From Vicia villosa (lineage: Eukaryota > Streptophyta > Magnoliopsida > Fabales > Fabaceae), in contig NC_081183.1 of NCBI RefSeq assembly GCF_029867415.1, positions 51,167,133-51,231,132 on the forward strand: 64,000 nucleotides of DNA. Direction: 5' to 3'. The notes beneath the pieces are model-generated. The model did not search any database, was not told where the DNA came from, and worked only from the letters and a program-made list of their open reading frames with translations. Position 1 is the stretch's first letter. Each line of letters begins with the position of its first letter. Below, piece by piece: positions 1 to 64,000 of this stretch. The position numbers and the translations under genes were made by a program.

Positions 1-1
1 A

Positions 2-589
2 AGCAATTCCAAATATGTCGAGTTGGAGGACGAATTCATCGAAACTCCATGCCAATCATTTGAGGTGGTCTCTCCAGATGTCTCTACCACCAAGCATATT
101 CCTGCTACTCCAACTACAACTATGGCTTCTCTCAAAGATGCCAAAGCCACGATTGAACAGGGTGATTGCACAGTATGGGGACAGCTTCCCGATATACCCT
201 ATAAATCTGACAAGCTAGGTCTAGGCTATGATAGTGAAAATCAAAAGAATGATCAAAGTCCTCGTTCTGAAGGATTGATGTCACACTTCGTCAGCCAAGA
301 AGTGAACGCTATTGAAGATGAAGGAGTGTTCATGAACCATATCATTCATCCATATCCAGATGAAATTCCACCCATTTCCATGGGAATGTGGGATGCTGTT
401 CAAGAACCAAACGGCGGGTATAATTATCAGTATGCCGAACCTCAGAATTCTTATATTGCTATGGAAGACCTTACCCCGACTGGATGGGGTGATCAAATTG
501 GAAATGACGAAAGTTTCACAAGTCCTGCCACTGAGCAATATCAAAATCCACCCAAAGAAGTATGGGACACGCTAGAAAAACAGGAATAG
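2..589 (+). pseudogene. Ogre gag-pro 3' end (partial, runs off window)
   Basis: The open frame enters from the left edge and stops at 587-589. It has no catalytic motif. It resembles the tail of the intact Ogre gag-protease frame later in the window (about 44200-45010): both carry a PTGWGD motif, a W(D)xL segment near GKYDY/GGYNY, and strongly acidic stretches rich in Glu, Asp, Pro and Ser. In Ogre elements this tail follows the aspartic protease. No reverse transcriptase frame follows it here; the sequence goes straight to a non-coding 3' region. The parent copy has therefore lost pol, or is a non-autonomous variant. The homology is my reading of shared motifs and order. Confidence 0.7.
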
Positions 590-1066
590 CATTCAGGAAA
601 TGTCCCAATTATCTGGACATCATTCCATCAGAAGAAAATCCCCAAGAGAAACACATTTCTCAGCAAATTCCTCAAAAAGATTTTCTCTTCAAAAGAAGTC
701 TTATCCCCCAGCAGGGTTGTTCCAGATTACTATCTTCAGAAGGTGTGATCCCCGCACCCGGACTTGTTCAGATAGTGCATCGGAGGATTATGCACCTTCC
801 TCATTCCTATTTGAAAGGGCATCAGAACTTCCAGCTACCTTTCATTCTCAAGAGATATTCAAAGATCCTTCAACAGAGTACCAGGGTTCTCAAAGAATTT
901 CCCCAGCCGAGGGTACTCAAACAAGACAAAAGATCATCAACGATCACAATATAGTCATATCCAGATGACTGGCGGAAATTTATTTTCCCAAATAAAAGAT
1001 TGACATCACATTCATACATCATATTCATACATCATATTCATACATCATACATCATACATCATGCAT

Positions 1067-1335
1067 CAGACGGTTCCAGAACGATCTAACATTGCAGATC
1101 TAAAGCGATACCTCAGACGGTTCCAAAACGATCTAACGTTGCAGATCTAAAGCGATACCTCAGACGGTTCCAAAACGATCTAACGTTGCAGATCTAAAGC
1201 GATACCTCAGACGGTTCCAGAACGATCTAACATTGCAGATCTAAAGCGATACCTCAGACGGTTCCACAACGATTTAACATTGAAGATCTAAAGCTGATAC
1301 CTCAAACGGTTCCACAATGATCAACTTTCAAAATC
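1067..1335 (+). repeat. 47-bp minisatellite in Ogre 3' UTR
   Basis: Units begin CAGACGGTTCC at 1067, 1114, 1161, 1208 and 1255, exactly 47 bp apart, with a decayed sixth unit from about 1302 and further CGGTTCC echoes to about 1410. Units 1-4 differ at only a few positions. Tandem repeats just upstream of the 3' LTR are a known feature of plant Tat/Ogre elements and have been proposed as seeds of satellite DNA. Confidence 0.9.
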
Positions 1336-1680
1336 TGAAGCAGAAAAAACTTTGGACAAGTTCCGTAGCAATCATCCTCCAAGACTTAAAGCGGTAACCT
1401 TGGACGGTTCCGAAACAGTCAACACAAAGACTTTCAAATCCTTCATCAAGATATAATCAATGGATTCATTCTGATGAACAAACCCTCAACCCATATTCCA
1501 GGTGGCATCTGAAAGCCCATCTCAGGTAATGATCCAATCTGCCAACAACATTTCGCAGACGACATTCAAATGCAACTTCCAACATCTCTTCTGATCAAGG
1601 TAAGTGCAAATTTTCAGGGCATCTAAATATTCAATCATCTTCTACCTTCAGATTTCAGACAATCTCTTCAGGTTTAAGAA

Positions 1681-1697
1681 GATTGAATAGGGGCAAC
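1681..1697 (+). other. Polypurine tract (PPT), Ogre copy 1
   Basis: A purine-rich GATTGAATAGGGGCAAC lies immediately before the LTR start TGTTATACCCC. The intact Ogre has the closely similar AATAGGGGCATC before its own 3' LTR at 50892. The PPT primes plus-strand DNA synthesis. Confidence 0.75.
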
Positions 1698-2212
1698 TGT
1701 TATACCCCAAAATTTGCCCACATATTTTTCAAGAAAACTCCAATCTGAAAATTAAAAGTCTCATATAATTATGGGTTATTTCAACAAATATCCTAACATA
1801 TGAAACACTTAGTTTTTAGAATTTTTCTTATACAGTAAATTGGCCTGCAGTTGAATTTATTCTTACGCAAACGCCAAATACTGTTTATTACTTCACACAT
1901 GCTATTTATTTATTTACAGATAAATAGTACTGACACAATTGGTACAGAGTTAAATCTTTTTGCAGGCGCAGAATCAGGAAACTCAGACTGTACTGGTAAC
2001 AAGTAGATTATTATTATTATCTTTTGTTTCCCACTAGTCTTTGTACTATATTCCATTATTTTCAAAAATCTTTTCAAATCTCTTTTTCAAAAATCAAATC
2101 TCTCTTTTTCCCAACACTATCATCCACTTTCTTTCAAATCTTACTTTCACTCAAATTTTCCTTTTGTACGGAATCACATCATTCCCCAACGTCTCTTTCC
2201 TTCTTTCCATTC

Positions 2213-2220
2213 TATAAATA
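2213..2220 (+). promoter_or_regulatory. TATA box of LTR-embedded mini-gene
   Basis: A perfect TATAAATA is followed by a CT-rich stretch of about 95 bp leading to the ATG at 2314. This is the normal spacing of a plant core promoter and short 5' UTR. Promoter activity is inferred. Confidence 0.55.
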
Positions 2221-2313
2221 CCTCTCATTTTCTTCCATAAAATCTCACATCAAATTCCAACTCATCTTTCAAATTCCTACCTCATATCTGTTTTCTCTTC
2301 TTCCCTGACAAGA

Positions 2314-2481
2314 ATGGCAAAGTGGATAGAGACACTGTTTCTTACAGTCATCACCATTGCTACGGTGATCATGACTTTCTTCTGCCTGCATAGTCCTGAA
2401 GAGTGTGGACCTGCAATGGTTGCACTCCCAATCATCTACATGTTATTGTTCATAGCATGGGTCATTAACCGTCATTCTTAA
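2314..2481 (+). CDS. Small two-membrane-segment protein encoded inside the LTR (55 aa)
   Basis: The frame starts at ATG 2314, in a strong plant context (A at -3, G at +4), and stops with TAA at 2479-2481. The product has a short hydrophilic start (MAKWIE), a hydrophobic stretch at residues 8-25 rich in Thr, Ile, Val and Phe, a polar loop at about 26-34 with HSPEECGP, a second hydrophobic stretch at 35-51, and a basic end (NRHS). This predicts a membrane hairpin. A TATA box lies about 95 bp upstream and AT-rich sequence follows the stop. No retrotransposon protein has this form, and I do not recognise the family. It may be a captured host gene, an LTR accessory peptide, or a chance frame; the matching promoter spacing, start context and hydrophobicity pattern argue against chance. 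Confidence 0.5.
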   Translation: MAKWIETLFLTVITIATVIMTFFCLHSPEECGPAMVALPIIYMLLFIAWVINRHS

Positions 2482-4095
2482 AATTTGCCGTATTTCTTAT
2501 TTCTTAAATGTACCGTTTATTCGTCGTACTGTTCAATATAGTATGTGATATTTGTACTGTCAGTATTAAATGTTGTACTATTTGTCATAATATTGCTTAA
2601 TTACTAAGATAATATTTTGTGTGTTTTCTGCCAGTCAAATATTCCTATTTCTGTGCATTAAATGATTTTCAGGGTTATTATCGGTAATTTTGCCCGCATA
2701 CCGTAAATATTAGTTATTTATTATGTCTATGTTTTTAACAGGTCATGTAAGTAAACTTTCATTTTTCACATAAAACATAAAACAAAAACAACAAAAAAAA
2801 AAAGAAAATTAACTTTGACTGTTGATTTTTCACTCTAACTGCTACCTGAACAGTCAGTCGACAGCCAAACTGCTGGCAGTACAATTCTCAGTGTTTTGTA
2901 CCATCAATCAAATCAATCTTTCACAATTCAAAATTCCAAGATCTTTTGTGCTAGAAGTCTTCTGAATATCACGCGATTAGCAGAAACTCAACACTGCACA
3001 AAAATCAGGTACGTTTAACTGTCTCCTACACAAACAGTCCCTAATCAGGGTTTTTCTTGTTTTTACAGGAGCAACAAGTTTTTGAGAGCTCAAATGGATT
3101 TCATACACATCCATATATCTCAAAGTACCATCATACAAATTTTCAAACTTCAATTCACTCAGACGCACCGTCAGCAGCTCAAACAGTCAACAGACGACCC
3201 GTTTGACCAAAAAAGTCAACAGACAGTCAAAAATGAAATTTTTTGTCAAAGTCCATATTTTGTCAAAGGATTCATCATTTGATCATTGGATGATCATAAT
3301 TCATCAAGGAAAGATCAAAAATCAACAAAACCCTAAGATTCAAAATTAGGGTTTTTGCCTGAAAAGTCAACTCAACTTTGACTGATCATAACTCTCTCAT
3401 CCTTCATCCAAAAAATTCAAACCAAAGCTCATCTTGAAGGAAATTCAATTATCTTTCAAATGCCATTGATCCCATGGTCATTGGATTCACCATTTGAAAA
3501 ATATGACCAAAGACATTACAGGTCATTTTCAAAGTCAACAAAAAGACACTTTTTTCAAAAGGACACACAAGGAGCTTCAAAAATCATTTTGACATGAGAC
3601 CAAAGGCATTGGTTAGAGGACTCTTTGAGGTTTCCAAAAAGTGCAAGATCTCCTTCATATGACAAAAATTGAAGGATTTACACCTTGTTGAAGTTGGCTA
3701 AATTTTGGGAAAATACATGAAATCAACATTGCTCAAAAATGTATTTTTTCCAAATGGGGCCAAGTTTTCAGCATTCAAACATCATTTCCATGATGTTATG
3801 GGCCTCCCACGACCAAGACTAAGCCCATACCTTTTTTTATCCATTTTTGCATGATTTTATCTTATTTTAAGATTAAAATTAAAAGGAAAATGCATGGATA
3901 ATGGTTAGCTTACAAATCAAGCATGACTCACCTCAAAGAATCTTCATCTTTCTGCAGAGAATTGAAGGGCAAGGCAGGTGCATTGAAGGCAAGATGACTT
4001 GGTCAAGAATTCAAGGTTTTTAATATTAAAAAACCAAAGTTTCAACAAAGGCAACTAAAGACACTTCTTAGCTTCAATTGTAAGCACTCAATGCT

Positions 4096-4103
4096 TATAA
4101 ATA
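4096..4103 (+). promoter_or_regulatory. Probable Ogre LTR promoter TATA box
   Basis: TATAAATA, with GGGGGGCGAGCTCAGAAGC some 30 bp downstream. The intact Ogre LTR has TATAAATAG in a comparable setting (34955), preceded by similar AT-rich sequence with CCAAAG and GAAGATT words. This is the best candidate for the transcription start of the element itself. U3 would then be about 2.4 kb. Confidence 0.5.
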
Positions 4104-5524
4104 AGCTATCATAGTTTAGTAACAAAAGGGGGGCGAGCTCAGAAGCATACATAAGCTCATAACACTTGTAGTCACTTGAAAAAAATTCAAAGAAAACTCA
4201 AATTCGAATTTGTAATTTCAGTCCATTTCAATACAAACTAAGCATTCATACACCTTCCTTGAACATCACTGAAACTATCCCAATCAGTTACAAGCCTTGA
4301 AGCTCACTGAATCGAGCTATACAGGTCCAAATTTGTTCAAACTAAAATCAATTCGTATCTGGTTATTCACACATGTTTAACAAGATGTAGACATACTATT
4401 GAGTTTGGTTTGAGGTGTAGATCATTTCAGGAAACTTAATTGAAGTTTGGACACGTACAAACGAAACCACCATTTTAGGGTTCATAGCTTCAAAATTAGG
4501 GCTTTCTAAATTAGGCAAAATTAGAGGTTCTAATTAGTACCATTGAATTCGCAGGGACAAAACGAATTGAACTGATAGGTCGCGCCAAATTTATGTGTAC
4601 GTTTGACCCTATTCGCTATTTTGCAGGTTTAATAAGTAACCAATTACAGCGCTTTTGGTAAGAAAGCGCTATTAAAAGTCTTGTCTGAAGGTTGAAGACG
4701 AAGACGTGTCACCCCCCTATTGGTTCTGACGCGCGCGTTTTTTTTGAATATAACCCTTGGTTTCAGTGTTTTGCAGGCGTGTCATAAGTGATGTTCCCTC
4801 ACCATCTGGACCATCTGATCTCATTTATGACTCATCCAACGCTCCAGATCACGCGTGCAGATCATACTCCCTCATAAATTTCCACACAGGATCAGTATCC
4901 TTTTATTTTCTATTTTATTTTCTATTTTATTTTAATTTCTTTACAAAATTAATTAAAAATAGTTTTAAAAATCCAAAAAATACACAAAAAATATTTTTAG
5001 ACTTCTAAAATAATATATTATTTTCTGAAATAAAAATATTTTATTTTTCTTCAAAATTTCAATATTTGCATAATTAATTAGTATATATTTATATATTTGC
5101 TTTTTTAATTATTCTAACCAGTCAAAAAATCATAAAAAAAATTGTTCCTTATGTTAAATATTATTTATATATTATAAACTAATTTTGTACATATTTTGAA
5201 TAATTTTATCTTTAAGTTTTAATTATTTGTATAATTATTTACATAATTATGTTTTAATTAACTTAAATCAATTCCAAAAATTCCAAAAAAATTAGTTTTG
5301 TTTTAAAATTAATTGACAAATATTTTGTACATATTTTAAACTTAATATTTAGGTTTAAATCTATTTTCATCTTTTTTTCTTCATTTTAATTTAATTAATC
5401 ACGCATTAATTATAATTAAAACCAATCATAAAAAATCCAAAAACATGCCTTTTATTTTTCTTGCAATTTAAATTCCTAGATAAATGTATAGGATGTCAAA
5501 TTCATGTAAATAGGCTAGTTTACA

Positions 5525-5607
5525 TTTCCCGCACAATCGATGTAATAGCGTAGATTTACTTTCCGCACTTTACATTTCCGCATTTTAATTTCCCGCATAT
5601 ATATAAA
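5525..5607 (+). promoter_or_regulatory. E2F-like TTTCCCGC cluster with TATA box
   Basis: Two perfect TTTCCCGC words (5525-5532 and 5589-5596) flank two shorter TTTCCGC words, and TATATATAAA follows at 5598-5607. TTTCCCGC matches the E2F consensus TTTSSCGC of S-phase promoters. A donor-like AAG|GTAAAT lies about 95 bp further on. Binding is inferred from the motif only. Confidence 0.4.
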
Positions 5608-5700
5608 CTGCGTGTATGTCAAAGATAAAATTGAACCGTTAGATCACTAACTTCAAAGATAAAATATCTGAATCCAATCACAATCACACTTGCACCTCTT

Positions 5701-5709
5701 AAGGTAAAT
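5701..5709 (+). promoter_or_regulatory. Splice-donor-like site in LTR
   Basis: AAG|GTAAAT sits about 95 bp after the last TATA-like motif. A pyrimidine-rich TTTGTTTTTGCAG acceptor-like site ends at 7057, just before the ORF1 start at 7061. Together they could remove a leader intron of about 1.35 kb. The other LTR families in this window have similar donors. Confidence 0.35.
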
Positions 5710-6148
5710 CCCTTCTCATTCTTTTCAAAATCAAAGTCAAAATTCCACTGTTTTGAGTACAAAATCGAACCTTGCGTTTATATCCGGTGAAAGGATAGAT
5801 TTTTAAAGGAAATAGGATAAAGACCTTACAACTCAGGGTAGACCTCCTAGTTTGCTTGCTCAAATCAAAACAAACAAAATTTTCATACACTGTTGTTTTT
5901 CAAAACAAAACTTTCCAAAAAGACAATACTTTGTATACATGCAAACACGGATTATTACAAAGTTAATGTTTTTTTCAAAACATCTTTCGAAAGATAAACA
6001 AGCATTTTGTATACATCCACACACGGATCATTACAAAATTCAAATTACAAAGGTATTTGAAACCACATATGAGCAATTTCAGAGCAATTGAAAAGTCATC
6101 GAAAAACAAGTGAGCTAAGCAAACTTAAGAGCCCATGGATAACCATGG

Positions 6149-6180
6149 ATACAAAGGGTGCTAACACCTTCCCTTTGTAT
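6149..6180 (+). other. Conserved LTR-end hairpin (perfect 10-bp stem)
   Basis: ATACAAAGGG (6149-6158) pairs perfectly with CCCTTTGTAT (6171-6180) around the 12-nt loop TGCTAACACCTT. Equivalent hairpins with a changed stem are at 10311-10343, 38094-38125 and 63287-63318. Confidence 0.75.
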
Positions 6181-6384
6181 AACCTACCCCCTTACCCAGA
6201 ATTTCTTAAAGGTCTTTTTTCTGTTTCTTTTATAAACCTTTCCTTAATTGGATAAAATAAAAGGTCGGTGGCGACTCTGTGAATTTTCAAAAATGCGAAA
6301 GCATTAAGCGATAAAAAAGAGTCAGTTCACGTATCTCTACAGAACAGAGGTATGGCCCGGGATTAAAAAAATCGGAGGTCCACA

Positions 6385-7060
6385 GAACTGGCGACTCTGC
6401 TGGGGAATACTTTCAAAAACAAAATGTTTTCAAAAGGGGTTACCTTAAGAGAATAGATCACTTCGATGTTTTCAATTGATTGACTTGATTGCTCTATTTT
6501 TCAAAGGTTTGTTTGGGTATTTTGCTTGTGTGAAAGATTCTAACCCGAATCTCGAGATACCTTAAGTATATGACAATAGACCAAGGAAACTGTACGGCAT
6601 GTACCGATACGGTTGATCTGGTAGTCATCGTTAGTGCGATACTTTGGTTTATACTGATGTCCCTTGAAAACGATCAAGGAGTATATTAGGCTTCCGAAAT
6701 GTCATTAAACACTAATTTGTCTTAGAACCTTTTTAGTTGAACTTGACTTGTGGCCTATTAAGTGGCTAGCTTTGAAATTGATCGAAGTTAGTTATCCTCG
6801 AGGAATATTTTGATCGGCCGCTCGAGCGCCGTATTGAGATGTTACTTCCAAGGATCATAGAACCCAAATACTATTCTAGGACAGGTTTTAACCAACTCAA
6901 CTTCAGTGGGGAGGGTATCACCTATCAGCTCCATGCAAGCCTTTAAACCTAAGGCTATTGTTTGATTTGTTTTTGTGTGCCACATGTTTGCATCATAAGC
7001 ATATCATTTTTGCACCAAACACTTCAAGGATCAAAGAGTTTACCTTTGTTTTTGCAGGTA
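6385..7060 (+). other. Ogre leader between PBS and ORF1
   Basis: Non-coding. It begins with the PBS and ends with an acceptor-like TTTGTTTTTGCAG|GTAATGG at the ORF1 start. Nothing else is recognised in it. Confidence 0.6.
6389..6406 (+). other. Primer binding site (PBS), Ogre copy 1
   Basis: TGGCGACTCTGCTGGGGA begins four bases after the LTR end. TGG is the expected complement of a tRNA CCA tail. The intact Ogre has TGGCGACTTCACTGGGGA at the same place. Ogre elements are generally reported to use tRNA-Arg; I did not verify the tRNA. An 11-base copy (TGGCGACTCTG) also lies inside the LTR at 6269-6279. Confidence 0.8.
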
Positions 7061-8399
7061 ATGGCTCCCGCCACCAAAGATTACATCCGAATCAACATCT
7101 CAACGGTACCATCTGAACTAAAAGACTTAGTGTCAGAATTCCCCAGGAATGTTCAATTCACTGAAAGGCATGGTCACCTACTCCATTTGGTTACCTCAAA
7201 ATTTGAAGAAGACATGATACGGGTCCTGTTCCAGTTCTTTGACCCAGAACATCATTGCTTTACCTTTCCTGATTACCAGTTGGTACCCACTTTGGAAGAA
7301 TTCTCTGAACTAATGGGATTGCCTGTTCGAAATCAATTACCTTTCACTGGTTTAGAAAGGATTCCCTGAAGTCATTGCTGCTGCTTTACATCTGCAGAAA
7401 TCAGAAATCGAGTCCAATTGGGAAACAAAGAGTGGAGTTAAGGGTTTACTTGCCAAGTTCTTATTGGAAAAGGCTCGACTACTGCTAGAAAACAAAAGTT
7501 ATCCAGCTTTTGAGGAAGTTATGGCACTTTTGATCTATGGGTTGGTTTTATTCCCAAATCCCGACCAGTTCCTAAGTGTACACATCATCAACCTTTTCCT
7601 AATCCGTAACCCGGTACCAACATTGCTGGGAGACATTCTACATTCTCTACACACTCGTACCATGAAGAAACGAGGAACTCTCATGTGCTGTATACCACTA
7701 CTGGCTAGGTGGTTTACATTTCATCTTCCCCGATCAATGTTGAGAAATGAACAAAGAATGCAAAGGTCTCGCAGGATTATGTCTTTGTCTCATTCAGATA
7801 TCCGTTGGAACAACTTCTTTCAAAGAGACATTACTATCATTGATCATTGTGGAGAGTACCCTAATGTGCCACTCCTTGGCATCAAAGGAGGCATCACTTA
7901 CAATCCCTCTTTAGCTCTACGCCAATTCGGATATGCAAGGAGCAACGGTCCTCATGACATGATTATCCATGGCATTGTGTTTGATTACGAGAATGATTCT
8001 CATAGACACCGACGAAGGTTCATACATGCATGGGACAGTGTCTATAGAATAGAAAGCAAAACTCTGGGGCAATGGAATTCTATTCCTATGGAACCTTACC
8101 TCAGATGGGTCCGCACTCATGCTCAGAAACTCCTTATGCCATATCCCGCTGTTCTACCAGTGACTATTGAACCAGAGGTCGAAGGATATGAACCTCAAGT
8201 TATTCTACACCCGGACATGCCAACTGACCTAGAAGAGTTGCAAAAATCTTGGGTTCAACTCAAAGAGGAAAGAGACACCTTCAAATCATACTGTCAAGAC
8301 TATGAGAGAAGGATACTGGAGCTCACCGGACAGCTTCAAGAAGAACAGCAGATCAACACATTCCTGGGGGCAAAGAGAAAGCGTCCACGGGAGACCTGA
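7061..8399 (+). pseudogene. Ogre ORF1, plant-mobile-domain-like protein (frameshifted)
   Basis: Two frames together match the intact Ogre ORF1 at 39179-40714. The first (7061-7369) contains FTFPDYQLVPTLEEF and ends after GLERIP. The second resumes with EVIAAALHLQKSEIESNW, then has ALLIYGLVLFP, NPVPTLLGD, CGEYPNVPL and GGITYNP, a Glu/Lys/Gln-rich C-terminal coiled coil, and stops at 8397-8399. A deletion of a few bases at about 7362-7368 breaks the frame. ORF1 of Ogre lies before gag and resembles the plant mobile domain / aminotransferase-like family; its role in the element is unknown. The ATG at 7061 is chosen because it follows a splice-acceptor-like site and starts the region of similarity. 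Confidence 0.85.
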
Positions 8400-8660
8400 A
8401 GGATCATTTATTCTATTTCTGTCTTGTAAGCCCAAATGAGGCAAAGAAAAAAGAAGCAAAAAAAAAAAAGAGAAATAAATTGATTAACTAACGTTTGTTT
8501 CTTCTTTAACAAATCTAAACTCTAAGATCCTTGAAACATTGCACACACATTTCACTTCATGCATTGCATATACATTTCATACATTGCATTCATATACATT
8601 TGCATTTCATACATTGCATACACATGGCTTCCAGTCATACACATTGCATAACAGGTTCAC

Positions 8661-10034
8661 ATGACGGATTTCTCATCTTCTCGCTGTTTATTTCAGTCAG
8701 AAGAGATGGAATCTGAAATGAGCATCAAGAATCTCGAAGCACAGAATGCCCAAGTTCAAGTGGCAATTCTGGAACTGGCAAAGGGGCAACAAGAACTGAA
8801 AGCCCTGATAATCAAGAAGAAAAAGAAGCCCAAAGGATCTGTAGGTGTGAGTCACCTGAGAAGAAAGATCAAAATTCCAGTCAAAAAGTTCACAAAGCCA
8901 CCGATCCCTGAAACAGTCGGTGATGATGAACAAGAAGACAATCAAAGCAACCAGGGTTCTGCTAAACCCTCTCTCTCTTCAAATGAAGAAAATGATCATT
9001 CTGGGGACGAACCGGATGATGAAAAATACCAACAGCTGGAAGACCGTATGAAAGCTATGGAGATACAAAAAATACCTGGCTTAGATTTCAATGATCTGGG
9101 GCTCATCTCGGATGTTGTTATCCCTCAAAAATTCAAAGTTCCTGTCTTTGCAAAATATGATGGAGTTTCTTGCCCGAAACTACATCTGAGATCCTATGTG
9201 AGGAAGATACAACCTCATACAACAGATAACAAATTGTGGATTCACTTCTTCCAAGAAAGTCTGTCGGGTACACAACTCGAGTGGTACTACCAGCTGGAAA
9301 ATACCAAGGTTCATACTTGGGAAGAATTAGCTGCTGCTTTTTACAAACAGTACCAATACAATGCTGATCTTGCACCAACCCGTACTCAACTAAGGGGCAT
9401 GTCTATGGGACCAAAAGAAAGTTTCAAAGGATATGCACAAAAGTGGAGAGATATGGCTGGAAGGGTTCAACCACCCTTATCTGATCGCGAACTAGTTGAC
9501 ATGTTCATGGGCACTTTAACTGGCCCTTTCTATAGCCATTTGCTGGGAAGCTCATCATCAGGTTTCACTGACCTGATACTGACCGGAGAACGTGTCGAAA
9601 GTGGCATTCAAAATGGAAAAATTCAAATAGGTTCCACCTCTGGTACTACAAAAAGGCCCATCAGCGGAAGAAATGAGGTCAATGCAACACAAATTCAGAA
9701 AAGTCGCAAAAGTGAGCAGCATCAATCTGTAGGGGCAGTTCTGATCTCCACATCTGCACCTCAAAAAGATCAACAGCCAAAACATACGCATCGACCAGAT
9801 GCACCAAGAAGAAATTTCACTAGAATCAACATGCCAATCTCTCAGGCATTGCAGCACTTGCTAAAAGCAGATCTGATCACATTAAAAGGTCCTCCAAAGA
9901 ATGTCAGCAAAGGTATCCTCGACCCTCGGAAGTTGCCTATGAAAAAGGCTAAGGTATCCTCTGGCTGCCTACGAAAGGCTATTCTGATCATTCCCTTGCC
10001 TCTCTATGGCATGGGTCAGTCTTATGGCGAATGA
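8661..10034 (+). pseudogene. Ogre gag (3' truncated)
   Basis: The likely start is ATG 8706 (MESEMSIKNLEAQ), inside a frame open from 8661. The N-terminus is coiled-coil-like with a lysine cluster. The capsid-type gag domain spans about residues 150-330, with KFKVPVFAKYDG, LHLRSYVRKI, WIHFFQESLSGTQLEWYYQL, AAAFYKQYQYN and ESFKGYAQKWRDMAGRVQPPL; the intact gag at 41026 has the same series. Similarity ends at about 9925 (PPKNVSKG). The remaining residues come from LTR-like sequence with repeated AAAGGCT words, so the cysteine/histidine region and the protease are missing. The end is a deletion junction, not a natural C-terminus. Confidence 0.8.
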
Positions 10035-10488
10035 TAATGCGATGACCCTTCAATCTCCAAACGAAAGGCTTCCTGCCCTCTTATGGAAAAGATAGACCCT
10101 TTCATCCTGAAAGGCTAAAAGAAACCTTATTTTCAAAACTTCAAGGTAATTGCCCCTAATTGCTTTGCCTTGCTCTAAAATTTTATATTCTTTCTCATAA
10201 TTCTTCAAAAGGGCAACGTTCATTTACGAGCTAAAGTCCCTATCTTTTTCATCTACATTTCTGAAAAACAAAAGCGAGCAAAGCAATTAAGAGCCCATGG
10301 AAAACCATGGATGCAAAGGGTGCCTTACACCTTCCCTTTGCATAATTACCCCCCCGAACCCATTTTATTTAAAAGGTTTTTCCTGTTTCTTTTAGCCTTT
10401 CTAACTTGTTTGGATAAAATAAAAGTCGGTGGCGACTCTTGCTATCCGCGACATTTCAATTATAAAAGTCAGTTCACCATATTACACT
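9926..10488 (+). mobile_element. Truncated LTR fragment of a third Ogre subfamily
   Basis: From about 10130 the sequence follows the end of the LTR at 1698-6384: an AAGGTAATTGCC donor-like word, GAGCCCATGG-N4-CCATGG, the terminal hairpin (10311-10343), TTGGATAAAATAAAA, TGGCGACTCT and GTCAGTTCAC. The similarity is clear but far from identical, so it comes from another subfamily. At 9926-10130, short repeats of GAAAGGCT resemble degenerate U3 sequence. It stops at about 10488, short of an LTR terminus, where minus-strand chromovirus LTR sequence begins. Confidence 0.7.
10311..10343 (+). other. LTR-end hairpin with compensatory change
   Basis: ATGCAAAGGG (10311-10320) pairs perfectly with CCCTTTGCAT (10334-10343) around a 13-nt loop. 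Compared with the hairpin at 6149-6180, one A-T pair has become G-C on both sides. Confidence 0.7.
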
Positions 10489-10875
10489 ATCATATGACTT
10501 AATTGATACGAATTCCACATCTATTCTATGCTATTAACCCCTAACCCGATAATAGATGATAATCATATAAGTCCCCCTTACCTTAGCCAAATTCTTGAAC
10601 TCTTCCCCTTTCTCTGCTTCTGCACTTTCACGTTCTTCCTCTCTTCTCCTCTTCTGCTCTTTTCACGTTCTTTCTCTAATTTTCTTCTTTTCCTTCTTTT
10701 ATGAAAAATAATAAAATTTAGTAAAAAGGCCTTGTGACTAACACCCCTCCTTTTACTAACACTACCTCGGCCCAAATCTATTATTTTCCATATTTTTTAG
10801 AGAAATGTCAAATAATTCCAATAAAATAATCTAAATCCCAATTAAATTAAATTAAGGAAAATTACGGATGTTACA
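10489..10875 (-). mobile_element. Chromovirus 3' LTR fragment (U3 side)
   Basis: On the minus strand it starts TGTAACATCCG just after the PPT and then resembles the LTR start of the 8-kb element at 53260 and 59036: AT-rich sequence, GGGCCGAGG, GTTAGTAAAA, a GA-rich tract containing AACGTGAAAG twice, then GGCTAAG|GTAAGG. It is cut at about 10489 by Ogre LTR sequence, so only about 390 bp remain of an LTR likely over 2 kb long. Confidence 0.75.
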
Positions 10876-10889
10876 ACTCTCCCCCACTA
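10876..10889 (-). other. Polypurine tract of chromovirus
   Basis: On the minus strand it reads TAGTGGGGGAGAGT directly before the LTR start TGTAACATCC. The other two minus-strand families have TARTGGGGGAGAGT-type tracts at the same place. Confidence 0.85.
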
Positions 10890-10916
10890 AAGAGTTTTCG
10901 TCCTCGAAAACATACC

Positions 10917-11469
10917 TCAAGCAAAGAGTTCTGGATAGGAATCTCACATTTGGCTTTCTAACTCCCAGGTGACGTTTCCATCAGCTGCTCCTCCCCAAGC
11001 TACTCTGACTAAAGCTATTTCCTTGCCCCGCAATTGCTTCAGTCTTCTATCTTCAATCCTCACAGGCAACGTTTCAATCGTTAAGTTGTCTTTAACCTGC
11101 ACATCATCCACTTGGATCACGTGGTATGGATCCGAAATGTATTTCCTCAATTGAGACACATGAAATACATCATGCAACTTGGCAAGCATCGGCGGTAACA
11201 CAATACGATATGCCACTTCTCCCACTCTTTCAGAAATTTGGAATGGTCCAATAAAACGCGGAGTCAACTTCTTTGACTTCAAAGCTCGGCCAATACCCGT
11301 CATAGGAGTAACCTTTATAAACACATGATCTCCCTCTTGAAACTCAAGTGTCTTCCTTCTTTTAACATAATAACTCTTCTGACGACTCTAAGAAGCTTTC
11401 ATCTTCTCTTGAATCATCTTAATCTTCTCCGTAGTCTGTTGTACAATTTCTGGTCCAATCACAACACTC
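10917..11469 (-). pseudogene. Chromovirus integrase C-terminus and chromodomain-like end
   Basis: It continues the integrase after a deletion and frameshift near 11500. Recognisable segments are a GDHVFIKVTP-type start, LTPRFIGPFQI, LHDVFHVSQLRKYISDP and a C-terminal ALVRVAWGG...TWELESQM that fits the chromodomain-like end of Tekay/Del-type chromoviruses. A TAG replaces an expected Gln in KAS-SRQKSYY, and a TGA replaces an expected Arg (CGA to TGA, a CpG site) after ESQM. The natural stop is probably TGA at 10917-10919, nine codons later. The protein would tether and complete integration, but this copy is dead. Confidence 0.75.
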
Positions 11470-12915
11470 TCACCAGCTTCGTACCAACACAAACGGAGCC
11501 ATACCTATACTCGAATGAAAACCGTTATTGTAGGTAAATTCAATCAAAGGAAGATAACTATCCCAAGCACATCCTTTTTCTAGCACACAAGCACGTAACA
11601 AATCTTCTAACGACTGAATTGTCCTCTCAGTCTGTCCATCCGTATGCGGATGATAAGCAGAACTCAATCTCAGCTTAGTACCCAAAGCCTTCTGCAAACC
11701 TTCCAAGAACTTAGACGTAAATCTCGGATCCCTGTCTGACACGATACTCGAAGGAATACCATGTAGACTGACTATCTTCTCAATATATAATTGAGCCAAC
11801 TTTTCCATCGGATAATCCATCCTTACCGGTATAAAATGTGCAGACTTCGTCAACCTGTCCACAACAACCCAGATAGCTTCACAATTCTTCACAGTTCTCG
11901 GCAGACCCGAAACAAAATCCATAGATATGCTATCCCATTTCCACTCGGGAATAAACATCGGTTGCATAAATCCAGATGGCTTCTGATGTTCAACCTTTGA
12001 CTTCTGGCAAGTCAAACAAGAATACACAAACTCAGCAATTTCTTTCTTCATTCCAGACCACAAAAACTGCTTTCTCAAATCAGGATACATCTTGGTAGCA
12101 CCAGGATGAATACTTAATCCACTACGGTGTCCTTCTTCTAAAATACTTCTTCTAAGTTCAGCAACATTAGGAACACAAATACTGTCACCAAACCTTAGTA
12201 ACCCATTCTCGTCAACTCTGAATTCACCGCCCTTGTCTTGGTTAATGAAAGTCAACTTGTCAACTAATTCGATATCAGCCTTCTGACCCTCTTTGATCTC
12301 TTCAAGAATACCACTGGTCAGCTTCAGCATACCCAACTTAACACTAGTAGGAGTACCTTCACATACCAAACTCAAGTCTCTGAATTGTTCGATCAAATCC
12401 AATTCCTTCACCATTAGCATAGCCATATGAAAAGTCTTCCTACTTAAAGCATCAGCAACCACGTTTGCCTTACCCGGATGGTAATTCAAACTAAAATCAT
12501 AATCTTTGAGGAATTCCAACCACCTTCTCTGCCTCATATTCAGTTCTTTCTGGTCAAAGAGATACTTCAGACTCTTATGATCACTAAACACCTCAAACCT
12601 CGAACCATACAAATAATGTCGCCACAACTTCAAAACAAAAACTACTGCTGCCAACTCTAAATCATGAGTCGGATAATTCCTTTCATGCACTTTGAGTTGT
12701 CTTGATGCATAAGCGACTACTTGTTGATTCTGCATCAGTACACCACCTAAATCCATCAACGAAGCATCACAATAAACCACAAATGACTCTGTCGGATTCG
12801 GCAAAATCAAAATAGGAGCACTAGTCAACCTCTTCTTCAGTTCTTGGAATCCTTCTTCACATTTCACATCCCAAATAAAGGCCCGACCCTTCCTGGTTAA
12901 TTTAGTTAACGACAA
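11470..12915 (-). pseudogene. Chromovirus RT thumb, RNase H and integrase core
   Basis: A 481-codon open stretch. RNase H is seen as FVVYCDASLMDLGGVL...VVAYASRQLKVHERNYPTHDLELAAVV and YHPGKANVVADALSR. Integrase follows with an HHCC zinc region (GHRSGLSIHPG...CLTCQ), then the catalytic series MDFVSGLP (Asp), VSDRDPRF (Asp) and HPHTDGQTERT (Glu). It ends out of frame after SIGMAPF, where the usual EALYGRRCRTPL block of plant chromoviruses is missing. That 35- or 37-base loss shifts the frame. The upstream RT portion is in the same frame, separated by TAG and TAA codons. Confidence 0.9.
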
Positions 12916-13089
12916 TGCTAACTTTGAAAATCCTTCAATGAACTTCCTGTAATAACCTGCAAGACCAAGAAAACTACGGATTTCGGAAACTGACTTCGGA
13001 GCTTCCCACTAAGATAGAGCCTCTATCTTGGTAGGATCAACAGCAATACCATTCTTGGAAATCACATGTCCAAGAAAACTGACCTCTTC

Positions 13090-13521
13090 TTACCAAAATT
13101 CACACTTCGACAGTTTGGCAAAAAGTTGCTTCTCTTTTAACAACTCCAACACAGTTCTGAGATGTTCCGCAAGTTCTTCCTCACTCTTAGAATATATTAG
13201 GATATCATCTATAAACACCACCACGAACTTATCGAGATAAGGATGAAATATCCTATTCATATACTCCATAAATACACCAGGTGCATTAGTAACCCCGAAC
13301 GGCATTACCGAATACTCATAATGCCCATACCTTGTTCTGAAAGCAGTCTTCTGAATATCATCGTCTTTCACACGAATCTGGTGATACCCAGACCTCAGAT
13401 CAATCTTACTAAACACATGTGCTCCAACCAGTTGATCCATCAAATCATCAATCCTCGGCAAGGGATACTGATTCTTGATAGTAACCTTGTTCAATTGTCT
13501 GTAATCCACACACAACCTCAT
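13090..13521 (-). pseudogene. Chromovirus reverse transcriptase core
   Basis: The segment runs from [12 protein letters not shown] through [36 protein letters not shown] and the catalytic FIDDILIYS to KCEFW, where TAA replaces the expected Leu codon of the FWLEEV-type motif. The RT active-site Asp pair is intact. It lies in frame with the protease upstream and the thumb/RNase H downstream, so one polyprotein frame has been split by stops. TAG codons at 13612-13614 and near 13531 interrupt the region before it. Confidence 0.9.
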
Positions 13522-13611
13522 TGAACCCTCTTTCTACTTCACTAGCAACACAGGTGCACCCCACGAAGAAACACTAGGACGAATGAACTTCTTCTCAAGT
13601 AATTCATCCAA

Positions 13612-14268
13612 CTACTTCTTCAGTTCAGCCAACTCAGATGGCGACATACGATACAGTGCCATCGATACTGGACAAGTTCCCGGAATCAATTCAATGGAAA
13701 ACTCTACTTCTCTTTCTGGTGGTAATTCATTCACTTCTTCCGGAAAAACTTCTGGAAAATCACATACCACTGGTAGTTCGCCACTTACTACCCTTTCCTT
13801 CGAATTTTCCAATGCAAATAACATAAACACCGTTGCACCATTCTTGATAGCTTCATCCACCTGTCTAGCTGTCATCTCCAGATCATCAGAATTAACTCCT
13901 TTAGGAAAGATTACTGTCTTCAAAAAATAGTTGATGTGAACACGGTTAAATTCTAACCAGTTCATTCCCAGGATTATATCGAGTTGTTTCAACGGAAGGC
14001 ACACTAAGTCCATCCCGAATTCTCTACCAAAAATGTCAACCGGACAATTCAAGCATGCAGACGAAGTAGTTACTGAACCCGACGCTGGAGTATCAATAAC
14101 CATACTTCCATTTATTTCAGATATTTCCAAATTCAATCTCTTAGCACAATCCAAAGAAATAAAAGAATGATTTGCTCCAGTATCAATAATCGCAACTAAA
14201 GGTGTGCCATGAATAAAACACGTACCTTTAATTGGTCTATCCTCCGGAGTGTTCTCTGATCCAGACAA
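13612..14268 (-). pseudogene. Chromovirus aspartic protease and linker
   Basis: The retropepsin active site is IIDTGANHSFIS (Asp29 counted from the Met at 14268), followed by the second-half signature LDIILGMNWLEFN. The linker to RT contains DFPEVFPEEVNELPPEREVEFSIELIPGT and YRMSPSELAELKK, the usual lead-in to the gypsy RT. It is in frame with gag, separated by a single TAG at 14314-14316, so gag and pol were originally one long frame. It ends at another TAG in place of an expected Gln. Confidence 0.9.
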
Positions 14269-14313
14269 AGCAAAAACTTTTCCTCCAGTTTGATTCTTCT
14301 TCGGTTTAGGACA

Positions 14314-15249
14314 CTATGGGCTAATGTGACCCTCTTCACCACAATTGTAACAAGTCACAATCTCCTTCTTACAATCAGCGGTAACATGGCCCACTTCTTC
14401 ACACTTGAAGCACTTCTTCGGGTTCAGCTTGCACTCATTCCTACGGTGCTCGACCTCACCACAGTTATAGCACCTGACAAAAGCACTGGAGTCTCCCCCA
14501 CTAGGCTTCTTCCAACCACCAGTCCTTGGATTACCTCTACCATATGGCTTACCCTTATCCATAGGCTTCTTCCCTTTTCTGTCAACTAACTCGCGAGAGT
14601 GAGATGACTTCAGCTTGAGATTATCTTCCTCGAAGACCCTACTACAGTCCACCAAGTCTACAAATCTCCGAATCCTCTGATATCTGATACCCTGCTTAAT
14701 CTCATCACGGAGACCGTTCTCGAACTTGACGCATTTCGAGAATTCACTAGCTTCATCGTTGTTGTAGTGAACGTAGTACTTCGCCAACTCAACGAACTTC
14801 GAAGCATACTCTGGTACTGTCATGCTACCTTGAACTAGTTCCAGAAATTCAATTTCCTTTCGACCCCTTACGTCTTCAGGAAAGTACCTTCTAAAAAATT
14901 CTCTCTTGAACACAGCCCAAGAAATACCCACACCATCAGTTTCCAGTTCATTCCTGGTGGCCATCCACCAGTCGTCAGCTTCTTCAGACAACATGTGAGT
15001 ACCATATCCCACCTTCAGATCCTCAGCACAATCTATGACTCTGAAGATTCTCTCGATCTTCTTAAGCCACTTCTGAGCACCTTCAGGATCATGCGTGCCC
15101 TTGAACAATGGAGGATTGTTCCTCTGAAAACTGTCCAGCTGCCTGTCAACACCAATCGCAGCTCCATTTGCATTTCCTCCCAGCACACCAGCAATCATGC
15201 CGAGAGCCTCGAAGATAGCATCGTCGTTTCTTCCTACTCTTCCAGCCAT
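14314..15249 (-). pseudogene. Chromovirus gag with three zinc knuckles
   Basis: The 311-codon gag starts MAGRVGRND. The capsid-type domain has FKGTHDPEGAQKWLKKIERIF, DWWMATRNEL, FKREFFRRYFPEDVR and MTVPEYASKFVELAKYY. A basic linker is followed by CCHC knuckles CYNCGEVEHRRNEC and CFKCEEVGHVTADC, and a third, CYNCGEEGHISP, whose last Cys lies just beyond a TAG (expected CAG, Gln). Gag packages the RNA and forms the particle. Apart from this stop it is complete. Confidence 0.9.
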
Positions 15250-15370
15250 TGTTCTGCTTAAATCACAACCAATTTAATCAGAACAGAAGTATCGACAGTT
15301 AACTCTTACTAGTCGCATACACAGGAAAAACAAAACTAGCACTAAGACTCTGGTCATAACGACCGACTAT

Positions 15371-15382
15371 GCTCTGATACCA
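15371..15382 (-). other. PBS of chromovirus (initiator tRNA-Met type)
   Basis: On the minus strand it reads TGGTATCAGAGC, the classic complement of the plant initiator tRNA-Met 3' end, four bases after an LTR terminus ending GTTACA. Confidence 0.9.
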
Positions 15383-15386
15383 CTAT

Positions 15387-17696
15387 TGTAACACCCCTTA
15401 CTAACCCCGCGGAAATTTAAAACAATTATATAGATCATACATAATTTCACCACTTCGCATCACATACATCTTACAACATGTTTCACCGCAAAACAACTAA
15501 TCAATATAATACAACTTTCAAAACGGCAACGATGTCATTAATCACATATTCAAATATACAAGTATGATATCAAATACGTCACAACAAACATATCATTATC
15601 ACGTCACAACAAACACCTCGTCATCTCAACAATCCAAACACAATTCAGATGCTATTCAAATGCGACTCGAATGTGACTCAAACTTATGCATATGCATGTG
15701 GTACCATTGGGGTAAAACTCCCGTCTCAAACAGTTTGCCATTGGGCCGTCTCAAACATTTGCCACAAGGGTCGTCTCAAACAATTGCCACTAGGGCCGTC
15801 TCAAACAATGCAATGAATGTGACTCAATGATGCACATTCACAAACACAACATAAACCACTTAATCAACTTAAACGACATAATCAACTTGAACGACATAAT
15901 CAACTTAAACAACATAACCACATCAACTAAACAGCATCAACTCAATGCCAGGGTTCTATGGCAATAACCGTATCATAGTAATTTACCACATCTCAATCAC
16001 ATCATCACATTATATCGACATACAACATCTATTCAACTTAATTCTTATCAACATAATACAACTTATCAGTAATGACCATAGGGTCTACAATAAAAACGAC
16101 AAATTTATCATGTCATAGCAACAATAACAATTCAACATATTGCACAACAACGAAAAACATCAACATGTTACAACAACAACAACAATTCATCATGTTACAA
16201 CAACAACAATTCATTATATTGCACATCAACAACAAACATCAACAAATTCCTCATATTCCCTAATTCAAGTAATCATCATAACAAGTTATATTCAACTTCC
16301 TAATAAAGACATATATATATTCTTAATTAATCACATGGCATCATCATCGACTCATACATATCACATACGCACAATTAATCACCTATAGCATACAACATCT
16401 TTATCAATTATGCATATCATCACATATCTCATTATCTCACTATAAGGAAGACACATATTATCATTTCAATAACATTGTATCGTCAGAAGGAAAACATGCA
16501 TCGAGTTATACTATAACATAATTATGTCATTTCATCGCAAAAAGCATACTTCATATATTAACATAGCATAGTTCATCAATTAATCCTAATAAACATAATA
16601 GGAAACTATATCATATGGATAATTTTATTGCATCATGGTATAGTTCGTTGCGTTAGCTTTCCAACGCTTCGAATGGCGCCTAAAACGGAGTTACGGATCA
16701 AAAGTTACATCATTTCAAAGTTTAGAAAAAGTTCTGCAAAACAGGGTTCGCGGCGCGAACTGAGCGAATTCAAAAATTCCTAACTTTCTGCCAAGCAGTT
16801 CGCGGCGCCAAAAGAGGTTCGCGGCACGAACTGGCAATTTCAGAAACCCCCAAAACACGAAAACAGCATACGAATTTCATCCCAAAACCCCTAAACTCAA
16901 CCCAATCAAGTTGGAAAACACCAAGCATCACGAACAACCACAGAATACATGTTATAAACACAAATACAACACATATTATGGATCTTCTAACATCACAACA
17001 TCATTAAGCATCAATTAAACACATTTCAAATCATCAATCAAGCATTTGTTCGTAAACCCTAACATCTCTACACACAACTTCCATGGAGAATAACATACAA
17101 TCTAACCCATCATATACATCATCATGCCAACCCTTAGAAAGTAAGAACCCCACCCTTACCTTAGTAAAAGCTTCACTTCCTTCAATGGAGCTCTTCCTCT
17201 TCATGCCATAACTTTCTTCTCTTCCTCTCTTCTTTCTCTTCTTTCTCTCCTTTCTCTTCTTTTCCACAAAATGAGTTATGAGGTTTAATCTCTAAAACCC
17301 TAACTCTTACTATCTTTTCTCACTAATGGGCTTAACCCACAATCCAACTTCATATTCTATATTCTTTCCACTTAGGCCCAATTCATAATATTCCTCTAAT
17401 TACTCAATTAAGCCAAATAACACACATAATTGAATAATCACACAACATAACCGAATATTATTTCCAATAATATTCCACATTTACCATCGATCCATAACTT
17501 TAACAATACTGACTCCCAATTGTACTTCTCTGACTAATCCGACTAATAAATCCGACCACATCTTAACTGCTCAAATTAACATATTAATCCAAATTACCCT
17601 TTAGAATAATACCGATAAACCTCGACTTCAACTAATTCCAATGAATAAATCCTCGATCAATTTAATTAAATAATTAATTAAATTTGGGGCGTTACA
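15387..17696 (-). mobile_element. Chimeric LTR A: chromovirus LTR end joined to array LTR
   Basis: The first 41 bp (15387-15427, TGTAACACCCC...CCCCGCGGAAATTT) match the LTR terminus of the 8-kb element at 50985, not that of the array. From about 15428 the sequence follows array LTR B starting at its position 20043, so about 437 bp of array LTR end are missing. It ends ...GGCGTTACA at 17696. Contents match other array LTRs: a 4-fold GGGCCGTCTCAAACA repeat (about 15725-15810), CAA/ACA-rich microsatellite (16100-16240), a GTTCGCGGCGCGAAC palindrome zone (16746-16831, 18 bp shorter than in B-D), a GA-rich tract and a CTAAG|GTAAGG donor-like site on the minus strand. Confidence 0.75.
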
Positions 17697-19605
17697 ACTC
17701 TCCCCCACTTAGAATATTTTCTTCCTCAAAAATCCATCAGACATAACCGTCCTCAACTTCACTTCCAAGTCTCCAATTCTCAATTGCATTAGTCAACACT
17801 TCGACTACCAAAATAACTCAATCTGACTTAAATCCAGTGTCAATTATTCAACATCTCAACAACATACTCGTTAGCAACTTACCAACCATCTCAGGAATCT
17901 CTCGACTCACCAATACTTATGGTAACAACAACTTTAACATGCTTATACTTGGAGATACAATCTCACTTCATTAACTTAGCAACACAGTCATCACTGTTCA
18001 ACAATACCTTGACTATCGATCCTTAAGGTAGTAACAATCATAATCCTCATATACTTGGGTGTTCAACTCCATACTATTACCGTATTAACAACATTCTGAA
18101 CACCATAACACATGCTTACTTCCATTCTCATAATTATACGTGATAATCTTCAACAAACACCAACAACTCTCTCTCCACCTTGTTGTATTACTCCTATAGT
18201 GAAATCAACGTAGCCGGCATACTCAACTCAGTCATAGTACAAAATATCACTTCTTAGTTCTTACTTACAGAGTCCAGCAACAATATCACGATAACCAAAA
18301 CCAGAACACGTATAGCAACTGCGCCACCTTACACATCCGCTGCGCAACTCTGATAATCCATCATAAGTCACTGTCCATGTTATATCTTCCCGTCAATTAC
18401 AAGGTTCACAAGTCTTAATCTAGTTCAGACTTCCTTAAACATCTGTCACAAAATCGTTGTTCACTCGACATTCTCAATCCTTCACTTTGCGATGTTATCT
18501 CACCTATAAACCAGCTTCTCCGACTTGTTCATTACTTCTCAACTATTCATGGATACCTTTCCGTTAATTCACACCAACCAGAGAGTAACTATCTTCACGA
18601 CATAACATTCATCCATTTACGCACTTATCAAGCTAGCAAGATACCTCTATACTATCCAATCACGATTTCGTCTACTATCAACAAGAGATTAAGGGTGATC
18701 AAGTCCTCAATTTGTCAATAGATAGCCGACAACCATAATGGAGTATAAACCATCATTACCAACATTAATAATTTCCTTTTCCAACTCGTACGCATATCAC
18801 CCGAAAAACTATAATTCCATAATTCACTAATCTTCCAAAATCATCCGAACAAAACTAACACCGACGTCTTGCAGCTACTTCCTTAAGCACCTCTGACGAT
18901 ACATCAAAACAAAAGTCATGTAAACCATTATCCGCACTTCTTATTATTGAAATCATACTCATCTCTTCGCATTACCAATTCTTACTCGCGCTTTAGAAAG
19001 TTTCAACAACTTCAACGACTTCTACTACTGCCTCAATCACTTGCATCAATCTTACAACAATACTTCTTTTAATCACTGATCCAACATCGACATCTTATGC
19101 AAGGTTGCTTAACCAACAACTTCACAGTCCATCAACAACACTGGAACATCACACTTTCTAAATTCCATCTTCTAGAATTTATTCTCATTACTTACAGTTA
19201 CCTTCAGACACATCAGGAGCTTGCACCATACTCGCATACCAACAACCTCTACATAGCTCCTCATCCTTCGAGAAGTGAACATCAAAAATTCCTACTCATC
19301 CTCTTCCTCAAGATGCTCCACTTAATTAGCAACAAAAATCTTAAATCCAAGTCATCTTCGATTCAAGAAACAACAAACTCCAACAACACTTGTACTGTCG
19401 CCCTCAGCAGCATACTACATCCTACAACTGAAACATAACCGAGAAGCATAGCTTCTCCCCCACTTAGCTTCAAACCAACTCCTGCAGACAAACGATCAGA
19501 AGAACAACAAGTACTGACAGTGTTTCACACACTCGTCGTGTACACATGAATACACATCATTAAACAACATTGGCCGGACGGACCGACCTGCTCTGATACC
19601 ACTAC
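17697..19605 (-). mobile_element. Array internal region 1 (non-coding, 1909 bp)
   Basis: Minus strand: the PBS (19590-19601, TGGTATCAGAGC) at the right, the PPT TAAGTGGGGGAGAGT at the left. The PPT-proximal stretch has TCTTCCTC-AAAAT...CTTCCAAGTCTCC, faintly matching the pol 3' end of the chromovirus. A hairpin GAGAAGC-ATA-GCTTCTC (19441-19457) joins a second PPT-like tract (19455-19467). A 66-bp block (18672-18737) recurs in the 8-kb element. A 113-codon plus-strand frame (19097-19438) recurs in every unit but has no domain and runs against the element's direction. Confidence 0.8.
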
Positions 19606-22339
19606 TGTAACACCCCAAATCTACCCCGCAATTATAAGCGAAAATCAGAGTGCATTTAAAAATATTCATCAAAGATGGGATGTCATAATTCAACTTAACC
19701 AAACAAACATACTCGTATTCCAATCAACAAAGATACATAGCATTCGGAAAACAAGACTTTATCCAACATCTTTATATTTCAACTTATAAACATCTTTATA
19801 CTCAACTTAACACAAATGTCATCGTGGAATACAATAATCATATAATAACGACTAATCCCCCCGAGTGCTACGTATCAGAGCAATGCACACCAACTCGACT
19901 TGCCATAAAGCAACATAAAGACTTCACATAGATAACCTCGGTCATCCACGACTAATCTTGAGTACCTGCCCATTTCCCATGGTAGGGGAAATATCAGCAA
20001 AGGGGTGAGATATCTTACAATATAAAGCAATGCATGATAAATAATATAGGAAATATAGATCATACATAATTTCACCACTTCGCATCACATACATCTTACA
20101 ACACGTTTCACCGCAAAACAACTAATCAATATAATACAACTTTCAAAACGGCAACGATGTCATTAATCACATATTCAAATATACAAGTATGATATCAAAT
20201 ACGTCACAACAAACATATCATTATCACGTCACAACAAACACCTCGTCATCTCAATAATCCAAACACAATTCAGATGCTATTCAAATGCGACTCGAATGTG
20301 ACTCAAACTTATGCATATGCATGTGGTACCATTGGATTAAAACTTCCGTCTCAAACAGTTTGCCATTGGGCCGTCTCAAACATTTGCCACAAGGGCCGTC
20401 TCAAACAATTGCCACTAGGGCCGTCTCAAACAATGCAATGAATGTGACTCAATGATGCACATTCACAAACACAACTTAAACCACTTAATCAACTTAAACG
20501 ACATAATCAACTTGAACGACATAATCAACTTAAACAACATAACCACATCAACTAAACAGCATCAACTCAATGCCAAGGTTCTATGGCAATAACCGTATCA
20601 TAGTAATTTACCACATCTCAATCACATCATCACATTATATCGACATACAACATCTATTCAACTTAATTCTTATCAACATAATACAACTTATCAGTAATGA
20701 CCATAGGGTCTACAATAACAACGACAAATTCATCATGTCATAGCAACAATAACAATTCAACATATTGCACAACAACGAAAAACATCAACATGTTACAACA
20801 ACAACAACAATTCATCATGTTACAACAACAACAATTCATTATATTGCACATCAACAACAAACATCAACAAATTCCTCATATTCCCTAATTCAAGTAATCA
20901 TCATAACAAGTTATATTCAACTTCCTAATAAAGACATATATATATTCTTAATTAATCACATGGCATCATCATCGACTCATACATATCAAATACGCACAAT
21001 TAATCACCTATAGCATACAACATCTTTATCAATTATGCATATCATCACATATCTCATTATCTCATTATAAGGAAGACACATATTATCATTTCAATAACAT
21101 TGTATCGTCATAAGGAAAACATGCATCGAGTTATACTACAACAAAATTATGTCATTTCATCGCAAAAAGCATACTTCATATATTAACATAGCATAGTTCA
21201 TCAATTAATCCTAATAAACATAATAGGAAACTATATCATATGGATAATTTTATTGCATCATGGTATAGTTCGTTGCGTTAGCTTTCCAACGCTTCGAACG
21301 GCGCCTAAAACGGAGTTACGGATCAAAAGTTACATCATTTCAAAGTTTAGAAAAAGTTCTGCAAAACAGGCTTCGCGGCGCCAACAGGTTTCGCGGCGCG
21401 AACTGAGCGAATTCAAAAATTCCTAACTTTCTGCCAAGCAGTTCGCGGCGCCAACAGAGGTTCGCGGTGCGAACTGGCAATTTCAGAAACCCCCAAAACA
21501 CGAAAACAGCATACGAATTTCATCCCAAAACCCCTAAACTCAACCCAATCAAGTTGGAAAACACCAAGCATCACGAACAACCACAGAATACATGTTATAA
21601 ACACAAATACAACACATATTATGGATCTTCTAACATCACAACATCATTAAGCATCAATTAAACACATTTCAAATCATCAATCAAGCATTTGTTCATAAAC
21701 CCTAACATCTCTACACACAACTTCCATGGGGAATAACATACAATCTAACCCACCATATACATCATCATGCCAACCCTTAGAAAGTAAGAACCCCTCCGTT
21801 ACCTTAGCAAAAGCTTCACTTCCTTCAATGGAGCTCTTCCTCTTCATGCCATAACTTTCTTCTCTTCCTCTCTTCTTTCTCTTCTTTCTCTCCTTTCTCT
21901 TCTTTTCCACAAAATGAGTTATGAGGTTTAATCTCTAAAACCCTAACTCTTACTATCTTTTCTCACTAATGGGCTTAACCCACAATCCAACTTCATATTC
22001 TATATTCTTTCCACTTAGGCCCAATTCATAATATTCCTCTAATTACTCAATTAAGCCAAATAACACACATAATTGAATAATCACACAACATAACCGGATA
22101 TTATTTCCAATAATATTCCACATTTACCATCGATCCATAACTTTAACAATACTGACTCCCAATTGTACTTCTCTGACTAATCCGACTAATAAATCCGACC
22201 ACATCTTAACTGCTCAAATTAACATATTAATCCAAATTACCCTTTAGAATAATACCGATAAACCTCGACTTCAACTAATTCCAATGAATAAATCCTCGAT
22301 CAATTTAATTAAATAATTAATTAAATTTGGGGCGTTACA
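19606..22339 (-). mobile_element. Array LTR B (2734 bp, complete)
   Basis: Bounded by TGTAACACCCC next to a PBS on the right-hand internal convention and by GGCGTTACA next to a PPT, so both ends are defined. It contains about 437 bp missing from LTR A, including ATGTCATCGTGG and CCCCCCGAGTGC, plus all the LTR A landmarks. The palindrome zone has an extra GCTTCGCGGCGCC-type unit. No coding frame is credible. Confidence 0.9.
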
Positions 22340-24248
22340 ACTCTCCCCCACTTAGAATATTTTCTTCCTCGAAAATCCATCAGACATAACCGTCCTCAAC
22401 TTCGCTTCCAAGTTTCCAATTCTCAATTGCATTAGTCAACACTTTGACTACTAAAATAACTCAATTTGACTTAAATCCAGTGTCAATTATTCAACATCTC
22501 AACAACATACTCGTTAGCAACTTACCAACCATCTCAGGAATCTCTCGACTCACCAATACTTATGGTAACAACAACTTTAACATGCTTATACTTGGAGATA
22601 CAATCTCACTTCATTAACTTAGCAACACAGTCATCACTGTTCAACAATACCTTGACTATCGATCCTTAAGGTAGTAACAATCATAATCCTCATATACTTG
22701 GGTGTTCAACTCCATACTATTACCGTATTAACAACATTCTGAACACCATAACACATGCTTACTTCCATTCTCATAATTATACGTGATAATCTTCAACAAA
22801 CACCAACAACTCTCTCTCCACCTTGTTGTATTACTCCTATAGTGAAATCAACGTAGCCGGCATACTCAACTCAGTCATAGTACAAAATATGACTTCTTAG
22901 TTCTTACTTACAGAGTCCAGCAACAATATCACGATAACCGAAACCAGAACACGTATAGCAACTGCGCCACCTTACACATCCGCTGCGCAACTCTGATAAT
23001 CCATCATAAGTCACTGTCCATGTTATATCTTCCCGTCAATTACAAGGTTCACAAGTCTTAATCTAGTTCAGACTTCCTTAAACATCTGTCACAAAATCGT
23101 TGTTCACTCGACATTCTCAATCCTTCACTTTGCGATGTTATCTCACCTATAAACCAGCTTCTCCGACTTGTTCATTACTTCTCAACTATTCATGGATACC
23201 TTTCCGTTAATTCACACCAACCAGAGAGTAACTATCTTCACGACATAACATTCATCCATTTACGCACTTATCAAGCTAGCAAGATACCTCTATACTATCC
23301 AATCACGATTTCGTCTACTATCAACAAGAGATTAAGGGTGATCAAGTCCTCAATTTGTCAATAGATAGCCGACAACCATAATGGAGTATAAACCATCATT
23401 ACCAACATTAATAATTTCCTTTTCCAACTCGTACGCATATCACCCGAAAAACTATAATTCCATAATTCACTAATCTTCCAAAATCATCCGAACAAAACTA
23501 ACACCGACGTCTTGCAGCTACTTCCTTAAGCACCTCTGACGATACATCAAAACAAAAGTCATGTACACCATTATCCGCACTTCTTATTATTGAAATCATA
23601 CTCATCTCTTCGCATTACCAATTCTTACTCGCGCTTTAGAAAGTTTCAACAACTTCAACGACTTCTACTACTGCCTCAATCACTTGCATCAATCTTACAA
23701 CAATACTTCTTTTAATCACTGATCCAACATCGACATCTTATGCAAGGTTGCTTAACCAAAAACTTCACAGTCCATCAACAACACTGGAACATCGCACTTT
23801 CTAAATTCCATCTTCTAGAATTTATTCTCATTACTTACAGTTACCTTCAGACACATCAGGAGCTTGCACCATACTCGCATACCAACAACCTCTACATAGC
23901 TCCTCATCCTTCGAGAAGTGAACATCAAAAATTCCTACTCATCCTCTTCCTCAAGATGCTCCACTTAATTAGCAACAAAAATCTTAAATCCAAGTCATCT
24001 TCGATTCAGGAAACAACAAACTCCAACAACACTTGTACTGTCGCCCTCAGCAGCATACTACATCCTACAACTGAAACATAACCGAGAAGCATAGCTTCTC
24101 CCCCACTTAGATTCAAACCAACTCCTGCAGACAAACGATCAGAAGAACAACAAGTACTGACAGTGTTTCACACACTCGTCGTGTACACATGAATACACAT
24201 CATTAAACAACATTGGCCGGACGGACCGACCTGCTCTGATACCACTAC
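22340..24248 (-). mobile_element. Array internal region 2 (1909 bp)
   Basis: Same layout as internal region 1. It shares variant bases with region 3 (for example AATATGACTTC and ATAACCGAAACC) that differ from regions 1 and 4 (AATATCACTTC, ATAACCAAAACC). Confidence 0.9.
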
Positions 24249-26982
24249 TGTAACACCCCAAATCTACCCCGCAATTATAAGCGAAAATCAGAGTGCATTT
24301 AAAAATATTCATCAAAGATGGGATGTCATAATTCAACTTAACCAAACAAACATACTCGTATTCCAATCAACAAAGATACATAGCATTCGGAAAACAAGAC
24401 TTTATCCAACATCTTTATATTTCAACTTATAAACATCTTTATACTCAACTTAACACAAATGTCATCGTGGAATACAATAATCATATAATAACGACTAATC
24501 CCCCCGAGTGCTACGTATCAGAGCAATGCACACCAACTCGACTTGCCATAAAGCAACATAAAGACTTCACATAGATAACCTCGGTCATCCACGACTAATC
24601 TTGAGTACCTGCCCATTTCCCATGGTAGGGGAAATATCAGCAAAGGGGTGAGATATCTTACAATATAAAGGAATGCATGATAAATAATATAGGAAATATA
24701 GATCATACATAATTTCACCACTTCGCATCACATACATCTTACAACACGTTTCACCGCAAAACAACTAATCAATATAATACAACTTTCAAAACGGCAACGA
24801 TGTCATTAATCACATATTCAAATATACAAGTATGATATCAAATACGTCACAACAAACATATCATTATCACGTCACAACAAACACCTCGTCATCTCAATAA
24901 TCCAAACACAATTCAGATGCTATTCAAATGCGACTCGAATGTGACTCAAACTTATGCATATGCATGTGGTACCATTGGATTAAAACTTCCGTCTCAAACA
25001 GTTTGCCATTGGGCCGTCTCAAACATTTGCCACAAGGGCCGTCTCAAACAATTGCCACTAGGGCCGTCTCAAACAATGCAATGAATGTGACTCAATGATG
25101 CACATTCACAAACACAACTTAAACCACTTAATCAACTTAAACGACATAATCAACTTGAACGACATAATCAACTTAAACAACATAACCACATCAACTAAAC
25201 AGCATCAACTCAATGCCAAGGTTCTATGGCAATAACCGTATCATAGTAATTTACCACATCTCAATCACATCATCACATTATATCGACATACAACATCTAT
25301 TCAACTTAATTCTTATCAACATAATACAACTTATCAGTAATGACCATAGGGTCTACAATAACAACGACAAATTCATCATGTCATAGCAACAATAACAATT
25401 CAACATATTGCACAACAACGAAAAACATCAACATGTTACAACAACAACAACAATTCATCATGTTACAACAACAACAATTCATTATATTGCACATCAACAA
25501 CAAACATCAACAAATTCCTCATATTCCCTAATTCAAGTAATCATCATAACAAGTTATATTCAACTTCCTAATAAAGACATATATATATTCTTAATTAATC
25601 ACATGGCATCATCATCGACTCATACATATCAAATACGCACAATTAATCACCTATAGCATACAACATCTTTATCAATTATGCATATCATCACATATCTCAT
25701 TATCTCATTATAAGGAAGACACATATTATCATTTCAATAACATTGTATCGTCATAAGGAAAACATGCATCGAGTTATACTACAACAAAATTATGTCATTT
25801 CATCGCAAAAAGCATACTTCATATATTAACATAGCATAGTTCATCAATTAATCCTAATAAACATAATAGGAAACTATATCATATGGATAATTTTATTGCA
25901 TCATGGTATAGTTCGTTGCGTTAGCTTTCCAACGCTTCGAACGGCGCCTAAAACGGAGTTACGGATCAAAAGTTACATCATTTCAAAGTTTAGAAAAAGT
26001 TCTGCAAAACAGGCTTCGCGGCGCCAACAGGTTTCGCGGCGCGAACTGAGCGAATTCAAAAATTCCTAACTTTCTGCCAAGCAGTTCGCGGCGCCAACAG
26101 AGGTTCGCGGCGCGAACTGGCAATTTCAGAAACCCCCAAAACACGAAAACAGCATACGAATTTCATCCCAAAACCCCTAAACTCAACCCAATCAAGTTGG
26201 AAAACACCAAGCATCACGAACAACCACAGAATACATGTTATAAACACAAATACAACACATATTATGGATCTTCTAACATCACAACATCATTAAGCATCAA
26301 TTAAACACATTTCAAATCATCAATCAAGCATTTGTTCATAAACCCTAACATCTCTACACACAACTTCCATGGGGAATAACATACAATCTAACCCACCATA
26401 TACATCATCATGCCAACCCTTAGAAAGTAAGAACCCCTCCGTTACCTTAGCAAAAGCTTCACTTCCTTCAATGGAGCTCTTCCTCTTCATGCCATAACTT
26501 TCTTCTCTTCCTCTCTTCTTTCTCTTCTTTCTCTCCTTTCTCTTCTTTTCCACAAAATGAGTTATGAGGTTTAATCTCTAAAACCCTAACTCTTACTATC
26601 TTTTCTCACTAATGGGCTTAACCCACAATCCAACTTCATATTCTATATTCTTTCCACTTAGGCCCAATTCATAATATTCCTCTAATTACTCAATTAAGCC
26701 AAATAACACACATAATTGAATAATCACACAACATAACCGGATATTATTTCCAATAATATTCCACATTTACCATCGATCCATAACTTTAACAATACTGACT
26801 CCCAATTGTACTTCTCTGACTAATCCGACTAATAAATCCGACCACATCTTAACTGCTCAAATTAACATATTAATCCAAATTACCCTTTAGAATAATACCG
26901 ATAAACCTCGACTTCAACTAATTCCAATGAATAAATCCTCGATCAATTTAATTAAATAATTAATTAAATTTGGGGCGTTACA
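24249..26982 (-). mobile_element. Array LTR C (2734 bp, complete)
   Basis: Almost identical to LTR B; only a few single-base differences were noticed (for example near 24670 and 26109). Both ends are flanked by PBS and PPT as in LTR B. Confidence 0.9.
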
Positions 26983-28891
26983 ACTCTCCCCCACTTAGAA
27001 TATTTTCTTCCTCGAAAATCCATCAGACATAACCGTCCTCAACTTCGCTTCCAAGTTTCCAATTCTCAATTGCATTAGTCAACACTTTGACTACTAAAAT
27101 AACTCAATTTGACTTAAATCCAGTGTCAATTATTCAACATCTCAACAACATACTCGTTAGCAACTTACCAACCATCTCAGGAATCTCTCGACTCACCAAT
27201 ACTTATGGTAACAACAACTTTAACATGCTTATACTTGGAGATACAATCTCACTTCATTAACTTAGCAACACAGTCATCACTGTTCAACAATACCTTGACT
27301 ATCGATCCTTAAGGTAGTAACAATCATAATCCTCATATACTTGGGTGTTCAACTCCATACTATTACCGTATTAACAACATTCTGAACACCATAACACATG
27401 CTTACTTCCATTCTCATAATTATACGTGATAATCTTCAACAAACACCAACAACTCTCTCTCCACCTTGTTGTATTACTCCTATAGTGAAATCAACGTAGC
27501 CGGCATACTCAACTCAGTCATAGTACAAAATATGACTTCTTAGTTCTTACTTACAGAGTCCAGCAACAATATCACGATAACCGAAACCAGAACACGTATA
27601 GCAACTGCGCCACCTTACACATCCGCTGCGCAACTCTGATAATCCATCATAAGTCACTGTCCATGTTATATCTTCCCGTCAATTACAAGGTTCACAAGTC
27701 TTAATCTAGTTCAGACTTCCTTAAACATCTGTCACAAAATCGTTGTTCACTCGACATTCTCAATCCTTCACTTTGCGATGTTATCTCACCTATAAACCAG
27801 CTTCTCCGACTTGTTCATTACTTCTCAACTATTCATGGATACCTTTCCGTTAATTCACACCAACCAGAGAGTAACTATCTTCACGACATAACATTCATCC
27901 ATTTACGCACTTATCAAGCTAGCAAGATACCTCTATACTATCCAATCACGATTTCGTCTACTATCAACAAGAGATTAAGGGTGATCAAGTCCTCAATTTG
28001 TCAATAGATAGCCGACAACCATAATGGAGTATAAACCATCATTACCAACATTAATAATTTCCTTTTCCAACTCGTACGCATATCACCCGAAAAACTATAA
28101 TTCCATAATTCACTAATCTTCCAAAATCATCCGAACAAAACTAACACCGACGTCTTGCAGCTACTTCCTTAAGCACCTCTGACGATACATCAAAACAAAA
28201 GTCATGTACACCATTATCCGCACTTCTTATTATTGAAATCATACTCATCTCTTCGCATTACCAATTCTTACTCGCGCTTTAGAAAGTTTCAACAACTTCA
28301 ACGACTTCTACTACTGCCTCAATCACTTGCATCAATCTTACAACAATACTTCTTTTAATCACTGATCCAACATCGACATCTTATGCAAGGTTGCTTAACC
28401 AACAACTTCACAGTCCATCAACAACACTGGAACATCGCACTTTCTAAATTCCATCTTCTAGAATTTATTCTCATTACTTACAGTTACCTTCAGACACATC
28501 AGGAGCTTGCACCATACTCGCATACCAACAACCTCTACATAGCTCCTCATCCTTCGAGAAGTGAACATCAAAAATTCCTACTCATCCTCTTCCTCAAGAT
28601 GCTCCACTTAATTAGCAACAAAAATCTTAAATCCAAGTCATCTTCGATTCAGGAAACAACAAACTCCAACAACACTTGTACTGTCGCCCTCAGCAGCATA
28701 CTACATCCTACAACTGAAACATAACCGAGAAGCATAGCTTCTCCCCCACTTAGCTTCAAACCAACTCCTTCAGACAAACGATCAGAAGAACAACAAGTAC
28801 TGACAGTGTTTCACACACTCGTCGTGTACACGGGAATACAAATCATTAAACAACATTGGCCGGACGGACCGACCTGCTCTGATACCACTAT
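26983..28891 (-). mobile_element. Array internal region 3 (1909 bp)
   Basis: Same layout; PBS at 28876-28887, hairpin at 28727-28743. It is the closest partner of internal region 2. Confidence 0.9.
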
Positions 28892-31616
28892 TGTAACACC
28901 CCAAATCTACCCCGCAATTATAAGCGAAAATCAGAGTGCATTTAAAAATATTCATCAAAGATGGGATGTCATAATTCAACTTAACCAAACAAACATACTC
29001 GTATTCCAATCAACAAAGATACATAGCATTCGGAAAACAAGACTTTATCCAACATCTTTATATTTCAACTTATAAACATCTTTATACTCAACTTAACACA
29101 AATGTCATCGTGGAATACAATAATCATATAATAACGACTAATCCCCCCGAGTGCTACGTATCAGAGCAATGGACACCAACTCGACTTGCCATAAAGCAAC
29201 ATAAAGACTTCACATAGATAACCTCGGTCATCCACGACTAATCTTGAGTACCTGCCCATTTCCCATGGTAGGGGAAATATCAGCAAAGGGGTGAGATATC
29301 TTACAATATAAAGGAATGCATGATAAATAATATAGGAAATATAGATCATACATAATTTCACCACTTCGCATCACATACATCTTACAACACGTTTCACCGC
29401 AAAACAACTAATCAATATAATACAACTTTCAAAACGGCAACGATGTCATTAATCACATATTCAAATATACAAGTATGATATCAAATACGTCACAACAAAC
29501 ATATCATTATCACGTCACAACAAACACCTCGTCATCTCAATAATCCAAACACAATTCAGATGCTATTCAAATGCGACTCGAATGTGACTCAAACTTATGC
29601 ATATGCATGTGGTACCATTGGATTAAAACTTCCGTCTCAAACAGTTTGCCATTGGGCCGTCTCAAACATTTGCCACAAGGGCCGTCTCAAACAATTGCCA
29701 CTAGGGCCGTCTCAAACAATGCAATGAATGTGACTCAATGATGCACATTCACAAACACAACTTAAACCACTTAATCAACTTAAACGACATAATCAACTTG
29801 AACGACATAATCAACTTAAACAACATAACCACATCAACTAAACAGCATCAACTCAATGCCAAGGTTCTATGGCAATAACCGTATCATAGTAATTTACCAC
29901 ATCTCAATCACATCATCACATTATATCGACATACAACATCTATTCAACTTAATTCTTATCAACATAATACAACTTATCAGTAATGACCATAGGGTCTACA
30001 ATAACAACGACAAATTCATCATGTCATAGCAACAATAACAATTCAACATATTGCACAACAACGAAAAACATCAACATGTTACAACAACAACAACAATTCA
30101 TCATGTTACAACAACAACAATTCATTATATTGCACATCAACAACAAACATCAACAAATTCCTCATATTCCCTAATTCAAGTAATCATCATAACAAGTTAT
30201 ATTCAACTTCCTAATAAAGACATATATATATTCTTAATTAATCACATGGCATCATCATCGACTCATACATATCAAATACGCACAATTAATCACTTATAGC
30301 ATACAACATCTTTATCAATTATGCATATCATCACATATCTCATTATCTCATTATAAGGAAGACACATATTATCATTTCAATAACATTGTATCGTCATAAG
30401 GAAAACATGCATCGAGTTATACTACAACAAAATTATGTCATTTCATCGCAAAAAGCATACTTCATATATTAACATAGCATAGTTCATCAATTAATCCTAA
30501 TAAACATAATAGGAAACTATATCATATGGATAATTTTATTGCATCATGGTATAGTTCGTTGCGTTAGCTTTCCAACGCTTCGAACGGCGCCTAAAACGGA
30601 GTTACGGATCAAAAGTTACATCATTTCAAAGTTTAGAAAAAGTTCTGCAAAACAGGCTTCGCGGCGCCAACAGGTTTCGCGGCGCGAACTGAGCGAATTC
30701 AAAAATTCCTAACTTTCTGCCAAGCAGTTCGCGGCGCCAACAGAGGTTCGCGGCGCGAACTGGCAATTTCAGAAACCCCCAAAACACGAAAACAGCATAC
30801 GAATTTCATCCCAAAACCCCTAAACTCAACCCAATCAAGTTGGAAAACACCAAGCATCACGAACAACCACAGAATACATGTTATAAACACAAATACAACA
30901 CATATTATGGATCTTCTAACATCACAACATCATTAAGCATCAATTAAACACATTTCAAATCATCAATCAAGCATTTGTTCATAAACCCTAACATCTCTAC
31001 ACACAACTTCCATGGGGAATAACATGCAATCTAACCCACCATATACATCATCATGCCAACCCTTAGAAAGTAAAAACCCCACCCTTACCTTAGCAAAAGC
31101 TTCACTTCCTTCAATGGAGCTCTTCCTCTTCATGCCATAACTTTCTTCTCTTCCTCTCTTCTTTCTCTCCTTTCTCTTCTTTTCCACAAAATGAGTTATG
31201 AGGTTTAATCTCTAAAACCCTAACTCTTACTATCTTTTCTCACTAATGGGCTTAACCCACAATCCAACTTCATATTCTATATTCTTTCCACTTAGGCCCA
31301 ATTCATAATATTCCTCTAATTACTCAATTAAGCCAAATAACACACATAATTGAATAATCACACCACATAACCGAATATTATTTCCAATAATATTCCACAT
31401 TTACCATCAATCCATAACTTTAACAATACTGACTCCCAATTGTACTTCTCTGACTAATCCGACTAATAAATCCGACCACAACTTAACTGCTCAAATTAAC
31501 ATATTAATCCAAATTACCCTTTAGAATAATACCGATAAACCTCGACTTCAACTAATTCCAATGAATAAATCCTCGATCAATTTAATTAAATAATTAATTA
31601 AATTTGGGGCGTTACA
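28892..31616 (-). mobile_element. Array LTR D (2725 bp)
   Basis: As LTR B but 9 bp shorter in the GA-rich tract (about 31140-31190). Near the PPT it shares variants with LTR A (ACCGAATATT, CCCCACCCTTACC) rather than with B and C. Confidence 0.9.
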
Positions 31617-33379
31617 ACTCTCCCCCACTTAGAATATTTTCTTCCTCGAAAATCCATCAGACATAACCGTCCTCAACTTCGCTTCCAAGTCTCCAATTCT
31701 CAATTGCATTAGTCAACACTTCGACTACTAAAATAACTCAATCCGACTTAAATCCAGTGTCAATTATTCAACATCTCAACAACATACTCGTTAGCAACTT
31801 ACCAACCATCTCAGGAATCTCTCGACTCACCAATACTTATGGTAACAACAACTTTAACATGCTTATACTTGGAGATACAATCTCACTTCATTAACTTAGC
31901 AACACAGTCATCACTGTTCAACAATACCTTGACTATCGATCCTTAAGGTAGTAACAATCATAATCCTCATATACTTGGGTGTTCAACTCCATACTATTAC
32001 CGTATTAACAACAATCTGAACACCATAACACATGCTTACTTCCATTCTCATAATTATACGTGATAATCTTCAACAAACACCAACAACTCTCTCTCCACCT
32101 TGTTGTATTACTCCTATAGTGAAATCAACGTAGCCGGCATACTCAACTCAGTCATAGTACAAAATATCACTTCTTAGTTCTTACTTACAGAGTCCAGCAA
32201 CAATATCACGATAACCAAAACCAGAACACGTATAGCAACTGCGCCACCTTACACATCCGCTGCGCAACTCTGATAATCCTTTATAAGTCACTGTCCATGT
32301 TATATCTTCCCGTCAATTACAAGGTTCACAAGTCTTAATCTAGTTCAGACTTCCTTAAACATCTGTCACAAAATCGTTGTTCACTCGACATTCTCAATCC
32401 TTCACTTTGCGATGTTATCTCACCTATAAACCAGCTTCTCCGACTTGTTCGTTACTTCTCAACTATTCGTGGATACCTTTCCGTTAATTCACACCAACCA
32501 GAGAGTAACTATCTTCACGGCATAACATTCATCCATTTACGCACTTATCAAGCTAGCAAGATACCTCTATACTATCCAATCACGATTTCGTCTACTATCA
32601 ACAAGAGATTAAGGGTGATCAAGTCCTCAATTTGTCAATAGATAGCCGACAACCATAATGGAGTATAAACCATCATTACCAACATTAATAATTTCCTTTT
32701 CCAACTCGTACGCATATCACCCGAAAAACTATAATTCCATAATTCACTAATCTTCCAAAATCATCCGAACAAAACTAACACCGACGTCTTGCAGCTACTT
32801 CCTTAAGCACCTCTGACGATACATCAAAACAAAAGTCATGTACACCATTATCCGCACTTCTTATTATTGAAATCATACTCATCTCTTCGCATTACCAATT
32901 CTTACTCGCGCTTTAGAAAGTTTCAACAACTTCAACGACTTCTACTACTGCCTCAATCACTTGCATCAATCTTACAACAATACTTCTTTTAATCACTGAT
33001 CCAACATCGACATCTTATGCAAGGTTGCTTAACCAACAACTTCACAGTCCATCAACAACACTGGAACATCGCACTTTCTAAATTCCATCTTCTAGAATTT
33101 ATTCTCATTACTTACAGTTACCTTCAGACACATCAGGAGCTTGCACCATACTCGCATACCAACAACCTCTACATAGCTCCTCATCCTTCGAGAAGTGAAC
33201 ATCAAAAATTCCTACTCATCCTCTTCCTCAAGATGCTCCACTTAATTAGCAACAAAAATCTTAAATCCAAGTCATCTTCGATTCAGGAAACAACAAACTC
33301 CAACAACACTTGTACTGTCGCCCTCAGCAGCATACTACATCCTACAACTGAAACATAACCGAGAAGCATAGCTTCTCTC
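31617..33379 (-). mobile_element. Array internal region 4, interrupted by Ogre
   Basis: It continues for 1758 bp to 33374, then the target-site duplication (33375-33379) and the Ogre. The remaining 151 bp resume at 63541-63691, giving 1909 bp in total, exactly the unit length. Confidence 0.9.
33375..33379. repeat. Target-site duplication of Ogre (left copy)
   Basis: CTCTC here and CTCCC at 63541-63545 flank the Ogre. The uninterrupted array units have GCTTCTCCCCC at this spot, so the original site was CTCCC, with one later base change on the left. Confidence 0.7.
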
Positions 33380-34954
33380 TGTCATACCCCAATTTTTGAC
33401 CTATGATACCACCTCATATCATTTGCATATGCATCATTTGCATCTCTAACAAATTGCATAGCTTGTGTTTGCTACTTGTGACTCAGCAGGATTTAAACAA
33501 GAAATCATTCATCAGTACAAGTAACAATCAATTAGGGTTTTGTTCTCCCTTCATCTCAAATGAATCATCTTCATCAAAAATCAACATTTGGTCCTCAAAG
33601 ATTCATTTCAACAAGCTCAAAGGTTATGAATCAACCAGATTAGGGTTTTGACTGAAGATAGCATACTCCTGATTTTTGCTCAGAGTTTGACCTAATGACT
33701 TGGGACATGACCTCAAGACCCCAAGTGCATCATTTTGTCCTAATCTATTGGCTCAAAACATCTCCTACACAAGGATTGATCAACAGTGAAATTTCAAATC
33801 ATCAGATTAGGGTTTTGAGTTATCAGGGATTGAAATCAGGGATCACATTTGGGAAACCCTAAAAATCCCCAGGAAGTCAATCAAAGGTTTCAATCATCTT
33901 CAAATAATCCCTATGACAACATCCAATGGAAATTACATCTCAATTCAAGATCCACAGTCATCAATTTCATCAGGTCGACAATTAGGGTTTTTGACCTAAT
34001 TCACTAAACAACTGACCTTTTAATCAGGACATGGTGCCACAACTCAAACCATGCCTCAAGGTCCTCCAAAAACTCAATATGATCCATTCATACCATTCAT
34101 TTGGTGAGGATAGCTTGGTTCATTTGAAATCTCCAGAAACGCGATTCGTCTGAAAAAGTCAACTGTACAAAATCACCATTGACTTTTGGGGAATTTTGGT
34201 CAACCATGACTTTTGAAGTTTTAAATCACCAATATATGATATGTGAAGTCATTTGATCAAGAAAATCAATCAAGAATCAAAAAGTCAAAGTTTGACTTTT
34301 ATACTTAGAAAATTTTTCTAAGTGTTTTTCAATGGTTTTTTCCAAACTTTGGAAGGGAATTTCCCAAAATTTCACCTACAAACTGAAAAAAACTTCCAAC
34401 ATGAAAGTTGTAGATTTTGATCCAATAAACAACTTTGTCACATAAAATGATTTTCCAAAAGATCAACCATTTAAGAGATATGGAGCCTCAAAGTTGGTAT
34501 CTTTTGAAAATTTCACTTAAAACCTCATTTTCTTCAAAGTTCATGGATCTTTTTCACCCATTTCCTTAAAGGTCTTGAAGAAACTTTCAACTAGGGTTTT
34601 GAAGTGTGTAATATGAGCTTTCCAAAATGACCAAGAGCATGAAAAAATATGGAGTGTAGCCATGGTTTTGAATTTTGACATTAGTGAACCTTATGCTTGA
34701 ATTTTCACCATTTTTTCACTAAGTTTCAATACTACATGACATATAATGCAAGTAATGATGCATCAAGGCAATAATTGATAGATATTTTCTGATTTGAAGA
34801 TCAGAATGGAAGAGGATAAGAAGCTTGAGATTTAACCATGGTTTAGTCACTTTTAACCATTTGCATTTAATGTGAAAGATTCCATTTTATCTCTTAAGCC
34901 AAATCATCATTCTTGGATCAACTTGCAAGAGCTTTGAGTTCAGAATCCTTGGCC

Positions 34955-34963
34955 TATAAATAG
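34955..34963 (+). promoter_or_regulatory. Ogre LTR TATA box
   Basis: TATAAATAG, matched in the 3' LTR (from 60533). It is the best core promoter in this LTR and would place the transcription start near 34990. Confidence 0.65.
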
Positions 34964-35514
34964 AGGTTCAAATCACTCTTCAAATCACACCAAAACCTCA
35001 CAATTATAGGTTTTCTCTCTTCTTTCTTGAATTGCAAGTTTCAAGTTTCAAAGTGAGGTAGAAAACTCAACCTCCAAACCCTTGAAGTTATGGCCAAAGT
35101 GATGGTTCTAGCAACTCATAAACATCATATGGGATGTGTTTGAACCACTCACACACCCCAAATCACCCCAAAACTCAGATTCACTCTTCAACCTCCATAT
35201 GAACACATGATGAGCCTTATCATGCCAATTTTCATTCCAGTTCATTTCTGTCCAAATTAACACTTCCCACACCTCATATATATCACATATGAGCTATCCA
35301 AACACTCATCATCAACCTGAAACATCAGAATCATCAAGCTCGATTCACACTTAGGCTTAACTGCAGATCGGGTACCACCAACTGCTCCAGGTGTTTTCAA
35401 TTCACTCCAAGCATCCAGACACCTTCCATAATCATCATTGAAGCTATCCAGATTATTACAAAGCATCTGTAACACCTCCAGATCAAAATTCAATTCTCAG
35501 TTTGGCCGTTTTTT

Positions 35515-35522
35515 AGGTAAGT
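35515..35522 (+). promoter_or_regulatory. Splice-donor-like site AG|GTAAGT in Ogre LTR
   Basis: A perfect plant donor consensus, about 550 bp after the TATA box and preserved in the 3' LTR (61093-61100). A possible acceptor TTATAG ends at 39169, ten bases before the ORF1 ATG. Confidence 0.4.
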
Positions 35523-35917
35523 ACACTTGAACTTCAAACTCATACATACATGCATCATAAATGAAAAATTGAGTTGCCATCTTGTTTCTGCACTATCACT
35601 GATCAATAGCCCTCAATCAATTTCACAATTCATCAATCATACACGATTTCATGTTGAAATTCAGTTTTAGGGTTCTTCATGTTCATGCGAAAATTAACCA
35701 TCTTAGAACAAAAATAAATGAAATTAAAGATCACCATCATGTTCCTCGTGAAAAACCGAGTGAGATAGACCCTTTACTTGATCAAAACAACACAGTTTTA
35801 AAGATTTTCAAATTTCAGTTAGGGTTGTGTTCTTGGCGCGTTTTTTGGTTTGGAAGATTCAAATCCTTGTTTTAAAATATAATCAATTGAACGCGTGTGT
35901 ATTACAAGCCACAAGCG

Positions 35918-35972
35918 TGGCTCATTTGGCAAGTGTTTTGGTTAGTGAGAGTGAGGGCGTGGGTTCAAACCC
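35918..35972 (+). other. tRNA-like pol III A and B box sequence in Ogre LTR
   Basis: TGGCTCATTTGG (35918-35929) and GGTTCAAACCC (35962-35972) match A and B boxes; the 3' LTR copy (61496-61550) has the cleaner TGGCTCAGTTGG. No cloverleaf with matching acceptor arms is evident, so it is a tRNA- or SINE-derived relic and not a tRNA gene. Confidence 0.5.
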
Positions 35973-36460
35973 TGGCAGGACCAAACTCTATTTTTTTATC
36001 ACTTTTTTTTCTTCAATTTCTTCGCAACTTTAACTAATTATTTAACCAATCAAAACTCATCATTTTTACTTCATTTTTTGTACACTCTTTATTTAATATA
36101 TGTATTTTATGAATATCAAAAAAATCACAAAAAAAATGTTTATTTAATATGTTTTTTATTAGGTTAAAAAGGACATGTTTTTAAGTGTTTTTAAATACTT
36201 TAAATATTGTTTTTATTTGATTTTTCAAACCTAATTACTTGTAAATATTTTTGTGATCAAACCCTAATTTTTTAGGTCTTAATTAAGCATTAAAATTTGT
36301 GTTATCTTAATTAAGTTGACTTTGGTCAAAATTCAAACCGTTTTAAAACAAGCGATCACGGTTTTTTTCAAAACGATAAACCATTTCTTTTTGATTTTCC
36401 TTTTCAAAAGAAACTATTGATTAAATCTTTTTGGATTGATCAATTGATTTTCAAAATGAT

Positions 36461-36890
36461 GTGGGGCCTCTCGAATATTAGAGAGTATAAGTCCCTTTCC
36501 TTTTTCTTTGTACAGTTTTTCTTTAAACAGAAAACGTTTTTCAAAACAAAACTTTCAAACTGTTTTTCAAACGACGAAACCTGGCGTTTGTTCATAAAAC
36601 GACCAACCATGTTTTATAAAATAAAACATGGGCCTCCACATAGGTATAAGTCCCATTCCCGTACATGAAATTAGGTATTTCATTGTACACCTTTTTGTAC
36701 ATACCTCGATCAATTTGTTTTTTAACCTTGAATAACTAATCAAAAATGAAGGTTTTCTTTAAATCTTCCCAAAAATAAAACATGGGCCTCCATGTAGGTA
36801 TAAGTCCCGAGCCCTTTTGTAAATACTTGTTTACATAAGATTTGAATAAACTCAAGTGGGCCTCTCCCTGAGTATGAGTCCCGAGCCCCG
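36461..36890 (+). repeat. Dispersed direct repeats GGGCCTC...AGTCCC
   Basis: Four copies of a GGGCCTC-N(10-18)-TATAAGTCCC-type unit. The first contains a CTCTC/GAGAG hairpin. Three of the four are lost from the 3' LTR by deletion. Confidence 0.65.
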
Positions 36891-37074
36891 TGTATACAAA
36901 TGGATCATGCTTACAGGTATATTTCCTTCATAAACTCCATTATATACACACACTTTGACATATATATGTAATTGTTCATACTTGTTCATGTTTGTCCATG
37001 TTTGTTCATACTTGTTCATGTGTTTGTGTTATATATACTTGTTCAACTTAGTACAACACTAGGTTCCCCATAGC

Positions 37075-37330
37075 CTCCTATTGGGCTTCGTGCAAAGAAT
37101 CTCCCTAGTTTAGGTTAGGACATAGAGTATGGTTTCCCGGTGAAATCGCTCTAAGAGCTCAAACCAACTATACCACGCCTCCTCTTGGGCTTTGTACAAA
37201 CGACTTGTCCCTCCCATAGCCTCCTCTTGGGCTTACAATGCAAGGACCCTGGATTGTCCCTCCCATAGCCTCCTCTTGGGCTTACAATGCAAGGACCCTC
37301 GGATAGCCTCCTCTTGGGCTTCGTACAAGG
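37075..37330 (+). repeat. Direct repeats with CCTCCTCTTGGGCTT
   Basis: Five copies of this 15-bp core at irregular spacing of about 38-103 bp, two of them in near-identical 51-bp units. The short frames that cross this zone in both strands are products of the repeat. Confidence 0.8.
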
Positions 37331-37454
37331 ACCCACGGGCTTCTTATAAGCATCCCCAATATCCAAATCAAATACCCTAGGAGATTAGACATTTTTCATC
37401 TCTATGATAGGAGTATCTCTTCTATATCATCACAAACAATCAATCAATCAAATA

Positions 37455-37640
37455 ACTCTTTTTGCCACAAGGCTGGCTAATCAATCAAACCGTTTTGCCA
37501 CCATACTGGCTGATTAATCAAAGTTTTTGTCACAAGGCTGACTTCATTAAAACTTTTTCCACAAGGCTGGCTGATTAATCAAAACTTTTTTTCACAAGGC
37601 TGACTTCATTGAAAGTTTTTGCCACAAGGCTGGTTAAACA
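37455..37640 (+). repeat. Direct repeats with CCACAAGGCTGGCT
   Basis: About six degenerate units of roughly 30-35 bp, alternating CCACAAGGCTGGC...TAATCAA with TCACAAGGCTGACTTCATT. Confidence 0.8.
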
Positions 37641-38093
37641 ACAAAAACATCTTTATCATTCTAAGCGCCATAAGTGGCACAGCCCAGGGCTTATAATGAA
37701 AAGATTTCAAACAAAAATCAAACTGATTTATGTGATGATATAGATTAGATACCTCGAACATTAAGATGACATTTGTCTCTTATCCTTTGCTTCCACTAGC
37801 ATAAGTGGGAACTACGATTGCTCTGACTTTCTCAACATCCCTTTGAGAATACGTAGGCACAAGGTCGTATCCTTGGCGAGCAAAACTTCTCCCTCAAACC
37901 ACTCAAACCTTAGCACCCGTAGACCCCGAGCTACAGATGCTCTGATTCCCTCTAAGGGATATGTATGTAGAGGATCGCGATGATCTTTGCGAGCATAATC
38001 AAACAAACACCTTAGGTCCCACCTCTTTTTCACAAGAACCTCTCAATAACATGGAATGAAAAACAAAACAAAGAAACCTATAGAGTACTATAG

Positions 38094-38125
38094 ATACGTT
38101 GGGTGCTAATACCTTCCATTCGTAT
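38094..38125 (+). other. LTR-end hairpin of Ogre subfamily 2
   Basis: ATACG pairs with CGTAT, then a TT/TT internal loop, then GG(G) with CC around TGCTAATACCTT. In the 3' LTR (63287-63318) the inner stem is a full GGG/CCC. Position and loop match the hairpins of the other Ogre LTRs. Confidence 0.6.
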
Positions 38126-38353
38126 AACCAATCCTCTTACCTGGAATCTCTCCCCCACTTGTGCATTGCTTTTAGTTTTGGGCTTTGCATCTATTTTTAG
38201 GTTATTGCAACTTTTTTCCTTTTCCTCCTTTGGAAACAATAAAAAGTTTGGTCGGAACAAAAGAAAAATCATTTTTTTGAGCACTCGAGCCCAAAGAAGG
38301 CATCAGGTGTCTCATCCCGAAAAAAGATACGATTTTTCCCCGCGACAGAAAAA

Positions 38354-38372
38354 TGGCGACTTCACTGGGGAC
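38354..38372 (+). other. PBS of Ogre
   Basis: TGGCGACTTCACTGGGGAC starts six bases after the LTR end. It differs from the copy at 6389 at a few positions, as expected for a related element using the same kind of tRNA. Confidence 0.8.
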
Positions 38373-39178
38373 GAAACTTTTTATTGTTTCCAAAGAAAGG
38401 GTTAATTCTAATTGTTTTGTTTTTATTTCATCCTTGTTACATGTGTGGTTCTTTGGTTCCGATACTTGTTACAAAGTGATACATTATGGACAAATCCTAA
38501 CCCGGATTAAGTACACATAAGAATTAGGTGGAGGGTATAGTCATGTATGGCATACAAGGAGTTCAGTCCTTAAAAAGCTGGCATGAGAATCCTTCCGCTC
38601 AGTGGAGGTTCCTTGTTTGTAGTATATGTTTAGCAAGTTCAATTGCGAAGACATTATTGCTTTCATTGAACTGTAGAAGCTGAGTTGGTTGTAGAACCCA
38701 TAACCCATCCTGGCCTTATTAGGTTATGGCGCAGAAACTATTCAGGTGAAGACTTGGATTAGTTGTCATGCGGAGAGCCACACTCAGACGAGTTTTTCTT
38801 GAGAATATTGCTAGCTCACAAGTTCAGTTGTGCAAGCCGGTAATATCCGAAAGAAAAATGTAGACTCTGACGTATCAGTAGAACATGTTGTGCAGGTGAT
38901 TAATCCTAGTACTATCCCATGTTTGGTTCTCTGACCTCATGCTCGTGACGCTGGACCTTTGAACCTGTGTGTACTATGTTTGAATTACCATGTTTGTAGA
39001 ACTATGTTTGAACTACCATGTTTGCATTATCCTGTTTGCCTTACCATGTTTGTATATGTGGCATTCATGCATCAATGCATTCATACATTCATTAAAATTC
39101 ATCTTTTCAAAAAAAAACAGAATGATTTTTTCCAAAAAATTAGAGAAATTTTCCTTGCAAACATTATAGGATTAAGTT
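38373..39178 (+). other. Ogre leader between PBS and ORF1
   Basis: Non-coding; contains repeated ACCATGTTTG words (about 38988-39055) and an acceptor-like TTATAG (39164-39169). No other feature was recognised. Confidence 0.5.
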
Positions 39179-40714
39179 ATGGAGTGGGTAAAAAGGCATA
39201 CCAAGAGGTACGGTTTCAAAGCGCCTAATGTGGAAAGACTGAAAGAGTTAGCATCTTTTGTACAAGATCCTTCCGATTTTAGGAAAAGCCATGGAAAGCT
39301 TTTGCCTATCTTGAACACTCATGTTGATGAAGGACTTCTCAAAACTCTGGTTCAGTTCTATGATCCCGTCTATCGGTGTTTCACCTTTCCAGACTATCAG
39401 TTGGTACCAACCTTGGAAGAATATGCCAATCTTTTCGGTATTCCTGTGTTTGACAAAATACCTTTCAATGGTTTGGAAGCCATTCCTAAGTCACCAGTCA
39501 TTGCAGCAGGTACCCACTTGAAGAAATCTGAAATAGAAAGCAATTGGACTACCAAAGGAAACATTCCGGGTTTGACTTCGCAGTTTCTAATAAAGAAAGC
39601 CTTTGATTACATTGAAACTGGTAGCATGATAGCTTTTAAAGCTGTAATAGCCTTACTTATTTATGGGTTGATTCTGTTTCCCAACGTCAACGACTTTGTT
39701 GATATCAATGCCATAAAGATCTTTCAGATTGGAAATCCTGTTCCGACTTTGCTTGGTGACATGTATTTCTCTATTCATCATAGGAATCGCCAAGGTGATG
39801 GAATCATTGTATGTTGTGCACCTCTTTTGTACAAATGGATTGTTTCACACTTACCTAAGTCCCCTACTTTCACGGAAAACCAAGAAGGTTTGCATTGGCC
39901 TCGAAGACTTATGTCTCTTACTAATAATGATATCCACTGGTATACTCTGGCTCGCTGCGGTACTGAAATCATTGATAGTTGTGGAGAGTTCGCCAACGTA
40001 CCCCTCATCGGTACACAAGGAGGAATTAACTACAATCCGGTCTTAGCCCGACGACAACTCGGGTATGCAAATTCAGCTAAACCCATTGGTCTCGCAGTGG
40101 AAAGCTACTTCTACCAAGAAGGGGAGGATCCTCAAGGGTTGAAGACAAGAATGGTAAGAGCCTGGTATGACGTCCGAAGAAAAGAAAAAGGTGGGATAAG
40201 AAATTGCATTGCTAAGGACGCCTACACCTGTTGGGTGAAGAAAAGAGCAAGGGAGTTTCAAATGCCTTATGATTATGAAAAACCCATGTTCCCTGTGGTG
40301 TCTCAACTACCCAATGTTCCCATTAACACTGTGGAAGAGTACCAGGAGATTTTAGCCAAGATGAGGTTAGAAAAGGACTCTTGGGAAGAAAAGTTTCGTA
40401 AAACTGATGTGGAAAACAGAAAGTTGAAGAAACGAGTGAAAGATCACGAAGAAACTCTCTATTATCAAGATGGTTGGCTCATGAGTAAAGATGAGAAGAT
40501 TCGTCAGAAAGATGCCGCAATCAGGAGGTACATCAAAGAAAGCAAGAAAAATCTTGAAGCCTCGACAAGCAACGCTCCGATACCTGACAATTGGAAGAAT
40601 GTTGTTGACAAACTGAGGGCTGAAAAGGCCGAGTTGAAAGCTTACTATGGGAAAGAAATCATGAAGCTCAAGCTGCACAACGCATTTGGTTCTTCGTCCG
40701 ATGAGGATGTTTAG
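39179..40714 (+). CDS. Ogre ORF1 protein with plant-mobile-domain-like region
   Basis: An open frame of 511 codons before gag. Residues about 20-350 resemble the plant mobile domain / aminotransferase-like family, with FTFPDYQLVPTLEEYANLFGIPV, ALLIYGLILFPN, NPVPTLLGDMYFSIHHR, WPRRLMSLTNNDIHWY and GGINYNPVLARRQLGYA. From about 375 it is charged and coiled-coil-like (EKFRKTDVENRKLKKRVKDHEE), ending GSSSDEDV. Extra ORF1 genes are a hallmark of Ogre; the function is unknown. The ATG is taken as start because similarity to the frame at 7061 begins soon after. No lesion is seen. Confidence 0.85.
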   Translation: MEWVKRHTKRYGFKAPNVERLKELASFVQDPSDFRKSHGKLLPILNTHVDEGLLKTLVQFYDPVYRCFTFPDYQLVPTLEEYANLFGIPVFDKIPFNGLEAIPKSPVIAAGTHLKKSEIESNWTTKGNIPGLTSQFLIKKAFDYIETGSMIAFKAVIALLIYGLILFPNVNDFVDINAIKIFQIGNPVPTLLGDMYFSIHHRNRQGDGIIVCCAPLLYKWIVSHLPKSPTFTENQEGLHWPRRLMSLTNNDIHWYTLARCGTEIIDSCGEFANVPLIGTQGGINYNPVLARRQLGYANSAKPIGLAVESYFYQEGEDPQGLKTRMVRAWYDVRRKEKGGIRNCIAKDAYTCWVKKRAREFQMPYDYEKPMFPVVSQLPNVPINTVEEYQEILAKMRLEKDSWEEKFRKTDVENRKLKKRVKDHEETLYYQDGWLMSKDEKIRQKDAAIRRYIKESKKNLEASTSNAPIPDNWKNVVDKLRAEKAELKAYYGKEIMKLKLHNAFGSSSDEDV

Positions 40715-41025
40715 GATTTGTTTAGCTTTTTCATTTATCATTTGCTTCTGTAAGGAGCTACGCTCCAATGTTGTAACATTTTCCCATTATTTCAATAAAA
40801 GAATAGTTTGTGTTCTAATGTTTGCAAGGAAATAATCTTTAAAATATTTGAAAAAATCATAAATTTCTTTTTGCATGCATCATTCTGCATATCGAGTCTG
40901 TTGTATAGAGTCTCATCTTTTGAATCTTTCTCCATTAGATCGTCAAGCTGTCGCGTCTCAAAGTTTCTCGACCGCGTTCGCAATCAGATCACAGATACAA
41001 TACTCGTTCAAGCAGAAGAAGAGTA

Positions 41026-44000
41026 ATGGAACACTCTGAACAAGAGAATATTGAGCTTCGTGGTACAGTGACCACCCTTCAAGAAAAGTTGGAAAGTCTC
41101 ACTACTCTGGTTGACTCCTTAATGGCCGCACAGACTCAGCAGCCACCACCCAACAGTCAAGCAACAGTGACATCTGAAGTCACTACTCCAGTTTCTACAG
41201 TTGCATTCAGCATTCCATCTTTCTCCATGCCAGAAGGTTGGGGCCCGCCTTTCAGCTTTGGTGCAGGTTTCCGCCATAATTTCTCTGAGGTTCAAACAAC
41301 TACAACTGAAGCGCCTGCTACACAGGGTTCAGCGTTTATTCCACATTCAGAGGTAACTTTTTCCCAAATCACTATGGCACTTTCTCAACCCACTATGACA
41401 GTTCCTACCCCTACGGTTCACACAGTTCCTTATGGTGGGAATGAGATTTATCATGATCAAGATGATAGCACAAATCAGCGTAACCTTGTGGAAGATCTCC
41501 AAGAACAGTTCAACAAGATTCAACTGGAAGTCAAAGCTATTCGTGGCAAAGATTTGTTTGGAAAGAACGCCCAGGAGCTATGCTTAGTTCCCAGTGTACA
41601 AATACCAGCTAAATTCAAGGTCCCAGAATTTGAGAAGTACAAAGGTAGCTCTTGTCCACAAAGTCATCTCGTGATGTATGCCAGAAAGATGTCTACTTAT
41701 GCAGATAATCATCAGTTGCTCATCCATTACTTTCAAGACAGTTTGACTGGTGCCGCACTGAAGTGGTACACAGTTTTGGATAGCACCAATATTCGGACTT
41801 TCAATGACCTAGGCGAGGCCTTTGTCCGACAATACAAATACAACTCGGATATGGCTCCAGACAGAGATCAGCTCCGATCCATGGCTCAGAAAGACCATGA
41901 AGCTTTCAAAGAATATGCCCAACGATGGAGAGAAACTGCTGCTCAAATTAATCCACCGTTAATAGAGAAAGAGATGACAAAGATCTTCTTGAATACTCTT
42001 GGCCCGTTTTATTATGAACGCATGATTGCTAGTGCTCCAAGTGATTTCACCGAAATGGTAAACATGGGGATGCGTTTAGAAGAAGGAGTCCGAACCGGAC
42101 GTCTAACTAAAGAAGGTGGATCTTCAAGCGGAACCAAAAAGTTCGGAGGTGGTTTCCAAAAGAAGAAAGAACAAAGTGTTGACATGGTATCCCAAGGAAA
42201 GCCAAGAGGAAACGTCAATCGTCAACAACAGATTGCTGCTATTGCGCCAGTCGTTAATACAACACCGAATCCGGGATTTACCCCGCAGTTTCAACAACAA
42301 CAGCCTCGACAACAGGCTCAGCAGTTTAACAATAATCAGAATCGTGTGCAAAGAGCTCCACAGTTTGATCCGATTCCAATGACCTACACAGAATTGTACC
42401 CTGCCTTGATTGAAAAAGGTCTCGTTCAAACTAGAGCACCACCACCAGTACCTGAGAAACTTCCATGGTGGTACAAAGCTGAGGTCTCATGCCCTTATCA
42501 TCAAGGAGCACCTGGCCATGATCTTGAGCATTGCATAGCTTTGAAATATGAAGTTCAGAGGTTGGTTAGATCTAATCTCCTCTCTTTCAGAAATTTGAAT
42601 CCAAATGTGCAAGCAAATCCGCTGCCCAATCATGGAGGGCATGTTGTAAACATGGTGTATGGATGTCCTGGTCCATACCGAGTCTATAATATCAATTTCT
42701 CAAGAGCAGATTTGGTACAAATGCACGCCACTCTCTGTCGAGGGCAGAATTTTCGCCAGCATCACTACGGTTCCTGTAGCATATGTTGTGTAGATCCTCA
42801 CGGATGTTCGATTGTGAGAAGAGATCTCCAAGTTTTGCTAGATAATGGCACTATTCAGATCTACAGAAATAGGAATGAAGATGAAGCTAACATGATAGGA
42901 TGTTATCCGCATGAGCTTTTAGTCTCAGATATCAACTCGAAAATGCCTAAAGTTAACGTCATCGTTCCTCATTTCAACATGCCCGAGCGCATAGAAGTTA
43001 CTTACAACAAGCCAAAGATCCCTGTTGCTCCTCTGATCATTTGTCTACCTGGACCTGTTCCTTATGACTCTGACAAGGCAGTTCCATACAACTACAATGC
43101 AACAATGATAAAGAATGGACAAGAAGTTCCTTTACCTACTCTTTCATCTGTCGTGAATATTGCTGATGTGAGTCGCGTAATAAGAAGTGGACGTGTGTAT
43201 ACTCCACTACCTCCAAAGCAGCCTGTTGCTCCTGCTACCGGACAAAATCCTGTCAATACACCAGTAGGGAATCCTGTGGAAACTCCTGTTAGTAATACAA
43301 ACACTGATGTTGGTCAATCCAGTGGAACCAATGCCAACACTGACTTTGATGAAATTTTGAAGCTTATCAAAAGAAGAGAATACAAGATTGTGGATCAGCT
43401 TATGCAGACTCCTTCAAAGATCTCAATACTTTCATTGCTTTTAAACTCAGAAGCCCACAGGGAAGCCCTGATGAGAGTCTTGGATCAAGCTTTTGTAGAT
43501 CATGATGTGACTGTTGATCACTTTGATGGGATAATAGCTAACATAACGGCTTGCAACAATTTAAGCTTCTGTGATGAAGAGCTCCCCGAGGAGGGTAAAA
43601 ATCACAATCTTGCTTTGCACATTTCTATGAACTGTCAGTCAAATTCTTTGTCCAATGTGCTGGTAGACACCGGATCTTCCTTGAATGTGATGCCAAAGAC
43701 GACTCTTTCTCGCTTGTCTTACCAAGGAATGCCTATGAAGTTCAGTGGTGTAGTTGTCAAAGCATTTGATGGATCACGAAAATCTGTTATCGGCGAAATC
43801 AACCTTCCCATGACAATTGGTCCCCATACATTTCAAATCACCTTCCAGGTCATGGACATTCAAGCTGCTTATAGCTGTCTGTTGGGGCGACCATGGATCC
43901 ATGAAGCAGGGGCAGTAACTTCTACGCTCCATCAAAAGTTAAAATTTGTAACAAATGGAAAATTGGTAACAATAAGTGGAGAACAAGCCTTGATGGTGAG

Positions 44001-45012
44001 TCATTTATCCAATTTCTCTTTCATTGGTGCTGATGATGTGGAAGGAACTCAGTTCCAAGGGCTCTCTTTAGAAGATGAATCTTCCAAGAAGAAAGCATCG
44101 ATCTCTTCTTACAAAGTGGCAGTGAAAGTAATAAAAGATGGAACTACCACTGGCTGGGGGCAAGTTGTGATCCCTACCAAGAATGAAACCAGAGTAGGAC
44201 TCGGATGTTCACCAACATTCTCAAACTGCACCAAGAAGGATGAAACCCTTCGTCCGATCAAAGAAACATTCATTAGTGGAGGGTTCCTTAACCCAATTCC
44301 TCAAGAGGTTAATGTCCTTATCGAAGAATGCATCGAAGAAGGTCTACCTGATCCTGAAGAAGAATGGAAATGTTATCTCAATGACTCGGGATACATATCT
44401 CAGGAAGAACCATATCCTCCTTCAGAGAAATCCAAAGGCAAAGAAACTGAGTCTGTTCCTGCAGAGATCTGGGACACCTTGGGACAACCAAGTGGAAAAT
44501 ATGATTATATGGTGAAATACACTGCACCTGAAAGTTCAAAGATTGCGATTGAAGATATCCAACCAACTGGATGGGGAGATTCCTTTGAATATAATAGTCA
44601 ACCAGAAGAGGCTTATCAGCCCTGTCAATTTTCTCAGCAGCCTGAAATTACTGAAGGTTTCGGCTTCAATGCATCTGCCAAGGTTTATAATCCTGAAGAT
44701 GGTTATTATCACATAAACGCCATTTTTGAAGATGAAGGGGATGACGGCCCCGCAGTTGACTCAGAAAGTGTCGCTGACAATGAGTCTCTTCATCCTGAAG
44801 ACTGGGAAATACATCCTGAAAATTCTGAAGATTGTGACTCATCATATGCTCTGCAAGAAGTAGAAGAAGACCGTTTCAACTCTACAAAAAACAAGGTTGA
44901 CAAACCAGGACCTTCAAATCCTGCTCGACCAGCGGTCAATGTCAATACTGAAGATAATTCTGAGGAGAATTTTCCTGAATACATAATACACAGAGGAGTT
45001 CGTTGCTACTAG
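41026..45012 (+). CDS. Ogre gag-protease polyprotein
   Basis: 1328 codons, uninterrupted. After a coiled-coil and Pro/Thr-rich start, the gag domain covers about residues 195-370 (KFKVPEFEKYKGSSCP, LLIHYFQDSLTGAALKWY, AFVRQYKYN, ESFKEYAQRWRETAAQ-type motifs). A Gln-rich linker follows, then a Cys/His cluster CPYHQGAPGHDLEHC (C489, H492, H498, H502, C503). The aspartic protease active site is LVDTGSSLNV (Asp881), with a second-half CLLGRPWIHEAGAV. The long acidic tail carries two TGWG motifs and ends before the putative intron. Gag forms the particle and protease cleaves it. Confidence 0.9.
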   Translation: MEHSEQENIELRGTVTTLQEKLESLTTLVDSLMAAQTQQPPPNSQATVTSEVTTPVSTVAFSIPSFSMPEGWGPPFSFGAGFRHNFSEVQTTTTEAPATQGSAFIPHSEVTFSQITMALSQPTMTVPTPTVHTVPYGGNEIYHDQDDSTNQRNLVEDLQEQFNKIQLEVKAIRGKDLFGKNAQELCLVPSVQIPAKFKVPEFEKYKGSSCPQSHLVMYARKMSTYADNHQLLIHYFQDSLTGAALKWYTVLDSTNIRTFNDLGEAFVRQYKYNSDMAPDRDQLRSMAQKDHEAFKEYAQRWRETAAQINPPLIEKEMTKIFLNTLGPFYYERMIASAPSDFTEMVNMGMRLEEGVRTGRLTKEGGSSSGTKKFGGGFQKKKEQSVDMVSQGKPRGNVNRQQQIAAIAPVVNTTPNPGFTPQFQQQQPRQQAQQFNNNQNRVQRAPQFDPIPMTYTELYPALIEKGLVQTRAPPPVPEKLPWWYKAEVSCPYHQGAPGHDLEHCIALKYEVQRLVRSNLLSFRNLNPNVQANPLPNHGGHVVNMVYGCPGPYRVYNINFSRADLVQMHATLCRGQNFRQHHYGSCSICCVDPHGCSIVRRDLQVLLDNGTIQIYRNRNEDEANMIGCYPHELLVSDINSKMPKVNVIVPHFNMPERIEVTYNKPKIPVAPLIICLPGPVPYDSDKAVPYNYNATMIKNGQEVPLPTLSSVVNIADVSRVIRSGRVYTPLPPKQPVAPATGQNPVNTPVGNPVETPVSNTNTDVGQSSGTNANTDFDEILKLIKRREYKIVDQLMQTPSKISILSLLLNSEAHREALMRVLDQAFVDHDVTVDHFDGIIANITACNNLSFCDEELPEEGKNHNLALHISMNCQSNSLSNVLVDTGSSLNVMPKTTLSRLSYQGMPMKFSGVVVKAFDGSRKSVIGEINLPMTIGPHTFQITFQVMDIQAAYSCLLGRPWIHEAGAVTSTLHQKLKFVTNGKLVTISGEQALMVSHLSNFSFIGADDVEGTQFQGLSLEDESSKKKASISSYKVAVKVIKDGTTTGWGQVVIPTKNETRVGLGCSPTFSNCTKKDETLRPIKETFISGGFLNPIPQEVNVLIEECIEEGLPDPEEEWKCYLNDSGYISQEEPYPPSEKSKGKETESVPAEIWDTLGQPSGKYDYMVKYTAPESSKIAIEDIQPTGWGDSFEYNSQPEEAYQPCQFSQQPEITEGFGFNASAKVYNPEDGYYHINAIFEDEGDDGPAVDSESVADNESLHPEDWEIHPENSEDCDSSYALQEVEEDRFNSTKNKVDKPGPSNPARPAVNVNTEDNSEENFPEYIIHRGVRCY

Positions 45013-45404
45013 AAAGTTGTCGACGTTCCGAATGTTGTTCGCCGCTCAAAGTAATCACCTCGCTGTTATTTTGACCTCCTGCCTGGCCCAAAGCAGAGAG
45101 ATGTTTTATAGGGCTTTGCTTTTAAATGTTCTGCCCAAATAACTTTGTGTATAGGGCTTTGTTTTAAAAGTTTCCCTCTTTGTCCTGCCCAAGACAAATG
45201 AGTTTGTGTTTAGGGCTTTGTTTCAAAAATGAATCATAAATAAAGTGTCATTTTGAATTCCCTACATTATATGTTTTATTTTTGCTTTTTTTGGAAATGG
45301 TAATCCTAAAAAACCAAAAAAAAAAAAAAAACTTTTTCAAAAAAAATCTGCATACACTCCTGCATTCATAAATTTTCTGAAATAAATATAAATCACATGT
45401 GCAG
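45013..45404 (+). other. Putative intron between Ogre protease and RT
   Basis: Non-coding stretch with repeated GGGCTTTG...TGCCCAA words (about 45080-45220), a long A-run (45303-45345), and an acceptor-like TTTTCTG...ATGTGCAG ending at 45404. In Ogre, an intron is known to separate protease from RT and must be removed for pol expression. The acceptor is plausible; I could not fix the donor, which may lie within the gag-protease tail. Confidence 0.55.
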
Positions 45405-48400
45405 ATTTACTATTGATAAACCCATTGAATGCAATAACCCTATGCCCTCTCCCAACTTTGAGTTTCCTGTGTTCGAAGCCGAAGAAGAGGAAGAAGAAGA
45501 GATCCCGGACGAGATCTCTCGATTACTTAAGCACGATGAAAGAGCCATTCTGCCTCACAAAGAGCCTTTAGAAAAGATCAACTTGGGTTCTGAAAAAGAC
45601 AAAAAAGAAGTGACCATTGGATCGCTGCTTGATACTGATATCAAGAGTAAGTTGACAGACCTTCTCAAAGATTATGTTGACGTGTTTGCCTGGTCCTACC
45701 AAGACATGCCTGGGTTGGATACCAATATTGTTCAGCATTACTTGCCATTGAAGCCAGAATGTCCACCAGTTAAGCAGAAATTGCGAAGGACTCACCCTGA
45801 TATGGCTAACAAGATCAAAGTGGAAGTTCAAAAACAGCTCGACGCAGGTTTCCTAATCACCTCTGAGTATCCTCAATGGTTGGCCAACATAGTGCCAGTT
45901 CCGAAGAAAGATGGAAAAGTCAGAATGTGTGTTGACTACCGTGACTTGAACAAGGCCAGTCCAAAAGATGACTTTCCATTACCACATATCGACATACTGG
46001 TTGATAACACCGCTAAGTTCAACGTCTTTTCCTTCATGGACGGGTTCTCCGGTTATAATCAGATCAAGATGGCTCCTAAAGACATGGAGAAGACATCTTT
46101 CATCACCCCATGGGGTACCTTTTGCTACAAAGTGATGCCGTTTGGATTAAAGAATGCAGGCGCAACTTACCAAAGGGCAATGACTACTCTCTTTCATGAC
46201 ATGATGCATAAAGAAATTGAAGTTTATGTGGACGACATGATAGCCAAGTCCAGCACAGAAGAAGAACATATTGAATACCTTTTGAAGTTGTTTCAACGAC
46301 TAAGGAAATATCAGCTTCGCTTGAATCCTAACAAATGTACTTTTGGGGTTAGATCTGGAAAACTCTTCGGTTTCATTGTCAGCCAAAGAGGTATTGAAGT
46401 AGATCCCGACAAAGTCAGAGCTATTCAAGAGATGCCTGCACCAAAAACTGAAAAGCAAGTAAGAGGGTTTCTCGGACGATTGAACTATATCTCCAGATTT
46501 ATCTCTCAAATGACTGCTACTTGTGGGCCAATTTTCAAGCTTCTCCGCAAAGATAAAGGGTTTATATGGACTGAAGATTGCCAGAAAGCATTCGACAGTA
46601 TCAAAGAGTACCTGTTAGAACCGCCAATATTGATTCCTCCGGTTGAAGGAAGACCATTAATCATGTACCTTACTGTGTTGGAAGAATCCATGGGTTGTAT
46701 GCTTGGACAGCAAGATGAAACCGGTAAGAAGGAGCATGCCATCTATTACTTAAGTAAGAAATTCACAGATTGTGAGTCTCGTTACTCCATGCTCGAAAAA
46801 ACATGTTGTGCTTTGGCTTGGGCTTCAAAACGTCTCCGCCAATACATGATCAACAATACTACTTGGTTAATCTCCAAAATGGATCCGATCAAGTACGTCT
46901 TTGAAAATCCTGCCTTAACAGGAAGGATTGCCCGATGGCAAATGCTGTTATCCGAATATGACATTGAATACCGTGCTCAAAAAGCGGTCAAAGGAAGCAT
47001 TCTCGCCGATCACTTGGCGCATCAACCAATTAATGAATATCAATCTCTCAAGTTTGACTTTCCTGATGAAGATGTCATGTACTTGAAGATGAAAGATTGT
47101 GACGAACCATTACCTGAAGAAGGTCCTGATCCTGGATCGAGATGGGGCCTAATTTTCGATGGAGCAGTTAATGCTTTTGGCAATGGAATTGGGGCAATCA
47201 TCATCACTCCCAGGGGTACTCATATCCCGTTCTCCGCCAGATTGCTATTTGATTGCACCAACAACATCGCAGAATATGAAGCTTGTATCATGGGTCTCGA
47301 AGAAGCCATTGACTTAAGGATCAAGATCCTCGACATATATGGAGATTCAGCCCTCATGATCAACCAAATCAAAGACAAATGGGAAACTTACCACCCTGGC
47401 TTGATTCCTTACAGAGATTATGCAAGACGTCTTTTGACTTTCTTCAACAAGGTTGAATTGCATCATATACCTCGAGATCAGAATCGAATGGCAGATGCCT
47501 TGGCTACTCTATCTTCCATGTTCAAAGTCAATCATTGGAATGATATGCCTAAAGTCAGAATTATGCGCCTGGAAAGGCCTGCCTATGTGTTTGCAACTGA
47601 AGTAGTCATCGATGATAAACCGTGGTTCCACGACATCAAACGCTTCCTTCAAACTCAAGAATACCCGCTTGGGGCATCAAACAAAGATAAGAAAACTCTA
47701 AGGAGGCTTTCTGGCTGTTTTTTCTTAAATGGAGATGTGCTATACAAAAGAAACTTCGACATGGTTTTGCTCAGATGTGTGGATAGACACGAAGGAGACA
47801 TGTTAATGCATGAAGTGCATGAAGGGTCCTTTGGAACTCATTCAAATGGGCATGCAATGTCCAAGAAAATCTTAAGAGCAGGATACTATTGGTTGACAAT
47901 GGAATCAGACTGTTATAAACACGTGAAGAGATGTCACAAGTGCCAGATCTATGCAGATAAGATCCATGTGCCACCGACTCTACTCAACGTTCTCTCATCT
48001 CCGTGGCCTTTCTCCATGTGGGGTATCGACATGATTGGAATGATCAAACCGAAAGCTTCAAACGGTCATCGTTTCATCTTGGTAGCTATTGATTACTTCA
48101 CCAAATGGGTCGAAGCAGTATCTTACGCCAATGTTACAAGACAAGTGGTTGTAAGGTTCATCAAGAATAACATCATTTGCCGATATGGTATTCCCAGCAA
48201 GATCATTACTGACAATGGTTCAAACTTGAACAACAAAATGATGAAAGAATTATGTGAGGAATTCAAGATCGAGCATCATAACTCTTCTCCTTACAGACCA
48301 AAAATGAATGGCGCCGTCGAAGCCGCCAACAAGAACATTAAGAAGATCGTCCAGAAATTGGTCGTCACTTACAAAGACTGGCATGAAATGCTGCCATTTG

Positions 48401-48870
48401 CTTTACATGGGTACCGTACTTCAGTGCGTACTTCAACGGGGGCAACTCCCTTCTCTCTAGTATACGGCATGGAAGCTGTACTCCCCGTAGAAGTTGAAAT
48501 CCCATCAATGAGAGTCCTCATGGAGACTAAGTTATCAGAGGCTGAATGGTGTCAAAGCAGATACGATCAGTTGAATTTAATCGAAGAAAAACGTATGACT
48601 GCTCTATGCCATGGACAGTTATACCAAGCAAGGATGAAACAAGCCTTCAACAAAAAGGTTCGACCTCGTGAATTCCAAGAAGGCGACCTCGTGCTTAAAA
48701 AGATCTTGTCTTTTCAACCAGATTCTAGGGGCAAATGGTCTCCTAATTACGAAGGCCCGTATGTTGTCAAAAGAACATTTTCTGGCGGCGCCATGACTCT
48801 TGCAACCATGGATGGTGATGAACTCCCACATCCTGTGAATGCTGATGCAGTCAAGAAATACTTTGTCTAA
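45397..48870 (+). CDS. Ogre pol: reverse transcriptase, two RNase H regions, integrase
   Basis: 1157 codons, open throughout; translated sequence probably starts at the exon from 45405, so the ATG at 45397 is not the true start. RT: VRMCVDYRDLNKA, FMDGFSGYNQI, VMPFGLKNAGATYQR and YVDD (277-280). A degenerate gypsy RNase H follows (LSKKFTDCESRYSMLEKTCCAL). A second, archaeal-type RNase H (IFDGAVNAFGNGIGAII with Asp588, NIAEYEACIMGLE, GDSALMINQI) marks the Tat lineage. Integrase: HHCC (H805 to C846/C849), then Asp878, Asp939 and Glu975, a correct DD35E spacing, and a GPYVV-type C-terminus without a chromodomain. It copies and integrates the element. Confidence 0.9.
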   Translation: MCRFTIDKPIECNNPMPSPNFEFPVFEAEEEEEEEIPDEISRLLKHDERAILPHKEPLEKINLGSEKDKKEVTIGSLLDTDIKSKLTDLLKDYVDVFAWSYQDMPGLDTNIVQHYLPLKPECPPVKQKLRRTHPDMANKIKVEVQKQLDAGFLITSEYPQWLANIVPVPKKDGKVRMCVDYRDLNKASPKDDFPLPHIDILVDNTAKFNVFSFMDGFSGYNQIKMAPKDMEKTSFITPWGTFCYKVMPFGLKNAGATYQRAMTTLFHDMMHKEIEVYVDDMIAKSSTEEEHIEYLLKLFQRLRKYQLRLNPNKCTFGVRSGKLFGFIVSQRGIEVDPDKVRAIQEMPAPKTEKQVRGFLGRLNYISRFISQMTATCGPIFKLLRKDKGFIWTEDCQKAFDSIKEYLLEPPILIPPVEGRPLIMYLTVLEESMGCMLGQQDETGKKEHAIYYLSKKFTDCESRYSMLEKTCCALAWASKRLRQYMINNTTWLISKMDPIKYVFENPALTGRIARWQMLLSEYDIEYRAQKAVKGSILADHLAHQPINEYQSLKFDFPDEDVMYLKMKDCDEPLPEEGPDPGSRWGLIFDGAVNAFGNGIGAIIITPRGTHIPFSARLLFDCTNNIAEYEACIMGLEEAIDLRIKILDIYGDSALMINQIKDKWETYHPGLIPYRDYARRLLTFFNKVELHHIPRDQNRMADALATLSSMFKVNHWNDMPKVRIMRLERPAYVFATEVVIDDKPWFHDIKRFLQTQEYPLGASNKDKKTLRRLSGCFFLNGDVLYKRNFDMVLLRCVDRHEGDMLMHEVHEGSFGTHSNGHAMSKKILRAGYYWLTMESDCYKHVKRCHKCQIYADKIHVPPTLLNVLSSPWPFSMWGIDMIGMIKPKASNGHRFILVAIDYFTKWVEAVSYANVTRQVVVRFIKNNIICRYGIPSKIITDNGSNLNNKMMKELCEEFKIEHHNSSPYRPKMNGAVEAANKNIKKIVQKLVVTYKDWHEMLPFALHGYRTSVRTSTGATPFSLVYGMEAVLPVEVEIPSMRVLMETKLSEAEWCQSRYDQLNLIEEKRMTALCHGQLYQARMKQAFNKKVRPREFQEGDLVLKKILSFQPDSRGKWSPNYEGPYVVKRTFSGGAMTLATMDGDELPHPVNADAVKKYFV

Positions 48871-48893
48871 AAAAATAAAAAAGAACAGCTCGG

Positions 48894-49040
48894 TAAGTTG
48901 AAAACCCGCAAAGGGCGACTTAGGCAAAAATGAGCGTCTCGGTGGACTGAAAACCTGAAAGGGCGGTCCAGGCAAAAATTAGAGACAATAAACAGAAAAA
49001 AATTCATCCTGGTAGATTGAAAACCTGAAAGGGCAATCTA
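48894..49040 (+). repeat. Three covarying hairpins after Ogre pol
   Basis: Three units share TGAAAACC-GAAAGGGC-type loops and a following GGCAAAAAT. Stems differ but stay paired: TAAGTT/GACTTA (48894-48899, 48917-48922), TGGACT/GGTCCA (48943-48948, 48965-48970), TAGATT/AATCTA (49013-49018, 49035-49040), allowing G-U in the first two. Confidence 0.75.
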
Positions 49041-49519
49041 GGCAAAAATTAAGGATTTATGACAAAGTAACTGCATCAGTCCGTACTTCGTCACCTGAGG
49101 AGTCTTTTTCATCAAAGGATCTTCAATCAAATCATCGCCAATCTGAAGCGACAAGCACAGTTGGAACTCAAAGTTGTTAGGGGGAATAGTGGTTATTGCT
49201 TTCAATGTAGCCTTTTCCGCATAATTACCATTTCCAACTTTTGTAAATACTCCATGGAATCACGCCTTTAGCTGATTTCCATCCTATTAAATAAATTTGA
49301 GCCTTGTGCCCATTTGTTTGCAATCTCTAATTTCTTTTAGCTTGCAAAATGACGCTTTAATTGTGTTATTCACTTTTGAAAAGAAAAAAAGAAAAAAGTT
49401 TTAAATGAATTTACTTCACTTTTTCAAAATAGAAGCGAAACTTTCCTTTGAGTTGTGAACAACAGAAGGAACATCAACAGCTATCTCCATAGGATGAATC
49501 AAAGATTATGATAGGAAAA

Positions 49520-49600
49520 GCTCTTCTATCCCCAGTGAAGAAGGTCTTTTATCCCCAGTGACGAATATCTTCCATCTCCAGTGAAGAAGTTCTTCCATCT
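49520..49600 (+). repeat. Short tandem repeat CCCAGTGAAGAAG
   Basis: Three clear and one degenerate units of about 23-24 bp with core TCTTYYATCYCCAGTGAAGAA. Confidence 0.7.
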
Positions 49601-50375
49601 CAATAAGAAAAGATGCTTATCTTACCCAGAGAAGTTTAAAGCATGCAACACAATTCATTACCCGTGTTATCTACACCGTGTTGAAGAACATTTGCCAAGT
49701 ATCTGGTTGTATTGCGACGTTGGTCCTTCTCCAGTATATACTTCTTTGTCTGTCAGTATTGTCAGCATGCATGCTACATTCATGACATTCATCATTCATA
49801 CATATTTGCATCATTTATGCATTCTTGCATTTTTTCAATATTCACTTGTTTAGGATATATCTATCCCAAAAAAAAAAAGAGAAAAAAAAAAGGAAAAAGA
49901 AACAGGTACGGGCGCGTCATCTCTCCAAATAGATTGTCACCCATAAGTAGAAAGAACATCTTCTTTCTCCAGTTCCCCACTAAGATCATTCCTCGTGGAA
50001 GAAGGTTGCTTCAGTTTCTCCTCTCAAAACAAAGGAGAAAATCCCCAGTTGAGTTCATCCCTCATTGGGTACAAAGTCTTGTTTGACTGTTTCTTTCCAA
50101 TTCATTCATGGATAGAACCTTGTCTTTACCAGAGATTCAAATTCCGATTCCCCAAACAGAGTCGTGAAAAACAGACAATAAGCAATAGCCTCATCATCCG
50201 AGCGGCTTATGTCTCTTCCAAAAGATTTTTCCTCTCTAGGAAATCAATCATGAAGACCATGTGACAATCAGGGCCTTATTACTGTTCACAAGGCTGAATA
50301 TCCAGTAATTTCCCTAACAAAGTCTCCAGGATCATTTTATCACTCGGCTGATAATTGATCTTGTCTTCAAAACCA

Positions 50376-50584
50376 CTATCACGAGGCTGGTAGTCGGTAA
50401 CCTTTTTGTTCTGGTTATATTATTTAACATGTCTATCACCATGCTGATAGTCGGTAATATTAACCGAACCTTTGGAACTATTTTTTTTTTACCTTGTCAA
50501 GTCTATCACAATGCTGGTAGTCGGTAACATAGTTTCATACCTTGCACCTTCGCATTATTAACAAGTCTATCCCTGTGCTGATAG
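50376..50584 (+). repeat. Four CTATCA/TGRTAG hairpins in Ogre 3' UTR
   Basis: Stem-loops at 50376-50393, 50433-50450, 50503-50520 and 50567-50584, each 18 nt followed by TCGGTAA, spaced 57-70 bp. The loop varies and the stems stay paired, with wobble in two. Confidence 0.75.
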
Positions 50585-50876
50585 TCGGTAATGTCGGTAG
50601 GTAAGCTTTTCTTACAAAGCTATCATTCCCCGGTAAAGCATACACTTGTTTTCCCAAAAAGAAAAAACGGATTCTCTTCCTAAAACGGATTGAGACATCC
50701 TTCCCGATCTCTTGTCCCCAGTGGAGTCAGTTCTTGATATCCCCTCGGTAAAGATATCCTTGCATCGTCCGCAATTTTGGTATCTTAGGTCCAAAATTTG
50801 CGTCTTCTGATATTTAAGTCTCTTCCACCCTATCAAAACGAAGATTTTCAATCTTCGTGTCTCAGGTTGAAGAAAC

Positions 50877-50891
50877 TTAAATAGGGGCATC
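50877..50891 (+). other. Ogre polypurine tract
   Basis: TTAAATAGGGGCATC directly before the 3' LTR start TGTCATACCCC. Confidence 0.8.
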
Positions 50892-50984
50892 TGTCATACC
50901 CCAATTTTTGACCTAAGATACAACCTCATATCATTTGCATATGCATCATTTGCATCTCTAACAAATTGCATAGCTTGTGTTTGC
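50892..50984 (+). mobile_element. Ogre 3' LTR, left part (93 bp)
   Basis: It matches the first 93 bp of the 5' LTR with two changes, and is then cut by the 8-kb insert after ...GTGTTTGC. Confidence 0.95.
50980..50984. repeat. Target-site duplication TTTGC (left)
   Basis: The same five bases follow the insert at 59037-59041. The uninterrupted 5' LTR has GTGTTTGCTACTTG once. Confidence 0.95.
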
Positions 50985-52425
50985 TGTAACACCCTTCTAA
51001 ACCCCGCGGAAAATTTAACAAAAATCAGAGTAAAACATGAAAAAGGGTATTACGACTTCAAAATATTTAAAACATTAAGCCATGTCATGCCTTATGAGGA
51101 ACTTCAAAACACATTATTCAGTAATCATGTTAACACAGCGGAAAATAATTCAAAACTGAATAACATAAAACAACGGTATTCAACACCAAGAATTTACCGA
51201 TTTAAAACCAACAAAACATCATTCTAGCATAAGAATTAATCCACCAGACAATACTAAAATAAACGTCCCCCAGTGTTACAAGACCAGAGCATGACCCGAC
51301 ACAACCGACTAAACGAAGTAACTCTACGAGTTATCCTCACCAAGCACAAGCCGCTACTCCTTAATCTCAAAAATGTCAACAGTAAGGGTGAGACATATCA
51401 CAATTAAACTATATTATAAGTTCATAACGACAAAATATCATAAGCAGATTATTCACCCAATCATCACATGTATTTCAGGTACACAACAGTTAATCAAACA
51501 CACAACCATTCATATCAAACACATACGAATTATAACATTGGACAACTTCCATTCATGTTATAATCCTACACAACAACCTAATGCAATGCAACTAATGCAT
51601 GTGGTACCGAACATGGGACAAACCCATCTCACCGATCCACCACCATAAAGATTCGGCTACTTCTCTCACTAATTCCACACAATGGGAATTAGCTACCGCT
51701 GTCCCACCACCATAAGGGATACAGCCCACAACATGATTATGAAATACATGCATCAACCATAACATGCACATCATCAACATCCACCAAAGATTCATAATCA
51801 TTCATCCATAACACAAAGAAAACTCATATCACAACCATTTGATATTCACCACAACATCATACATTTAACACATAAATATATTATCACCACAGCAATCACA
51901 TAGCCTTTATCAATTACAAATGACATATTGCATACAAGACAATCAATGTCATCCTCAACAACCACCAAAAACAACATCTACTTTTGATAACTTAAGCCTC
52001 ATGTATACATACAATTACCAAAAACATATGCAATTAAGAATTATCTATGCGATTCTGATATTTACGCACATCACCATAATTCAACATATTGAATTATCCA
52101 CCAATTGTACAATATGCATTTATCACATAATAATCACAACAATGCATAGAATTTATCATTCATCAATTCCATGTATCACAATTAGCACATAGTACACAAC
52201 AACAATACATATTGTTCTTAAATAACTTTATTCCATGACATACACATATATAATTACATGTCATTTTCACAACCACATAATAATTAAATCATCTAGTGCC
52301 AATCAAATTATTTTCATCAAAAAGAGCATTTCGTTAGCTTCGTAATGCTTCGAACGGCACCCAAAACGGACTTACGGATCAATAGTTATGAATTTTTAAA
52401 GTTTTGAAAAAAATGCCAACACAGC

Positions 52426-52617
52426 GATGTAACGGGTTACATCATTCATGTAACCGGTTACATCAGTTCCAGTAGTGAAAATACCCCATTTTTCTTCGAT
52501 GTAATCGGTTACCTCAACCATGTAACCGGTTACATCACCCAAAAATTCCCAGCAAGTTGCGTTTTTCATCATTTTTCACATAGGTAACCGGTTACCTCAA
52601 CCATGTAACCGGTTACA
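52426..52617. repeat. Palindrome array GTAACCGGTTAC
   Basis: Six copies, several the perfect palindrome TGTAACCGGTTACA, others varied (AACGGGTT, AATCGGTT, GGTAACCGGTTACC). The same array is in the other LTR (58202-58393). Confidence 0.9.
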
Positions 52618-53060
52618 TCACTGAAGAAGTGTCAAAATCTGTATTTTTCTTCTGCTACGGGATTCTACCTTCAAACCCCCAAAAACTCATCTTTTACACA
52701 CCAGAAAATCATTATAAGTCCTAATTCTTCAAGTTCAATACCAGCATTATATAATTACTCAAATACACACATCAATTCCATCCATTGTACATAAATCATA
52801 CATCATTCACATCATCACAAACAAATCCAATTTGCCCTATAGATTCCAAAACCCCAAAATCTAACACACATTCAATTGAGATACAAAACCTACATAATCA
52901 ATCCCATCATCATTAAACTGATAATATAGGCTAAAAGGATTAGTCACCCCTTACCTTAGCCAAGAACCTTGAATTCTTCTCTTCCTCCTCTTCTCCCCTT
53001 TCACGTTCCTTCTCTTTTCCTCTTTTGCTTCTCTTTTTTCCTTATTTTCACAATTTCTCT

Positions 53061-53068
53061 ATTTTATA
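53061..53068 (-). promoter_or_regulatory. TATA box of 8-kb element
   Basis: On the minus strand TATAAAATAGAGAA, about 190 bp into the LTR and about 100 bp before the donor-like site, so U3 is short. Confidence 0.6.
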
Positions 53069-53260
53069 AAAAAAATAGGATAATTAGTTAGTAAGGCCTC
53101 TCCATTGGCACCTCCCATTTTACTAACTACGTCACGGCCCAATAACAATAATTCTCATAATTCTTCCAAAAATCCAATTTTAATTACTAAATAATCAAAT
53201 AATTTCCAAATAATTAATTTAACTTAATTAAATTAATTTATGAAATTATGGGGTGTTACA

Positions 53261-53275
53261 ACTCTCCCCCACTAA
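53261..53275 (-). other. PPT of 8-kb element
   Basis: On the minus strand TTAGTGGGGGAGAGT, directly before TGTAACACCCC. Confidence 0.85.
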
Positions 53276-54603
53276 AAGAGTTTTCGTCCTCGAAAACATA
53301 CTTAAAGTGAAAAGTTCCGAATATGAGTCCTTCATCTGACTCTCCAGTTCCCAGGTAACATTTCCCTAGTCGATCCTCAAAATTCATTTGACATAACCAA
53401 CAGAAATTACATCTCACGCATTCAATCTCAGCTCTTACGTCGCATTCGACCACCTCACAAGTGTACCATTCGCTATACCTCCAAAAGGTTAACGACAAAA
53501 GAACATTGAAGTACATCCCATACAATGCACTCAATAACTGGATAGTATAATTACAGAACCATGGTATGACCACACCCGATCAACACTGCAGTAATGTATT
53601 CCATATACTGAACGTACCATTCTTAAACATACTTTTTCATTGGAACAATGAAATAATACTTACACTTTTCACCAACTGCTTCTTTCAAGAAAATTCAATA
53701 ATCGTATCCTTCATACTATTGAATATCAACTATCTGACTCCTCTCAAGTCATACCAGTAATTATCTAACACGTTACACTCCGCTTTCGCTACACTATTCT
53801 GATTACTCATTACAATCATCATTACCAATTAGATTTCTCAGTTTTGTCCAATTTCGACTCTCTTTACTCATTCGTTCCAGAATCCTTCTTTACCATACAT
53901 GGTACTAATTTACCACTTAGCAATATTTATACTCATTCAACAACAAATTCCTGAGTTACTACACCTATTAAGACATTCCAACCATCGAAACGAGTACACA
54001 TGAGTAGTTATAACCACACTCATCAACCTCAATATATCATTGCTTATGAAATAGCTCAACTAAGTCTCACTCCTCTCCAAGAATTAAATCGAATTCGTCC
54101 TTCATAGAGTATAATTATTCATTATATCTGGAAATCTACCATAACACCTTTCAACAACACAAAATTATTATAGCATCATATAATATCAACTCATCGTCTT
54201 AACTTTGCTAAATACATACTCGTTAACTACGTACAACCACAATAACACGTTCATCATCTCGGAAATTATTCAAAAGAGTTCTAATTCTTCGATACGACAT
54301 CATTACCTCCACGAGATTCTAAATCCAACATATAAATCAATACATATTCTCTATGTAGGCTTCCGACATATTAATTCCTCACTTCCCACGAGTAGTACTC
54401 ATAACACTACTCCACATCACACTTTTGCTGCGCGACTCTGATTACTCGTCTTAAGTCATTTGCCCATCATGTTGCACTCTTCCATATTCACTTCCTTATA
54501 AGTTCACACAACATAGTGAGTGATTATTCTCACGGCTTAGTATTCATCACATCTTAAACCATTAAGGTAATAAAACAAGCTCATCTCATCTATATGATTC
54601 CGC

Positions 54604-54669
54604 CTACTATCAACAAGAGATTAAGGGTGATCATGTCCTCAATTTGTCAATAGATAGCCGACAACCATA
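54604..54669. other. 66-bp block conserved with the array internal regions
   Basis: Identical at 65 of 66 positions to 18672-18737 and its copies in the array, within otherwise diverged sequence. Begins CTACTATCAACAAGAGATTA. Confidence 0.9.
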
Positions 54670-54749
54670 CGTAAGCATAAACCGTTGTTACTACATAATA
54701 GTGTCCTTTTCTAGTTTACACCCAAACTCATTAACATCGTCATAGTTCA

Positions 54750-55245
54750 ATAATTCACTACGGTGTCCCTCTATAATATTCTTTCTAAGCTCAAAAACAT
54801 CAGGAACACAAACCCAGTCACTAACCTCATTATACCATTCTCGTCGATTCTGAATTCACCGCCTTTACCTTGGTAATTCAAGGTCAACTTTATCGATCAA
54901 CTCAACATAACTTTCTGACCTTCTCTAATCTCGTCAAGAATACCACTAGTCAGCCTTAGCATACCCAATCTAACACTATTAGGATCACCTTCATATACCA
55001 AACTCAATTTCTAAATTTTTCAATTAAATCCAACTCTTCACCATTAGCACCGACATTTTTGAAGACTTCCTACGCAACACAATAGCACAACATTTTCCTT
55101 ACCAGGATGGTAATTCAAACCAAAATCATAATCCTAAAAAAAAATTCTCTAATCATCTCTACTACCTCATATTAAGCCCTTTCTGATCAAAGAGGTACTT
55201 CAACTCTTATGATCACTAAATACTTCGAATCTTGAACCATACAAT
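54750..55245 (-). pseudogene. Decayed RNase H-integrase segment
   Basis: Aligns by eye with 12119-12610 of the chromovirus, the stretch spanning the end of RNase H and the start of the integrase zinc region. Many small indels destroy all frames. It shows that the 8-kb element descends from a coding chromovirus. Confidence 0.85.
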
Positions 55246-56744
55246 TAACCTGCAAGACGAATACAACATTCATAACTCGTGGTTTTAATCCAAATTCATG
55301 ACATCCTTCACGTCCAAATATCATTCCACTCGGAATCTCAACGAAGTCTTCCTCTCATCAACAGATGTTAGAAATTCTCTACAATTCTTCTTTTATACTT
55401 GTCGTTGCTTTAGCATCACAAGTATAACTCCAACCGTTCTAAAGTCTATTTCATCTTTCCTACTAATTCACTCTTCACTAAAATCCATAGGCACTCAAAT
55501 CATCTTTATTATCGAACATCTCATCAACCTATTAATCAACAACATGTTCTACTCAACTGTGTTTCAAACAATCGCGGTAGTAGGCATTCTTATTCGACAA
55601 GTTTCACGCTTCCTTAACCGACTTCACAACATCTCCTCATAGGATTAATCTACTATACTTATAACTCTCCCATAATGTAGAACATAATCTCTCCTCTTCA
55701 TAGGTTCAAACGGCACGTTAATTCGACACTCGGAACTCAAGATATGAATTTTCCAACGTCATCCAAAATGCAACATCGACATCATGCAGCGACGCTCTAT
55801 ATGGTATTACCAAAACTCTTCAAATGGTATATTCAATTCTTAAAATTACTCCTTAACAACCTTCTTATTATTCCTTCAATCCATTCAACACTGACACTGA
55901 CATCCCGTGCAGTACCAATAAACAAGTCTAGTTCTAAGAACAAGAGTAATCGTAACTTCACCTCTTTCCAACGTCATCCTGTTGCAATTAAATATGTTAC
56001 ATTTGCTGCAACCATTTTTATAGCAAAGTTCATCTCTTTAGCTTTCCGACGCTTCAAACGGAACTCAAATCGGATGTACAGAACTCCAGTTATGAATTTT
56101 CGAAGTTCTGCAGCTATTTAGCAATTTTCATGCGTTTTGCTTACGAAAATTTCACTCCAAAACCCATTCTCTTCAACTCGATCATATTCCAAACAGCCCC
56201 TTATCATATCTCTTCACTTCCAAACATTCTTATAACTTGACAACACATCCAATCGCCAAAGTGTGATTTCTGAAACATTACGACATCAATCCTCTTTGCA
56301 AACTTGCAGCTGAACCTCTTCTGAGACGCACGGCTACTCAACTGACAACTTCGCAGCCCATCAGCAGAGCTGATACATTACAACTTCTTAATTTCCCTCT
56401 CCTACAAATAATCATCAATTACCTCTAATCATTTTCCTTCCAGATGTTCCAACTTAACTACCAGTCAAGTCCTAATTTCAAGTCACCTTCGATTCGGAAA
56501 ACAACAACTCCAACAACACTTGCACGGTTGCCAACAACAGCCTACTGAACCAATCATCTTACAACTGAAACATAACCGAGAAGCAAAGCTTCTCCCCCAC
56601 TTGTTTCAATCCAACACCTGCAACAAAACAAACAAGTACCGACAGTGATTCACTCACATGTCACGTACCAAGGGATAACACGCCGACAATATACAACTGT
56701 CGCGCAACTCAACTGACTCGACAATTGGCCGGACGGACCGACCT

Positions 56745-56756
56745 GCTCTGATACCA
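56745..56756 (-). other. PBS of 8-kb element
   Basis: TGGTATCAGAGC on the minus strand, four bases from the LTR, as in the chromovirus and the array. Confidence 0.9.
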
Positions 56757-56760
56757 CTAT

Positions 56761-59036
56761 TGTAACACCCTTCTAAACCCCGCGGAAAATTTAACAAAAA
56801 TCAGAGTAAAACATGAAAAAGGGTATTACGACTTCAAAATATTTAAAACATTAAGCCATGTCATGCCTTATGAGGAACTTCAAAACACATTATTCAGTAA
56901 TCATGTTAACACAGCGGAAAATAATTCAAAACTGAATAACATAAAACAACGGTATTCAACACCAAGAATTTACCGATTTAAAACCAACAAAACATCATTC
57001 TAGCATAAGAATTAATCCACCAGACAATACTAAAATAAACGTCCCCCAGTGTTACAAGACCAGAGCATGACCCGACACAACCGACTAAACGAAGTAACTC
57101 TACGAGTTATCCTCACCAAGCACAAGCCGTTACTCCTTAATCTGAAAAATGTCAACAGTAAGGGTGAGACATATCACAATTAAACTATATTATAAGTTCA
57201 TAACGACAAAATATCATAAGCAGATTATTCACCCAATCATCACATGTATTTCAGGTACACAACAGTTAATCAAACACACAACCATTCATATCAAACACAT
57301 ACGAATTATAACATTGGACAACTTCCATTCATGTTATAATCCTACACAACAACCTAATGCAATGCAACTAATGCATGTGGTACCAAACATGGGACAAACC
57401 CATCTCACCGATCCACCACCATAAAGATTCGGCTACTTCTCTCACTAATTCCACACAATGGGAATTAGCTACCGCTGTCCCACCACCATAAGGGATACAG
57501 CCCACAACATGATTATGAAATACATGCATCAACCATAACATGCACATCATCAACATCCACCAAAGATTCATAATCATTCATCCATAACACAAAGAAAACT
57601 CATATCACAACCATTTGATATTCACCACAACATCATACATTTAACACATAAATATATTATCACCACAGCAATCACATAGCCTTTATCAATTACAAATGAC
57701 ATATTGCATACAAGACAATCAATGTCATCCTCAACAACCACCAAAAACAACATCTACTTTTGATAACTTAAGCCTCATGTATACATACAATTACCAAAAA
57801 CATATGCAATTAAGAATTATCTATGCGATTCTGATATTTACGCACATCACCATAATTCAACATATTGAATTATCCACCAATTGTACAATATGCATTTATC
57901 ACATAATAATCACAACAATGCATAGAATTTATCATTCATCAATTCCATGTATCACAATTAGCACATAGTACACAACACCAATACATATTGTTCTTAAATA
58001 ACTTTATTCCATGACATACACATATATAATTACATGTCATTTTCACAACCACATAATAATTAAATCATCTAGTGCCAATCAAATTATTTTCATCAAAAAG
58101 AGCATTTCGTTAGCTTCGTAATGCTTCGAACGGCACCCAAAACGGACTTACGGATCAATAGTTATGAATTTTTAAAGTTTTGAAAAAAATGCCAACACAG
58201 CGATGTAACGGGTTACATCATTCATGTAACCGGTTACATCAGTTCCAGTAGTGAAAATACCCCATTTTTCTTCGATGTAATCGGTTACCTCAACCATGTA
58301 ACCGGTTACATCACCCAAAAATTCCCAGCAAGTTGCGTTTTTCATCATTTTTCACATAGGTAACCGGTTACCTCAACCATGTAACCGGTTACATCACTGA
58401 AGAAGTGTCAAAATCTGTATTTTTCTTCTGCTACGGGATTCTACCTTCAAACCCCCAAAAACTCATCTTTTACACACCAGAAAATCATTATAAGTCCTAA
58501 TTCTTCAAGTTCAAAACCAGCATTATATAATTACTCAAATACACACATCAATTCCATCCATTGTACATAAATCATACATCATTCACATCATCACAAACAA
58601 ATCCAATTTGCCCTATAGATTCCAAAACCCCAAAATCTAACACACATTCAATTGAGATACAAAACCTACATAATCAATCCCATCATCATTAAACTGATAA
58701 TATAGGCTAAAAGGATTAGTCACCCCTTACCTTAGCCAAGAACCTTGAATTCTTCTCTTCCTCCTCTTCTCCCCTTTCACGTTCCTTCTCTTTTCCTCTT
58801 TTGCTTCTCTTTTTTCCTTATTTTCACAATTTCTCTATTTTATAAAAAAAATAGGATAATTAGTTAGTAAGGCCTCTCCATTGGCACCTCCCATTTTACT
58901 AACTACGTCACGGCCCAATAACAATAATTCTCATAATTCTTCCAAAAATCCAATTTTAATTACTAAATAATCAAATAATTTCCAAATAATTAATTTAACT
59001 TAATTAAATTAATTTATGAAATTACGGGGTGTTACA
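56761..59036 (-). mobile_element. 5' LTR of 8-kb element (2276 bp)
   Basis: Same length and landmarks as the other LTR. Differences noticed include 57130, 57144, 57385, 57977, 58516 and 59024. Confidence 0.95.
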
Positions 59037-62000
59037 TTTGCTACTTGTGACTCAGCAGGATTTAAACAAGAAATCATTCATCAGTACAAGTAACAATCAA
59101 TTAGGGTTTTGTTCTCCCTTCATCTCAAATGAATCATCTTCATCAAAAATCAACATTTGGTCCTCAAAGATTCATTTCAACAAGCTCAAAGGTTATGAAT
59201 CAACCAGATTAGGGTTTTGACTGAAGTAGCATACTCCTGATTTTTGCTCAGAGTTTGACCTAATGACTTGGGACATGACCTCAATACCCCAAGTGCATCA
59301 TTTTGTCCTAATCTATTGGCTCAAAACATCTCCTACACAAGGATTGATCAACAGTGAAATTTCAAATCATCAGATTAGGGTTTTGAACTATCAGGGACTG
59401 AAATCAGGGATCACATTTGGGAAACCGTAAAAATCCCCAGGAATTCAATCAAAGGTTTCAATCATCTTCAAATAATCCCTATGACAACATCCAATGGAAA
59501 TTACATCTCAATTCAAGATCCACAGTCATCAATTTCATCAGGTCGACAATTAGGGTTTTTGACCTAATTCACTGAACAACTGACCTTTTAATCAGGACAT
59601 GGTGCCACAACTCAAACCATGGATCAAGGTCCTCCAAAAACTCAATATGATCCATTCATACCATTCATTTGGTGAGGATAGCTTGGTTCATTTGAAATCT
59701 CCAGAAACGCGATTCGTCTGAAAAAGTCAACTGTACAAAATCACCATTGACTTTTGGGGAATTTTGGTCAACCATGACTTTTGAAGTTTTAAATCACCAA
59801 TATATGATATGTGAAGTCATTTGATCAAGAAAAATCAAGAAAATCAATCAAGAATCAAAAAGTCAAAGTTTGACTTTTATACTTAGAAAATTTTTCTAAG
59901 TGTTTTTCAATGGTTTTTTCCAAACTTTGGAAGGGAATTTCCCAAAATTTCACCTACAAACTGAAAAAAACTTCCAACATGAAAGTTATAGATTTTGATC
60001 CAATAAACAACTTTGTCACATAAAATGATTTTCCAAAAGATCAACCATTTAAGAGATATGGAGCTTCAAAGTTGGTATCTTTTGAAAATTTCACTTAAAA
60101 CCTCATTTTCTTCAAAGTTCATGGATCTTTTTCACCCATTTCCTTAAAGGTCTTGAAGAAACTTTCAACTAGGGTTTTGAAGTGTGTAATATGAGCTTTC
60201 CAAAATGACCAAGAGCATGAAAAAATATGGAGTGTAGCCATGGTTTTGAATTTTGACATTAGTGAACCTTATGCTTGAATTTTCACCATTTTTTCACTAA
60301 GTTTCAATACTACATGACATATAATGCAAGTAATGATGCATCAAGGCAATAATTGATAGATATTTTCTGATTTGAAGATCAGAATGGAAGAGGATAAGAA
60401 GCTTGAGATTTAACCATGGTTTAGTCACTTTTAACCATTTGCATTTAATGTGAAAGATTCCATTTTATCTCTTAAGCCAAATCATCATTCTTGGATCAAC
60501 TTGCAAGAGCTTTGAGTTCAGAATCCTTGGCCTATAAATAGAGGTTCAAATCACTCTTCAAATCACACCAAAACCTCACAATTATAGGTTTTCTCTCTTC
60601 TTTCTTGAATTGCAAGTTTCAAGTTTCAAAGTGAGGTAGAAAACTCAACCTCCAAACCCTTGAAGTTATGGCCAAAGTGATGGTTCTAGCAACTCATAAA
60701 CATCATATGGGATGTGTTTGAACCACTCACACACCCCAAATCACCCCAAAACTCAGATTCACTCTTCAACCTCCATATGAACACATGATGAGCCTTATCA
60801 TGCCAATTTTCATTCCAGTTCATTTCTGTCCAAATTAACACTTCCCACACCTCATATATATCACATATGAGCTATCCAAACACTCATCATCAACCTGAAA
60901 CATCAGAATCATCAAGCTCGATTCACACTTAGGCTTAACTGCAGATCGGGTACCACCAACTGCTCCAGGTGTTTTCAATTCACTCCAAGCATCCAGACAC
61001 CTTCCATAATCATCATTGAAGCTATCCAGATTGTTACAAAGCATCTGTAACACCTCCAGATCAAAATTCAATTCTCAGTTTGGCCGTTTTTTAGGTAAGT
61101 ACACTTGAACTTCAAACTCATACATACATGCATCATAAATGAAAAATTGAGTTGCCATCTTGTTTCTGCACTATCACTGATCAATAGCCCTCAATCAATT
61201 TCACAATTCATCAATCATACACGATTTCATGTTGAAATTCAGTTTTAGGGTTCTTCATGTTCATGCGAAAATTAACCATCTTAGAACAAAAATAAATGAA
61301 ATTAAAGATCACCATCATGTTCCTCGTGAAAAACCGAGTGAGATAGACCCTTTACTTGATCAAAACAACACAGTGTTAAAGATTTTCAAATTTCAGTTAG
61401 GGTTGTGTTCTTGGCGCGTTTTTTGGTTTGGAAGATTCAAATCCTTGTTTTAAAATATAATCAATTGAACGCGTGTGTATTACAAGCCACAAGCGTGGCT
61501 CAGTTGGCAAGTGTTTTGGTTAGTGAGAGTGAGGGCGTGGGTTCAAACCCTGGCAGGACCAAACTCTATTTTTTTATCACTTTTTTTTCTTCAATTTCTT
61601 CACAACTTTAACTAATTATTTAACCAATCAAAACTCATCATTTTTACTTCATTTTTTGTACACTCTTTATTTAATATATGTATTTTATGAATATCAAAAA
61701 AATCACAAAAAAATGTTTATTTAATATGTTTTTTATTTGGTTAAAAAGGACATGTTTTTAAGTGTTTTTAAATACTTTAAATATTGTTTTTATTTGATTT
61801 TTCAAACCTAATTACTTGTAAATATTTTTGTGATCAAACCCTAATTTTTTAGGTCATAATTAAGCATTAAAATTTGTGTTATCTTAATTAAGTTGACTTT
61901 GGTCAAAATTCAAACCGTTTTAAAACAAGCGATCACGGTTTTTTTCAAAACGATAAACCATTTCTTTTTTATTTTTCTTTTCAAAAGAAACTATTGATTA

Positions 62001-63540
62001 AATCTTTTTGGATTGATCAATTGATTTTCAAAATGATGTGGGGCCTCTCGAATATTAGAGAGTATAAGTCCCTTTCCTTTTTCTTTGTACAGTTTTTCTT
62101 TAAACAGAAAACGTTTTTCAAAACAAAACTTTCAAACTGTTTTTCAAACGACGAATATATGTAATTGTTCATACTTGTTCATGTTTGTCCATGTTTGTTC
62201 ATACTTGTTCATGTGTTTGTGTTATATATACTTGTTCAACTTAGTACAACACTAGGTTCCCCATAGCCTCCTATTGGGCTTCGTGCAAAGAATCTCCCTA
62301 GTTTAGGTTAGGACATAGAGTATGGTTTCCCGGTGAAATCGCTCTAAGAGCTCAAACCAACTATACCACGCCTCCTCTTGGGCTTTGTACAAACGACTTG
62401 TCCCTCCCATAGCCTCCTCTTGGGCTTACAATGCAAGGACCCTGAATTGTCCCTCCCATAGCCTCCTCTTGGGCTTACAATGCAAGGACCCTCGGATAGC
62501 CTCCTCTTGGGCTTCGTACAAGGACCCACGGGCTTCTTATAAGCATCCCCAATATCCAAATCAAATACCCTAGGAGATTAGACATTTTTCATCTCTATGA
62601 TAGGAGTATCTCTTCTATATCATCACAAACAATCAATCAATCAAATAACTCTTTTTGCCACAAGGCTGGCTAATCAATCAAACCGTTTTGCCACCATACT
62701 GGCTGATTAATCAAAGTTTTTGTCACAAGGATGACTTCATTAAAACTTTTGCCACAAGGCTGGCTGATTAATCAAAACTTTTTGTCACAAGGCTGACTTC
62801 ATTGAAAGTTTTTGCCACAAGGCTGGTTAAACAACAAAAACATCTTTATCATTCTAAGCGCCATAAGTGGCACAGCCCAGAGCTTATAATGAAAAGATTT
62901 CAAACAAAAATCAAACAGATGTATGTGATGATATAGATTAGATACATCGAACATTAAGATGACATTTGTCTCTTATCCTTTGCTTCCACTAGCATAAGTG
63001 GGAACTACGATTGCTCTGACTTTCTCAACATCCCTTTGAGAATACGTAGGCACAAGGTTGTATCCTTGGCGAGCAAAACTTCTCCCTCAAACCACTCAAA
63101 CCTTAGCACCCGTAGACCCCGAGCTACAGATGCTCTGATTCCCTCTAAGGGATATGTATGCAGAGGATCGCGATGATCTTTGCGAGCATAATCAAACAAA
63201 CACCTTAGGTCCCACCTCTTTTTCACAAGAACCTCTCAATAACATGGAATGAAAAACAAAACAAAGAAACCTATAGAGTACTATAGATACGTTGGGTGCT
63301 AATACCTTCCCTTCGTATAACCAACCCTCTTACCTGGAATCTCTCCCCCACTTGTGCATTGCTTTTAGTTTTGGGCTTTGCATCTGTTTTTAGGTTATTG
63401 CAACTTTTTTCCTTTTCCTCCTTTAGAAACAATAAAAAGTTTGGTCGGAACAAAAGAAAAATCATTTTTTTGAGCACTCGAGCCCAAAGAAGGCATCAGG
63501 TGTCTCATCCCGAAAAAAGATACGATTTTTCCCCGCGACA
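59037..63540 (+). mobile_element. Ogre 3' LTR, right part
   Basis: Resumes with the duplicated TTTGC and follows the 5' LTR to CCCCGCGACA. At 62154-62156 about 380 bp (5' LTR about 36578-36963) are deleted, removing three of four GGGCCTC repeats. It keeps the TATA box, donor-like site, tRNA-like segment (cleaner A box) and terminal hairpin. Scattered base changes relative to the 5' LTR show it is older than the insert. Confidence 0.9.
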
Positions 63541-63691
63541 CTCCCTTACTTAGCTTCAAACCAACTCCTGCAGACAAACGATCAGAAGAACAACAAGTAC
63601 TGACAGTGTTTCACACACTCGTCGTGTACACGGGAATACACATCATTAAACAACATTGGCCGGACGGACCGACCTGCTCTGATACCACTAT
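63541..63691 (-). mobile_element. Array internal region 4, right part
   Basis: Completes the interrupted 1909-bp internal region, ending in the PBS TGGTATCAGAGC (minus, 63676-63687). Confidence 0.9.
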
Positions 63692-64000
63692 TGTAACACC
63701 CCAAATCTACCCCGCAATTATAAGCAAAAATCAGAGTGCATTTAAAAATATTCATCAAAGATGGGATGTCATAATTCAACTTAACCAAACAAACATACTC
63801 GTATTCCAATCAACAAAGATACATAGCATTCGGAAAACAAGACTTTATCCAACATCTTTATATTTCAACTTATAAACATCTTTATACTCAACTTAACACA
63901 AATGTCATCGTGGAATACAATAATCATATAATAACGACTAATCCCCCCGAGTGCTACGTATCAGAGCAATGGACACCAACTCGACTTGCCATAAAGCAAC
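63692..64000 (-). mobile_element. Array LTR E (runs off window)
   Basis: The first 309 bp match LTR D closely, including the GGACACCAAC variant near 63970, so the array continues past the window. Confidence 0.9.

Follow-up and report, generated by a model that had tools for sequence, protein, structure and literature searches.

A possible gene for a two-span membrane microprotein within the LTR of an Ogre-type retrotransposon

The LTRs of plant retrotransposons are usually regarded as regulatory, noncoding DNA. The aORFs or eORFs of these elements are described as accessory ORFs beyond gag-pol that are kept in most copies of a family; their site is the internal region, for the most part the stretch that separates pol from the 3′ LTR (Vicient and Casacuberta 2020, PMC7264820). 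The same source treats the Env-like ORFs of Athila and Bagy2 as putative transmembrane accessory proteins, and credits gene23 of maize Grande with its own promoter for transcription (PMC7264820). The superantigen Sag of the animal retrovirus MMTV (mouse mammary tumour virus) is presented as a type II transmembrane accessory protein with a single span, and is called LTR-encoded, variable and recombining (PMC11998498). The Ogre elements of legumes are portrayed as combining a long LTR with extra ORFs, and the parts of the Ogre papers drawn on here mention no ORF inside the LTR, unlike the case described below (PMC6431247, PMC6317226, PMC4659654). Judged by titles and the beginnings of abstracts, none of the papers listed in searches of the open-licence PMC literature, several lists being capped at 10 to 20 papers, reports ORFs within the LTRs of plant retrotransposons, and an earlier description may exist outside that scope.

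The window, by which the whole 64-kb stretch of DNA analysed is meant, contains near its left end a long LTR in whose first part a TATA box, a leader and a short ORF follow one another. The features concerned are listed below.

1698..6384, plus strand: LTR of an Ogre-type Ty3/gypsy retrotransposon, TGTTATAC...GTCCACA, 4687 bp
2213..2220, plus strand: TATA box TATAAATA, putative promoter of the mini-gene; the residues encoded across the box match in 4/4 long relatives
2221..2313, plus strand: CT-rich leader without an ATG; from the TATA spacing, transcription would start at about 2245
2314..2481, plus strand: ORF of 55 codons plus stop; two predicted membrane helices with the loop CLHSPEECG between them; frame kept in relatives
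2482..2620, plus strand: possible 3′ region of the mini-gene, a weak candidate, with three TGTA motifs, AATATA at 2535 and ATTAAA at 2565
4096..4103, plus strand: further TATA box TATAAATA, from which the genomic RNA may be transcribed

The bounds of the LTR, of which the window holds a single copy and no pair, were placed from two marks, a purine-rich tract (GATTGAATAGGGGCAAC) immediately 5′ of 1698 and a primer-binding-site-like sequence (TGGCGACTCTGCTGGGG) that starts at 6389. Its length falls inside the 1.9–6.5 kb given for Ogre LTRs (PMC6431247). On the 3′ side follow two ORFs recognised by Pfam, DUF7745 at 7464–8399, which here has a disrupted reading frame, and Retrotrans_gag at 8661–10034. 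An extra ORF upstream of gag occupies the position expected in the Ogre lineage, which belongs to the Tat clade of Ty3/gypsy elements, and the order found here matches this trait. The earlier note had taken the carrier for an Ogre LTR, an assignment supported by the LTR length, the purine tract, the primer-like site and these two ORFs. Positions 1–10034 have an internal-LTR-internal layout, as after unequal recombination. To the right an internal region begins with its 5′ part (primer site, DUF7745 ORF and gag), and to the left one finishes with its 3′ part, made up of an ORF up to 589 that looks by eye like the tail of the gag-pro ORF in the other element but has no Pfam match, a 47-bp tandem repeat (1066–1322) and the purine tract; since no ORF of at least 150 aa lies between 589 and this tract, no intact pol is present there.

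A second Ogre-type element occupies 33468–63540. Its direct repeats (33468–38347 and 59037–63540) are 99% identical and are taken as LTRs, the left one having 383 bp extra at 36579–36961, and they enclose a DUF7745 ORF (39179–40714), gag-pro (41026–45012) and pol (45397–48870). The DUF7745 ORF beside the LTR 1698–6384 is 38% identical to its counterpart there in the aligned parts, and the gag is 42% identical over 214 residues. DUF7745 (PF24924) is matched by both Ogre-type ORF1 products, with E values of 5.3e-131 (39179–40714) and 6.2e-70 (7464–8399), whereas the domain named for 57% of Ogre elements is the plant mobile domain PF10536 (PMC6317226). The pol of the second element runs RT, RNase H (RH), RVT_3 and integrase, which is the order given for Ogre and Retand, an extra RNase H between RH and INT being an Ogre trait common to Retand (PMC6317226); no pol was found with the LTR 1698–6384 itself. 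Directly adjoining the right LTR of the second element is a probable nested element (50985–59036) with 2276-bp direct repeats (50985–53260 and 56761–59036) that are 99.7% identical. Parts of the region 10542–15249, which carries on the minus strand retroelement ORFs that by eye look like gag, protease and RT/integrase, are 71–78% identical to parts of 52914–55248 in this nested element. The second Ogre-type element is seated in a tandem array, which spans 15428–33377 as almost four copies of a unit of ~4.63 kb (98–99% identity, strong GC skew of about -0.36 to -0.49) and resumes past the element at 63541 (to 64000).

The ORF starts 616 bp inside the LTR. Its ATG at 2314 is the first one 3′ of the TATA box, none occurring between 2213 and 2314, and its context (ACAAGAATGGCA) has A at -3 and G at +4. 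C+T reaches 70% over 2041–2313, a value in the top 1% of equal-sized LTR windows, and the GC content of the ORF (43%) exceeds that of the 300 bases on its 5′ side (31%) and that of the downstream DNA (27%). In the product, MAKWIETLFLTVITIATVIMTFFCLHSPEECGPAMVALPIIYMLLFIAWVINRHS, two 19-residue windows have a mean Kyte-Doolittle value above 1.6, the maximum being 2.34 in each half of the peptide, and the AlphaFold2 model, made from an alignment of two sequences, consists of two helices (mean pLDDT 84.5, pTM 0.57). The loop CLHSPEECG contains Cys24 and Cys31; charged residues are found at the peptide ends (Lys3 and Arg53) and in the loop (Glu29 and Glu30). The parts that the earlier note had read from the DNA, namely a TATA box, a CT-rich leader, an ATG in strong context and a 55-codon frame with two hydrophobic segments and a Cys/Pro loop, are all confirmed in the sequence. 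Further downstream, TGTA, AATATA and ATTAAA at 2482–2620 are motifs to which we presumptively ascribe 3′-end roles; the TGTA count was rejected as a 3′-end signal, as 3.8% of LTR windows have as many.

The main rival to a gene at this position is a chance frame in CT-rich, stop-poor LTR DNA, the TATA box and ATG context being coincidental and the database relatives being the open subset of copies. This explanation is doubtful. It agrees with the finding that 485 of 500 dinucleotide-shuffled versions of the LTR contain an ORF of at least 55 aa, so that length alone is uninformative. In 26/500 such shuffles an ORF arose that had two hydrophobic segments and a length of at least 40 aa. A combination of features was also scored, by criteria chosen post hoc with the sequence already seen: an ORF of at least 55 aa whose start has G at +4 and a purine at -3, lies 50–150 bases downstream of a TATA box and comes with no earlier ATG. 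Such combinations occurred in 19 of 2000 shuffles when no membrane criterion was applied and in 0/2000 when two hydrophobic segments were added, the latter result speaking against chance. Within the 64 kb, 2314–2481 is the sole complete ATG ORF of at least 35 aa with two such segments, and the window's other Ogre-type LTR contains no such ORF, an absence that counts against the coding explanation.

Codon usage was likewise considered. Synonymous codon choice in the ORF was compared with the trinucleotide background of the LTR (p=0.0005) and with a null of the ORF's own base composition (p=0.015); it resembles that of the window's retroelement ORFs, lying at the 40th percentile of coding draws, and this coding-like choice counts against a chance frame. 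The total codon score is 8.7 in the ORF frame and 5.2 and -8.6 in the other sense frames, but frames on the opposite strand of this DNA score 8.8 to 11.5, and 9.6 is reached by one antisense stretch in another part of the LTR. Since antisense frames equal or exceed the ORF, as may happen if the frame arose by chance, the total score was rejected as proof of coding. The lack of stops was rejected as evidence too, only ~0.04 stops being expected per replacement change, which again suits the chance explanation.

Five relatives of the 55-aa product were found in the protein database (P0001 to P0005). P0001, the sole candidate of a first search (1/1) and recovered again among 2 candidates by an alignment search, is a 38-aa protein that begins at codon 18, covers the last 38 codons and has the same end, with 31/37 residues identical; it may be a broken copy. 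It was rejected as evidence of selection when taken alone, since a neutral simulation retains the frame and stop in 49–67% of runs. A search with the 55 residues and a length window of ~96–306 aa gave P0002, P0003, P0004 and P0005 (206, 174, 239 and 180 aa), 4/4 candidates matching the ORF. Each of the four has the complete 55 codons at its C-terminal end, with the same Met position, stop and length as in the window, and their identities to the window over these codons are 98%, 89%, 85% and 82%, respectively. N-terminal to these codons, each protein is read-through of LTR DNA on the 5′ side of the ORF, the alignment with the window starting at 1878, 1960, 1771 and 1942 in the same order. Because the homology of these four runs through the LTR, the relatives (jgi and other records) are taken to be plant LTR copies.

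In P0002–P0005 the upstream LTR DNA is open for 119 to 184 codons, an openness of noncoding DNA that favours a chance frame for the ORF as well. The homologous upstream DNA is read in differing frames among the copies and is closed in the window; it is therefore taken as noncoding, and the longer frames of 174–239 aa were rejected as the real gene on the same grounds. Across the TATA box the window DNA encodes FPFYKYLSF and PSFHSINTS in two frames, of which the former is found in P0003–P0005 (FYKY across the box) and the latter in P0002 (SINT across the box). The box appears to be kept in 4/4 long relatives, silent changes being invisible in protein. As the protein database displays open frames only, frame conservation is partly ascertained and the sample is biased; a copy broken inside the ORF could still appear as a partial match, as P0001 may do. 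The earlier note had named the lack of a conserved frame in other LTR copies as a refutation, and this check did not refute it, in that 4/4 long relatives, among visible copies that are all open, keep the frame, the ATG and the stop despite repeated frameshifts upstream.

These frameshifts allow the ORF to be compared with its surroundings. A frameshift-tolerant alignment to the window gave 0 frameshifts and 0 gapped codons in 220 ORF codons (4 x 55). Upstream it gave 21 frameshifts, which are not independent (several are common to P0003–P0005 and some depend on the penalty), in 548 aligned codons plus 34 gapped codons; the values for P0002/P0003/P0004/P0005 are 1, 6, 8 and 6 frameshifts and 8, 11, 4 and 11 gapped codons. 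The absence of ORF indels counts against a chance frame; the upstream DNA is CT-rich and partly repetitive and so more indel-prone. Across the deep split between window/P0002 and P0003–P0005, residue differences amount to 11–20% in the ORF and 29–43% in the adjacent leader, the leader compared being the 28–29 residues adjoining the ORF. Residue changes are thus 1.4 to 3.3 times less frequent in the ORF than in the leader, which also argues against chance; in the six comparisons, which are not independent, Fisher p ranges from 0.007 to 0.42 and 4/6 values are below 0.05. The window and P0002 differ at 3/28 leader and 1/55 ORF residues. Within P0003–P0005 no constraint is visible (7–10% differences in the leader, 5–18% in the ORF), the ORF being no better conserved than the leader, as the chance explanation would have it, and between P0003 and P0005 the direction is opposite (ORF 10/55, upstream 8/119, p=0.03). 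The membrane segments show 10 residue changes, of which 2.2 would be expected to be disruptive and none is (P=0.07), and Cys24, Pro28, Glu29 and Cys31 are invariant in 6/6 sequences. P0003 agrees with the window at residues 13, 20, 33, 36 and 37 and with the others at 46, 50 and 55, a mosaic pattern that hints at recombination or gene conversion.

Taken with these comparisons, the unit is best read as an LTR-encoded, separately promoted accessory membrane microprotein that selection has maintained during part of the evolution of the family, a reading that we place just on the probable side. Of the gene-like unit for an accessory membrane peptide suggested in the earlier note, the promoter-like box and ORF within an Ogre LTR and the kept frame stand, while coding is only slightly favoured. 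It is proposed that the first part of the LTR would act as a self-contained mini-gene composed of the TATA box at 2213, the short CT-rich leader and the 55-codon ORF. Its RNA would start at about 2245, apart from the genomic RNA, and be translated from the first ATG; the genomic RNA itself would probably start 3′ of the TATA box at 4096. The resulting membrane microprotein would have been retained by selection during the spread of the element family. The peptide is predicted to insert as a hairpin, with both ends cytosolic because Lys3 and Arg53 are at the ends and Glu29 and Glu30 in the loop; the loop would then be lumenal and may be closed by a Cys24–Cys31 disulfide. Guessing from this topology, the product may be an endomembrane accessory factor that most likely aids particle assembly or movement, or tunes the host cell.

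Another explanation assigns the upstream box to the element itself. The TATA box at 2213 would start some or all of the element RNA, and the 55 codons would be a 5′-proximal upstream ORF that tunes translation of the later ORFs and makes no working peptide. The TATA box, the start distance and the first-ATG position would suit a transcript start of this kind. The boxes at 2213 and 4096 lie 11% and 51% into the LTR 1698–6384, and the other Ogre-type LTR (59037–63540) has TATAAATA at 60533, one third (33%) in, so that position cannot tell the main promoter; it was rejected as proof for 4096, the box of the other LTR falling between the two here, and this finding slightly lowered the weight given to the microprotein reading and its wider form while raising that of an upstream ORF. 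The choice of 4096 rather than 2213 as main LTR promoter is thus unproven, and the ORF probably lies inside U3 if 4096 is that promoter. An upstream ORF is nonetheless improbable, as conservation of the membrane segments and the invariance of loop residues point to a role for the peptide as such, and a leader of >4 kb before the DUF7745 ORF would presumably be unusual. Host-gene capture, which the earlier note had also raised, is very improbable. Under it, the gene for a small membrane protein of the plant would have entered the LTR together with its promoter, the host counterpart persisting; it would account for a complete unit with its own TATA box, leader and codon usage and a GC content above that of the flanks, but Pfam gave no family above cut-off for the ORF (two families, both below), the PDB searched by sequence gave nothing convincing (best E 0.65), and all four long relatives consist of read-through from the same LTR, the plant coverage of the protein database being uncertain.

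Wider searches were made for the peptide and its carrier. Fold searches of the hairpin in viral and PDB libraries gave no match below E 1, which says little because a two-helix hairpin is too generic. The 55-aa ORF had no match in viral contigs, bacterial and archaeal genome contigs or phages, and the region 1900–2800 had none in plasmids. The Ogre primer-binding-site pattern was absent from the viral and genome contigs searched, and the Ogre gag and DUF7745 ORF had no match in the viral contigs; as not one Ogre sequence came out of these collections, failure to find the ORF in them is weakly informative.

The microprotein reading can be taken further. A legume Ogre LTR would carry an independently promoted, selected gene for a two-span membrane microprotein, and every LTR, solo LTRs included, would be a mobile copy, perhaps very many per genome. 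This extension is plausible yet stops a little short of probable, and legumes are the host group that we presume from what is familiar of Ogre elements, as the earlier note had done. Because the ORF lies inside the LTR, a full element would carry two copies and a solo LTR one; if real, the gene could spread with solo LTRs and would evade annotation confined to the DNA between LTRs. Since Ogre elements are given as 54% of the Vicia faba genome (PMC4659654), an LTR gene, if translated, could have a copy number matched by few ORFs in a legume genome, depending on how numerous this particular family is. As an example of possible accessory functions in plant retroelements, the unit is simple and open to testing.

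Legume Ogre elements, with their long LTR and extra ORFs, are the carrier type of this unit. Like the aORFs of plant retrotransposons, it would be an accessory ORF beyond gag-pol that is kept in family copies, the ORF being present in the window and five relatives, of which open frames only are visible. It differs from them in location, since 2314–2481 is inside the LTR and not in the internal region, in its very small size and in its predicted membrane hairpin. A putative transmembrane accessory protein is what it would have in common with the Env-like ORFs of Athila and Bagy2, which lie between pol and the 3′ LTR and not within the LTR. Sag is much larger than 55 aa. Encoding by the LTR is the feature shared with Sag, which belongs to an animal retrovirus and has a single span in place of the two helices predicted here. 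By the tests made, the unit appears to fall neither among the aORFs nor among Sag-like genes and would combine the logic of both, its likeness to Sag seemingly being one of logic and not of descent.
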